Source: Pagrus major (lineage: Eukaryota > Chordata > Actinopteri > Spariformes > Sparidae). From it: 64,000 nucleotides of DNA. The stretch lies in assembly GCF_040436345.1 (NCBI RefSeq), contig NC_133221.1:2111618-2175617 (forward strand), in the 5' to 3' direction. The notes beneath the pieces were generated by a model. The model was not told the DNA's origin and did not search any database. It saw only the letters and a list, made by a program, of their open reading frames with translations. The translations under genes and the position numbers were made by a program. Below are positions 1 to 64,000 of this stretch, in pieces; positions within the stretch are counted from its first letter, which is position 1; each line of letters starts with the position of its first letter.

Positions 1-1580
1 TGATGATTAAACCACTGTATTGTGTTAACTTGGAGTGAAATGTAACCACAAATGTAAGAGTGAAATCATGTAACCAAATATACCACACTTTTATTATTTT
101 TTAAAAATGCAGTACGAAGAATGATCAAAGCTAATGGGATATATTCAGAGGGAAACTTGTTTTTAAAAAAAGCTCAGGCCAGAGTCACTAAGAGCTAATG
201 GTGTGTTCTGAGGAAAGTACCTGTTTTTTTAAATAACCAAACTCAGAGAGTAGAAGCTACTGGTGTCAGGAACGGCAGGGCATGGACAGGTGCATCGGAA
301 AAATACCCGTCAGCAGAAGTGAGGAAGAGTAAGGATTGGTTGAGACCAAGAGGCCATGGGAGGACACTCCCAGTTTTTAGGCTTAAAACAAGACATCAAA
401 TGTATTAGATCAGATCAGTTGTTCATGGACATTGTCTGTGTATGATCTCAGCTCTCACTGCCGGCAATAAAAGCTTTACTGCACTCAGCTTTGAGGACTT
501 CTGGTGATTTTTGACTCCTGCTTTTTGGAAAACCTTCTGAACATCCAAGACTGAAGAAAAGCCGTTACACGACAGTGATTTAAAGATGGTTCCCAGCTTA
601 TTTTCTATCAGTTGACTTACTGATTAATCAGTTGTTTCATTAATAAAGTGGTGGATGTAACATAACTCTATAACATACTGTACGTTTGTATTTCTGTGAA
701 AAAATGAGACTTTAAATAAATCATGATGTCAAGGAAATACAGAGCAGTTCACAAGTTTAAGTTTCATTCTGATGCTCAAACATTCTCGTGTCTCTTTCTC
801 TTTTTCTCTGTCAGTCTCAGGAGGAAAGTGAAATGCAGGGTGGAAGTAACTAATTATATCCAGAGGTGGTAAAAGTACACAGTATCTGTACTCCAGTAGA
901 AGTTCAAATACTTGGTAAAAGTAGAAGTACTGATTCAATTTGTTTACTCCAGTAAAAGTAATGGAGTACAGGCTCTGACATGTACTCATAGTATCAGAGT
1001 AAAAAGTCTCCCTCTGAAGGACATTTGTGGTCAAAACTAACTGAAGCTCACGTCATATTAATATAATTCAAAGACTATTAAAGTTAAAGGTAGAGTCAGT
1101 AGGATTTGTCCCAGCTGTTCCTGAACGCACCACAAAGATAGTTGATGGTTGAGTCTCATTCCCAGGACGTCAAACAGCCACATGTTGGGTTGGTAAAGCG
1201 TCCCGAGCAGCAACAAAGAGAGAAAATAAGAAAATCTCTGCAGATACGAGACACTAACACGCCTTTTCTCCCCATTCAGCCTCCCTCTCTGTCTGTTCAC
1301 GTCTTCTTACGTCTTTGTTTCGTCTCGCTGCGTCTGCCGTGCGTGATGTGCTCTGATAGGTCGACATCAGTCTGGTGATGTTGGGAAGGCAGCGGCCTCT
1401 CCATTTTCCTCATACAACTCACAACTAACCGATAGCACGGGTTTCCCTATTTCATAATCCAAAAGGGGCTTTTACCTTTATCTTCTTACCTACTGGGGTT
1501 CTCGGGGAATTTCGGCTCTCAACTTATCCTTAATGAAGTTGCAGCTGTGACTCTGAAACATCAGTTTTATCAAACATGAT

Positions 1581-1912
1581 CTGGGCCGGACTGGGAGACT
1601 TTTTCAGGCCATGAGTCAGTCATGTAACCAGGCCACCCTGGCCTTGCCCACACACGCATGTTCACACCCACACCTACATGCATGGGCACGCATGCTCAAA
1701 ACAAACCAATCGTCTTGTCCTCCTCACATGCTACTGGCCTGAGTGGCCTCTGATTGGCCTGGCCTGCCTCTCTGACTTACGGCTGACCGGCAGCCTGTTA
1801 AAAAAAAAAAAAAAAAAAAAGAAAAAAGAGAGAGAGACGCAGGCCAGCAGGCCAATCATAGGCCGGCGCTTCGGGAATACTCCCGGTTCTCCCTATGGCC
1901 AGTCCGGGCCTG
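1581..1912. mobile_element. Non-autonomous hAT-type element (unit 1)
   Basis: The ends are inverted (CTGGGCCGGACTGG and CCAGTCCGGGCCTG) and the element is flanked by an 8-bp direct repeat AACATGAT at 1573-1580 and 1913-1920, the target-duplication length of hAT transposons. Unit 4 (about 45048) and unit 5 (about 50947) show the uninterrupted empty site. It carries an A-rich run at 1801-1820 and no coding capacity. The same insertion, much longer inside, is present in unit 2. Confidence 0.75.
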
Positions 1913-2144
1913 AACATGATGATGTGATGCCAAACACTGAGAAGGAAAAAACAGCAAACCCTTTGACTACTTGTTGATTTGGCACTGTCTGTATTACACA
2001 CCGTGGAGATCATTGGATTTTGCTGTGTTTGTGTGCTCTCTCTGCTGTCGTGTACTGAGACTTGGGGATTTTCTGGGGTGTGTTTATTCCTGAGAAGTGA
2101 TGAATTTAATGAAGAGCGGGAAACACAAGTGGACCTCCCGAAAG

Positions 2145-2152
2145 TATAAATA
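2145..2152 (+). promoter_or_regulatory. TATA-like box, unit 1 receptor gene
   Basis: TATAAATA lies 145 bases upstream of the leader ATG. The block around it, including a GGAAACACAAGTGG stretch (ETS-type GGAA core and a CAAGTG E-box-like site) just upstream, is kept in all five units. Assignment as the core promoter is inference from position and conservation. Confidence 0.5.
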
Positions 2153-2289
2153 GAAAGTATAAGAAGTGAAGCAGATTTGACAGAAATCATGAAACTAAAG
2201 CAACTTCAGCTTCCTGTTTGATCAGACAGACAGAGTGGAAGGAGTGAAGTGACAGAGACGGTTTTGTCTCCATCAGGATCAAACTCAGA

Positions 2290-5200
2290 ATGAAGATCCA
2301 CCACGTTCTGTTCTTCTGCTTCATCTCAGGTGAGGACTGATGACCTGACTGTCTCTTTAACGCAGCACCACACACTGCTTTGGGACATTTTATTTGTTAA
2401 TGTGGCTAAATGTTTGATGACACATGTTCTACAGTTGTTGTTGCTCCAGCTGATACAGAAATGATCATCTGTGTTCTGTGTTCATCTTTCCAACAGCTCT
2501 GTGTGGAGACACTGGGCTCGTCAGCGCAAAACTCAGCATTTTCACAGGAGCTGAGGGAGGAAGTGGTTCAATTAATTGCTATCCATCTCTGTCTGGAAAC
2601 AAGAAGTTCTTCTGTGAAGAAGAATGTAAAGCAGAAGATATTCTCGTTAAAACAGAAGATGTCAGAGCTCAGAATGGCAGATTCAGCACTGAATATAAAG
2701 TAGAATCTTCTGGAAGAGGAGTTCTGACTGTGACCATCACAGATCTGACCAAGTCTGACGCAGGACGGTACAGGTGTGGTTCGGGCACTGATTTGGTTCC
2801 AGACTCATACTCGGACTTTGTGATCAGAGTTTCTGATGGTGAGTTTCTACTGAAAGTCTTTAAACCTGATTTATTTAGTGAATTCAACGATGTAGGAATA
2901 TTTCTTTTATCTACATATGAAAACAATAGAATATATTATTATATATAAAAAAGGAATAAATGATTTATAAACTTTTTAAGACATTTGTGATTTGTAGTTC
3001 TGGACTATATTAATAAAAGATTTAATCAAATTATGGGAAGAATTGTAGTTATTCATGTTGTATGACCTTTCGGAGCAGCTGTCAGTGATGATCTGTGTTC
3101 ATGTGAAGCAAGAAATACTGAGATCAGACTGCAGCATTTCACAGACAGTAACTGTTGACTGTTTCTCTTTTCAACAGAACTGCCGGGTGGAAGCACTAGT
3201 TTTTTCCGTACAGATACTGAAGGAGAGAATATCACATTGGGATGCCTCGATACTGTTCAGAGTAAACAGAAGTTCCTGTGTAAGGACAAATGTGAAACAG
3301 AAGAGGACATTATCATTGAAACTGATGCCAACAGAGCCCAGAGTGGAAGATACAGCATTGAATATAAAGAAGGATCTACATTTGGACTGCATGTAACCAT
3401 CACAAATGCAAGCAAATTGGACACAGGATGGTACAAGTGTGGCTACGGCAGAGCTTTGTCTCCAGATTCATCCTACCCATTCTCGATCCTCGTCATTCCT
3501 GGTGAGTGTTTATTAAAATCACATGAATATGTACCTTTTCTCCAAAAGTGATCATGAAAAACGTGTTTGCTTCCTTTGTCATTTTATTTATTCTGCAAAA
3601 ATGTTTTTTTAAATGACCTGACAACAGCAGAAATGAAAATATGACCAGAACGTTTATATTTAGCATGTAGAAAAACAATAAATAATTGGTTGAAAACCAA
3701 AAATAAAGTTAAAAGCATCACAAATACTTAAAAAGAGAACTACTACCTGTTTGACCTGCTGATAGAGAGATGACAGGGAATTAGAAGAGGTGGACGTGAA
3801 CCTTCAGCCACAATAGCAACCCTAGCAGTACATTTCAATTATCTGCAGTTATGTTCACATTCAATATGTGGAAGGTCACATTAATACTTTTTTTTAATGT
3901 TGTTGGAAAAATACCATAATATGGATTACTGTTATTTGCATGTAAATTCTCTACATATCACAGGTTTATACACAAAAGTGTCCTCTATAGTTTTATCAAT
4001 TTTAGGTGATATAAAGCCGTTCCACTCTTTTTGCATTGTTTTATTTCATTTTTATTGTATTTAGATGAAGTTAGAGATACTTTCTTTGTGTTCAGTAAAA
4101 CTTAGACCTTCTGTCATCAACAAAAATCAAATCATCAGAATTAGCTGAACCATAAATTAACAAACATTGTAAACATATGTCCAGTATGTTCGTTGTGTAT
4201 GATTGATGCCTTTAATTATGATACTTACTGGTTTTCGCACCTGACTGATTATCTTGTATTCCTACATTTTGTTATATTTGTATATATTTACACTCATTCG
4301 TACATGGTGGATTTCTCTGCATCAGTATCTATTCAGTATCTTATTTCATTGTCTTTTCATTGTCCACAGATCCGTCCAAACCAAACCAGACTCCACCACC
4401 TTTTTCAACATCAGTCCCATCAGCCTCCACACCAACAACGCAGAGTTTAAAACTCAGTTCAGAAAGTGTCATCGCCTCGTCGTCTTTTCCTAAAACCACC
4501 AACCAGCCTTCAGCTGCAGGTACGGTTCATTAAGACTGCTGACCATCAAACTCCACCTCCATCTCACCTTGAATTTTACAACACAGGTGTTTTCTTCACA
4601 GTAGTGCAAAGAGTGAGAGGAAGTTTAATGACGTAACACTCACCAGGTTTTGTGCATCATCCAAACTACATGAGACACATTTTCTTACAACAAGGAAATA
4701 AATTGCAATCATTTTCCTTCTTTTTGGACCCTGTGTACACTTCCTATCTCTCTCTCCCCCCTTCTCTCCCTCTCTCCCTCTACATATACTGTAGAGGAGT
4801 TCAGTAAAATCTATCATTAAGAAATGGAAGGAATATGGCACATGTGTAAATCTGCCTGAGCCTCCCTCACCAGTGTTTCTATCTCCCAGGTCGCTGCCCC
4901 AACAATCCGGTGTTGTGCCCACTTCACACGGGGCACCATTATGTAGTTTGGGTTAAATTTGGCTATCAATAATAATTAATGATTATCAGGGCTAATCATT
5001 AATTATGATTAATAATAAGATCCAATTTACATAAGATCACCTTGGGGCACCACCCTTGAAGAAGAGAAAAGATAGCCAATTCACCAAATCAGTCTCAGAA
5101 AAAGTACTAAACTGTTTGTAACTCTGATTAATAATTAACTTAATAACTACAACCAAGTGAAGAGTGTTTCAGCTAGTAATGGTCGAAGGATTTTGGAGTT

Positions 5201-5324
5201 CTTGACAGAGTAGAGGTTGGCAACATTCACTCTTGTACAGTATTAAATAGGCAGCTTGAAGGTTCAAAAGTCCTTTATTTACACAAAGATGAAAACACAC
5301 TAACTAACATGTACTATATACAGG

Positions 5325-5380
<56 letters not shown>

Positions 5381-6672
5381 TGTGACGTGATGCCAAGTTA
5401 TGGAAGATGGTTAGTTGTATGCAAAGACCCTGAGTCTGTGTGAAACATCATTTGACTAACGTCGAATTAGCCGTCTAGGAGAGCAAACTACCAATAACCT
5501 GACCTGAGATCGTAATAACACTCAAACAGTGGACACACATAAATTGAACACATGTGCATTACATCAACCAGAGTTTAAAGTCATGTGCTTAGCCATGCTA
5601 TGCTATGCTATCTAAGCCCAGTTCAACGTTACCAGTCTCTAAGAAAAGGTGCTGGTGGTTGCAGGAGAACGTTGGGATATACTATAATATGGATTACTGT
5701 TATTTGCATGTAAATTCTCTACATATTACAGGTTTATACACAAAAGTGTCCTCTGTGGTTTTATTAATTTTAGGTGATATAAAGCCGCCCCACTCTTTTT
5801 GTCTTGTTTTATTTCATTTTTATTGTATTAAGTTGAAGTTAGAGCTACTTTCTTTGTTTTCAGGAAAACTTAGACCTTCTGTCATCAACAAAAATCAAAT
5901 CATCAGAATTAGCTGAACCATAAATTACCAAACATTATAAACATATGTCCAGTATGTTCGTTGTGTATGATTTATGCTTTTAATTATGATACTTACTGGT
6001 TTTCGCACCTGACTGATTATCTTGTATTCCTACATTTTGTTATATTTGTATATATTTTCACTTATTCATTCATGGTGGATTTCTCTGCATCAGTATCTCT
6101 TCAGTATCTTATTATTTCATTGTCTTTTCATTGTCCACAGATCCGTCCAAACCAAACCAGACTCCACCACCTTTTTCAACATCAGTCCCATCAGCCTCCA
6201 CACCAACAACGCAGAGTTTAAAACTCAGTTCAGAAAGTGTCATCGCCTCGTCGTCTTTCCCTAAAATCACCAACCAGCCTTCAGCTGCAGGTACGGTTCA
6301 TTAAGACTGCTGACCATCAAACTCCACCTCCATCTCACCTTAAATTTTACAGCACAGGTGTTTTCCTCACAGTAGTGCAAAGAGTGAGAGGAAGTTTAAT
6401 GATGCAACATGCAAACCACATGAGACACATTTTCTTACAACAAGGAAATAAATTACCATCATTTTCCTTCTTTGTGGACCCTGTGTACACTTCCTGTCTC
6501 TCTCTCTCCAGTCTGCTCCAGTGTCCCTCACCCAGGTTACATCTGGGGTCTGGTTGTTTTACTGGTGGTTGTTTTTCTGCTGATCCTCTACATATGGAAG
6601 ATGAGGAGGGACTTCAGGTCAAGCATCAGAAACACAGAGGTGATTTTCTCCAACTCCACACACCGTCCTTGA
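2290..6672 (+). CDS. CD300/CMRF35-like (pIgR-like) two-Ig-domain membrane receptor, unit 1
   Basis: Exons by frame and GT-AG sites: leader 2290-2329, Ig1 2497-2838, Ig2 3178-3501, stalk 4370-4519, second stalk 6141-6290, transmembrane/tail 6512-6672 with TGA. All joins are phase 1; the product is 388 residues with both stalks or 338 with one. The leader begins [13 protein letters not shown]. Each Ig domain has the extra close cysteine pair typical of CD300/pIgR V domains (CEEEC-like segment) and the DAGRYRCG or DTGWYKCG signature. The stalk is Pro/Ser/Thr rich. The helix (GYIWGLVV...) has no charged residue, and the 24-residue tail has no tyrosine, so no ITIM or ITAM. It probably sits at the surface of myeloid or epithelial cells and binds lipid or Ig-type ligands, by family analogy only. 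The exact orthologue (CMRF35-like molecule versus pIgR-like) is not decidable here. Confidence 0.85.
4370..4519 (+). other. First stalk exon of unit 1 receptor
   Basis: This 150-base exon encodes about 50 residues rich in Pro, Ser and Thr, likely a mucin-like O-glycosylated stalk. It is followed by intron sequence that leads towards a transmembrane exon in unit 4, but here the expected transmembrane exon is missing at about 4750-4790 and foreign sequence begins. The exon is still open and phase 1 at both ends, so it can be spliced to the second stalk exon or skipped. Confidence 0.75.
4796..4865 (+). mobile_element. Tc1-like transposase remnant
   Basis: One frame reads SSVKSIIKKWKEYGTCVNLP, which matches the N-terminal helix-turn-helix region of Tc1-type transposases (SIIKKWKEYG motif). 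It is a short, broken remnant exactly where the first copy of the transmembrane exon should be. Confidence 0.6.
4870..5665 (-). mobile_element. Probable LTR-element fragment (minus orientation)
   Basis: Read on the minus strand, a sequence ending ...CTACA is followed by TGGTGCCCCGTGTGAAG, which looks like a primer-binding site next to a 5' LTR end. A TTTATT (AATAAA on the minus strand) lies near 5276. The limits are uncertain and no coding sequence is present. It separates the two stalk exons of unit 1. It could be another type of repeat. Confidence 0.35.
5328..5384. repeat. (TG)n microsatellite
   Basis: Nearly uninterrupted TG dinucleotide run inside the insertion between the two stalk exons of unit 1. 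Confidence 0.95.
6141..6290 (+). other. Second stalk exon of unit 1 receptor
   Basis: Near-identical copy of the exon at 4370-4519, with the same acceptor (TTGTCCACAG) and donor (GGTACGG). The upstream intron copy resumes at about 5680, so the 3' part of intron 3 plus this exon were duplicated. This copy is the one directly followed by the transmembrane exon. Confidence 0.8.
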
Positions 6673-6690
6673 CAGTTTCTACCACTGCAT

Positions 6691-6696
6691 AATAAA
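6691..6696 (+). terminator. Poly(A) signal, unit 1 receptor
   Basis: AATAAA 19 bases after the stop codon; in the other units this site reads ACTATAAAA and the signal is lost, so later AATAAA motifs would be used there. Confidence 0.5.
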
Positions 6697-7119
6697 ACCG
6701 TTTCTGACACAATTGCTTCTTGACTTCACACAGAAGTAGAATGAAGCAGGCGTTGATTTTGCCAACTGAAACACTGTCTAATTAGAACAGGTGAATGTGT
6801 GCTGCCCTCTGCTGCCCTCTGCTGGACAACAAGTAAATTAAATTAATCTCCTCATTTTGTTTTTTTAGTTGTGATTTGGCCTTAATGTAGCATGGAAGTT
6901 CAATTCATAATGAAGAACAATTTATTTGGAAAATAAACACACAAAGATTTGAATCGACCACAAAAAAGACATTTAAAAATGATTTATGAACATAAAGAGA
7001 ACTAAAAAACCACGACACTAACTCAGGACAACCGAAAAGTAACTGAGCTAAAACACAACAGAACAAAAGCCCAGGCCCTCAGGTTAATGTAAACTTTCCA
7101 TTTTCCTGTTGGATTCATT

Positions 7120-7120
<1 letters not shown>

Positions 7121-7176
<56 letters not shown>

Positions 7177-7340
7177 CTTTATTTGTTTAACGCCAGTTCA
7201 CACCAAAAGTCATCTCATGACATTTTCCAAACTGAGCAGGTCTAGACCGTACTCCTCCATTCATTTTTCCACATTTCCCCCATGAGCAAGCACAAGAGTC
7301 TTTTAACAGGCAGAAACCTCGACCAGAACCGGACTCAATG
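7121..7340. repeat. (CAAT)n tract and dispersed-repeat fragment
   Basis: A (CAAT)n run to about 7175 is followed by a fragment with the wording of a common teleost dispersed repeat (TTTATTTGTTTAACGCC..., AACAGGCAGAAACCTCGACC). Unit 3 retains the same fragment at 30354-30560. Units 2 and 4 have lost it through a deletion directly joining (CAAT)n to ATATGATATTC. Confidence 0.55.
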
Positions 7341-9576
7341 GTACCTATGAGATGCCTTTTAAAATGAGAACCATGAAAAAGAGCCTTGACTCTACATTTA
7401 ATGGCTGCTGTGCTCTCAGGACCGGCTCACACACTGTGGATGTTCTGTTCCTGTGATCTTACAAAATAATGTTACACATTGATGATATGTTTACTCGTGA
7501 TATTCAGAGTCACGCAGGTTATCTCTATACTGTTGGTAGTCTGTTAGTTAGCTTGGCCCCCAAGATTTGTCTATCACACATTATCTGGTCTGTTGCAATG
7601 AATACTGCTGCACAACAGCTGTGATGTCATTTCCTGTCACCTTGGTAAAGTTGTCGATCTTATTTTCAGATCCCTTTCACCTGTAAGGATTTGGCTCCAG
7701 CCTCCACATGTGAAGACTCCGCCGTCAAAACTTGCAGTGATTAGGAACAAACCTGCACCGCTCACACATACAGCACTCAGATTATCTGTAGGTTCTGGAT
7801 CTGTGTCACTAATATGTTGATCTGTTACTTCAATAAAAGTACTAATACCACACTGTAAATATACTCTGTTAAAAGTCCTGCAATTAAACTGTTACTGCAG
7901 TAAAAGTATGTAAGAATAATCAGGAACATGTGCTTAAAGTATGAAAAGTAAAAGTACTCAGTGTAGTAAAATGTTTCATTCTGGATTAATCTGCTGATTA
8001 TTGTTGTTGATTAATCATTCAGAAAAGTGAGAAATGTGGTGACAGTGAGCCAGAGCCCAAAGTGACACCTTCATACTGTTTGTTTTGACCAACAAACAGT
8101 CTAAACCTCAACATTATTACAAATACATCAAAATTAGTACAATTGTTTAAAGAAAAAGCATCAAATCGTCACATTTGTGAAGTTGGAGCCATGAAATGTT
8201 TTTACATGAAAAAGGACCAGAGTGATGTAGTGTAATATAACCATAAGTAAGTAGTTAGTGGTTAATGACAACTGGTAATAAGTACCGAGATGTTAAAGAA
8301 GCTAATCAAAATGTGAAGGAATCATAAATGAATGGTTAAAACATGCATTACTCTGCACTAGTTGATTGAACGTGCACCTGTTGATCGGATTGATGATTAA
8401 ACTACTGTATTGTGTTAACTTGGAGTGAAATGTAACCACAAATGTAAGAGTGAAATCATGTAACCAAATATACCACACTTTTATTATTTTTAAAAAATGC
8501 AGTACGAAGAATGATCAAAGCTAATGGGATATATTCAGAGGGAAACTTGTTTTTTAAAAAAGCTCAGGCCGGAGTCACTAAGAGCTGATGGTGTGTTCTG
8601 AGGAAAGTACCTGTTTTTTTAAATAACCAAACTCAGAGAGTAGAAGCTACTGGTGTCAGGAACGGCAGGGCACGGACAGGTGCATCGGAAAAATACCCGT
8701 CAGCAGAAGTGAGGAAGAGTAAGGATTGGTTGAGACCAAGAGGCCATGGGAGGACACTCCCAGTTTTTAGGCTTAAAACAAGACAAGACAAGACAATAAA
8801 AGCTTTACTGCACTCAGCTTTGAGGACTTCTGGTGATTTTTGACTCCTGCTTTTTGGAAAACCTTCTGAACATCCAAGACTGAAGAAAAGTCGTTACTCG
8901 ACAGTGATTGTAAAGATGGTTCCCAGCTTATTTTCTATCAGTTGACTTACTGATTAATCAATTGTTTGATTAATAAAGTGGTGGATGTAACATAACTCTA
9001 TAACATACTGTACGTTTGTATTTCTGTGAAAAAATGAGACTTTAAATAAATCATGATGTCAAGGAAATACAGAGCAGTTCACAAGTTTAAGTTTCATTCT
9101 GATGCTCAAACATTCTCGTGTCTCTTCCTCTTTTTCTCTGTCAGTCTCAGGAGGAAAGTGAAATGCAGGGTGGAAGTAACTAATTATATCCAGAGGTGGT
9201 AAAAGTACACAGTATCTGTACTCCAGTAGAAGTTCAAATACTTGGTAAAAGTAGAAGTACTGATTCAATTTGTTTACTCCAGTAAAAGTAATGGAGTACA
9301 GGCTCTGACATGTACTCAGAGTATCAGAGTAAAAAGTCTCCCTCTGAAGGACATTTGTGGTCAAAGCTAACTGAAGCTCACGTCATATTAATATAATTCA
9401 AAGACTATTAAAGTTAAAGGTAGAGTCAGTAGGATTTGTCCCAGCTGTTCCTGAACGCACCACAAAGATAGTTGATAGTTGAGTCTCATTCCCAGGACGT
9501 CAAACAGCCACATGTTGGGTTGGTAAAGCGTCCGAGCAGCAACAAAGAGAGAAAATAAGAAACTCTCTGCAGATAC

Positions 9577-10131
9577 TGATAAGGATAAAATATATCATGC
9601 TTGTTTATGCCATGTATATGCTCATTAAGCTTGCCAGTATCATGTGTTTAAATCTATTAATATCTCATGCTGTACTTTCCCTGTCCTTAAGAAACACCTC
9701 GCACCCTGTTCTTTTAGGAAGTGATTCACTCAAGACTGGAGTGTAAAACAGGAAGTGAGGAGGCGAGACGCTCTAACTGTAGTATCTGTGACAAGAGGAA
9801 AGTTAAAAGTTGATATAAAGGTCAGGAAGTTGTTTTTGTCTGATAAGAGGATCTAGACACTTGACCTTAAACTGCCCCCTGAAAGAGGAACAGCGCTCCC
9901 ATGTTTGCTGAACTTTCGCTGATCTCTGAAAGAGGAACAGCGCTCTGTGTAAAAGTTAACACCCATTTTGCTTAATAAAAAGAGAGGAGACGGAAGGGAC
10001 GAGCAGAGCGTTTTGGGGATATGTAACTCTGCACGTCTCCTGCCGCTCTCCTTGCATGTAAGAAATTGAACGCCTTGTCTGACTCTCTTTGTGTGTGTTT
10101 TTAATAATGTTCTAGGTGATTAAACCTGACA
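9577..10131 (+). mobile_element. Solo LTR, ERV- or gypsy-type (unit 2 5' flank)
   Basis: A 555-base insertion begins TGATAAGG and ends CCTGACA, with a 5-bp direct repeat GATAC at 9572-9576 and 10132-10136. Units 1 and 5 show the empty site with a single GATAC. It has an AATAAA near 9974 and an internal duplication of CTGAAAGAGGAACAGCGCT. No internal retroelement genes remain. Confidence 0.7.
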
Positions 10132-10529
10132 GATACGAGACACTAACACGACTTTTCTCCCCATTCCAGCCTCCCTCTCTGTCTGCTTACGTCTTCTTAC
10201 GTCTTTGTTTCGTCTCGCTGCGTCTGCCGTGCGTGATGTGCTCTGATAGGTCGACATCAGTCTTGTGATGTTGGGAAGGCGGCGTGCAATGACGCCAAAT
10301 AGTTATTTTTTCACCAACGGGGCCTTTTCTCCTGCCTTTAGACACCTCTCCATTTTCCTCATACAACTCACAACTAACCGATAGCACGGGTTTCCCTATT
10401 TCATAATCCAAAAGTGGCTTTTACCTTTATCTTCTTACCTACTGGGGTTCTCGGGGAATTTCAGCTCTCAACTTATCCTTAATGAAGTTGCAGCTGTGAC
10501 TCTGACACATCAGTTTTATCAAACATGAT

Positions 10530-10634
10530 CAGGGCCGGACTGGGAGACTTTTTCAGGCCATGAGTCAGTCATGTAACCAGGCCACCCTGGCCTTGCCCAC
10601 ACACGCACACGCACACACACACACACGCACACGC

Positions 10635-10681
<47 letters not shown>

Positions 10682-11763
10682 GCATTCCAAATAGAAGTCC
10701 ACATATGGGACCTATTGTACAATCTAAGGTTGAATATACAGTAACTTTTATGTTTGGGCTGGTAAATAGAGTAACACAACAATCCACTAACACACTTCAT
10801 AGAAGAGAATAAAGGTTTTACATAATAAGTAGTGCGAAGGTTACAGCTATACATAAAAAGTCATGTCATGTAGAATATCAACTGCCTCATTGGCACATAT
10901 TTTTTATGTGCAGCCTACAATATAACCTAATAAACAAAGACAACTAAGTCCAAACAAGTCCAAATCAAACAGTTAATCAGCTGTGAGGGGACAGCCTCTG
11001 AACACATGTTCACAGAACACATGCACGCACACACGCACTGACAGACACATATATGCAATGTATAATACAGTCCGAGAGCATAGTTCCTAATAAGCAATCA
11101 CATAATATTGACTAATATTTTATATAGGCTCTAATTATCATGTTTGGGCTGGGATACATAACAGCAAGTCAGCAACAGACAGCAACATTCAACAACACTA
11201 GCGCTTAATAGAATAATGCTGTAGTGCCAAGACAGCTATTATTACAAATGAGAGCCATTTATGTCAAATGGCAGCGCCTGGTGGTGTTCATATGTCTGCA
11301 ACATGTTGCATGTTGTTGCTCTACTGTAGAAATGATTCTGTACCTTCTGCCAACTGCTCTGCACCGGCTCCTCCTGAAGCACCAGCAGGACTGATGTCAC
11401 CACCATCACCACCTTTGAATAGCAAACATATGCTTACAGTGTTTTTCCATACACTATAGTTCATACAGTAAGATAGTGTAGCCTATGTCTCACTTGATTT
11501 GCCCTTGTATTCATGTACATACTGCTGAATAAATTAGTCAATTTTAGGCATTTGGCCGCGTCTTCCTCCAGCGCCTTTCTTTTTTTCCTCCTCACATGCT
11601 ACTGGCCTGAGTGGCCTCTGATTGGCCTGGCCTGCCTCTCTGACTTACGGCTGACCGGCAGCCTGTTAAAAAAAATAAATAAAAAAAAATAAAAATAGCA
11701 GGCCAATCATAGGCCGGCGCTTCTGGAATACTCCCGGTTCTCCCTATGGCCAGTCCAGGCCTG
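10530..11763. mobile_element. hAT-type element, long copy (unit 2)
   Basis: Same insertion site as the unit 1 copy: ends CAGGGCCGGACTGG and CCAGTCCAGGCCTG, 8-bp duplication AACATGAT at 10522-10529 and 11764-11771. It contains about 900 bases missing from unit 1, starting with an (AC)n tract, with no recognisable transposase. Either unit 1 lost the interior or unit 2 gained DNA. Confidence 0.7.
10597..10679. repeat. (AC)n microsatellite
   Basis: Runs of AC with a few CG variants inside the long hAT-type element. Confidence 0.95.
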
Positions 11764-11996
11764 AACATGATGATGTGATGTCAAACACTGAGAAGGAAAA
11801 ATCAGCAAACCCTTTGACTACTTGTTGATTTGGCACTGTCTGTATTACACACTTCGGAGATCATTGGATTTTGCTGTGTTTGTGTGCTGTCTCTGCTGTC
11901 GTGTACTGAGACTTGGGGATTTACTGGGGTGTGTTTATTCCTTAGAAGTGATGAATTTAAAAAAAAAGCAGGAAACACAAGTGGACCTCCCAAAAG

Positions 11997-12004
11997 TATA
12001 AATA
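11997..12004 (+). promoter_or_regulatory. TATA-like box, unit 2 chimeric gene
   Basis: TATAAATA 145 bases before the leader ATG, in the same conserved block as the other units. This suggests that the chimeric gene inherited the receptor array's promoter. Confidence 0.5.
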
Positions 12005-12141
12005 GAAAGTATAAGAAGTGAAGCACATTTGTCAGAAATCATGAAACTAAAGCAGCTCAGCTTCCTCTTTGATCAGACAGAGTAGAGTGGAAGGAGTGAA
12101 GTGACAGAGACGGTTTTGTCTCCATCAGGATCAAACTCAGA

Positions 12142-15100
12142 ATGAAGATCCACCACGTTCTGTTCTTCTGCTTCATCTCAGGTGAGGACTGATGACCTGA
12201 CTGTCTCTTTAACGCAGCACCACACACTGCTTTGGGACATTTTATTTGTTAATGTGGCTAAATGTTTGATGACACGTTTTACAGTTGTTGTTGCTCCAGC
12301 TGTCTCATTCTACCAGTATAACAAGACATTTGGCCGTTGATTTTGAGTCGATGGCTCAAATGACTTGGGAGCTATTGAAAAAATTGGGCGGTGTATTCAT
12401 TATTTATTAAAAAAAATATTCCTGAAAAAAAGAAATTCCACTAAAATCCAATAACAGCTGTATCCCAATGACTCCACTGTAACAAGGAGGATTGAGGACA
12501 TTGCGGGAAACCTGGAGCTTCAGCTGCAAACAGCGCAGTCAACTTTGACTTTTTTTATTCTCTGCTTTGGACGAGAGCTGTGATGTACGTGACACAGCAC
12601 AACTACTCATCTTCGTACGTGAGATAACTACGGACTTTAAGATCATGGAGGAGCTGGCAGCCATGCAGTCAATGAAAGGGACAACAACTGGGAGCAGTGG
12701 CGCGCACAGACTTTTTGAAGGGCAGGGGCGAAAAGAAAAAAAAGGGCACATACAGTGCCTTCTCGCCACTAAAGAGGGCACTTTAGCGAGCGTTTTTGCC
12801 ACTCAAGAGGGCAGTTTATCATGTTTTAACCAGCCAAGGGGGCAGTTTAGTGTGTCTTACATAAACAAAAATACTCCAAATTGTCCTTAAAGTGTCAACA
12901 GACACCCCCAACCCTGTCACTAGTTTAAGTACAGTACTTAAGTAAATGACTTTGTTACATTCCACAGCTGATTTTACTGACAGAGACAGCGACACACCTG
13001 AATACACTGAAATGCAACGTGACAAAGTCCAGATGATTCACAGAAGTCATGTTTCACCTGTAGTGTCTGAGTGTTTCTTATACCTCCTGAGCTCTGAGTG
13101 GCAGGACAGGATGGGACAGGACCAGATGCTTCCCTTTAAGTATATGTGGGAAGGGGACTACGTAGAGGTCTCATGTCCAGGAGAACAACATATTAGTCCT
13201 GTAGTGTGCGTCAGAGAATAGCTAAAGGAAGAGGCCCACACTTAGGACTGACCAGTTCAGAGGTTCAAGATTGATTCGATGTATACATTTTCATCTAAGT
13301 ATAGAGAGACTAGCAGGTCAACTTCAGATAACATCAATATAGTCACGCACACACATTCATGTACACATATTCCCTTCAGAGATATTCTCTAGAGGTGTTA
13401 TGCAGACCTATTCTTTTCCCACAGGATAGAGGGGCTCTCAGTGCCCCAAAAGTAAACAATTAGAGGAAACAGGCGGGCATGAGCAAATGAACTCTAAAAA
13501 GGACCTGCACACCAGAGAACGGGGGTGATTTTGGTTGATCTCCTAAGACTGAGGGTCAGAGAGTTGATAGAGCAGAGGGCAAAGCATTTTGGGCATCACT
13601 TTGCCGAGATTTGAGAATACCAGGGAGTGCACACTCTGGTTCGGACGCTGGCTTGAGATCTGTTTCAATAAAGATTGCTCTGTCAAATCCACCCAGCCTT
13701 GCCTCCGCAGAATCTCTTATCAACATACTACACGCCGACACCTTTTGAGGACGACAGCCCATACACTTCACACCCAAATGTCACCAGTATGCATGTCTGT
13801 CACTACAGGGCTGAGTGCCGTCTCATCACATGTCCCTCGTCAGTACCATTTTGTTTCTGACCTGAAGAACATGACTGAAGCTCAGAGGTACTGCAGAGAG
13901 AAATACACTGACCTGGCAACTATAGACAACATGGAGGACGTGAGGATCTTGATCGACACCGTAGATAAAAGCAAAGTGTCCAATGTGAGTTCACTGATGT
14001 CTTTCTTTAGTCTCAAAGCCATTTTTGACAAACATGTAAATGACACGCAGGTTGAAAGTTTTGCACTTCCACATTGGTGTAAAGTCAGTAGATACATTTT
14101 GAAGTAACATTTTGAGGTACTGTACTTGTACTTGAGTATTTCCATTTAATGCCATTCTGTACTTCTACTCCACTACTTCTCAGAAGGACATTGTAAGCAG
14201 CACTTTAATCTTGTGTCTGATTAAGGTGCAGCTTGAATCTAAACTACTCCTACCTCTACCTCTAGAAAATGCCTCATATTTATTTGTTTACAATATGAAA
14301 TGTACTCATAGACTATATGTCTACATATGTCTATATATGTATACAACGCTCTTTCCAAAGAAGTTGGGACGTTGTGTAAAATACAAATTAAACAGAATCG
14401 GGGAATGTGATAATTTGCTGATCCTTTTTGACATAAACTCAATTTAAAACAGTACAAAGACAATTTATTTATTTCATGTTCAACTTCACTGATTTGTGTA
14501 AATATATGTCTATTCTGAAGCGACGCGTTTCAAACAAATTGTGACGGGGCAACAAAAGCCTGAAAGTTGTTGTGTTGGAAGCTTCCACAGGTGAACAGGT
14601 TCATCGGTAACAGGTGATCGTATCATAATCGGGTATGAAAGGGGCGTCCTCCAAAGGCTCAGTCGTTCACAAGCAAGGATGGGGCGAGGTCGTCAAACAC
14701 ATGATTGTATAAATGATTTTACTACATGAGCTCAGGAACAGCAGGACTGAAGTCAGTTCTTTGCAAATGTTTGCATTGTGTCTTTATTCTACACAGCGTC
14801 CCAACTCTTTTAGAATCGGGCTGTGAAGTGTTTTTAATATAAAACTCCCTCGTTGTGTTTCACCAGACTGAGTGTCCCTGTTGAGCTGCAGTGGATGGAA
14901 ACAAAAGGAGGGAATGTTGTATTAGAAAGCCTGTCACTTTGGAGGATATGAACTGGATCTGTGTCACTCAGACTGCTGAAGCCTCAGATTAACTTTTGAG
15001 TGTATATTGTGTTGCCGTGTAATAAATGTGAGGCTAAAGAAAGATATATTAAAATATTGCTTTCAGAGTGTCTGGATCGGGCTGTATGATGACGTGAACA

Positions 15101-17794
15101 GCTGGAGGTGGTCACTGTCAGACACCAGTTTCTACAAAGACGGGGAGACTGAGTTCAGACAGTGGCAGACTGGACAACCAGACAACTATAAAAGTAGAGA
15201 CCACTGCACAGCGATGGATGATGGTGGACGATGGTACGACAGTAATTGTAAAAGTCGCCATCAGTCGGTCTGCATGGATGTCAGAGGTGAGAACATTCAG
15301 TGAAGTTTAAAACACACCAGTTCAGGTTCTTGAGCTCTCCCTCATTATTTGGGCCAATACAGGATCAGTCAGTCAAACTTTATTTACAGCACCTTCCATC
15401 AAAGTTAGTACAATTCAAAGAGCTTTACAGACGACTTACAAGCCAATAAGGCAGCAATTAATATTGATGATTTGACAGCGATGCAGGTGAGAATGAGAAA
15501 AAGAAGCTTGTCAGTGATGAATGACTTGTTTGGGTGGAGCAGATAGAAGAGCATTGTAATAGTCCATCCTGCTGGATTTAAAAACATGCTGCAGTCTCTG
15601 AGTCACTCAGATGGAGACGTGGCCGCAATTTAGCTGTTTCAGATAATAAAAGGCAGATCTGGCTCCACACCCCACATGAAAGCAACTGAGTACATGTACT
15701 CTATTACTACGCTACTTTATTTACTGTGTAACTTTATAACTCCACTGGATCTCAGAGGGAAAATGATGTATTCTTGAATTGACTTCATTTACTCAACAGC
15801 TGTAGTTACTTGTTACTGTTCAGATGAATATAAACATTAAAAAACATATGAGAAGCTTATAAAATACAACACATTGTTATATATTGAACTAGTTCCCAAC
15901 CTTGTTGTTTCTTTCTGCTGGTGACCTCTGACACAAAGCTCTGTCTACTGGAGCTTCTTGTCATGTTTCACATGTTCATGTGTTGTTAGTTCCACCAAAG
16001 ACACATTTCCCCACTAAACTTCTCACATGGTGAAGTCCAAAGAAGTCAGATGATCCAATGTTTTATGTGAAAGCAAATATTGGAGGAAAGTTAAAGAAAA
16101 GAAAAACTGAAGACAGATTTGTGCATCAGAACTTTTTTCTTTTCTTTCCTCTCCCATCAACCATCTGACGAGCCCTCAGATGTATCTGGTGACCCTTCAG
16201 AGGGGCCCGTATGTTTGTGTTTCAGAAATCTGAGGAAATATTCACATGTAGAAAAAATAATGTGTCAATCTATTAGATGTAGATTTTAAGGATGTGATTA
16301 TTAATGGGGAGAGACTGAAGAAATACAGTAACATTTATTAAGATGATCATGTCTTCCATTTTTATTTTACAAAGTCATTAATTCAGTGGATTTATAATGC
16401 TGTGAATACTGCCACAGACACGGCATGGATGGTAAACTGTATGTTATAGTACCTCTGCACAGCACTGTGCTCTGTTTTCAGGGCTGAATGTGACGTTTGT
16501 CCTCATCAATACTTCCATGACCTGGACTGAGGCCCAGAGCTACTGCAGAGATCACCACACAGACCTGGCCAGTGTGAGGAACACAGCAGAGAACCAGGAG
16601 GTAAAGGACGTGATACCTTCAAGAGGAATAGTCTGGATCGGCCTTTTCAGAGACTCCTGGAAGTGGTCAGATGGACGTAACTCCTCATTTAGGTACTGGG
16701 ATCAAGATCGAGGTCAACCTGATAACTATGGTGGTAACATGGAGGATTGTGTGGGAGCACACTTGGGCAGAGATGGAAAATGGTGGGACATTCTCTGTGA
16801 CCTGAAGAAACCGTCCGTTTGCTACAGCCCACGTGAGTCTTAACTCTTGATTCAACTTGTATTTATATTTGGATTTTGGTTTAATTTAGCATCAAATGTC
16901 CTCAATGATAATGTTACAAAAACAACACAAAACATAAAGTTATGGACAGAAAATAAAATGTAAACACTCCTGATGTTTATCACAGCTTTCAGATTTTTAA
17001 AATGAGAGAAAATTAATATTGAGCAGAATTAAGTTCAAATTATTGTTGGTCCGGCCCTCCAGCACAGCTCGGGTTTGTCATGTGGCCCCTTGGAATAATT
17101 ATTTGCCCACCCCTGCTCTAAGGTTAAAGAGGACTGGTTTGGTGTAAATAACAACTATATTAATACAGGGGTCTACCAAGCCCAGGGGGCCAGAGGTCTA
17201 GAGGAGCCAGGAGCCCCAAAACGGTCCTTGTGCATCTGTGTCCAGGGGGACAGTAGTTCATAATCCATCACTGTATTAATACAGTTTATAATGTAACATT
17301 ATAGTTTGACATTTGTGTCAATAATTGTCAAGCACAGGTGACTCCGCAGTGGTGGGAGGGGGGCACCAAATCAAATTCTGCTTAGTGCCCCCAAAAGGCT
17401 TGGGCCGGCTCTGATCAAACTCCACCTCCATCTCACCTTGTATTTTACAACACAGGTGTTTTCTTCACAGTAAAGCAAAGAGTGAGAGGAAGTTTGATGA
17501 CGTAACACTCAATGACGTTTTATGTAACGTGCAAACCACATGAGACACATTTTCTTACAACAAGGAAATAAATTACCATCATTTTCCTTCTTTGTGGACC
17601 CTGTGTACACTTCCTGTCTCTCTCTCTCTCCAGTCTGCTCCAGTGTCCCTCACCCAGGTTACATCTGGGGTCTGGTTGTTTCACTGGTGGTTGTTTTTCT
17701 GCTGATTCTCTACATATGGAAGATGAGGAGGGACTTCAGGTCAAGCAGCAGAAACACAGAGGTGATTTTTTCCGACTCCACACGCCGTCCCTGA
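12142..17794 (+). CDS. Chimeric receptor: CD300-type leader, two C-type lectin domains, CD300-type transmembrane exon
   Basis: Exons: leader 12142-12181, CTLD1a 13809-13984, CTLD1b 15067-15286, CTLD2 16482-16832, transmembrane/tail 17634-17794 (TGA). Total 948 bases, 315 residues, all open, with GT-AG sites and matching phases (1, 0, 1, 1). The leader and transmembrane exons are near-identical to those of the neighbouring Ig receptors; no Ig or stalk exon is present between them. CTLD1 (about residues 14-145) has YCREK, WIGLYDD, a QPD motif and WYD in place of WND. CTLD2 (146-262) has YCRDHH, WIGLFRD, QPD and WWD. The helix is at about 272-291 and the tail lacks tyrosine. It should be a type I membrane lectin binding carbohydrate or protein. 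Leader-to-CTLD1 splicing across a 1.6-kb intron holding a hAT fragment and a solo LTR is inference. Confidence 0.7.
12302..12700 (+). mobile_element. hAT transposase remnant (GTF2IRD2/ZBED-like), intron 1 of unit 2
   Basis: A frame from 12567 reads LDESCDVRDTAQLLIFVREI and continues to MEELAAMQSMKG, the conserved core of hAT transposases of the GTF2IRD2/ZBED type. Upstream frames are broken by stops. It begins exactly where intron 1 homology to units 1, 3 and 4 ends (after GCTCCAGCTG). The same junction occurs in unit 5. Confidence 0.7.
12701..13012. other. Unassigned repeat-like sequence between hAT remnant and lectin DNA
   Basis: The segment has a triplicated G-rich wording (GAGGGCA, CAAGAGGGCAGTTT, CAAGGGGGCAGTTT), which looks like transposon UTR. 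No gene is visible. Homology to the minus-strand lectin locus starts at about 13013 (GCAACGTGACAAAGTCC). Confidence 0.4.
13059..13770 (+). mobile_element. Solo LTR in lectin-derived intron (unit 2)
   Basis: A 712-base insertion starts TGTAGTGT and ends ACACTTCA (inverted with one mismatch) and is flanked by CACC at 13055-13058 and 13771-13774. The minus-strand lectin gene has the uninterrupted site at about 62126-62135 (ATGTTTCACCCAAATG on its coding strand). AATAAA is at 13667-13672. No coding interior remains. Confidence 0.75.
14341..14825. mobile_element. Kolobok-like non-autonomous DNA element
   Basis: The ends are inverted copies of each other: ACAACGCTCTTTCCAAAGAA then GTTGGGACG on the left, and CGTCCCAACTCTTTTAGAATC then GGGCTGTG on the right. 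This wording is familiar from abundant Kolobok-type fish elements; the family name is from memory. It lies in the intron between CTLD1a and CTLD1b and has no ORF of note. Confidence 0.5.
15300..16481 (+). other. Intron between CTLD1 and CTLD2 of the chimeric gene
   Basis: No exon is seen here. A stretch at about 15365-15660 (TTTATTTACAGCACCTTCC...) resembles common fish dispersed-repeat 3' ends. The remainder resembles low-copy intron sequence. Confidence 0.4.
16985..17410. repeat. Repeat-like filler at the right chimeric junction
   Basis: Homology to the minus-strand lectin intron stops at about 16982 (TGATGTTTATCA), and homology to the receptor intron before the transmembrane exon starts at about 17413 (ATCAAACTCCACCTCCATC). 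The 430 bases between have transposon-like wording (GGCCCTCCAGCACAGCTC, TGGCCCCTTGGAATAATT) and no ORF. This brackets the right breakpoint of the gene fusion. Confidence 0.55.
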
Positions 17795-17920
17795 CAGTTT
17801 CTACCACTGCACTATAAAACCGTTGGAAAGAGATTAAAATTTCACTGTAGATTAAACAGAAAATCTGGGATTGCTCAACTGTTTCTGACACAATTGCTTC
17901 TTGACCTCACACAGAAGTAG

Positions 17921-17926
17921 AATAAA
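17921..17926 (+). terminator. Poly(A) signal candidate, chimeric gene
   Basis: AATAAA 127 bases after the stop codon. Confidence 0.4.
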
Positions 17927-18636
17927 GCAGGCGTTGATCTTGCCAACTGAAACACTGTCTTTGTAATTAGAACAGGTGGATGTGTGCTGCCCTCTGCTGG
18001 ACAACAAGTAAAATAATTAACCTCCTCATTTTTTTTTTTGGTTGTGATTTGGCCTTAATGTAGCATGGAAGTTCAATTCATAATGAAGAACAATTTATTT
18101 GGAAAATAAACACACAAAGATTTGAAAAAGGTTTTGTTCCTATGGAATGACCAAGACTCAGCCAAAGACACAAATTAACCACAAAAAGACATTTAAAAAG
18201 GATTTATGAACATAAAGAGAACTAAAAAACCAAGACACTAACTCAGGACAACCGAAAAGACACTGAGCTAAACACAACAGAACAAAAGCCCAGGCTGAGA
18301 GGCATCAAGACCAGCAGTCCTCCCTCCGTTCTGATGCTGGCACAGGAGATATTAAGCACTTCTCCCAGGCCAGGTGAACCTCATTGAGCAATCAAGAAGT
18401 GGCACACCTGTGCAGAGCAAGAGAGGACAGGAGGGGAACAGGAACAAGCAGCACAGGGACACAGACAGCCGTAACACCAGCACTGAAAATACTGAAAATG
18501 CATACATGAAAGTAAATACATATAAACATGTGTTGTGTTTCACACTGTTTCTTTTAATTGTTTAATTTAAGCATTCTAAATTTTCCATAGTAAACTTGGG
18601 TTAATACAAACTTTCCATTTTCCTGTCGGATTAATT

Positions 18637-18638
<2 letters not shown>

Positions 18639-18682
<44 letters not shown>
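18639..18682. repeat. (CAAT)n microsatellite, unit 2
   Basis: Tetranucleotide run joined directly to ATATGATATTCAGAG; the dispersed-repeat fragment seen here in units 1 and 3 is deleted. Confidence 0.9.
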
Positions 18683-18683
<1 letters not shown>

Positions 18684-18911
18684 TGATATTCAGAGTCACG
18701 CAGGTTATCTCTATACTGTTGGTAGTCTGTTAGTTATCTTGGCCCCCAAGATTTGTCTATCACACATTATCTGGTCTGTTGCAATGAATACTGCTGTACA
18801 ACAGCTGTGATGTCATTTCCTGTCACCTTGGTAAAGTTGTTGATCTTATTTTCAGATCCCTTTCACCTGTAAGGATTTGGGTCAAGCCTCCATGTGAAGA
18901 CTCCACCGTCA

Positions 18912-21313
18912 AAACCTGCAATATTAGGGAGCAAACCTGCAGCGATTAGGAGCAAACCTGCAGTGATTAGGAGCAAACCTGTAGTGATTAGGAGCAAACC
19001 TGTAGCGATTAGGAGCAAACCTGCAGTGATTAGGAGCAAACCTGCAGTATTAAGAAGCAAACCTGCAGTGATTAGGAGCAAACCTGCAGTATTAAGGGAC
19101 AAACCTGCAGTGATTAGGAGCAAACCTGCAGTGATTAGGAGCAAACCTGTAGTGATTAGGAGCAAACCTGTAGTGATTAGGAGCAAACCTGTAGTGATTA
19201 GGAGCAAACCTGTAGCGATTAGGAGCAAACCTGCAGTATTAAGAAGCAAACCTGCAGTATTAAGGAACAAACCTGCAGTGATTAGGAGCAAACCTGTAGT
19301 GATTAGGAGCAAACCTGTAGTGATTAGGAGCAAACCTGCAGTGATTAGGAGCAAACCTGCAGTATTAAGGAGCAAACCTGCAGTGATTAGGAGCAAACCT
19401 GCAGTGATTAGGAGCAAACCTGCAGTATTAAGGAGCAAACCTGCGGTGATTAGGAGCAAACCTGTAGTATTAAGGAGCAAACCTGTAGTGATTAGGAGCA
19501 AACCTGCAGTATTAAGGAGCAAACCTGCAGTATTAAGGAGCAAACCTGTAGTGATTAGGAGCAAACCTGTAGTATTAAGGAGCAAACCTGTAGTGATTAG
19601 GAGCAAACCTGCAGTATTAAGGAGCAAACCTGCGGTGATTAGGAGCAAACCTGTAGTATTAAGGAGTAAACCTGTAGTCATTAGGAGCAAACCTGCAGTG
19701 ATTAGGAGCAAACCTGCAGTGATTAGGAGCAAACCTGCAGTGATTAGGAGCAAACCTGCATTATTAAGGAGCAAACCTGCAGTGATTAGGAGCAAACCTG
19801 CAGTGATTAGGAGCAAACCTGCAGTATTAAGGAGCAAACCTGCAGTGATTAGGAGCAAACCTGCAGTGATTAGGAGCAAACCTGCATTATTAAGGAGCAA
19901 ACCTGTAGTGATTAGGAGCAAACCTGCAGTGATTAGGAGCAAACCTGCAGTGATTAGGAGCAAACCTGTAGTGATTAGGAGCAAACCTGCAGTGATTAGG
20001 AGCAAACCTGTAGTGATTAGGAGCAAACCTGCAGTATTAAGGAGCAAACCTGCAGTGATTAGGAGCAAACCTGCAGTGATTAGGAGCAAACCTGCATCAT
20101 TAAGGAGCAAACCTGTAGTGATTAGGAGCAAACCCGCAGTATTAAGGAGCAAACCTGTAGTGATTAGGAGCAAACCTGCATTATTAAGGAGCAAACCTGT
20201 AGTGATTAGGAGCAAACCTGCAGTATTAAGGAGCAAACCTGCAGTGATTAGGAGCAAACCTGCATTATTAAGGAGCAAACCTGTAGTGATTAGGAGCAAA
20301 CCTGTAGTGATTAGGAGCAAACCTGCAGTGATTAGGAGCAAACCTGTAGTGATTAGGAGCAAACCTGTAGTGATTAGGAGCAAACCTGCAGTATTAAGGA
20401 GCAAACCTGCAGTGATTAGGAGCAAACCTGCAGTGATTAGGAGCAAACCCGCAGTATTAAGGAGCAAACCTGTAGTGATTAGGAGCAAACCTGCAGTATT
20501 AAGAGCAAACCTGCAGTATTAAGGAGCAAACCTGTAGTGATTAGGAGCAAACCTGCAGTGATTAGGAGCAAACCTGCAGTATTAAGGAGCAAACCTGCAG
20601 TGATTAGGAGCAAACCTGCAGTATTAAGGAGCAAACCTGCAGTGATTAGGAGCAAACCTGCAGTGATTAGGAGCAAACCTGTAGTGATAAGGAGCAAACC
20701 TGCAGTGATTAGGAACAAACCTGTAGTGATTAGGAGCAAACCTGCAGTGATTAGGAGCAAACCTGTAGTGATTAGGAGCAAACCTGCAGTGATTAGGAGC
20801 AAACCTGTAGTGATTAGGAGCAAAACTGCAGTGATTAGGAGCAAACCTGCAGTGATTAGGAGCAAACCTGCAGTGATTAGGAGCAAACCTGCAGTGATTA
20901 GGAGCAAACCTGCAGTATTAAGGAGCAAACCTGCAGTATTAAGGAGCAAACTTGTAGTGATTAGGAGCAAACCTGCAGTGATTAGGAGCAAACCTGCAGT
21001 ATTGAGGAGCAAACCTGCAGTGATTAGGAGCAAACCTGCAGTATTAAGGAGCAAACCTGCAGTATTAAGGAGCAAACTTGTAGTGATTAGGAGCAAACCT
21101 GCAGTGATTAGGAGCAAACCTGCAGTATTGAGGAGCAAACCTGCAGTGATTAGGAGCAAACCTGCAGTATTAAGGAGCAAACCTGCAGTATTAAGGAGCA
21201 AACTTGTAGTGATTAGGAGCAAACCTGCAGTGATTAGGAGCAAACCTGCAGTGATTAGGAGCAAACCTGCAGTATTAAGGAGCAAACCTGCAGTATTGAG
21301 GAGCAAACTTGCA
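18912..21313. repeat. 21-bp minisatellite, about 114 copies
   Basis: Two interspersed 21-bp subtypes, GTGATTAGGAGCAAACCTGCA and GTATTAAGGAGCAAACCTGCA. As 21 is a multiple of three and the unit lacks stops in several frames, very long repetitive ORFs appear on both strands; I do not regard these as genes. Units 1 and 3 have one and two copies at the homologous place (about 7730 and 30940), and unit 4 has one partial copy. A 126-bp higher-order repeat is present near the 3' end. Confidence 0.97.
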
Positions 21314-22974
21314 CCGCTCACACATACAGCACTCAGATTATCTGTAGGTTCTGGATCTGTATTTGTTACTAACATGTCACTAATGTGTTGATCTGTTATT
21401 TCAATAAAAGTACTAATACCACACTGTAAATATACTCTGTTAAAAGTCCTGCAATTAAACTGTTACTGCAGTAAAAGTATGTAAGAATAATCAGGAAAAA
21501 TGTGTTTAAAGTATGAAAAGTAAAAGTACTCAGTGTAGTAAAATGTTTCATTCTGGATCAATCTGCTGATTATTGTTGTTGATTAATCATTTAGAAAAGT
21601 GAGAAATGTGGTGACAGTGAGCCAGAGCCCAAAGTGACACCTTCATACTGTTTGTTTTGACCAACAAACAGTCTAAACCTCAACATTATTACAAATACAT
21701 CAAAATTAATACAATTGTTTAAAGGAAAAGCATCAAATCGTCACATTTGTGAAGTTGGAGCCATGAAATGTTTTTACATGAAAAAGGACCAGAGTGATGT
21801 AGTGTAATATAACCATAACTAAGTAGTTAGTGGTTAATGACAACTGGTAATAAGGACCGAGATGTTAAAGAAGCTAATCAAAATCTGAAGGAATCATAAA
21901 TGAATGGTTAAAACATGTATTACTCTGCACTAGTTGATTGAACGTGCACCTGTTGATCGGATTGATGATTAAACTACTGTATTGTGTTAACTTGGAGTGA
22001 AATGTAACCACAAATGTAAGAGTGAAATCATGTAACCAAATATACCACACTTTTATTATTTTTAAAAAATGCAGTCCAAAGAATGATCAAAGCTAATGGG
22101 ATATATTCAGAGGGAAACTTGTTTTTAAAAAAAGCTCAGGCCAGAGTCACTAAGAGCTGATGGTGTGTTCTGAGGAAAGTAACTGTTTTTTTAAATAACC
22201 AAACTCAGAGAGTAGAAGCTACTGGTGTCAGGAACGGCAGGGCACGGACAGGTGCATCGGAAAAATACCCGTCAGCAGAAGTGAGGAAGAGTAAGGATTG
22301 GTTGAGACCAAGAGGCCATGGGAGGACACTCCCAGTTTTTAGGCTTAAAACAAGACATCAAATGTATTAGATCAGATCAGTTGTTCATGGACATTGTCTG
22401 TGTATGATCTCAGCTCTTACTGCCGGCAATAAAAGCTTTACTGCACTCAGCTTTGAGGACTTCTGGTGATTTTTGACTCCTGCTTTTTGGAAAACCTTCT
22501 AAACATCCAAGACTGAAGAAAAGTCGTTACACGACAGTGATTTAAAGATGGTTCCCGGCTTATTTTCTATCAGTTGACTTACTGATTCATCAATTGTTTG
22601 ATTAATAAAGTGGTGGATGTAACATAACTCTATAACATACTGTACGTTTGTATTTCTGTGAAAAATGAGACTTTAAATAAATCATGATGTCAAGGAAATA
22701 CAGAGCAGTTCACAAGTTTAAGTTTCATTCTGATGCTCAAACATTCTCGTGTCTCTTCCTCTTTTTCTCTGTCAGTCTCAGGAGGACAGTAAAGAGAGGA
22801 CATGTCTGAACCAAAGCTGACATGATTCATGAGCAGACAGATAGCAGACCCTCTGCCTGACTTCACACACCACTGTGCAAACTAATGGGGTGTTATATGT
22901 TCAGCAACAACGTTTTCATATGACTGTAACAGTGTCATATGAAGAGTCTAACATGGTGCACATTAGGCTTCACA

Positions 22975-23200
22975 CTTTGACAGACGTGATGTTGAGGGAG
23001 GATTCAAGGCAGGAGAGAAGAATGGAGTGGTTGATGGTGTCAAAAGCTGCAGTGAGGTCGAGGAGGATGAGGATGCTGAGTTGGCCGGAGTCTGCAGAGA
23101 GGAGGAGGTCGTTAGTGACTTTAAGGAGGGCTGTTTCTGTGCTGTGTTGAGGACGGACGTCTGATTGAAAAGGTTCAAACAGGTCGGTGGAGATGAGGTG
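22975..23200 (-). mobile_element. LINE-2 reverse transcriptase remnant
   Basis: On the minus strand one frame reads ETALLKVTNDLLLSADSGQL then SILILLDLTAAFDTINHSIL, the RT motif region of fish L2-clade LINEs, including the first catalytic Asp region (LDLTAAFDT). It is only a fragment, without the FADD motif. Confidence 0.75.
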
Positions 23201-23999
23201 GGTTTAAGGTTGTGCACTGATAGGTTGAAATCAGTCTTGTGATGTTGGGAAGGCGGCGTGCGATGACGCCAAATAAAAAGAATCCATAATTCTTTTTTCA
23301 TTTTACACCAACGGGGCCTTTTCTCCTGCCTTTAGACACCTGTCCATCTTCCTCATATGACTCACAATTAACCGATAACACGGGTTTCCCTATCTCATAA
23401 TCCAAAAGGGGCTTTTACCTTTATCTTCCTACCTGCTGGGGTTCTAATTTCGGCTCACAACTCTTTATCCTTAATTTGGCATAACAAAGTAATTTGTCAC
23501 CATTATGTTTGGAACAGACACAGGAAACATCCGGACAGGTCACTCTAAGTGCTACTAACTGGCGCCAGGCCTTACTTAATATCCTGTTTTGCACAATACC
23601 TAAGCCTATTTAAGACATTTAATAGGAATGTGTTTGTGTGGTTTTATCTGCAGCAAATATAATAAGAATATACATGTAATTTAATGTGACCTGTATTTGA
23701 TAATAAGTCTATAATATAGAAAAATACATACATTTTCCACTACTCCCTCAAAAGCATCAACTTAAAGTAATGAGCATGTTGTGAGGAGGAGAAAGTTCAG
23801 ATATTTGTGATCAGATGTAGGGAGGGAAAGTCAAAAGAGTCAGAAAAATAAATACTCAAGTAAAATACACACAAGAAAAAGTATTTGTACTTCATTACTT
23901 CCCACCTCTGATGCCTTTTCCCGTTTTTTGAGAATTGCCATTGACTTTGATCAGATGATCCTTCAGGAGTCTGTTTCAGAAAATTACACATTCTGTTTG

Positions 24000-24060
24000 A
24001 GGCATCAGTAACTCAATCTGTGGAGAAACCCGAGGGTGGCCGGTTCAGCTCAGAAAGAAA
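24000..24060 (+). repeat. Possible tRNA-derived SINE fragment
   Basis: AACTCAATCTGTGGAGAAAC followed by GGGTGGCCGGTTCAGCTC resembles the A- and B-box-like head of tRNA-derived fish SINEs. It is short and degenerate. Confidence 0.3.
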
Positions 24061-24640
24061 ATATTTGATGTGGGACAAAATAACATTGATTATGCTAAAG
24101 CTAAAACATAAAGGTCATTGGTATTATTGATGTGATGGCACAGGGTCTGTAAAACTGAAATAATGACATGAAGCAAAACCAGAGAAGAGAGAGAAAACGT
24201 GAAGTTGTAGCTGTCATTCAAAAACATCAGTTTTATCAAACATGATGATGTGATGGTGGGATTTACTGACAGATATGGAAAATGTATATGAAGAAGTATG
24301 TTTTCATTAGTGTTTAGTCACCTTACAGAGGGAGCAGCTTCTCTTTCAGTCCACCAGCCTAAACAACTAAAAGTATCTAAACTTTCTAAAGGACACTATA
24401 GAAATGTAGGTACACATATATAATCCAATGCGATCCAATACAACAGCTCTGCTATCATTTCTACCTTTGCAAAGTTGAGTTCAGTTTTTGGTGACATGTC
24501 TGATGGGCCAGCTTCTTTAATCCTCAGCGTTTTCACAGGAAATGATATTAATAACTTATAAGTACATCTTTTTCCTTCCTTATTCCTGAGAAGTGATGAA
24601 TTTAATGAAGAGCAGGAAACACAAGTGGACCTCCCGAAAG

Positions 24641-24648
24641 TATAAATA
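24641..24648 (+). promoter_or_regulatory. TATA-like box, unit 3 receptor
   Basis: TATAAATA 145 bases before the leader ATG in the conserved promoter block. Confidence 0.5.
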
Positions 24649-24785
24649 GAAAGTATAAGCAGTGAAGCACACTTGACAGAAATCATGAAACTAAAGCAGC
24701 TCAGCTTCCTGTTTGATCAGACAGACAGAGTGGAAGGAGTGAAGTGACAGAGACGCTTTTGTCTCCATCAGGATCAAAACTCAGA

Positions 24786-27700
24786 ATGAAGATCCACCAC
24801 GTTCTGTTCTTCTGCTTCATCTCAGGTGAGGACTGATGACCTGACTGTCTCTTTAACGCAGCACCACACACTGCTTTGGGACATTTTATTTGTTAATGTG
24901 GCTAAATGTTTGATGAAACATGTTTTACAGTTGTTGTTGCTCCAGCTGATACAGAAATGATCATCTGTGTTCTGTGTTCATCTTTCCAACAGCTCTGTGT
25001 GGAGACACTGGGCTCGTCAGTGCAAAATTCAACATTTACACAGGAGCTGAGGGAGGAAGTGGTTCAATGTCGTGCTACCTGTCTCAGCCTAAAAACACGA
25101 AGTTCTTCTGTAAAGAAGAATGTAAAGCAGAAGATATTCTCGTTAAAACAGAAGATGTCAGAGCTCAGAATGGCAGATTCAGCACTGAATATGAAGTAGA
25201 ATCTTCTGGAAGAGGAGTTCTGACTGTGACCATCACAGATCTGACCAAGTCTGACGCAGGACGGTACAGGTGTGGTTCGGGCACTGATTTGGTTCCAGAC
25301 TCATACTCGGACTTTGAGATCAGAGTTTCTGATGGTGAGTTTCTACTGAAAGTCTTTAAACCTGATTTATTTAGTGAATTTAGTGATGTAGGAATATTTA
25401 TATATTATATATTTAAAAAAAGGAATCGATGATTTATAAACTTTTTAAGACATTTGTAATTTGTAGTTCTGGACGATATTAATAAAAGATTTAATCAGAT
25501 TATGGGAAGAATTGTAGTTATTTATGTTGTATGAACTTTCGGAGCAGCTGTCAGTGATGATCTGTGTTCATGTGAAGCAAGAAATACTGAGATCAGACTG
25601 CAGCATTTCACAGACAGTAACTGTTGACTGTTTCTCTTTTCGACAGAACTGCCGGGTGGAAGCACTCGTTTTTTCCGTACAGATACTGAAGGAGAGAATA
25701 TCACAATGGGATGCCTCGATACTGTTCAGAGTGAACACAAGTTCCTGTGTAAGGACAAATGTGAAACAGAAGAGGACATTATCATTGAAACTGATGCCAA
25801 TAGAGCTAAGAGTGGCAGATACAGCATTGAATATAAAGAAGGATCTATATTTGGACTGTATGTAACCATCACAAATGCAAGCAAATTGGACACAGGATGG
25901 TACAAGTGTGGCTACGGCAGAGCTTTGTCTCCAGATTCATCCAGGAGACTCCCGATCCTCGTCATTCCTGGTGAGTGTTTATTAAAATCACATGAATATG
26001 TTGCTTCATATAATTCATGTACTTGTCCAATCCACTTATTTTTATTATTTCTTTCCTCCATAAGTGATCATGAAAAACATTTTTGCTTCCTTTGTCATTT
26101 TATTTATTCTGCAAAAATGTTTTTTTAAATGACCTGACAACAGCAGAAATGAAAATATGACCAGAACGTTTATATTTAGCATGTAGAAAAACAATAAATA
26201 ATTGGTTTAAAACCAAAAATAAAGTTAAAAGCATCACAAATACTTAAAAAGAGAACTACTGCCTGTTTGACCTGCTGATGGAGAGATGACAGGGAATTAG
26301 AAGAGGTGGACGTGAACCTTCAGCCACAATAGCAACCCTAGCAGTACATTTCAATTATCTGCAGTTATGTTCACATTCAATATGTGGAAGGTCACATTAA
26401 TACTTTTTTTGAATGTTGTTGGAAAAATACCATAATATGGATTACTGTTATTTGCATGTAAATTCTCTACATATTTCAGGTTTATACACAAAAGTGTCCT
26501 CTGTGGTTTTATTAATTTTAGGTGATATAAAGCCGCTCCACTCTTTTTGCATTGTTTTATTTCTTTTTTATTGTATTTAGATGAAGTTAGAGCTACTTCC
26601 TTAGTTTTCAGTAAAACTTCATCATATCAGTAAAATCAAATCATCAGAATTAGCTGAACCATAAATTAACAAACATTATAAACATATGTCCAGTATGTTC
26701 GTTGTGTATGATTTATGCCTTTAATTATGATACTGGTTTTCACACCTGACTGATTATCTTGTATTCCTCCATTTTGTTATATTTGTATATATTTACACTT
26801 ATTCATACATGGTGGATTTCTCTGCATCAGTATCTATTCAGTATCTTATTATTTCATTGTCTTTTCATTGTCCACAGATCCGTCCAAACCAAACCAGACT
26901 CCTCCACCTTTTTCAACATCAGTCCCATCAGCCTCCACACCAACAACGCAGAGTTTAAAACTCAGTTCAGAAAGTGTCATCGCCTCGTCGTCTTTTCCTA
27001 AAACCACCAACCAGCCTTCAGCTGCAGGTACAGTTCATTAAGACTGCTGACCATCAAACTCCACCTCCATCTCACCTTAAATTGTACAGCACAGGTGTTT
27101 TCTTCACAGTACTGCAAAGAGTGAGAGGAAGTTTAATGACGTAACACTCACCAGGTTTTATGCATCACGCAAACCACATGAGACACATTTTCTTACAACA
27201 AGGAAATAAATTGCAATCATTTTCCTTCTTTTTGGACCCTGTGTACACTTCCTGTCTGCTGATGTCACTTCTTGGGCTGGCAACTAAAGTTGACCTGATT
27301 GTCTCTCTGTCCTTAAATGGAAATGTATACGTTAAGCCAGCTCCAAACAATGGCGTGAGAAAGGAACTCAGTTTAGTATCCTGTAAGGGCCTCATCCTGT
27401 AGCTAACCTTTTAACACAAACGCAGAGCTGATTAATGACTCTGGGCCCTCCTAACAGATCTTCTCAACATCAGCCACCTTACTTAACCCCCACAAACAGG
27501 AACAACATGACACAGTTAAATCATAGCTCAGAATGTGTTGTTGCACAGATACCTCACATGTCTCGGAGGATGTCATTAGTAACAGCCTTGAAGACAGCTG
27601 GGACGTTGGTCAAGCCAGAGGGCATTTCTTGGTATTCGAAGTGGCCCAGGGGTGTGTTGATCCGGTCTTCCACTTGTCTCCCTTCCGAATCCGGACCAAG

Positions 27701-29509
27701 TTGTAGGCGTTTCGTAGATCCAGCTTAGTGAAGATTTGGGCGTGGCAAAGTGGCTCAAATGACAGGTCGATAAGAGGAAGAGGGTACTTGTTTTTTACCG
27801 TGATATTGGTGAGGCCACAATAATCAATAAAGGAGCGGTAGAGGGTAAAACGAATGCAGCTAAATATAGGGACATCCTGGAGGACAACCTGATTCAGTCT
27901 GCAAGAAAACTACATAGAAGAAAGGAGTCAAATCGTAGTGTCCAGATGTGCAGGAGTTATTGAGACCTCTCCACACAGACTCAGTGCTGTGATTGAGGCC
28001 AAAGGTGCAGCTACTAAATACTGATGTGAAGGGGGTGAATACTTATGCAATCACTTATTTTATATGATATATTTTTAATTAATTGACATTACTTTGTAGA
28101 AATCTGTTTTCACTTTGACATTACAGAGGTTTTTTGTAATTTATTTGTTTTGTATATTTTTTATATTGAAGTTCAGAAGAAGATAACACAACTGTAACTT
28201 ACAATGCAAGTGTTGGGAGAGGAGGGGAAAAGTCTAACATGTCTAACAAGTTTAACATATAAATCATCCATCTTTGCCCACTTCATCTTAGTCTTTGTGC
28301 CCTCAGGGATGCATAAACTGCAGGTTATGAACTTATTTTTTCAAATTACAAAAATGTGAAATTATTATCGGTATCGGCTGGAAAAACACATATCGTGCAT
28401 CCCTAATTACTTCATATAATTCATGTACCTGTCGCCCAATCCACTTTTATTTTTATACAGATTTTCCCCAAAAAGGGATCATGAAAAACATCTTTGCTTC
28501 CTTTGTCATTTTATTTATTCTGCAAAAATGTTTTTTTAGACAACAGCAGAAATGAAAATATGACCAGAACATTTTATACGTTTATATTTAGCATGTAGTA
28601 GTAGTTTTATATATTTTAGGTGATATAAAGCCGCCCAACTCTTTTTGCATTGTTTCAGTTTTTTTAGATGAAGTTAGAGCTACTTTCTTTGTTTTCAGTA
28701 AAACTTAGACCTTCTGTCATCAGCAAAAATCAAATCATCAGAATTAGCTGAACCATAAATTACCAAACATTATAAACATATGTCCAGTATGTTCGTTGTG
28801 TATGATTGATGCCTTTAATTATGATACTTACTGGTTTTCGCACCTGACTGATTATCTTGTATTCCTACATTTTGTTATATTTGTATATATTTACACTCAT
28901 TCATACATGGTGGATTTCTCTGCATCAGTATCTATTCAGTATCTTATTATTTCATTGTCTTTTCATTGTCCACAGATCTGTCCAAACCAAACCAGACTCC
29001 ACCACCTTTTTCAACATCAGCCCCATCAGCCTCCACACCAACAACGCAGAGTTTAAAACTCAGTTCAGAAAGTGTCATCGCCTCGTCGTCTTTCCCTAAA
29101 ACCACCAACCAGCCTTCAGCTGCAGGTACAGTTCATTAAGACTGCTGACCATCAAACTCCACCTCCATCTCACCTTAAATTTTACAACACAGGTGTTTTC
29201 TTCACAGTAGTGCAAAGAGTGAGAGGAAGTTTAATGATGCAACATGCAAACCACATGAGACACATTTTCTTACAACAAGGAAATAAATTACCATCATTTT
29301 CCTTCTTTGTGGACCCTGTGTACACTTCCTGTCTCTCTCTCTCTCCAGTCTGCTCCAGTGTCCCTCACCCAGGTTACATCTGGGGTCTGGTTGTTTTACT
29401 GGTGGTTGTTTTTCTGCTGATCCTCTACACATGGAAGATGAGGAGGGACTTCAGATCAAGCTTCAGAATCACAGAGGTGATTTTCTCCGACTCCACACGC
29501 CGTCCTTGA
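24786..29509 (+). CDS. CD300/CMRF35-like two-Ig-domain membrane receptor, unit 3
   Basis: Exons: leader 24786-24825, Ig1 24993-25334, Ig2 25647-25970, stalk 26878-27027, second stalk 28976-29125, transmembrane/tail 29349-29509 (TGA). All joins are phase 1; 388 residues with both stalks, 338 with one. Ig1 keeps CYL...FFCKEEC...DAGRYRCG and Ig2 has CKDKC...DTGWYKCG. Ig2 differs from the other units at the C-terminal strand (SSRRLPILV rather than SSYPLPILV). As in unit 1, the first stalk copy lacks its transmembrane exon and is followed by transposon debris (27260-28410). The tail has no tyrosine. Function is inferred from the family only. Confidence 0.85.
27255..28410. mobile_element. Transposon debris between the two stalk exons of unit 3
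   Basis: Composite region replacing the first transmembrane exon. It contains a Ty3/gypsy RT remnant (minus strand, about 27540-27850), a Tc1-like remnant (about 27860-27930, [16 protein letters not shown]), a segment ending in the wording GGGGGTGAATACTTATGC and AATTACATATATTT-type tails common to fish DNA transposons, and an end with TATCGGTATCGG and ATATCGTGCATCCC, reminiscent of hAT-like termini. Receptor intron 3 sequence resumes at about 28410. Confidence 0.6.
27540..27850 (-). pseudogene. Ty3/gypsy reverse transcriptase remnant
   Basis: On the minus strand the broken frames give [40 protein letters not shown], and a final [18 protein letters not shown] segment. This order matches the Ty3/gypsy RT core ([17 protein letters not shown]). 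It is frameshifted and lacks the YxDD part. Confidence 0.75.
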
Positions 29510-29820
29510 CAGTTTCTACCACTGCACTATAAAACCGTTGGAAAGAGATTAAAATTTCACTGTAGATTAAACAGAAAATCTGGGATTGCTCAACTGTTTC
29601 TGACACAATTGGTCCTTGACTTCACACAGAAGTAGAATGAAGCAGGCGTTGATTTTGCCAACTGAAACACTGTCTTTGTAATTAGAACAGGTGGATGTGT
29701 GCTGCCCTCTGCTGGACAACAAGTAAAATAATTAACCTCCTCATTTTGTTTTTTTGGTTGTGATTTGGCCTTAATGTAGCATGGAAGTTCAATTCCTAAT
29801 GAAGAACAATTTATTTGGAA

Positions 29821-29826
29821 AATAAA
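29821..29826 (+). terminator. Poly(A) signal candidate, unit 3 receptor
   Basis: AATAAA about 310 bases after the stop; nearer positions carry ATAAAA or AATGAA variants only. Confidence 0.35.
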
Positions 29827-30353
29827 CACACAAAGATTTGAAAAAGGTTTTGTTCCTATGGGATGAACAAGACTCGGCCAAAGACACAAATGAACCACAA
29901 AAAGATATTTAAAAAGGATTTATGAACATAAAGAGAACTAAAAAACCAAGACACTGACTCAGGACAACCGAAAAGACACTGAGCTAAACACAACAGAACA
30001 AAAGCCCAGGCTGAGAGGCATCAAGACCAGCAGTCCTCCCTCCGTTCTGATGCTGGCACAGGAGATATTAAGCACTTCTCCCAGGCCAGGTGAACCTCAG
30101 TGAGCAATCAAGAAGTGGCACACCTGTGCAGAGCAAGAGAGGACAGGAGGGGAACAGGAACAAGCAGCACAGGGACACAGACAGCCGTAACACCAGCACT
30201 GAAAATACTGAAAATGCATACATGAAAGTAAATACATATAAACATGTGTTGTGTTTCACACTGTTTCTTTGAATTGTTTAATTTAAGCATTCTAAATTTT
30301 CCATAGTAAACTCGGGTTAATACAAACTTTCCATTTTCCTGTCGGATTAATTT

Positions 30354-30560
30354 TCAATCAATCAATCAATCAATCAATCATCTTTATTTGTTTAACGCCA
30401 GTTCACACCAAAAGTCATCTCATGACATTTTCCAAACTGAGCAGGTCTAGACCGTACTACTCCATTCATTTTTCCACATTTCCCCCATGAGCAAGCACAA
30501 GAGTCTTTTAACAGGCAGAAACCTCGACCAGAACCGGACTCAATGGTACCTGTGAGATGC
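30354..30560. repeat. (CAAT)n and dispersed-repeat fragment, unit 3
   Basis: Same structure as at 7121-7340 in unit 1 with a shorter tetranucleotide run. Confidence 0.55.
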
Positions 30561-31521
30561 CTTTAAAATGAGAACCATGAAAAAGAGCCTTGACTCTACA
30601 TTTAATGGCTGCTGTGCTCTCAGGACCGGCTCACACACTGTGGATGTTCTGTTCCTGTGATCTTACAAAATAATGTTACACATTGATGATATGTTTACTC
30701 GTGATATTCAGAGTCACGCAGGTTATCTCTATACTGTTGGTAGTCTGTTAGTTAGCTTGGCCCCCAAGATTTGTCTATCACACATTATCTGGTCTGTTGC
30801 AATGAATACTGCTGTACAACAGCTGTGATGTCATTTCCTGTCACCTTGGTAAAGTTGTCGATCTTATTTTCAGATCCCTTTCCTGTAAGGATTTGGCTCC
30901 AGCCTCCACATGTGAAGACTCCATCGTCAAAACCTGCAGTGATTAGGAGCAAAGCTGCAGTGATTATGAACAAACCTGCACCGCTCACACATACAGCACT
31001 CAGATTATCTGTAGGTTCTGGATCTGTATTTGTTACTAACATGTCACTAATATGTTGATCTGTTACTTCAATAAAAGTACTAATACCACACTGTAAATAT
31101 ACTCTGTTAAAAGTCCTGCAATTAAACTGTTACTGCAGTAAAAGTATGTAAGAATAATCAGGAAAAATGTGCTTAAAGTATGAAAAGTAAAAGTACTCAG
31201 TGTAGTAAAATGTTTCATTCTGGATTAATCTGCTGATTATTGTTGTTGATTAATCATTCAGAAAAGTGAGAAATGTGGTGACAGTGAGCCAGAGCCCAAA
31301 GTGACACCTTCATACTGTTTGTTTTGACCAACAAACAGTCTAAACCTCAACATTATTACAAATACATCAAAATTAATACAATTGTTTAAAGGAAAAGCAT
31401 CAAATCGTCACATTTGTGAAGTTGGAGCCATGAAATGTTTTTACATGAAAAAGGACCAGAGTGATGTAGTGTAATATAACCATAAGTAAGTAGTTAGTGG
31501 TTAATGACAACTGGTAATAAG

Positions 31522-32287
31522 CAGTGTTGGGTGTAACGCGTTACTTTGTAACGCGTTACTGTAATCAGATTACTTTTTCAAGTAACTAGTAGTGTAAGGC
31601 ATTACTCTACTGAAAATAGTAATAATATTACAATTTTCCGGGCTCGTTACTTGCGTTACATTTGCTAGTAGCTACCAGCTACTTCACCACACACGCATCA
31701 CACAAAACAGCACGGAGGGAGGGGGGGGGCGTGAATGGATCAGTGATTGGTTGGGGTTTGACACGAGGTATCATTTACCATCACCGATTGGTCGCCAGCG
31801 GCACCCGCCAGGGCAGATGGGTAAAAAATGGAAGAGTCAACAAGTCCGGAGCATGTTGCTGCTGCTGCTTCTGCTAGCTCGTGTCCTGAAGAAGGCACCG
31901 CTCTGCAAAAAACCTCGTTCGACGGCTGGAAATTCAACCACTATTTTCAATATTAGTTAATATTTCTTTGTATTTGATTGCACAAGTACACTTGTTTGTA
32001 TTTGCACTAGACAATGTTAATTGAGGAAGTTAAACAGCATGTAGGCCAGTCTGTTGTTGGGTTAATAAAGACCTTCAAGAAGACTCCTCCTTTGTCTGCT
32101 CTCTTTCCATCTTATGCATCTCAGGCAATTTTAGAGTAAGTAGAAAAAAAGTAACTAGTAATATAACTAGTAATATAACTAGTTACTTTCTCCAGGGAGT
32201 AATATAGTAGTGTAAGGCATTACTATTTTTGAGAGTAATATGTAATCTGTAATATATTACTTTTTAAAGTAACTAGCCCCAACACTG
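31522..32287. mobile_element. hAT-type non-autonomous element (unit 3)
   Basis: A 766-base insertion begins CAGTGTTGGGTGTAAC and ends AGCCCCAACACTG, with 8-bp direct repeats GTAATAAG at 31514-31521 and 32288-32295. Units 1, 2 and 4 show the empty site (about 8275, 21850, 49508). Sub-terminal regions are rich in GTAACGCGTTAC and AAGTAACTAGT blocks, a wording abundant in fish genomes. No transposase is encoded. Confidence 0.8.
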
Positions 32288-33718
32288 GTAATAAGGACCG
32301 AGATGTTAAAGAAGCTAATCAAAATGTGAAGGAATCATAAATGAATGGTTAAAACATGTATTACTCTGCACTAGTTGATTGAACGTGCACCTGTTGATCG
32401 GATTGATGATTAAACTACTGTATTGTGTTAACTTGGAGTGAAATGTAACCACAAATGTAAGAGTGAAATCATGTAACCAAATATACCACACTTTTATTAT
32501 TTTTAAAAAATGCAGTACGAAGAATGATCAAAGCTAATGGGATATATTCAGAGGGAAACTTGTTTTTAAAAAAAGCTCAGGCCAGAGTCACTAAGAGCTG
32601 ATGGTGTGTTCTGAGGAAAGTACCTGTTTTTTTAAATAACCAAACTCAGAGAGTAGAAGCTACTGGTGTCAGGAACGGCAGGGCACGGACAGGTGCATCG
32701 GAAAAATACCCGTCAGCAGAAGTGAGGAAGAGTAAGGATTGGTTGAGACCAAGAGGCCATGGGAGGACACTCCCAGTTTTTAGGCTTAAAACAAGACATC
32801 AAATGTATTAGATCAGATCAGTTGTTCATGGACATTGTCTGTGTATGATCTCAGCTCTTACTGCCGGCAATAAAAGCTTTACTGCACTCAGCTTTGAGGA
32901 CTTCTGGTGATTTTTGACTCCTGCTTTTTGGAAAACCTTCTGAACATCCAAGACTGAAGAAAAGTCGTTACACGACAGTGATTGTAAAGATGGTTCCCAG
33001 CTTATTTTCTATCAGTTGACTTACTGATTAATCAATTGTTTGATTAATAAAGTGGTGGATGTAACATAACTCTATAACATACTGCACATTTCAATTTGTT
33101 TACTCCAGTAAAAGTAATAGAGTACAGGCTCTGACATGTACTCAGAGTATCAGAGTAAAAAGTCTCCCTCTGAAGGACATTTGTGGTCAAAGCTGACTGA
33201 AGCTCACGTCATATTAATATAATTCAAAGACTATTAAAGTTAAAGGTAGAGTCAGTAGGATTTGTCCCAGCTGCTCCTGAACGCACCACAAAGATAGTTG
33301 ATAGTTGAGTCTCATTCCCAGGACGTCAAACAGCCACATGTTGGGTTGGTAAAGCGTCCCGAGCAGCAACAAAGAGAGAAAATAAGAAACTCGAGACACT
33401 AACACGCCTTTTCTCCCCATTCAGCCTCCCTCTCTGTCTGTTCACGTCTTCTGTAGCTGCCATCAAAGTCAGTTATACTATTTAAGTTAATTTACATAAT
33501 TAATAATAATTGGTTGTTGTGTCAGTGCTCTCACGTCGTTTTGTGTTGACGCACTTTACCTTCACCATGCTTGAGGTGAACAGCGGTCAATAAGTCTGGT
33601 ATGAGAGAAGCAGAGGAAAGAAGAAGAATAAAGTGTCCTTAACTCCGTTTAGTTGAGAAGGCCAATGAGGTATGTTGATGTATAATTATGGTTTATATTG
33701 TGCTTTGTAACTCGCTCT

Positions 33719-36700
33719 CCATCCATCCATCCATTGTCTACCGCTTATCCGGGGCCGGGTCGCGGGGGCAGCTGCCTGAGCAGGGATACCCAGACTTCCC
33801 TCTCCCCGGACACTTCCTCCAGCTCCTCCGGGAGGATCCCAAGGCGTTCCCAGGTCAGCCGGGCGACATAGTCACTCCAGCGTGTCCTGGGTCTTCCTCG
33901 GGGTCTCTTCCTCCCGGTGGGGCATGCCTGGAACACCTCCCGAGGGAGGCGTCCAGGGGGCATCCGATACAGATGCCCAAGCCACCTCAGCTGACTCCTC
34001 TCGATGTGGAGGAGCAGCGGTTCTACTCCGAGCTCCTCCCGCGTGACAGAGCTCCTCACCCTATCTCTAAGGGAGCGCCCTGCCACCCTGCGGAGGAAAC
34101 TCATTTCGGCCGCTTGTATCCGGGATCTTATTCTTTCGGTCATGACCCAAAGTTCATGACCATAGGTGAGGGTAGGAACGTAGACTGACCGGTAAATCGA
34201 GAGCTTCGCCTTTCGGCTCAGCTCTCTCTTCACCACGACAGACCGATACAACGACCGCATTACTGCGGCCGCCGCACCGATCCGCCTGTCAATCTCACGC
34301 TCCATCCTTCCCTCACTCGTGAACAAGACCCCGAGATACTTAAACTCCTCCACTTGAGGCAGGAACTCTCCCCCAACCTGGAGGGAACAAGCCACCTTTT
34401 TCCGGTCGAGAACCATGGCCTCAGACTTGGAGGTGCTGATTCTCATCCCAACTGCTTCACACTCGGCTGCAAACCGCCCCAGAACATGCTGGAGGTCCTG
34501 GCCCGAAGGAGCCAACAAGACAACATCATCTGCGAAAAGCAGGGATGAAATCCGGTGGCTCCCGAACCAGATCCCCTCCGGCCCATGACTGCGCCTAGAA
34601 ATTCTGTCCATAAAAATAATGAACAGAACCGGTGACAAAGGGCAGCCCTGCCGGAGTCCAACATGCACTGGAAACAGGTCTGACTTACTGCCGGCAATGC
34701 GAACCAAGCTCCTGCTCCGGTCGTACAGGGATCGTACAGCCCTTAGTAGAGGGCCCTCGACCCCGTACTCCCGAAGCACCCCCCACAGAATGCCACGAGG
34801 GACACGGTCGAATGCCTTCTCCAAGTCCACAAAACACATGTGGACTGGTTGGGCAAACTCCCATGAACCCTCCAGCACCCTGCTGAGGGTATAGAGCTGG
34901 TCCAGTGTTCCACGGCCAGGACGAAAACCGCATTGTTCCTCCTGAATCCGAGGTTCGACTATCGGCCGAATTCTCCTCTCCAGTACCCTGGAATAGACTT
35001 TACCAGGGAGGCTGAGAAGTGTGATCCCCCGGTAGTTGGAACACACCCTCCGGTCCCCCTTTTTGAATAGAGGGACCACCACCCCGGTCTGCCAGTCCAG
35101 AGGCACTGTCCCCGACTGCCACGCGATGTTGCAGAGACGTGTCAGCCAAGACAGCCCCACAACATCCAAAGACTTGAGGTACTCGGGGCGGATCTCATCC
35201 ACCCCCGGTGCTTTGCCACCGGGCAGCTTCCGGACTACCTCGGTGACTTCGGCTTGGGTGATGAATGGATCAACCTCCGAGTCCCCAGCCTCTGCTTCCT
35301 CTATGGAAGACGTGTCAGTGGGATTGAGGAGATCCTCGAAGTACTCCTTCCACCGCCCGACGATATCCCCAGTCGAGGTCAACAGCTCCCCGCCTCCACC
35401 GTAAACAGTGTTGGCGGGGTGCTGCTTCCCCTTCCTAAGGCGCCGGATGGTTTGCCAGAATTTCCTCGAGGCCGACCGGTAGTCCTTCTCCATGGCCTCC
35501 CCGAACTTTTCCCAGGCCCGAGTCTTTGCTTCCGCGACCGCCCGTGCTGCAGCACGCTTGGCCTGCCGGTACCCGTCAGCTGCCTCAGGAGTCCCCCGAG
35601 CCAGCCAGGCTCGATAGGACTCCTTCTTCAGCTTGACAGCATCCCTTACTGTCGGTGTCCACCACCGAGTTCGGGGATTGCCGCCACGACAGGCACCGGA
35701 GACCTTACGGCCACAGCTCCGAACAGCCGCGTCAACAATGGAGGCGGAGAACAAGGCCCATTCGGACTCAATGTCCCCAGCCTCCCTCGGGATCTGGTCA
35801 AAGCTCTCCCGGAGGTGGGAGTTGTAGACCTCCCCGACAGAGGGTTCCACCAGACGTTCCCAGCAGACCCTCACAGTACGTTTGGGTCTGCCAAGTCTGT
35901 CCAGCTTCCTCCCCTGCCAGCGAAACCAACTCACCACCAGGTGGTGATCAGTTGACAGCTCAGCCCCTCTCTTCACCCGAGTGTCCAAGACATACGGCCG
36001 GAGGTCAGATGACACGACCACAAAGTCGATCATCGACCTCCGGCCTAGGGTGTCCCGGTGCCATGTGCACTGATGAACACCCTTATGCCTGAACATGGTG
36101 TTCGTTATGGACAAACTGTGACTGGCACAGAAGTCCAACAACAGAACACCACTCGGGTTCAGATCAGGGAGGCCGTTCCTCCCAATCACTCCCCTCCAGG
36201 CAACACTGTCGCTGCCTACGTGAGCGTTGAAGTCCCCCAGCAGAACGATGGAGTCCCCAGTTGGAGCACTCTCCAGTACCCCTCCCAGGGACCCCAAGAA
36301 GGCCGGGTACTCTGCACTGCCGTTTGGCCCATAGGCCGAAACAACAGTGAGAGACCTATCCCCGACCCGGAGGCGCAGGGAAACGACCCTCTCGTTCACC
36401 GGGGAAAACTCCAACACATGGCGGCTGAGCTGGGGAGCTATGAGCAAGCCCACACCAGCTCGCCGCCTCTCACCGCGGGCAACTCCAGAGTAGAAGAGAG
36501 TCCAGCCTCTCTCAAGGAGTTGGGTTCCAGAGCCCAGACTGTGCGTGGAGGAGAGCCCGACTATCTCTAGCCGGTAGCGCTCAACCTCCCGCACCAGTTC
36601 AGGCTCTTTCCCCCTCAGCGAGGTGACATTCCATGTCCCCATGGCTAGAGTCACCGTCCGGGGATTGGGTCGCCGGGGCACCCGCCCAGGACAGCCACCC

Positions 36701-37080
36701 AAATCACACCGCACCGGCCCCTTCTGAACCCTCCTGCGGGTGGTGGGCCTACTGGAGGGCGGGCCCACGTCGCTCCTTCGGGCTGTGCCCGGCCGGGTCC
36801 CGTGGGCAAAGACCCGGCCACCAGGCGCTCGCCTGCGAGCCCCAACCCCGGGCCTGGCTCCAGGGTGGGGCCCCGGTGACGCCATTCCGGGCGACGTGCA
36901 CTTCCTTGATGTATTCTTAATCATAAGGGGCTGGAACCGCTCTTAGTCTGACCTGTCACCTAGGACCTGTCTGCCTTGGGAGACCCTACCAGGGGCATTA
37001 AGCCCCGGACAACATAGCTCCTAGGATCATTCAGGTACTCAAACCCCTCCACCACGGTAAGGTGTCGGTTCAAGGAGGAG
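33719..37080 (-). mobile_element. Full-length Rex3-like (RTE clade) LINE nested in the Pao 5' LTR
   Basis: A 3,362-base insertion on the minus strand flanked by a 12-bp duplication GTAACTCGCTCT (33707-33718 and 37081-37092); the Pao 3' LTR shows the single, uninterrupted copy. The 3' end is a short (GGAT)n tail after GATAAGCGGTAGACAATGG, which is the Rex3/RTE style of ending rather than poly(A). Both ends are present, so it is not 5' truncated. Confidence 0.88.
33745..36924 (-). CDS. Rex3-like LINE ORF: AP endonuclease and reverse transcriptase
   Basis: One uninterrupted 1,059-codon ORF. A basic, Pro/Gly/Arg-rich N-terminus precedes an apurinic-type endonuclease at about residues 90-330 ([17 protein letters not shown], and STDHHLV near its end). 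The reverse transcriptase is at about 510-830, with [30 protein letters not shown] and the catalytic [11 protein letters not shown] thumb and C-terminal region carries [14 protein letters not shown] and RGRPRTRW. It nicks target DNA and primes reverse transcription of its own RNA. No disabling mutation is visible, so the copy may be competent. The start codon is uncertain as no transcript evidence exists; the opposite-strand frames are shadows. Confidence 0.9.
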
Positions 37081-37894
37081 GTAACTCGCTCTGTGTTACG
37101 TAAATTTAATTGGATGTTTATGTTTGTTTGTTTAGTTCTTACGACATTCGTCGACATGTGGACTTTTATTGAAATTCCTCGACTGAAGACAATAAATGCC
37201 TGTGAGAGGACCACCTTGTGTCATGATTGACTGAACGGGAGTTACAGTAAGAACTCAGCCTGTCCGACGTGAGGTGGAAAGACGATGTGTGCGCCCGCCG
37301 TGGACGGAGCTGCAAGGAAGTTGCAACGCACGCCAGCACCGAAAAAATAAGACTGTTCACATACCGGTAACCCAAGCAAGCAGAGTCCAAGAGCATCAAG
37401 TGATCAAGCTTACAACAAGTAATACATTTAAAACAAGTTGAATGTTAAGAGGTATAGCTTATCAACTGCTATAAGGGACTCTATAAGTGCTGAAGAGACA
37501 AGTTTTCTGGTGTTACGTACATAACAACCAAGTCATTTCTGATTTCATCATATTCGTTTATTATTTAACCATTTAAGTGTTTTGACATTCAAAGAATCAT
37601 TCTTTGGTACTGTTCAAGCTAAAAATAAGTGATATAATTCTTTGCAAGTGGAAATAAGTTCATTTGTATTGTGAAAGCGATTTTTGAAACATTAAGACAC
37701 TGTAAAAAATTGTTGGTTAAATTTGAAGGTTAAAAAGGGTTAGGTTAGTTGAAATTTGTATTTTATTGCAATTTAACAGCTCTACTAAGTAGTAATCTTC
37801 AAGCTAAACTAGTCAACTTAACTAGTTTCAGTTACATTTAAAGGGTAACTACATTAAAAAATACAAGTAAGGTTAACTCAAAAACAATCTGAAC

Positions 37895-40360
37895 ATGGCT
37901 GTGTATCATGGTAATACTGAAGCTATAGAAGTACAACAGCAGTCTAAAAATCTTGTTGAAGCAAATGTAAACACTAATGCATTACAAGAGAGTGAGGTTG
38001 GCATTGAGAAGCAAGCTGCTGCACAAGAAGGACCAAGAAGAAGTCAGAGAACCCGAACACTGACTGAAAAGGGTCAAGAACTCCAAGATAACAAATCTAA
38101 AAAGCTTTTGAACAGTTTTACAACTGCTTACAAGAAATGGAAATCTCTCGTGAGGGAGGCTAAAAGAGCACATGACGGATCCCTTCCCAATGAGATACTG
38201 CAAGACCACACGACTAAGGTCCACCATGCTTCAACAGATGTAAAACAAGCCTATGAAGACTTGCGTCTTTACAAGGCACCTGATGGAGAGACACGTCGTC
38301 GAGTAGACACATGTGATGCTCTCACAAGAAAGATCTTGCAATGGGAACTGAGCGAAGAGACAGATAAAGAGCAAGGTTCTAAAAGTGATCAAGCATACTG
38401 GGTTGAGAATGGCTCAGTGTTTTTATCTGCAGCATCCCAGAGATCTGAAGTGGACTCTCAAGGAGTCAAGTCTACAAAGAGTTCAAGCTTAAGTTCAAAA
38501 CGTTCAAGTCTGTCCTCTACAAAGGTAAAAGAAGCTGCAGCGGAGTTAGCTGTAACTCAAGCCACTTTGGAAGTTTTACAAGAAATGGAACGTGAGAAAC
38601 AAGAGCTTGAAACACTTGAAAATGAGAACAGACAGAGACTTGCATTACAAGAAGCTGAAAATGCTGCAAGACAAAATGCTTTAGAAGAGAAGCGTATGCA
38701 GATAGAGCGCTTAAAGACAGTCAAGAAAATGAATGCTGCAAAGGCAAGACTGCAAGTCTATCAACAAGAAGTAGACTCAGATCAAGAGATATCAGATTTG
38801 CTCCACGACTGCAAGCCTAGGCAAGAGAAACGTGTACATAAATCAAGAAGTCTCCCAGTGCATCATATAAAAGAGACTGGTGCTCATGTACAACCTGCTG
38901 TGTTAACACAACCTGTCACAAGGGAGCAGCCTGCTATTAACGCCCATCAAGAGCATAGTACTACATCACTTGCCAGTGCAATAGCAGAGTCAATCAATGC
39001 AAGCCGTCTGCCTGTACCAGAGCCTGCTGTCTTCAATGGAGACCCGCTAAGGTATAAAGACTGGAAGATGTCTTTTCAAACTCTGATAGGCAGGAAACAC
39101 ATTCCAGTGAATGAGAAGGTCTACTACCTCCGTAAGTATGTCGGCGGACCTGCAAAGAAAGCCATTGAGAGTTATTTTCTGATAGGCACGGATGCAGCTT
39201 ACCATTCAGCGTGGTACGTCCTGGAAGAAAGATATGGAAGCTCATTCATGATTGCTAAAGCTTTCAGAGATAAGCTCACCTCATGGCCAAAGATAGGACC
39301 CAAGGAGAGTGTTGAACTCAGAGAGTTCTCAGACTTTCTTCGAGGCTGTGAAGCAGCAATGTCTGAGATTAAAGGTCTCCAAGTCTTAAATGACTGTGGT
39401 GAAAACCAAAGAATACTTACCAAACTGCCTGACTGGTTGACAGCCAGATGGAACAGAAAGGTAATTGAGTTTGAAGAAGAAGCTAAGACATTTCCCAGCT
39501 TCAGTCAGTTTGTTGAGTTTGTCGCAAAGGAAGCTAAGATAGCCTGTAGCCCTGTGACCTCTCTTCATGCTCTGAAGTCTAATGATGTTGAAAAGATGAA
39601 GACACCAAAGACACGAAGCGTTGGTGTAAAGGTGCTGACAAGCAACTCTGAAGAGAACCCAGATGTTAAGGGTTGTGTGTTTTGTGAGAAGTCAAACCAT
39701 AGCATTCACACATGTCGAAGATTTATAGACAAGTCACTTACAGAAAGAGTCAAGTTTGTGCAAACAAATAAAATCTGTTTTGGATGTTTGAAAACAGGAC
39801 ACCTTTCAAAGAACTGTGAAAAGAGGAGTGTCTGCGACACATGCAAAAGGAAGCATCCAACATGCTTACACGAAGATCGAGCTAAGGAGGACAGAAAGAA
39901 AGAACATCGGGACGACGAAAGAAAGGACAGTGTGAAACACTCAAAAGAGAAAGAAAGGTCAAAAGAAAGAACAGAGTCTAAACCAACTGATGCAACGTTG
40001 AGTGAGGCAACTTCTCACCGGGTCGTACAAGATATGAAGAGCACTCATACCTCCTCGGTTATGCCAGTATGGTTATCCACAACAAGTAACCCAGACAGTG
40101 AAGTTCTTTTATATGCACTTCTGGACAATCAAAGTGACACCACCTTTGTTTTGCAAGAAAAGGCTGATACTCTGGATACACAAAAGGAGCCTGTGCAACT
40201 GAAACTCTCAACGCTAGCATCCAGAAGTACAGTCATTCCAAGTCAGAAGCTAACTGGGTTGCAAGTTAGAGGCTTTTATTCATCAAAGAAAATCCCTCTC
40301 CCAATAACTTACACAAGAGAGTTTAATTCCTGTCAATCTAAGTCATATCCCCACACCTAA
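37895..40360 (+). CDS. BEL/Pao Gag and protease ORF
   Basis: 821 codons. A coiled-coil rich segment at about residues 210-300 (many Glu/Lys/Gln heptads) is followed by a DUF1759-type Gag region at about 368-555 (VFNGDPLRYKDW, YLRKYVGGPAK). Zinc-knuckle-like Cys/His clusters lie at about 593-665 (CVFCEKSNHSIHTC, CFGCLKTGHLSKNC). A retropepsin-like motif at about 740 reads LLDNQSDTTF, unusual in having Asn-Gln where Asp-Ser/Thr-Gly is expected, though Pao proteases vary here. The ORF ends out of frame: the next frame continues the protein from about 40323, so one extra base near 40322-40327 separates Gag-PR from Pol in this copy. Confidence 0.88.
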   Translation: MAVYHGNTEAIEVQQQSKNLVEANVNTNALQESEVGIEKQAAAQEGPRRSQRTRTLTEKGQELQDNKSKKLLNSFTTAYKKWKSLVREAKRAHDGSLPNEILQDHTTKVHHASTDVKQAYEDLRLYKAPDGETRRRVDTCDALTRKILQWELSEETDKEQGSKSDQAYWVENGSVFLSAASQRSEVDSQGVKSTKSSSLSSKRSSLSSTKVKEAAAELAVTQATLEVLQEMEREKQELETLENENRQRLALQEAENAARQNALEEKRMQIERLKTVKKMNAAKARLQVYQQEVDSDQEISDLLHDCKPRQEKRVHKSRSLPVHHIKETGAHVQPAVLTQPVTREQPAINAHQEHSTTSLASAIAESINASRLPVPEPAVFNGDPLRYKDWKMSFQTLIGRKHIPVNEKVYYLRKYVGGPAKKAIESYFLIGTDAAYHSAWYVLEERYGSSFMIAKAFRDKLTSWPKIGPKESVELREFSDFLRGCEAAMSEIKGLQVLNDCGENQRILTKLPDWLTARWNRKVIEFEEEAKTFPSFSQFVEFVAKEAKIACSPVTSLHALKSNDVEKMKTPKTRSVGVKVLTSNSEENPDVKGCVFCEKSNHSIHTCRRFIDKSLTERVKFVQTNKICFGCLKTGHLSKNCEKRSVCDTCKRKHPTCLHEDRAKEDRKKEHRDDERKDSVKHSKEKERSKERTESKPTDATLSEATSHRVVQDMKSTHTSSVMPVWLSTTSNPDSEVLLYALLDNQSDTTFVLQEKADTLDTQKEPVQLKLSTLASRSTVIPSQKLTGLQVRGFYSSKKIPLPITYTREFNSCQSKSYPHT

Positions 40361-43300
40361 AACAGCAAGAGCATGGCCTCACCTAGAGCACCTTGCCGAA
40401 GAGATTGCTCCTTTAATTGAATGTGACGTTGGCCTGCTTATAGGTTACAATTGTTCTCAAGCCCTGCTACCTAGAGAGGTTGTGGCTGGAAAAGACAATG
40501 AGCCATTTGCCCAAAGAACGGACCTTGGCTGGAGTATCGTCGGCTGTGTGAATCCCTGTGTCGACTATGGTGATGCGCTTGGAAGCAGCCACACGGTCGT
40601 TGTGAGACAAGTGACACCTTATCATCAGTCGCCTGCTAATCTGACCAGTGAAGTCCGGTACATATGTCGAACACAAGTAAAGGAAGTCATCACTCCACCA
40701 GATGTGATAAAGGCACTTGAGTCTGACTTCAATGAAAGAGGTGTAGAAGATGCTCACATCTCTCAAGAGGATCTCCGCTTCCTTTCAATAATGGAGGAAG
40801 GAATCAGAATCAAAGCAGACGGTCACTGCGAGATGCCCTTGCCATTTAAAGAAGGCAGGCCGAATATGCCAGACAACAGGAAATGTGCAGAGCATCGTCT
40901 GAAATGTTTGAGAAGAAGATTTGAAAAGGACAAACAATACCATAAGGACTACGTAGCCTTCATGAGTGAAACAATATCTCGCGGAGACGCTGAGAAGGTT
41001 TCAATGGAAGATGTCAATAATAACCCTGCTTGGTACATCCCGCACCATGGGGTGTACCACCTACAGAAACCAGGGAAGATAAGAGTCGTGTTTGACTGTT
41101 CAGCGAAGTTTGAAGGCATATCATTGAACGACCATCTGCTTAGTGGGCCAGAACTGACGAACAATTTGATTGGTGTCCTCTGCCGGTTTCGCAAGGGTCC
41201 TGTAGCAGTGATGTGCGATATTGAACGTATGTTCCATCAGTTTCATGTCAGAACAGAAGACCAGGACTATTTGAGATTCCTCTGGTGGGACGATGGAAAC
41301 TTTCAAGCACAACCATCAGTCTATCGTATGAGAGTGCACCTGTTTGGGGCCGCCTCATCGCCGGGCTGTGCAAACTACGGCCTCAAGCACATTGCAGCTC
41401 AAGGACAGGGTCGTTTCAGTGAAGCAAGCATCCACTTTGTTGAAAGGAACTTTTATGTGGATGACGGCCTGACGAGTGTGTCATCAAATGATGAAGCGAT
41501 ACAGCTGATCAGAGAGGCCAGGCAGCTCTGCAGCGCTGGCAAGCTACGCATTCACAAGTTCATTTCCAATCGTCAAGAGGTACTTGCATCACTTCCCAGA
41601 GAAGAATGTGCAGAAAAGGCAAGACATCAAGACTTAGCCTTGAGTGAGCCACTGATTGAGAGAGCCCTAGGTGTTAAGTGGTGCATCTCTTCAGATCAGT
41701 TCCTCTTCAGAGTAGTGGTGAGTGAACGCCCGCTTTCTAGAAGAGGCATCTTGTCAACGGTAGCGTCTGTTTACGACCCACTCGGCTTCGTAGCGCCTTT
41801 CATTCTTGTTGGGAAGCAAATACTTCAGCAGATGTGCCGAGAGAAAACCGGATGGGATGAACCACTATCTGATGAGCTTCGGTCGCAGTGGGAATCTTGG
41901 TTGTTGGACCTACAGAATCTAGCGGATGTTAAGATTCAAAGATGTTACCTCCCAGTAAGTTTCGGTGAAGTCCAAAGACACGAACTCCATCATTTCTCGG
42001 ACGCGAGTGTCACTGGATATGGAGAATGCACTTACCTGAGAGCAGTTAGTGCAACAGGACAAATCCACTGTTCGCTGGTCATGGGTAAGGCCAGAGTGGC
42101 CCCCACGAAGGTCACTACAGTACCAAGACTCGAGCTTTCAGCAGCTGTTGTTGCTGTTCGCACCAGTGATTTGCTCAGAAAGGAGTTGGAGCTAGAAGGA
42201 GCCCAGGAAATCTTCTGGACGGACTCAAGAGTCGTACTTGGATATGTCAACAACGAGGCCAGAAGATTCCACGTATTTGTGGCAAATCGCATTCAGCGAA
42301 TCAAGGAAAGTACCGATCCAAGTCAATGGAGATATGTGGCCTCTGAAGAAAATCCCGCAGACCACGCATCTCGGGGTCTTAAGTCAAAGGAGCTTATTGC
42401 TTCCAACTGGTTCACGGGTCCAAGCTTTCTCTGGTGTGACGAGCTTCCCAGTGGAGATATTAAGGTGGGAGAAATCGCAGTTGAAGACCCAGAAGTGCGT
42501 AAGGCTTTTGTGTACAAGACCTTAACAACAGAAGATTCACTGCTCGATCGCTTCCTTAAGTTCTCCAGCTGGACGAGGTTAGTCCAAGCCATCGCCAGGC
42601 TTGTGCGGTGGGTGAAGGAGCTTAAAGGGTTGGTATCCAGAACCAATGAAGCCACAAGTCTCGAAGAGAGAAGGGAGGCAGAACTTACCATCATCGGCAT
42701 TGTCCAACGGGAAGCCTTCTCAGAGGAAATACAAAATCTTCAATCCAGGAAGGAGATCACAGCTAAGGATAAGACCAGCAAGCTGCACCGACTGGATCCT
42801 TTCTTGGATGAACGGAGCATCCTCAGAGTGGGAGGTCGACTTGAACATGCAGCTTTACATCCTCACATCAAGCATCCAGCACTCTTGCCGAAGTCTAGCC
42901 ACATATCGACCTTACTGATCAAGCACTATCATCAGCAAGTGCACCACCAAGGGCGTAGCATAACAATGAATGCACTACGATCAAACGGCATCTGGATAAT
43001 TGGATGTAATCATGCTGTGTCGTCCTACATTGACAAATGTGTGAACTGTAGAAAATTCAGACGTTCTACAGAAGAACAGAAAATGTCAGATTTACCTCGT
43101 GAACGCATGGAAACAACTCCACCCTTTACTTATTGTGGGATGGACTGTTTTGGGCCATTCTATGTCAAGGAAGGACGGAGAGAGCTGAAACGCTACGGTT
43201 TGTTGTTCACTTGTATGTGTTCTCATGCTGTGCACATTGAACTACTTGATGACATGACGACTGACGCTTTTATTAATGCGCTTCGGACCTTCATCGCTGT

Positions 43301-44030
43301 ACGTGGAAGTGTGCGACAACTTCGATCCGACCAAGGAACCAATTTTATTGGTGCGAAACGTGAGTTCCTGGAAGCTGTGAAGGAGATGAAGCAAGAGAGC
43401 TTCATACAACTTGGCTGCGAGTTTGTCATGAATCCTCCATCCGCCAGCCATATGGGGGGAGCCTGGGAAAGGCAAATCAGGACAATAAGAAGTGTGTTGA
43501 CATCCATTCTGGATCAGTCCTCCCAAAGACTTGACAGTTCATCTTTGAGAACTTACCTGTATGAAGTCATGGCGATCATAAATAGCCGACCTTTAACAGC
43601 ACATTTACTCAATGATCCAACTGGGCCGCAGCCTCTCACGCCCAATCACATCCTTACGATGAAGTCTTCCATAATCCTGCCACCACCGGGAGAGTTTGTG
43701 AAAGAAGATCTTTATCTTCGCAAAAGATGGCGGAGAGTGCAACATTTGGCAAATGAGTTCTGGTCGAGATGGAAAAAAGAGTACCTGTTAAACCTGCAAC
43801 AGAGACAAAAATGGAACAAGACACATCGGAATGCAAGAGTCAACGATGTAGTGATAATACAAGATGACCTTGCACCACGAAATGAGTGGAAACTCGCCAA
43901 GGTCACTGAAGTGTACCCTGGTGAAGATGGTCGTGTGAGGAAGCTGAAAGTGCTTATCAGTGACTCAGCTTTAGATGACCAAGGAAAGCGACTCAACAAG
44001 CCGGTCTACCTAGTCAGGCCAATCCACTAG
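40323..44030 (+). CDS. BEL/Pao Pol: reverse transcriptase, RNase H, integrase
   Basis: The open frame extends left from its first ATG-like codon at 40482 to about 40323, with no start needed if translated as part of Gag-Pol. Counting from 40482, the RT core has the catalytic FYVDDGL at about residue 323; RNase H shows FSDASVTGYGE, RLELSAAV and FWTDSRVVLGY at about 505-590. The integrase has an HHCC zinc segment (HHQGRS...CVNCRKF) and a DDE triad in MDCFGPF (about 887), SDQGTNF (about 949) and GAWERQIR (about 993). A C-terminal DUF5641-type domain follows (RRVQHLANEFWSRWKKEYL). No internal stop is present. Confidence 0.9.
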   Translation, partial: LIPVNLSHIPTPKTARAWPHLEHLAEEIAPLIECDVGLLIGYNCSQALLPREVVAGKDNEPFAQRTDLGWSIVGCVNPCVDYGDALGSSHTVVVRQVTPYHQSPANLTSEVRYICRTQVKEVITPPDVIKALESDFNERGVEDAHISQEDLRFLSIMEEGIRIKADGHCEMPLPFKEGRPNMPDNRKCAEHRLKCLRRRFEKDKQYHKDYVAFMSETISRGDAEKVSMEDVNNNPAWYIPHHGVYHLQKPGKIRVVFDCSAKFEGISLNDHLLSGPELTNNLIGVLCRFRKGPVAVMCDIERMFHQFHVRTEDQDYLRFLWWDDGNFQAQPSVYRMRVHLFGAASSPGCANYGLKHIAAQGQGRFSEASIHFVERNFYVDDGLTSVSSNDEAIQLIREARQLCSAGKLRIHKFISNRQEVLASLPREECAEKARHQDLALSEPLIERALGVKWCISSDQFLFRVVVSERPLSRRGILSTVASVYDPLGFVAPFILVGKQILQQMCREKTGWDEPLSDELRSQWESWLLDLQNLADVKIQRCYLPVSFGEVQRHELHHFSDASVTGYGECTYLRAVSATGQIHCSLVMGKARVAPTKVTTVPRLELSAAVVAVRTSDLLRKELELEGAQEIFWTDSRVVLGYVNNEARRFHVFVANRIQRIKESTDPSQWRYVASEENPADHASRGLKSKELIASNWFTGPSFLWCDELPSGDIKVGEIAVEDPEVRKAFVYKTLTTEDSLLDRFLKFSSWTRLVQAIARLVRWVKELKGLVSRTNEATSLEERREAELTIIGIVQREAFSEEIQNLQSRKEITAKDKTSKLHRLDPFLDERSILRVGGRLEHAALHPHIKHPALLPKSSHISTLLIKHYHQQVHHQGRSITMNALRSNGIWIIGCNHAVSSYIDKCVNCRKFRRSTEEQKMSDLPRERMETTPPFTYCGMDCFGPFYVKEGRRELKRYGLLFTCMCSHAVHIELLDDMTTDAFINALRTFIAVRGSVRQLRSDQGTNFIGAKREFLEAVKEMKQESFIQLGCEFVMNPPSASHMGGAWERQIRTIRSVLTSILDQSSQRLDSSSLRTYLYEVMAIINSRPLTAHLLNDPTGPQPLTPNHILTMKSSIILPPPGEFVKEDLYLRKRWRRVQHLANEFWSRWKKEYLLNLQQRQKWNKTHRNARVNDVVIIQDDLAPRNEWKLAKVTEVYPGEDGRVRKLKVLISDSALDDQGKRLNKPVYLVRPIH

Positions 44031-44174
44031 ACAGTCACCCTGCTTGAAGCTGAGTAATGCAGCCTTGTTGTCTCACTGTCTTTCCTCACACCAAATATCA
44101 TAAACATTATCTGAATTATTATTTGAATCTTTATCTTAAGTTCATTAGAGAAATCACCAGTGATTTGGTGGGAG

Positions 44175-44711
44175 TGTAGCTGCCATCAAAGTCAGTTATA
44201 CTATTTAAGTTAATTTACATAATTAATAATAATTGGTTGTTGAAAATATGAACAATTCAAGTATTTATGTTTAAATAAGGGAATATATTTTGTTGTTTCA
44301 TTTGGATGTAATTGTAACTAAAGAGAACTGTTGTTGTAGCGGAACCAATGTTCGCTGGTGTCAGTGCTCTCACGTCGTTTTGTGTTGACGCACTTTACCT
44401 TCACCATGCTTGAGGTGAGCAGCGGTCAATAAGTCCGGTATGAGAGAAGCAGAGGAAAGAAGAAGAATAAAGTGTCCTTAACTCCGTTTAGTTGAGAAGG
44501 CCAATGAGGTATGTTGATGTATAATTATGGTTTATATTGTGCTTTGTAACTCGCTCTGTGTTACGTAAATTTAATTGGATGTTTATGTTTGTTTGTTTAG
44601 TTCTTACGACATTCGTCGACATGTGGACTTTTATTGAAATTCCTCGACTGAAGACAATAAATGCCTGTGAGAGGAACACCTTGTGTCATGATTGACTGAA
44701 CGGGAGTTACA
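44175..44711 (+). repeat. 3' LTR of the BEL/Pao element
   Basis: 537 bases, TGTAGCTGCC to GAGTTACA, complete and without the LINE. It serves as the reference for the LINE empty site (TTGTAACTCGCTCTGTG at about 44545). Confidence 0.9.
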
Positions 44712-45278
44712 TCTTCTTACGTCTTTGTTTCGTCTCGCTGCGTCTGCCGTGCGTGATGTGCTCTGATAGGTTGAAATCAGTCTTGTGATGTTGGGAAGGC
44801 GGCGTGCGATGACGCCAAATAGTTATTTTTTCGTTTTACACCAACGGGGCCTTTTCTCCTGCCTTTAGACACCTCTCCATTTTCCTCATACAACTCACAA
44901 CTAACCGATAACACGGGTTTCCCTATTTCATAATCCAAAAGGGGCTTTTACCTTTATCTTCTTACCTACTGGGGTTCTCGGGGAATTTTGGCTCTCAACG
45001 TATCCTTAATGAAGTTGCAGCTGTGACTCTGAAACATCAGTTTTATCAAACATGATGATGTGATGCCAAACAATGAGAAGGAAAAGCAAACCCTTTGACT
45101 AGTTGTTGGTTTTGGCACTGTCTGTATTACACACTGTGGAGGTCATTGGATTTTGCTGTGTTTGTGTGCTCTCTCTGCTGTCGTGTGCTGAGACTGGGAT
45201 TTACTGGGATTTCCAGTGTGTTCCTGAGAAGTGGTGAATTTAAAAAAGAGCAGGAAACACAAGTGGACCTCCCAAGAG

Positions 45279-45286
45279 TATAAATA
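45279..45286 (+). promoter_or_regulatory. TATA-like box, unit 4 receptor
   Basis: TATAAATA 145 bases before the leader ATG in the conserved block. The Pao element lies about 570 bases upstream and leaves this core intact. Confidence 0.5.
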
Positions 45287-45423
45287 CAAAGTATAAGAAG
45301 TGAAGCACATTTGACAGAAATCATGAAAGGAAAGCAACTTCAGCTTCCTGTTTGATCAGACAGACAGAGTGGAAGGAGTGAAGTGACAGAGACGCTTTTG
45401 TCTCCATCAGGATCAAACTCAGA

Positions 45424-48056
45424 ATGAAGATCCACCACATTATGTTCTTCTGCTTCATCTCAGGTGAGGACTGATGACCTGACTGTCTCTTGAACGCAGC
45501 ACCACACACTGCTTTGGGACATTTTATTTGTTAATGTGGCTAAATGTTTGATGACACATGTTCTACAGTTGTTGTTGCTCCAGCTGATACAGAAATGATC
45601 ATCTGTGTTCTGTGTTCATCTTTCCAACAGCTCTGTGTGGAGACACTGGGCTCGTCAGCGCAAAACTCAACATTTACACGGGAGCTGAGGGAGGAAGTGA
45701 TTCAATGTCGTGCTACCTGTCTCAGCCTAAAAACATGAAGTTCTTCTGTAAAGAAGAATGTAAAGCAGAAGATATTCTCGTTAAAACAGAAGATGTCAGA
45801 GCTCAGAATGGCAGATTCAGCACTGAATATGAAGTAGAATCTTCTGGAAGAGGAGTTCTGACTGTGACCATCACAGATCTGACCAAGTCTGACGCAGGAC
45901 GGTACAGGTGTGGTTCGGGCACTGATTTGGTTCCAGACTCATACTCGGACTTTGAGATCAGAGTTTCTGATGGTGAGTTTCTACTGAAAGTCTTTAAACC
46001 TGATTTACTTAGTGAATTCAACGATGTAGGAATATTTATATATTATATATTTTAAAAAAAGGAATCGATGATTTATAAACTTTTTAAGACATTTGTAGTT
46101 CTGGACGATAATAATAAAAGATTTAATCAGATTATGGGAAGAATTGTAGTTATTCATGTTGTATGACCTTTCGGAGCAGCTCTCAGTGATGATCTGTGTT
46201 CATGTGAAGCAAGAAATACTGAGATCAGACTGCAGCATTTCACAGACAGTAACTGTTGACTGTTTCTCTTTTTGACAGAACTGCCGGGTGGAAACACTCG
46301 TTTTTTCCGTACAGATACTGAAGGAGAGAATATCACAATGGGATGCCTCAATGATGTTCAGAGTAAACACAAGTTCCTGTGTAAGGAAAACTGTGAAACA
46401 GAAGAGGACATTATCATTGAAACTGATGGCAACAGAGCTCAGAGTGGCAGATACAGCATTGAATATAAAGAAGGATCTATATTTGGACTGTATGTAACCA
46501 TCACAAATGCAAGCAAATTGGACACAGGATGGTACAAGTGTGGCTACGGCAGAGCTTTGTCTCCAGATTCATCCTACCCATTGCCGATCCTCGTCATTCC
46601 TGGTGAGTGTTTATTAAAATCACATGAATATGTTGCTTCATATAATTCATGTACTTGTCCAATCCACTTATTTTTATTATTTCTTTCCTCCATAAGTGAT
46701 CATGAAAAACATCTTTGCTTCCTTTGTCATTTTATTTATTCTGCAAAAATGTTTTTTTAAATGACCTGACAACAGCAGAAATGAAAATATGACCAGAACA
46801 TGTTTATGTTTAGCATGTAGAAAAACAATAAATAATTGGTTTAAAACCAAAAATAAAGTTAAAAGCATCACAAATACTTAAAAAGAGAACTACTGCCTGT
46901 TTGACCTGCTGATGGAGAGATGACAGGGAACTAGAAGAGGTGGACGTGAACCTTCAGCCACAATAGCAACCCTAGCAGTACATTTCAATTATCTGCAGTT
47001 ATGTTCACATTCAATATGTGGAAGGTCACATTAATACTTTTTTTGAATGTTGTTGGAAAAATACCATAATATGGATTACTGTTATTTGCATGTAAATTCT
47101 CTACATATTACAGGTTTATACACAAAAGTGTCCTCTGTGGTTTTATTAATTTTAGGTGATATAAAGCCGCCCAACTCTTTTTGCATTGTTTCATTTTATC
47201 TTTATTTTATTTAGATGAAGTCAGAGATATTTTCTTTGTTTTCAGTAAAACTTAGACCTTCTGTCATCAACAAAAATCAAATCATCAGAATTAGCTGAAC
47301 CATAAATTAACAAACATTATAAACATATGTCCAGTATGTTCGTTGTGTATGATTGATGCCTTTAATTATGATACTTACTGGTTTTCGCACCTGACTGATT
47401 ATCTTGTATTCCTACATTTTGTTATATTTGTATATATTTACACTCATTCGTACATGGTGGATTTCTCTGCATCAGTATCTCTTCAATATCTTATTATTTC
47501 ATTGTCTTTTCATTGTCCACAGATCCGTCCAAACCAAACCAGACTCCACCACCTTTTTCAACATCAGTCCCATCAGCCTCCACACCAACAACGCAGAGTT
47601 TAAAACTCAGTTCAGAAAGTGTCATCGCCTTGTCGTCTTTCCCTAAAATCACCAACCAGCCTTCAGCTGCAGGTACGGTTCATTAAGACTGCTGACCATC
47701 AAACTCCACCTCCATCTCACCTTAAATTTTACAGCACAGGTGTTTTCTTCACAGTAGTGCAAAGAGTGAGAGGAAGTTTAATGATGCATCATGCAAACTA
47801 CATGAGACACATTTTCTTACAACAAGGAAATAAATTACCATCATTTTCCTTCTTTGTGGACCCTGTGTACACTTCCTGTCTCTCTCTCTCTCCAGTCTGC
47901 TCCAGTGTCCCTCACTCAGGTTACATCTGGGGTCTGGTTGTTTTACTGGTGGTTGTTTTTCTGCTGATCCTCTACATATGGAAGATGAGGAGGGACTTCA
48001 GGTCAAGCTTCAGAATCTCAGAGGTGATTTTCTCCGACTCCACACGCCGTCCTTGA
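45424..48056 (+). CDS. CD300/CMRF35-like two-Ig-domain membrane receptor, unit 4 (simplest intact copy)
   Basis: Exons: leader 45424-45463, Ig1 45631-45972, Ig2 46279-46602, stalk 47523-47672, transmembrane/tail 47896-48056 (TGA); 1,017 bases, 338 residues, all joins phase 1. Residues 1-13 are mostly leader (MKIHHIMFFCFIS). Ig1 is about 14-127, Ig2 128-235, a Pro/Ser/Thr stalk 236-285, helix about 295-314, tail 315-338. Both Ig domains have the canonical pair plus the extra close cysteines (CKEEC, CKENC) and end in YRCG or YKCG. The helix lacks acidic or basic residues and the tail, KMRRDFRSS then [11 protein letters not shown], has no tyrosine. This copy has one stalk exon directly followed by the transmembrane exon, so it best shows the ancestral structure. 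Confidence 0.88.
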
Positions 48057-48182
48057 CAGTTTCTACCACTGCACTATAAAACCGTTGGAAAAAGATTAAA
48101 ATTTCACTGTAGATTAAACAGAAAATCTGGGATTGCTCAACTGTTTCTGACACAATTGGTCCTTGACTTCACACAGAAGTAG

Positions 48183-48188
48183 AATAAA
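48183..48188 (+). terminator. Poly(A) signal candidate, unit 4 receptor
   Basis: AATAAA about 127 bases after the stop, at the same relative site as in unit 2. Confidence 0.4.
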
Positions 48189-48902
48189 GCAGGCGTTGAT
48201 TTTGCCAACTGAAACACTGTCTTTGTAATTAGAACAGGTGGATGTGTGCTGCCCTCTGCTGGACAACAAGTAAAATAATTAACCTCCTCATTTTGTTTTT
48301 TTGATTGTGATTTGGCCTTAATGTAGCATGGAAGTTCAATACCTAATGAAGAACAATTTATTTGGAAAATAAACACACAAAGATTTGAAAAAGGTTTTGT
48401 TCCTATGGGATGAACAAGTCTCGGCCAAAGACACAAATCAACCACAAAAAGACATTTAAAAATGATTTATGAACATAAAGAGAACTAAAAAACCAAGACA
48501 CTAACTCAGGACAACCGAAAAGACACTGAACTAAAACACAACAGAACAAAAGCCCAGGCTGAGAGGCATCAAGACCAGCAGTCCTCCCTCCGTTCTGATG
48601 CTGGCACAGGAGATATTAAGCACTTCTCCCAGGCCAGGTGAACCTCATTGAGCAATCAAGAAGTGGCACAGCTGTGCAGAGCAAGAGAGGACAGGAGGGG
48701 AACAGGAACAAGCAGCACAGGGACACAGACAGCCGTAACAACAGCACTGAAAATACTGAAAATGCATACATGAAAGTAAATACATATAAACATGTGTTGT
48801 GTTTCACACTGTTTCTTTTAATTGTTTAATTTAAGCATTCTAAATTTTCCATAGTAAACTCGGGTTAATACAAACTTTCCATTTTCCTGTCGGATTAATT
48901 TT

Positions 48903-48930
48903 CAATCAATCAATCAATCAATCAATCAAT
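48903..48930. repeat. (CAAT)n microsatellite, unit 4
   Basis: Short tetranucleotide run joined to ATATGATATTC, the same deletion junction as in unit 2. Confidence 0.85.
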
Positions 48931-51178
48931 ATGATATTCAGAGTCACGCAGGTTATCTCTATACTGTTGGTAGTCTGTTAGTTAGCTTGGCCCCCAAGAT
49001 TTGTCTATCAAACATTATCTGGTCTGTTGCAATGAATACTGCTGCACAACAGCTGTGATGTCATTTCCTGTCACCTTGGTAAAGTTGTTGATTTTATTTT
49101 CAGATCCCTTTCCTGTAAGGATTTGGCTCCAGCCTCCACATGTGAAGACTCCGCCGTCAAAACCTGCAGTGATTAGGAGTAAAAGTACTCAGTGTAGTAA
49201 AATGTTTCATTCTGGATTAATCTGCTGATTATTGTTGTTGATTAATCATTTAGAAAAGTGAGAAATGTGGTGACAGTGAGCCAGAGCCCAAAGTGACACC
49301 TTCATACTGTTTGTTTTGACCAACAAACAGTCTAAACCTCAACATTATTACAAATACATCAAAATTAATACAATTGTTTAAAGGAAAAGCATCAAATCGT
49401 CACATTTGTGAAGTTGGAGCCATGAAATGTTTTTACATGAAAAAGGACCAGAGCGATGTAGTGTAATATAACCATAAGTAAGTAGTTAGTGGTTAATGAC
49501 AACTGGTAATAAGTACCGAGATGTTAAAGAAGCTAATCAAAATGTGAAGGAATCATAAATGAATGGTTAAAACACGTATTACTCTGCACTAGTTGATTGA
49601 ACGTGCACCTGTTGATCCGATTGATGATTAAACTACTGTATTGTGTTAACTTGGAGTGAAATGTAACCACAAATGTAAGAGTGAAATCATGTAACCAAAT
49701 ATACCACACTTTTATTATTTTTAAAAAATGCAGTACGAAGAATGATCAAAGCTAATGGGATATATTCAGAGGGAAACTTGTTTTTAAAAAAAGCTCAGGC
49801 CAGAGTCACTAAGAGCTGATGGTGTGTTCTGAGGAAAGTACCTGTTTTTTTAAATAACCAAACTCAGAGAGTAGAAGCTACTGGTGTCAGGAACGGCAGG
49901 GCATGGACAGGTGCATCGGAAAAATACCCGTCAGCAGAAGTGAGGAAGAGTAAGGATTGGTTGAGACCAAGAGGCCATGGGAGGACACTCCCAGTTTTTA
50001 GGCTTAAAACAAGACATCAAATGTATTAGATCAGATCAGTTGTTCATGGACATTGTCTGTGTATGATCTCAGCTCTTACTGCCGGCAATAAAAGCTTTAC
50101 TGCACTCAGCTTTGAGGACTTCTGGTGATTTTTGACTCCTGCTTTTTGGAAAACCTTCTGAACATCCGAGACTGAAGAAAAGTCGTTACACGACAGTGAT
50201 TTAAAGATGGTTCCCGGCTTATTTTCTATCAGTTGACTTACTGATTCATCAATTGTTTGATTAATAAAGTGGTGGATGTAACATAACTCTATAACATACT
50301 GTACGTTTCAATTTGTTTACTCCAGTAAAAGTAATAGAGTACAGGCTCTGACATGTACTCAGAGTATCAGAGTAAAAAGTCTCCCTCTGAAGGACATTTG
50401 TGGTCAAAGCTAACTGAAGCTCACGTCATATTAATATAATTCAAAGACTATTAAAGTTAAAGGTAGAGTCAGTAGGATTTGTCCCAGCTGTTCCTGAACG
50501 CACCACAAAGATAGTTGATAGTTGAGTCTCATTCCCAGGACGTCAAACAGCCACATGTTGGGTTGGTAAAGCGTCCCGAGCAGCAACAAAGAGAGAAAAT
50601 AAGAAACTCTCTGCAGATACGAGACACTAACACGACTTTTCTCCCCATTCCAGCCTCCCTCTCTGTCTGTTCACGTCTTCTTACGTCTTTGTTTCGTCTC
50701 GCTGCGTCTGCCGTGCGTGATGTGCTCTGATAGGTCGACATCAGTCTTGTGATGTTGGGAAGGCAGCGGCCTCTCCATTTTCCTCATACAACTCACAACT
50801 AACCGATAGCACGGGTTTCCCTATTTCATAATCCAAAAGGGGCTTTTACCTTTATCTTCTTACCTACTGGGGTTCTCGGGGAATTTTGGCTCTCAACGTA
50901 TCCTTAATGAAGTTGCAGCTGCGACTCTGAAACATCAGTTTTATCAAACATGATGATGTGATGCCGAACAATGAGAAGGAAAAGCAAACCATTTGACTAG
51001 TTGTTGGTTTTGGCACTGTCTGTATTACACACTGTGGAGATCATTTGATTTTGCTGTGTTTGTGTGCTCTCTCTGCTGCCGTGTACTGAGACTTGGAGAT
51101 TTACTGGGAATTCCGGTGTGTTCCTGAGAAGTGGTGAATGTAAAAAAGAGCAGGAAACACAAGTGGACCTCCCAAGAG

Positions 51179-51186
51179 TATAAATA
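51179..51186 (+). promoter_or_regulatory. TATA-like box, unit 5
   Basis: TATAAATA 146 bases before the orphan leader ATG, in the conserved block. Confidence 0.45.
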
Positions 51187-51324
51187 CAAAGTATAAGAAG
51201 TGAAGCACATTTGACAGAAATCATGAAACTAAAGCAACTTCAGCTTCCTCTTTGATCAGACAGACAGAGTGGAAGGAGTGAAGTGACAGAGACGCTTTTG
51301 TCTCCATCAGGATCAAAACTCAGA

Positions 51325-51364
51325 ATGAAGATCCACCACGTTCTGTTCTTCTGCTTCATCTCAG
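51325..51364 (+). pseudogene. Orphan leader exon of unit 5
   Basis: Encodes the same [13 protein letters not shown] leader with an intact GTGAGG donor, but no compatible plus-strand exon follows in the window. The lectin exons further right are on the opposite strand. Probably a dead remnant; it could feed a transcript only if a distant acceptor exists. Confidence 0.75.
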
Positions 51365-51484
51365 GTGAGGACTGATGACCTGACTGTCTCTTTAACGCAG
51401 CACCACACACTGTTTTGGGACATTTTATTTGTTAATGTGGCTAAATGTTTGATGACACATGTTTTACAGTTGTTGTTGCTCCAG

Positions 51485-51955
51485 CTGTCTCATTCTACCA
51501 GTATAACAAGACATTTGGCCGTTGATTTTGAGTCGATGGCTCAAATGACTTGGGAGCGATTGAAAAAATTGGGCAGTGTATTCATTATTTATTCAAAAAA
51601 ATATTCCTGAAAAAAAGAAATTCCACTAAAATCCAATAAGAACAGCTGTGTCTCATTCGACCAGTATAACAAGACATTTGGCCAGAGGCCCGAGGCATAA
51701 GCGAACTAAGCGGCTGCTTGGGGCCCTCTGGCCACCAGTGGAGAAAAAAGCAGCCCCCCTAAAATAGGCCCAATGACTCCACTGTAACGAGGAGGATTGA
51801 GGACATTGCAGGAAACCTGGAGCTTCAGCTGCAAACAGCGCAGTCAACTTTGACTTTTTTTATTCTTGGCTTTGGACGAGAGCTGTGATGTACGTGACAC
51901 AGCACAGCTGCTCATCTTCGTACGTGAGATAATACGGACTTTAAGATCACGGAGG
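51485..51955 (+). mobile_element. hAT transposase remnant in unit 5
   Basis: It joins the receptor intron at the same base as in unit 2 (GCTCCAGCTG then TCTCATTCTACCAG) and shares its wording throughout, so the junction is common by descent. It additionally carries a block at about 51650-51770 (GAGGCCCGAGGCATAAGCG...) missing from unit 2. Confidence 0.7.
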
Positions 51956-52849
51956 ACTTCCGGTTGACAGTGAGATGCAGGTGTGAGTTAACGCTCCTCA
52001 TATAATCTCTAAAAAACGTCTAAAATGTAAGAACAATTGAAATTAGAGCGCCCTATAAAGGGAAACTAAAGTCAAATCACGAACTACGAGTAATGAATTT
52101 GAGATCCGGCACAGTGATTAAGGAAAACCAGAAGAAAGAAACAACAAAGTTTTTTATTTCATTTGAGAAGATTGTACAATATATGATTATGAAGTGACAA
52201 AGTGGGCAATTGAAATAGATTTATAAAGGGAAAGGAAAGGGAGAGGGGAAGAGAGGACAATGGAAGGAAAACATAAAATATAGAAAGTTATTACGGGTGG
52301 GTCTCTCTCATACTCTCAGTAGAGGTCCAAGTGTTAGTACAGAAATGTGGTCCAGTATTGATCATACATTATTTATTTTACCTAGGACATGTGTGTGTTT
52401 GTGTGTGTGTGCCCATATAAAATGTATATGGGCTCTCATTAATATTTGGAATAAAAAATGAACATTAGACGGGGACAAACTCTTAGACATCTCATACTGT
52501 TAACAATGCAACTAAGGGCATGTATTAACCCAGTAATTTTAGCCAAAATATCCATCATATGGAAAGGGTTAGGCAGTAAGTCTCTTTTAGTCCACAATTT
52601 GAAGTGGAACCTTTTCAGCAACCATGTAGAGGTTGCAACATTTGGAAGTTCACAACTGAGGGAATTGGTGAGGTCTTTCTTTTTCTTTTTTTTTTGCAAT
52701 GAGTTATTGTTTTGTTGAAGTTGGTGCTAAGTGGCTTTGGGTGTGGTACAGAAGGGGGGAAGTGGGGGAAATGGATTGAATAACCCGATAAAAAGAAAAA
52801 GGGTGCTACAAATTCTTAAGAAAGAATGAGGTGAAATCACCTCCCTCCA

Positions 52850-53563
52850 GGAAACTCACTTAGAGAGGAACATGTTAAACTCGAAAAATTAGCTGGAGCC
52901 CAAGTGTATTATTCATCTCACACAACAGCAAAAAGAGGAGTAGCAACCCTGATTAAAAATAAACTTATGTTTCAAAAAGAAAAATGTATTAGAGATAAAG
53001 AAGGAAGGTACGGGGTTGTAATTGGTCAAATAGAAGAACAATGGATAACTTTAGTTAATGTTTATAATCCGCCTGGAACAGGGGAAGAACCATTGAAAAG
53101 AATCTTACAACTGTTAATGCTGGAAGCAAAAGGAATTACAATAATGGGGGGTGACTTTAATTTGGTAATGAATCCAAAGGTAGATACCCAAAGTAAAATA
53201 AGACACAAGTCAGAGAAAGCTGCCTGTTTATTGAGAAAAGCCCAAATAGAGATGGGACTAGTAGATGTTTGGCGCTGCCTGCACCCTGAAGAAAAAGCTT
53301 TTACTTTCTATTCTCATGCACATAAGGTGTTTTCAAGAGTGGACTATTATTTTTTGTTTAGGAATGATGTTGCAAAAATTTTAAAATGTGAAATACTACC
53401 CATATCAATAACTGATCATGCACCAATTATGATGGAATTAAAGATGATAGCAGAGAGAGGTGGAACACTTTGGAGAATGAATAATTCATTGTTAATGGAT
53501 CAAAGGTTTAAGGAGAAAACAATAAGCAGTATTACATCTTTTCTTGAAATCAACGACGGTTAA
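52850..53563 (+). pseudogene. L1-type endonuclease fragment
   Basis: The frame contains LQETHLE upstream and then GVATLIKNK, VNVYNPPGT, GGDFNLVMNPKVD and SRVDYYF and SITDHAPI. These are the conserved blocks of the APE endonuclease of L1-type LINEs. An internal stop near 52890 and a terminal stop at 53563 break it from the RT. Confidence 0.8.
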
Positions 53564-53856
53564 GCGAAAAGCAAATACTGGAAGAAAAGATAAAACAATT
53601 GCAAAAAGAATATGAAATGTGTAAAATTAAATGAGGTGCAGATCGAACTAAAAGCAGCAAAAAAATCACTCAAAACAATAGAAATAGCAGAGATAGAAAA
53701 ACAGTTGATGCTCTGCAGACAAAGTTACTATGATAACAGCCCAAAGGCATTGAAAAAGTTGGCATTTAAGTTAAAGAAACAACAAGAGAAATCAACAATT
53801 GTTACTATTAAGGAAAAATATGGTATATATAAAAGGGGCAAATCAAATATAGCTTT

Positions 53857-54290
53857 ATGTTTCAAGAAATTAACACACGAGAAATTAAAAATTACTTGGA
53901 ATCATTTAACTTACCAATCATAAATAAGGAGCAAAACAGCAACTTAAGACACTCAATAGAAGAAATGGACATTTCAAAAGTAATTCATAAAGGGAAAACT
54001 GGAAGAAGTCCGAGAAGTGATGGATTCACCTATGAATTTTATAAAGAATTTAAAGAACTGCTGACGCCCTTGTTATGCAGGGTATTCAATGAGATCCTGA
54101 AAACAGGAAATTGGCCAAATACATGGAATACAGCTATTATCTCTGTCATACATAAAGAGGGGAAAGACCCAGAAAACTGTTCATCGTACAGACCAATAAC
54201 ATTATTAAATGTTGACCAAAAATTTTTTACTGCAATAATAGCTAATAGATTTTCAAATATTTTGCCAAAAATTATCCACTTAGATTCACA
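53857..54290 (+). pseudogene. L1-type reverse transcriptase N-terminal fragment
   Basis: Reads KTGRSPRSDGFTYEFYKEF then SYRPITLLNVDQKFFTAIIA, the RT blocks 0-2 of L1-clade elements. The catalytic half is absent. Confidence 0.8.
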
Positions 54291-54640
54291 TTTCACTCAC
54301 ATTTCATTGACAGTGGTGTTGTCACCACCCCCGTCATCCATCAGCCAATCACATGCGCCGCCTCACTTCAACTAGCAAACTGAAGGAGTGCTAATTTAGC
54401 CAGTTAGCTCCTGTTAGCTGGAGCAACAACATCAGAGTCATTCTGAATCAACCAACTAGAGGCTGCTGCTGTAAATACACACAGATTGGCTCAACAGACT
54501 GAAAGGTGAGGTGCTGAATATCACTCTGAAATGAACAAAGACTTTTCATTTTAAAGATTCTTCAAACATTAAAGCTCATCTTTTTAATGTTTTCTTCACT
54601 GCAGTTTCCTCCAGTCAGTTCTTATCTCATCTAACCTGCA
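54291..54640. other. Intergenic sequence, no gene seen
   Basis: Mixed sequence with TAGCTCCTGTTAGCTGGAGC, a common fish repeat-like wording. No ORF, RNA gene or splice pattern that I can support. Confidence 0.4.
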
Positions 54641-54976
54641 GTCATTTATCTCATCACACAGTATATTATCTCATCACACAGTATATTATCTCATCACACA
54701 GTATATTATCTCATCACACAGTATATTATCTCATCACACAGTATATTATCTCATCACACAGTATATTATCTCATCACACAGTATATTATCTCATCACACA
54801 GTATATTATCTCATCACACAGTATATTATCTCATCACACAGTATATTATCTCATCACACAGTAAATTATCTTATCACACAGTATATTATCTCATCACGCA
54901 GTATATTATCTCATCACACAGTATATTATCTCATCACACAGTATATTATCTCATCACACAGTATATTATCTCATCT
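54641..54976. repeat. 20-bp minisatellite, about 17 copies
   Basis: Unit GTATATTATCTCATCACACA repeated with almost no variation (changes near 54863-54900 only), so recently homogenised. Confidence 0.97.
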
Positions 54977-54979
54977 ATG

Positions 54980-55550
54980 TCAGGAAAGAGTGAATAAAGT
55001 CTGTTATAAGTTCCCACAGCCCAATGAGATCACTTCAAATGTCTTGTTATAATCGACCAACAGTCTGAAACACAAAGATATTAAGTTTATGATCATATAT
55101 GAGAAGAAAACATCAAATCCTCACATTGAAGAAGCTTGAACCAGAGAATATTTGGTACGTTTAGTTGACAAATAACTGAAAGGATTAACTGATGATCAAA
55201 ATAGTTCATGTGACTGATCAGTTCATCCACATGTTGCAGGTCTATTCTGACACATTACATGAGGACTTTGAGGAAAGACTCACACAAACTCAACATTAAA
55301 GGAGCATTCTGTAGTTTTGGTGAAGAAATGTTAATGAGCAGAGAAAGATCTTCATTGGCTGATTTTTTTTTCTGCCTAAACAAACTAAATAAACAAACTC
55401 TTTGTTTTCATGACTGAATAAACTGAATAAACAAACTGACCTTAAAGGACAACACAGTTTATACTGTTTTACTTTGTTTACATGTGGCGGACCCTGCCAC
55501 CTCTCTAGCTTCAAACAGTGTTCTGGGACCTTATTCTCCTCTGAGAACAG
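54980..55550. other. 3' flank of the lectin gene
   Basis: No coding sequence supported. It is A/T rich and contains short repeats of AATAAACAAACT; part may be lectin 3' UTR, as this lies downstream of the minus-strand gene. Confidence 0.4.
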
Positions 55551-55554
55551 CTTG

Positions 55555-55560
55555 TTTATT
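55555..55560 (-). terminator. Poly(A) signal candidate of the lectin gene
   Basis: AATAAA on the minus strand 110 bases after the lectin stop codon. Confidence 0.45.
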
Positions 55561-55669
55561 CACTGATGGAAAAGATAAATGTTTCTGAGTTTGTATTATT
55601 ACCTCATTAGTATTGTAAATATTAAAATTCTGAGTTTGAATTTCTTCTCCAAAACTACGTAGTGCCCCT

Positions 55670-55798
55670 TTAAAGCTCGTCCTTCTTCTTCTTCTTCTTT
55701 GTCTCCTCCTCCTTGTGGAAGACCTCTCCATCCGACTGCTTCCTCCAGCTCAGTTTGACGTCTCCATCCACCCCCTGGTCCTTCAGCCTCTGTTTGAA
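55670..55798 (-). other. Lectin last exon ending in KDEL
   Basis: The exon is reached by a TTTTATCAG acceptor in phase 0. It reads FKQRLKDQGVDGDVKLSWRK, then QSDGEVFHKEEET, six lysines from AAG codons, Asp, Glu, Leu and TAA. With the preceding Lys, the last four residues are KDEL, the classical ER-retrieval signal. Confidence 0.75.
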
Positions 55799-58700
55799 CT
55801 GATAAAACCTCCTCAGCATCATCACTCACATAGAGATATTACATTCTGCACTGTTCTTTATATTTTCCTCTATTTCAGGAGCGCTCTGCATCACATTTAT
55901 ATATTCACATGTTTTGTTCCCTAAGATGGCGTCGCCCTGTTGGCCTGCTGTCCTTTCTGACTTTCTCCTCCTCTTTCTTCTGTTGTAAAGGCTCTGGCTT
56001 TTCTAAAACTGATAGTAAAGTTTGTGCTGAGCGTCGACTCTTAACGAGTCACAGTTGTGCCTCAGTCAGGCCTGCAGAGTGGCACGACTACGCTCTTTAA
56101 TCCTGCACATATGTACGTGCACAGCTTCCTACACAATGCTCAGGTCATGTCAAGTTTATCTGTTTCCTACCTCTTCACACTGTTTCTTGTTCTGCTGAGT
56201 TTTCCCTCGGGGGATCAACAAAGTCTGATTTTATTTGAATTTGTTCTGTTTGTGTATAAAATTAGAAAGGTCCAACATGATTTACCTCCTTCAACATTTG
56301 TTCCAACACAGCAGGGTCGTTGAGATCCAGAGAGGAGTCCTTTCTCTCCAGACGCACTTTGATCACTTGCCTTGTAGTCGTAGGGACTGTGAAAAAATAT
56401 GTTCATATAAATATTGACTCATCAGTCTGAACAATGACAGGGAACATGTGGCTCTGTCCTCCATCTGTGGCATCTGTTTGCTAACTTTACAGATAATTTC
56501 ATGTCAATGATAAACATCAGGAGTGTTTACATTTTATTTTCTGTCCATAACTTTATGTTTTGTGTTGTTTTTGTTACATTATCATTGAGGAAATTTGATG
56601 CTAAATTAAACCAAAATTCAAATATAAATACAAGTTGAATCAAGAGTTAACACTCACGTGGGCTGTAGCAAACGAACGGTCTCTTCAGGTCACAGGGAAC
56701 GTCCCACCATTTTCCATATCTGCCCAAGTGTGCTCCCACACAATCCTCCATGTTACCATGGTTATCAGGTTGACCTTGATCCCAGTACCTAAATGAGGAG
56801 TTACGTCCATCCGACCACTTCCAGGAGTCTCTGAAAAGGCCGATCCAGAAGTGTTCTTCTCTGGGTACCAACTCCTTTATGACGGACAGGCACTGCCACA
56901 ATCAAAAACAAATACATTAATAAATAAATGGCTCAATAAATAAATTATTATCCCATTAAATGCACCAAAAATAATATTAAAATTAAACGTAGGCATTAAT
57001 TACTTTATTAAATCTGACATTTGCTTTTGTAGTCTTAAACAGTCTTGTATTTTTAAATGTCTTTATTTGTATTTTCAGTCTTTATTACTGTATTTCCACA
57101 AACTTGTTACCGCCACCGAGAGTTATGTTTTTAAATAACGTGTCCATTGGTTGGTCTGTTGGTTTGTCAGCAGGATTACACAAAAACTACAGAACTGATT
57201 TCCACCAAACTTGGATGGAGGACAGGTGTCGGCTCAGAATAGACCCCAGTAACTTTAATTTATCTTTAAATTCATTGAATTTCTCAGCGAATAACGAATT
57301 TTGTTGGCTGGTACCTCTGAGTGAGCACAATCTGATGTGAATAAAAGGGACTGTCGGGCTTTGGCGGAGGTATGCGCTCTACTGGTTTATGTCTGTGTTT
57401 TCTTTTTACATTTCTTTATGTGTTTCTGATTTGTTACATGCATGAGGTGGCTGTGATTCAGAGCCATTCACAGCACAGCAGGGCAGGACCAGGCGGGACA
57501 GTCTCAGGCTCACCGGGCTGATTTACAGACGCACGATTCTGATCTGAATCATATTTTGTGGAGACCGCTAACTACTTCTAACTGCAACTTTAGCTACCAT
57601 TAGCTAGTTAGCCGTGCATTCAGCAGTGTTGTTCCCTGAGGGGAGAAGAAACAGCAGCTCTCAATCCTTCATTTCTTCTATCAGGCTACTAAACGCAGCC
57701 AGTCATCTCTGAAATTACATTATTTCAGACTGATCATTGATATGAGCTTCAACAAAATGTGTTTATGTATCGTTGTCTGTTATTGACCTGTCAGTCCAAA
57801 GCTCCTGTACCAGAGGCAGAGGAGGATTAAGGTAGTCATGGGCCCCTAGGCTATTTTTTATGTGGGCCCCCCCTTATGCATCATGCTCTCCCAGAAACAA
57901 TGTAATTTTGCACCATGTGTAACAGTGCAGGAGAGTATTTGGCAAACATGATCCACACACACTCCAGTTAGCACACAGGTAGGTCAAATCGAATCGATGA
58001 GCTTGATTGGATGAGGTGACCCATGTCTGCCCAATCAGTGCTGTTTTGTTTGTTTATTACCCCATGGACCAATAGAGGTCAATGAATTTTTCCATTATTG
58101 TACAAGTGTATTTAAATTTCTAAAAAATAATCTGACCAATTCAAGGACCCGACCCTCCACACGTGGGGCCCCTAGGCTGCAGCCTAGGAAAGCCTGTGCA
58201 TTAATCTGCATGTGACCAGAGGTGTAAACAAGCTGTTGCCGGCCTGGCTCCGCTCTGTTGGACCTGACACAGTCAGCCGGGTGTGGCAGGGATTTGCATA
58301 TCTAACTCTTCCTCCTCTCAGTGCTATGGATAAACAGATGCTAAAAAAAGCTCCACTAGTTCAGTGGACAACTTGTTTCATTTCCAATGAAATGAAATAG
58401 AGAGAGGGGAGGGTGTGAGCTGGGCCAGAGTGCAGCAGCAGGAAAAGAGAGCAGGTAGCAGCGACTTCAATGTGCAGTGAAGGCCTCAGTTGTGGGTAAA
58501 TAAAGCTGCAGCTTCTCAAGACCGAGCTGAAGTCTCCCACGAGCAGCTTCATTACTGCTGGTGAAAGCGAAGGAGTCGAGCACAAACAACTTTGGCCCAG
58601 GAGGAAAACGCACATCTCCTCTGTTTCCTGACTTCAGTGTGGACACAGAGCAGGAAGAAACAAACGCACAAAGATTTAGTGAGAAGCTACAAAACCACTG

Positions 58701-61700
58701 AGAAAAACAAAACCAACTAAAAAGGCCTTTCTCTAAGGTTTCCTGCTCAGACATGAGTTGAGTCTCGCAACACAGGCTTGTTTGAGGGGGAGATGGGGGG
58801 TCGTCACGGGTCGGCGCAGCCCGCTTGGAGGTGGGCCGGCACACTGCGGCCCTACCAGGCGTGGTTAAACTGGTAATGCAAATCGGCGCTGCATGGATCG
58901 ACTCAGCAACGCCCAAAGTGACAGTGGAAAAACCCCACAGCGCCCGGAGCTCCGAGTCAGAGCACAGTCACCTGAGAGGAGCTGAACGGCTAACTGAGCT
59001 ACTGCTAACTACTGTTAGCTGAGCAACAGTTAACGCTGTCAGTCAGGAAACTGTCAGTCTCAGAGTCACTTTCTCTGTGAAATATGAGTCAGTGGATAAA
59101 GTTGTATGTTATACAGTCATCAGTGAGGCCTCGCCCCCCCGACACACTCAGCTCTGTGCCGGCTACGTTTTTTTCCAGCCTCATTTGCTCCTCATTTGTG
59201 AACAGTTATGTCATCAAATTCAGTGCCTGACATCAGTATTATTCAAGCTACCGTAGCCGTCATGAGACCCGCGTGAGTGCCGAGCTGGTTTTTAAACAAC
59301 AGACACGAACTATACTGAGACTTCATCTTCTAGAGACCCCCAGTGAGCGTGACAGCCGTCAGCACGTCACCGTCACACAGAAAACACAGAATAAATACGT
59401 TAGTGGAAATAAACAGAGGCTAAAGCACAAAGGGGAAAGAATAAAGATATTAACACAGAAATACATTTAAAAATGAACAAATTAATAATAACATGGAAAA
59501 GTTGATAAATGTGTGAATTAACTGTAAAGGTAAATACACACAGGAGCAAATTAAATAACAGAAACATTAATTTACGCCTACATTTATCTATTTATGTTTG
59601 ATTTTTGCAGTGTCGGTCCCTCGATACGTCCTTTACCTTCTGGTTGTCTGCCGTGTTCCTCACACTGGCCAGGTCTGTGTGGTGCTGTCTGCAGTAGCTC
59701 TGGGCCTCAGTCCAGTTCATGTTTTCTTTGGTGAGGACAAACGTCACATTCAGCCCTGAAAACAGACGTGCAGAGGTACAAACCCTGACCTACAGTTAGC
59801 CACCCATGCTGTGTCTGTGGCAGCATCCACGGCACTATAAATCCCCAGAGATGTAAGGAAGTACGCCAATAAAATATCAAAATCTAAGTTACAATGTGAA
59901 ATCACTATGGAGCTGTCTGTTACCACATTCGTCCACAAATGCACATCAGAGATGTTTCGCCTCCTGTTCTTGACCCGCTTCGGACCGAGACAGTCACAGG
60001 GGATAAACCTGTTAATCGTCGAGGTGTGTGTGTCATCAGACTCTATAATTCGCTTCATGGCCCTGATTATCATATCGAAGTGAAGGCAGACTTCACACCG
60101 AGCTGCTTTAAATCACATTCATGTAACCGAAGACGAAGAGGCAGAGAGGTCAAACACCAAACTGGTACATTTGCAACTTCACTACTTCACATCCTCACCT
60201 CTGACATCCATGCAGACCGCCTTAAAAGCTTTGTGACATCCGGCATCGTTCCATAGTCCGTTATCATACATCTCTGCGCAGTGTTCCCCACTGTGGTCGT
60301 TGTTCGGTTCTTTAGGCGACCATCTTCTGAACTCAGTCTCCCCGTCTTTGTAGATCCTGGTGTCTGACAGTGACCACCTCCAGGTGTCCAGGTCATCGTA
60401 CAGCCCGATCCAGGCAAACTGAAAGCAAAGTTTGAATAGTTTCTTTAGCCTCAATTGTCATATAAAGCATTAGAGCCTGTGCTAGCTTTGAGCTGCTCAA
60501 GGAAATGTTGAGTAAACGATGTGTGGTGACCATGACAAGGTTCTCAGTGATGGTAACTGTTCAGCTGCTCCACCCCAGCTCCACTGATGTGGACAGCAGT
60601 GTGAGTCTTTGCCTCCTTCTTTCTAAAATCAACAGTGACCTCGATGGTTTCCTGACGTTGAGCAGTAGATCGTTCTCTGTGCACCGCTCTGCAGGATTGT
60701 TGATTTCCTCCCGACACGAACTCTCATCGCTGTTTCTACTGCGGCCGACGATGTAAAGTTCAGAAGTCAAGTCATTTCATGGGTTGGAGTTAATTTGCTA
60801 GGAATGTATTTGCAGTGTGTGCACAGGAAACCATCTACATGTTTGTGTTTGCACAGTTATTTACATGTTAGAATATTTGCATTTGCAGACTTGCAGGCAG
60901 TAACGGTGACCTGTTGAATCTGCCTCTCTGGTTCTGCCTTGACCCTTTTGATCAGCTGGAAGAAAGTAGGCAGATGAAGCAGGGAAATATGATCTGATAG
61001 GCCAAAGTGAGGTCGTGGGAGGCCTCGCAGCTGTCAGGAATATTTGTACACACATGGTGGAGGATATCTCTTCCTCTGGTGGGGATCTGGACATGCTGTA
61101 CGCCGCATCATTGAAAACACTGGTGAATTCTCTGGGCAGAGAAAATGGTGGACATCTCAGCATTAGACATTTGACATCGAGTGAACACTGTCCGTCCTCC
61201 TCAGCTGTGTTTGAGCAGCAATCATTACTTATGTAGACACAGAGCCGTCGTCCTCTCCTCTTACTGGAGTCCTGTGGCTGTCGGCTCTGAACAAGGTCCA
61301 GTACAATAGCCTGATCCGGGATGTTAGGGGTCAATCACGTCTCTGACAAGATGTGCTCACAGCAGTCTCTGAGTGAGCCTGAGTCGCACCTCATCCACTT
61401 TATTCTCCTGTGAGCGGACATCAGCTAGAAGAAGGCTTGGTAGAGGAACAGCTCTTGGTCCAAGTCGGGTCAGCTTCGCTCTGGCTCCTGTCCTGATGGT
61501 TCTGGCACATCAGGTTAGCTTCAGTGTCAGCAGCATGTTAGTGTTGGAGCTGCTCCAGGTCGAGATAGTTTAAACTACTTTTTATTCAGTTAGCTCGTTT
61601 AGTCCAGTGGTTCCCAACCGAGGGGTACCACCAGATCAATCTGAGGGGTCGTCAGATGATTCATTGGAGAGGAGAGAAGTTCTGATACACAAATCTGTTT

Positions 61701-62093
61701 TGAGTTTTGTCTACTTTTTTTTCTAATATGTTGTTTGTGAATTATTGAATATTTTGACCTCTTTGGGCCTGAAACTGTTTTTCTAACAAAACACTTAATT
61801 TTACTTAGTTTCTAACACTGTAAAGCAGAACTTTAAAACCATCCATCACACTTAATGGTCAAAAATGGCTTTGAAATGAGAAAGAGAGTAGAGTGAACTC
61901 ACGTGGCTGTATTCAGAGTCCACCATTGAGCTTTTATCTGCCATGTCCATCAGGATCCTCACGTCCTCCATGTTGTCTATAGTTGCCAGGTCCGTGTATT
62001 CTTCTCTGCAGTACCTCTGAGCTTCAGTCATGGTCTTCAGGTCAGAAACAAAATGGTACTGACGAGGGACATGTGATGAGACAGCACTCAGCC
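55670..62093 (-). CDS. Two-domain C-type lectin with C-terminal KDEL (5' partial)
   Basis: Minus-strand exons in order: CTLD1a 62093-61903, CTLD1b 60418-60199, CTLD2a 59755-59637, CTLD2b 56892-56658, tail exon 1 56386-56286, tail exon 2 55798-55670 (TAA). Phases are 1, 0, 1, 0, 1, 0 with GT-AG sites, and the coding sum is 995 bases. CTLD1 has YCREE, WIGLYDD, EPN and WND, the calcium-site pair of mannose-type lectins. CTLD2 has YCRQHH, WIGLFRD, QPD and WWD. The tail reads TTTRQVIKVRLERKDSSLDL and then KDQGVDGDVKLSWRKQ, the C-terminus of many teleost lectins, and ends in six Lys plus Asp-Glu-Leu. No transmembrane segment. The leader is not visible; it may lie beyond the minisatellite or the window. 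Likely a secretory-pathway lectin. Confidence 0.8.
57090..57375. repeat. Dispersed teleost repeat in lectin intron
   Basis: Wording such as TTGTCAGCAGGATTACACAA, AAACTACAGAACTGATTTCC, ACCAAACTTGGATGGAGGAC and GGCGGAGGTATGCGCTC is that of a very common fish dispersed element whose class I cannot fix from memory. Confidence 0.55.
57815..58205. repeat. Repeat-like segment with inverted ends
   Basis: AGGATTAAGGTAGTCATGGG then CCCCTAGGC at the left and GCCTAGGAAAGCCTGTGC then ATTAATCTGC at the right look like degenerate inverted ends of a DNA transposon. No ORF is present. Confidence 0.35.
58206..58960. other. Unassigned intron segment
   Basis: A minus-strand frame of 149 codons covers 58467-58916, but it has no recognisable domain and lies inside the lectin intron. 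I see no feature to support. Confidence 0.3.
60419..61902 (-). other. Intron between CTLD1a and CTLD1b of the lectin gene
   Basis: 1.48 kb. No exon or recognisable transposon protein is supported. Unit 2 has the homologous intron at 13985-15066 with the Kolobok-like insertion. Confidence 0.45.
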
Positions 62094-62191
62094 CTGTAGT
62101 GACAGACATGCATACTGGTGACATTTGGGTGAAACATGACTTCTATGAATCATCTGGACTTTGTCACGTTGCACGGACCCGTTTTAGGTCA

Positions 62192-63655
62192 CTTCCGTTG
62201 TGGCTTTTGTATTTGTGTTGTGGCTTTTGTATTTGTGTTGTGGCTTTTGTATTCGTGTTGTGACTTTTATATTCGTGTTGTGGCTTTTGTATTTGTGTTG
62301 TGACTTTGGTATTTGTGTTGTGGCTTTTGTATTCGTGTTGTGACTTTTGTATTCGTGTTGTGACTTTTGTATTCGTGTTGTGACTTTTGTATTTGTGTTG
62401 TGACTTTTGTATTCGTGTTGTGGCTTTTGTATTTGTGTTGTGACTTTTGTATTCGTGTTGTGACTTTTGTATTCGTGTTGTGACTTTTGTATTTGTGTTG
62501 TGACTTTTGTATTCGTGTTGTGGCTTTTATATTCGTGTTGTGGCTTTTGTATTTGTGTTGTGACTTTTGTATTCGTGTTGTGACTTTTGTATTCGTGTTG
62601 TGACTTTTGTATTTGTGTTGTGACTTTTGTATTCGTGTTGTGGCTTTTATATTCGTGTTGTGACTTTTGTATTTGTGTTGTGACTTTTGTATTCGTGTTG
62701 TGGCTTTTGTATTTGTGTTGTGACTTTTGTATTCGTGTTGTGACTTTTGTATTCGTGTTGTGACTTTTGTATTTGTGTTGTGACTTTTGTATTCGTGTTG
62801 TGGCTTTTGTATTTGTGTTGTGACTTTTGTATTCGTGTTGTGACTTTTGTATTCGTGTTGTGGCTTTTATATTTGTGTTGTGACTTTTGTATTCGTGTTG
62901 TGACTTTTGTATTCGTGTTGTGGCTTTTATATTCGTGTTGTGGCTTTTGTATTCGTGTTGTGACTTTTGTATTCGTGTTGTGGCTTTTATATTCGTGTTG
63001 TGACTTTTGTATTTGTGTTGTGACTTTTGTATTCGTGTTGTGACTTTTGTATTTGTGTTGTGACTTTTGTATTCGTGTTGTGGCTTTTGTATTTGTGTTG
63101 TGACTTTTGTATTCGTGTTGTGACTTTTGTATTCGTGTTGTGGCTTTTGTATTCGTGTTGTGACTTTTGTATTCGTGTTGTGGCTTTTATATTCGTGTTG
63201 TGACTTTTGTATTTGTGTTGTGACTTTTGTATTTGTGTTGTGACTTTTGTATTTGTGTTGTGACTTTTGTATTCGTGTTGTGGCTTTTGTATTTGTGTTG
63301 TGACTTTTGTATTCGTGTTGTGACTTTTGTATTCGTGTTGTGGCTTTTATATTCGTGTTGTGACTTTGGTATTTGTGTTGTGACTTTTGTATTCGTGTTG
63401 TGGCTTTTGTATTTGTGTTGTGACTTTTGTATTCGTGTTGTGACTTTTGTATTCGTGTTGTGACTTTTGTATTTGTGTTGTGACTTTTGTATTCGTGTTG
63501 TGGCTTTTATATTCGTGTTGTGACTTTTGTATTCGTGTTGTGGCTTTTATATTCGTGTTGTGGCTTTTGTATTTGTGTTGTGACTTTGGTATTTGTGTTG
63601 TGGCTTTTGTATTTGTGTTGTGACATTTGTATTTGTGTTGTGGCTTTTGTATTTG
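62192..63655. repeat. 20-bp minisatellite, about 73 copies
   Basis: Unit TGACTTTTGTATTCGTGTTG with recurring variants at position 3 (A/G), 9 (G/A) and 14 (C/T). The plus strand is almost free of C. Neighbouring blocks repeat with a 120-bp period (for example 62461-62580 and 62581-62700). It sits just upstream of the first visible lectin exon, at the very place where homology to unit 2 ends. Confidence 0.97.
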
Positions 63656-64000
63656 GCCTGACACCTCTGGGCCACCGTAGAAACGAGAGGAGAGTTACTT
63701 TTCAAAATAAAACAGGAAATTCACGAGACAGAAAACCCCAGGACAAGACACCCCTCACCGTGGTGTGACAGTGAGCTGCTTGTTCAGAACTTTTCTTTAT
63801 CTTTATACATATTAAAGAAGGTTAATGAGGCTTAATTAGTAACCAGAAGAAAGATATTTTCTGCACGACTCGACGGCTCTGAAGCCCACAGCTGAACCGT
63901 AACAATGACAAAGCATGATTTTTCATTGAGTTAGACTGTACATCAAGCAACAATACCACATTCAATAATATTAGGAAAGGGGAAATTATAGATAAGACTT
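63656..64000. other. Sequence beyond the minisatellite
   Basis: This may contain the 5' part of the minus-strand lectin gene, but I find no convincing leader exon with a donor in phase 1. Nothing else is supported. Confidence 0.4.

Follow-up and report, generated by a model that had tools for sequence, protein, structure and literature searches.

Lectin exons between the leader and membrane exons of a pIgR-like receptor unit, and their recurrence in a tandem array of Pagrus major

Members of the mannose receptor family (MRC1, MRC2/Endo180 and DEC-205) are built from a cysteine-rich domain, a fibronectin II domain and eight or more C-type lectin domains (CTLDs). Four conserved cysteines are expected in each CTLD, and a WND triplet provides the second motif of the calcium-dependent sugar site. 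Teleost lectins with two CTLDs are named macrophage mannose receptor 1-like or C-type mannose receptor 2-like at NCBI. Teleost polymeric immunoglobulin receptor-like (pIgRL) or CMRF35-like receptors have a V-type Ig ectodomain and a Ser/Thr stalk. PMC5379193 assigns the triplet EPN to mannose and QPD to galactose, and PMC3031540 defines CD300 by a YWCR motif in the V domain.

The DNA analysed here, referred to as the window, is a stretch of 64,000 bases of Pagrus major (red seabream; C7:2111618-2175617), and the neighbourhood surveyed around it covers 264 kb (C7:2071618-2335617). Positions given without a contig are those of the window and refer to the forward strand unless stated otherwise. 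The genome paper PMC12731029 names the assembly Pma_NU_1.0 (GCF_040436345.1), and a term search of it gave no word beginning with lectin. Among the open-access papers listed in literature searches, no title or abstract opening reports a lectin/pIgRL hybrid. The 264 kb hold 13 units with a pIgRL leader, namely Ig units A, B, D, F, G, I and N and lectin units E, H, J, K, L and M. They also hold lectin unit C, a lectin gene with a lectin-type leader (gene O) and inverted lectin genes at three places, with matches to a KDEL-type tail. Unit C has no nearby leader and was not counted as complete. Of the Ig units, B displays no membrane exon in the survey and N carries a different type.

Unit 2, the subject of this work, is unit E of the array, and units 1, 3, 4 and 5 of the window are D, F, G and H. 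The three other complete window units carry two Ig exons and Ser/Thr stalks. Unit D (2290-6672) consists of a leader, two Ig exons, two stalk exons and a membrane exon, unit F (24786-29509) repeats this layout and by eye resembles the protein P0121, and unit G (45424-48056) has a single stalk exon. Unit H begins with a leader exon at 51325-51364 and a fused-type joint at 51484/51485, and its lectin and membrane exons lie outside the window (C7:2178135-2182505). A long open frame resembling a LINE-type reverse transcriptase (36942-33748, minus strand) and a long retrotransposon gag-like frame (37877-40357, plus strand) were recognised by eye between units F and G.

Gene model of unit 2

The promoter block, leader and membrane exon of the array are kept in unit 2, as originally predicted, with flanks aligning at ~90-96% to other units. 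The Ig exons are replaced by three exons coding two CTLDs, and no Ig exon is found between the leader and the membrane exon. The leader exon (12142-12181) codes 13 residues, and this peptide is shared by 12 of the 13 pIgRL leaders, the exception being unit G with two changes. CTLD1 is divided over two exons, 13809-13984, defined by reading-frame analysis and the model of the sister copy J, and 15067-15286, which contains QPD and WYD motifs and has the highest mean dN of the exons. CTLD2 is coded by a single exon (16482-16832) with QPD and WWD motifs. Five exons, with the membrane exon read to 17794, give a single open frame of 948 bases (315 amino acids plus stop) in which every intron is GT-AG. 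The predicted phase compatibility of the joins was borne out, the leader ending in phase 1 and the following exons in phases 0, 1 and 1. The unit 2 protein matches PF00059 (Lectin_C) over two stretches at 5.7e-32 with 111 bits against a cut-off of 22.6 (Pfam scan), and in an alignment of 40 sequences the CTLD cysteines (C42, C119, C133, C141 and C167, C235, C251, C259) proved invariant or conserved to 90% or more. Judged by sequence comparison, the flank similarity and the Lectin_C match are far beyond chance. The hybrid gene is real in the assembly, open and recurrent within the array.

The translation of copy J is identical, letter for letter, to the NCBI protein P0001 (C-type mannose receptor 2-like), which carries the pIgRL leader and the pIgRL membrane exon. 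The AlphaFold model of P0001 reaches a mean pLDDT of 84, falling below 50 at the leader and tail ends, and places a helix at 272-299. Foldseek placed fragments of Endo180, DEC-205 and the mannose receptor in the first rows. Single CTLD chains reached TM-scores of ~0.6-0.8 by target length, and whole-model TM-scores were low (~0.16-0.35 by query length), as is expected if single domains alone match.

The end of the membrane exon is where the gene model departs from the original prediction, in which the exon (17634-17794) was read on to the stop at 17792-17794, giving 10 extra residues. The frame is open to that point and an intron-retention isoform is conceivable, but P0001 does not use this end and splices out after the position equivalent to 17761. 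Moreover, P0001 and the sparid proteins P0121, P0123 and P0127 run from ...TE into IPF, as if spliced at the 17762 donor (GTGATT). The longer exon is probably wrong, and we regard it as a rather unlikely end of the coding region. The membrane exon preferred here spans 17634-17761 and is followed by a last coding exon at 18856-18897 (IPFTCKDLGQASM-stop), both taken from the copy J model. As J corresponds to P0001 and splices at the equivalent donor, the unit 2 product is more likely to have 318 than 315 amino acids. The homologous last exon reads IPFL in units J, K, F and G and is longer in unit D (IPFTCKDLAPASTCEDSAVKTCSD). Tails starting with IPF, IPA or IPV at the same point are present in the Ig-unit proteins P0121, P0123, P0124, P0127 and P0128, of which the Sparus proteins P0123 and P0127 have the C-terminal end IPFTYRDLAPASTCEDSAVKTCSD. 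The tail of unit 2 (27 residues) contains no tyrosine and its membrane helix (20 residues) no charge, making direct signalling doubtful and capture, uptake or a decoy role the preferred possibilities. Beside the last exon, a 21-base repeat fills 18912-21313 in ~114 copies; its unit, AAACCTGCAGTGATTAGGAGC, is similar to the final part of the pIgRL tail exon (KTCSD-stop).

Shared flanks, fusion joints and sister copies

The putative promoter block and 5' region common to the Ig units were located by self-alignment at 11764-12141, with TATAAATA at 11997-12004 labelled by eye. The segment comprising the upstream block, the leader and the start of intron 1 (11764-12302) is ~92-95% similar to other units, and the membrane exon with its downstream block, from 17414, ~90-96% (self-alignment). 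The 200 bases upstream of the 13 pIgRL leaders were aligned, and units I and N are divergent there; the region upstream of gene O looks unrelated to the pIgRL block. Over 430 bases around the leader, identity with unit E amounts to 95.3-99.8% for the remaining five fused units and 94.8-97.4% for Ig units A, B, D and G, with lower values for F (87.2%), I (74.4%) and N (75.2%).

The 5' fusion joint (12299-12302) is positioned in intron 1 and reads GCTCCAG/CTGTCTCATT; CTG occurs on both sides, and the joint was placed at 12299/12300. Comparison of the 13 pIgRL leaders of the 264 kb revealed an identical joint in all six fused units, whereas the seven Ig units all read GCTCCAGCTGATACAG there, GCTCCAG being followed by CTGATACAG. 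The stretch past the joint (12300-12652) is common to unit 5 of the window (unit H) and aligns in the other fused units K, L, M and J as well. The 3' fusion joint (17405-17414) lies in the intron before the membrane exon, where similarity to gene O stops and similarity to the Ig units starts at 17414. Through this joint unit E aligns with H and K at 97-98% and with C, L and M at 92-93%, and J also aligns. Between the two joints, the match of unit E to Ig units of the window is limited to one 47-base stretch, and its lectin exons match the inverted lectin gene at 62-56 kb. Exon shuffling through introns, as originally proposed, is thus upheld by joints that are both intronic and sharp, by phase-compatible exons and by a gene O whose leader and upstream region are unrelated. 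At the level of genomic sequence, the joints show that lectin exons were joined to a pIgRL unit within introns.

Intron 1 of unit 2 also contains a solo-LTR-like insert (13059-13770) of 712 bases, TG...CA, with a 4-base duplication CACC. The insert lies within an unbroken alignment of E with K, and H, L, M and gene O align without it. It was rejected as the cause of the fusion, having lectin-type intron on both sides and being absent from the fused units H, L and M.

The layout had been predicted for a single unit; six fused units are present, i.e. five more near unit 2. All six are open from the leader to the membrane exon, with no stops and GT-AG introns throughout. Over 11.1 kb, units E and J differ by 51 mismatches (99.0% identity), and their neighbours are different. 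A search of the whole genome (785.9 Mb, 25 contigs) with the membrane exon returned 15 matches, 12 of them full length, all in C7:2082422-2267290. The first introns needed are 15.2 kb in H, 7.1 kb in L and 14.0 kb in M, and those of H and M contain an inverted lectin gene. Past the 3' joint of C, L and M comes a membrane-type exon of reduced length (G[YC]...), ending in an early stop in L and M, and a full pIgRL stalk and membrane exon lies beyond it, so that the 3' ends of these units are ambiguous. A Ser/Thr stalk exon is found in K (894 bases), H (114), L (132), C (78), M (78) and gene O (84), at a point corresponding to 16981-16982 in unit E; no such exon was seen in E and J. The stalk exon of K (C7:2216684-2217577) is composed of Ser/Thr/Pro repeats of mucin-like character, ~298 amino acids against 26 in C. 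The first lectin exon of unit L (C7:2229900-2230120) carries an in-frame 15-codon duplication.

Lectin relatives and divergence of the lectin exons

Gene O corresponds to P0004, which combines a pair of CTLDs with a Ser/Thr stalk and a membrane helix; its DNA is 96.8% identical to that of unit 2 over 13771-16982. The inverted lectin gene with a KDEL-type tail (55673-62131, minus strand), which lies in the 15-kb intron 1 of unit H and has its CTLD2 exon split by ~2.7 kb, was rejected as direct donor, being 75-95% identical in pieces compared with the 96.8% of gene O. Its tail (56378-55673, minus strand) ends in KDEL, and a [KR]DE[LIF] end, resembling an ER-retrieval signal, occurs in 30 of the 120 lectin proteins among the matches listed, which are predicted proteins. 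Just upstream of this gene, 62197-63653 holds ~73 copies of a 20-base repeat. Gene O was in turn rejected as a purely native control, its helix and a tyrosine exon downstream resembling pIgRL proteins of other fish. The helix (C7:2304939-2305037) is similar to that of Dicentrarchus pIgRL proteins, and the downstream exon (C7:2306108-2306200) codes a tyrosine tail, YENCSPESPCEDSTYESLDPVSRDQNQIYSTL, like those of pIgRL proteins. Gene O may therefore be an older hybrid with signalling motifs.

A wider comparison included 234 lectin protein matches, i.e. the best 120 of 2248 and 114 new ones from the best 120 of 1613. Among these 234 matches listed, the N-terminus matches a pIgRL protein in P0001 only, and the C-terminus matches pIgRL proteins in four (P0001, P0004, P0035 and P0051). 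Similarly, a pattern for pIgRL leader and membrane pieces picked out P0001 alone among the same 234. No further fused protein is found among the best 120 of 1613 matches, the top of which is mostly formed by long multi-CTLD proteins. In P0051 (Centropristis striata) and P0035 (Scomber scombrus, partial) the CTLDs give way to a stretch that matches a pIgRL tail or stalk. P0035 continues into a piece of the tail known from KDEL-type lectins, and its model may be faulty. Lectin and pIgRL proteins occur on one contig in 15 of the 19 species common to the matches listed (contigs of equal size being taken as one) and on separate contigs in Cheilinus undulatus, Simochromis diagramma, Scomber scombrus and Cebidichthys violaceus. 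The two clusters thus seem to be widely linked, and this neighbourhood may favour such fusions.

Between units E and K, nonsynonymous differences (38/594) far exceed those in the two introns between the lectin exons (14/2275; Fisher 3.5e-16). Synonymous differences are also above the intron level for E and K (5/150 versus 14/2275, p 0.005), and for K and H the values are 3/150 and 14/2081 (p 0.10). As exon dS lies above intron divergence, part of the exon divergence may stem from conversion with other lectin copies. With L and the near-duplicate J of unit E omitted, the copies E, K, H, C, M and O give a dN of 0.087 and a dS of 0.041, and 0 of 1000 codon bootstraps had dN equal to or below dS. 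For the same six copies the excess is located in the second exon of CTLD1 (ratio 2.25, 17/1000 bootstraps contrary) and in the CTLD2 exon (2.53, 2/1000); the first lectin exon shows no excess (1.05, 443/1000). The fused units alone (E, H, K, L and M; J, C and O omitted) gave a ratio of 1.81 (5/1000). In the membrane exons of 11 units (J omitted, no bootstrap) dN is also above dS (0.046 and 0.021), so the contrast extends beyond the lectin exons.

Three or more residues occur in 24 alignment columns, of which 19 fall within columns 94-127 and 216-237 (56 of 250 columns); these bounds were set after seeing the sites and are a description, not a test. Both intervals surround the QPD/EPN and WND-like triplets. 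At the CTLD1 site the copies carry QPD (E and J), EPH (K), QPN (H and C), EPN (L and M) or EPD (O). The CTLD2 site has either QPD (E, J, K, H and M) or EPN (C, L and O). Unit 2 thus has QPD in both CTLDs, yet WYD and WWD occupy the positions where WND is expected, and its sugar binding is therefore not assured. The lectin exons appear to diversify under positive selection, with sugar-site motifs that change between copies and imply putative changes of ligand.

Proposed origin and relation to known receptors

The fused units could be rearrangement debris that is open through its recent origin and is translated little or never. The large first introns of H, L and M are in keeping with this, as are the single fused protein among the lectin matches listed (best 120 of 2248 and best 120 of 1613) and the fact that young copies need not have gained stops yet; P0001 is itself an annotation. 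Against it, all six units are open with GT-AG introns, an NCBI model (P0001) exists, and dN exceeds dS with 0/1000 bootstraps to the contrary, which would be unexpected under neutrality unless conversion from selected copies contributes. Debris is an unlikely explanation, made slightly less so by the ambiguous 3' ends of L and M. Another reading has the lectin exons start elsewhere, for instance in intron 1, with the pIgRL leader unused and a product that is cytosolic or has another signal. NCBI protein P0003 and Sparus P0019 do begin with sequence of the window intron (MSPVCMSVTTGLSA... and MSVTTGLSA...). This start is less hydrophobic than the pIgRL leader (best 9-residue mean 1.56 versus 2.47), P0001, the copy J model, uses the pIgRL leader, and the lectin leader MDAVLLLIMAASG gives a single match across the 264 kb at E 1e-3, which leaves an alternative start very improbable.

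An assembly error joining two loci has to be considered as well, since tandem copies of 97-99% identity are hard to assemble and a gap of 5000 N lies at C7:2325118-2330117. This gap is outside the units, however, and the remaining bases of the 264 kb are free of N. In addition, the same joints recur in six mutually different units, with E and J having different neighbours despite their near-identity, so that a misjoin is hardly credible. The reading that best accounts for the data, and which we consider probable, is a single intronic fusion followed by amplification of the hybrid and diversification under selection.

In this scenario, as the sequence shows, the lectin exons come from a gene of the neighbouring cluster of fish two-CTLD genes, without their own promoter, leader and membrane end. 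They were joined to a pIgRL unit inside phase-matched introns, taking up the part from its first intron to its last stalk intron. The fusion probably took place once, because the six complete fused units have the same 5' joint and a common 3' joint. The joints suggest that copies of the fused unit then came to lie among the Ig units through tandem duplication and that the Ser/Thr stalk exon disappeared from E and J. At a predicted 318 amino acids, the product would be a type I membrane protein with a leader, two CTLDs, one helix and a short basic tail. With the leader removed, the mature protein would keep only the membrane helix and tail of the Ig receptor, the other gain being the promoter; the hybrid would most likely be made where the pIgRL promoter is active. 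It would bind glycans of microbes, parasites or self, and a predicted role in capture, adhesion or uptake, or that of a decoy, is favoured over signalling of its own.

A broader interpretation, offered tentatively and with somewhat more doubt than belief, is that the pIgRL locus serves as a chassis with interchangeable ectodomains. A single capture of lectin exons would have led to six recently amplified hybrids, with loops under positive selection and switching between mannose- and galactose-type motifs. The trading of ends would be recurrent in percomorphs, as exemplified by gene O, Centropristis and perhaps Scomber. If true, the birth of an innate receptor family is caught in progress. Because the joints, the lectin relatives and the traces of amplification and selection can still be read, the path by which exon shuffling leads to a diverse set of receptors could be tested directly in an aquaculture species. 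The automatic name C-type mannose receptor 2-like can mask such a hybrid layout.

The CD300-type label given in the original prediction was corrected to pIgRL, a CD300 relative. The array's Ig type is named polymeric immunoglobulin receptor-like by NCBI, and the Ig-unit protein P0121 matches pIgR best among solved chains (6.7e-22, versus 9.6e-6 and 8.5e-5 for CD300/CMRF35). The Ig units lack YWCR, reading KFFCKEEC or KFFCEEEC in Ig1 and KFLCK in Ig2. In unit D, whose Ig exons were those scanned with Pfam, Ig1 passes the V-set cut-off and Ig2 lies 0.3 bit below it. Unit 2 shares the promoter block, leader, membrane and tail exons with teleost pIgRL or CMRF35-like receptors such as P0121, these parts being the array's own. 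In contrast, it has neither their Ser/Thr stalk nor the V-type Ig ectodomain by which pIgR- and CD300-like receptors are recognised. The tail tyrosine motif or helix charge of a paired signalling receptor is also missing. With the mannose receptor family, which ranks first among solved structures, unit 2 has the CTLD fold in common, but it contains two CTLDs and no cysteine-rich or fibronectin II domain (Pfam scan). P0051 and P0035 differ from unit 2 in their lectin-type leaders and are predicted proteins only. Both lectin domains and the exon borders are shared with gene O and the teleost two-CTLD lectins, although gene O has its own leader (MDAVLLLIMAAS), a Ser/Thr stalk and its own upstream region. 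The display of lectin domains is less novel than originally claimed: two membrane-borne CTLDs already exist in gene O, and the fusion changes the promoter, the signal peptide and the anchor together with the tail. The unit 2 hybrid is a variant of known fish lectin receptors and not a new category; it is its birth that is unusual, and readable.
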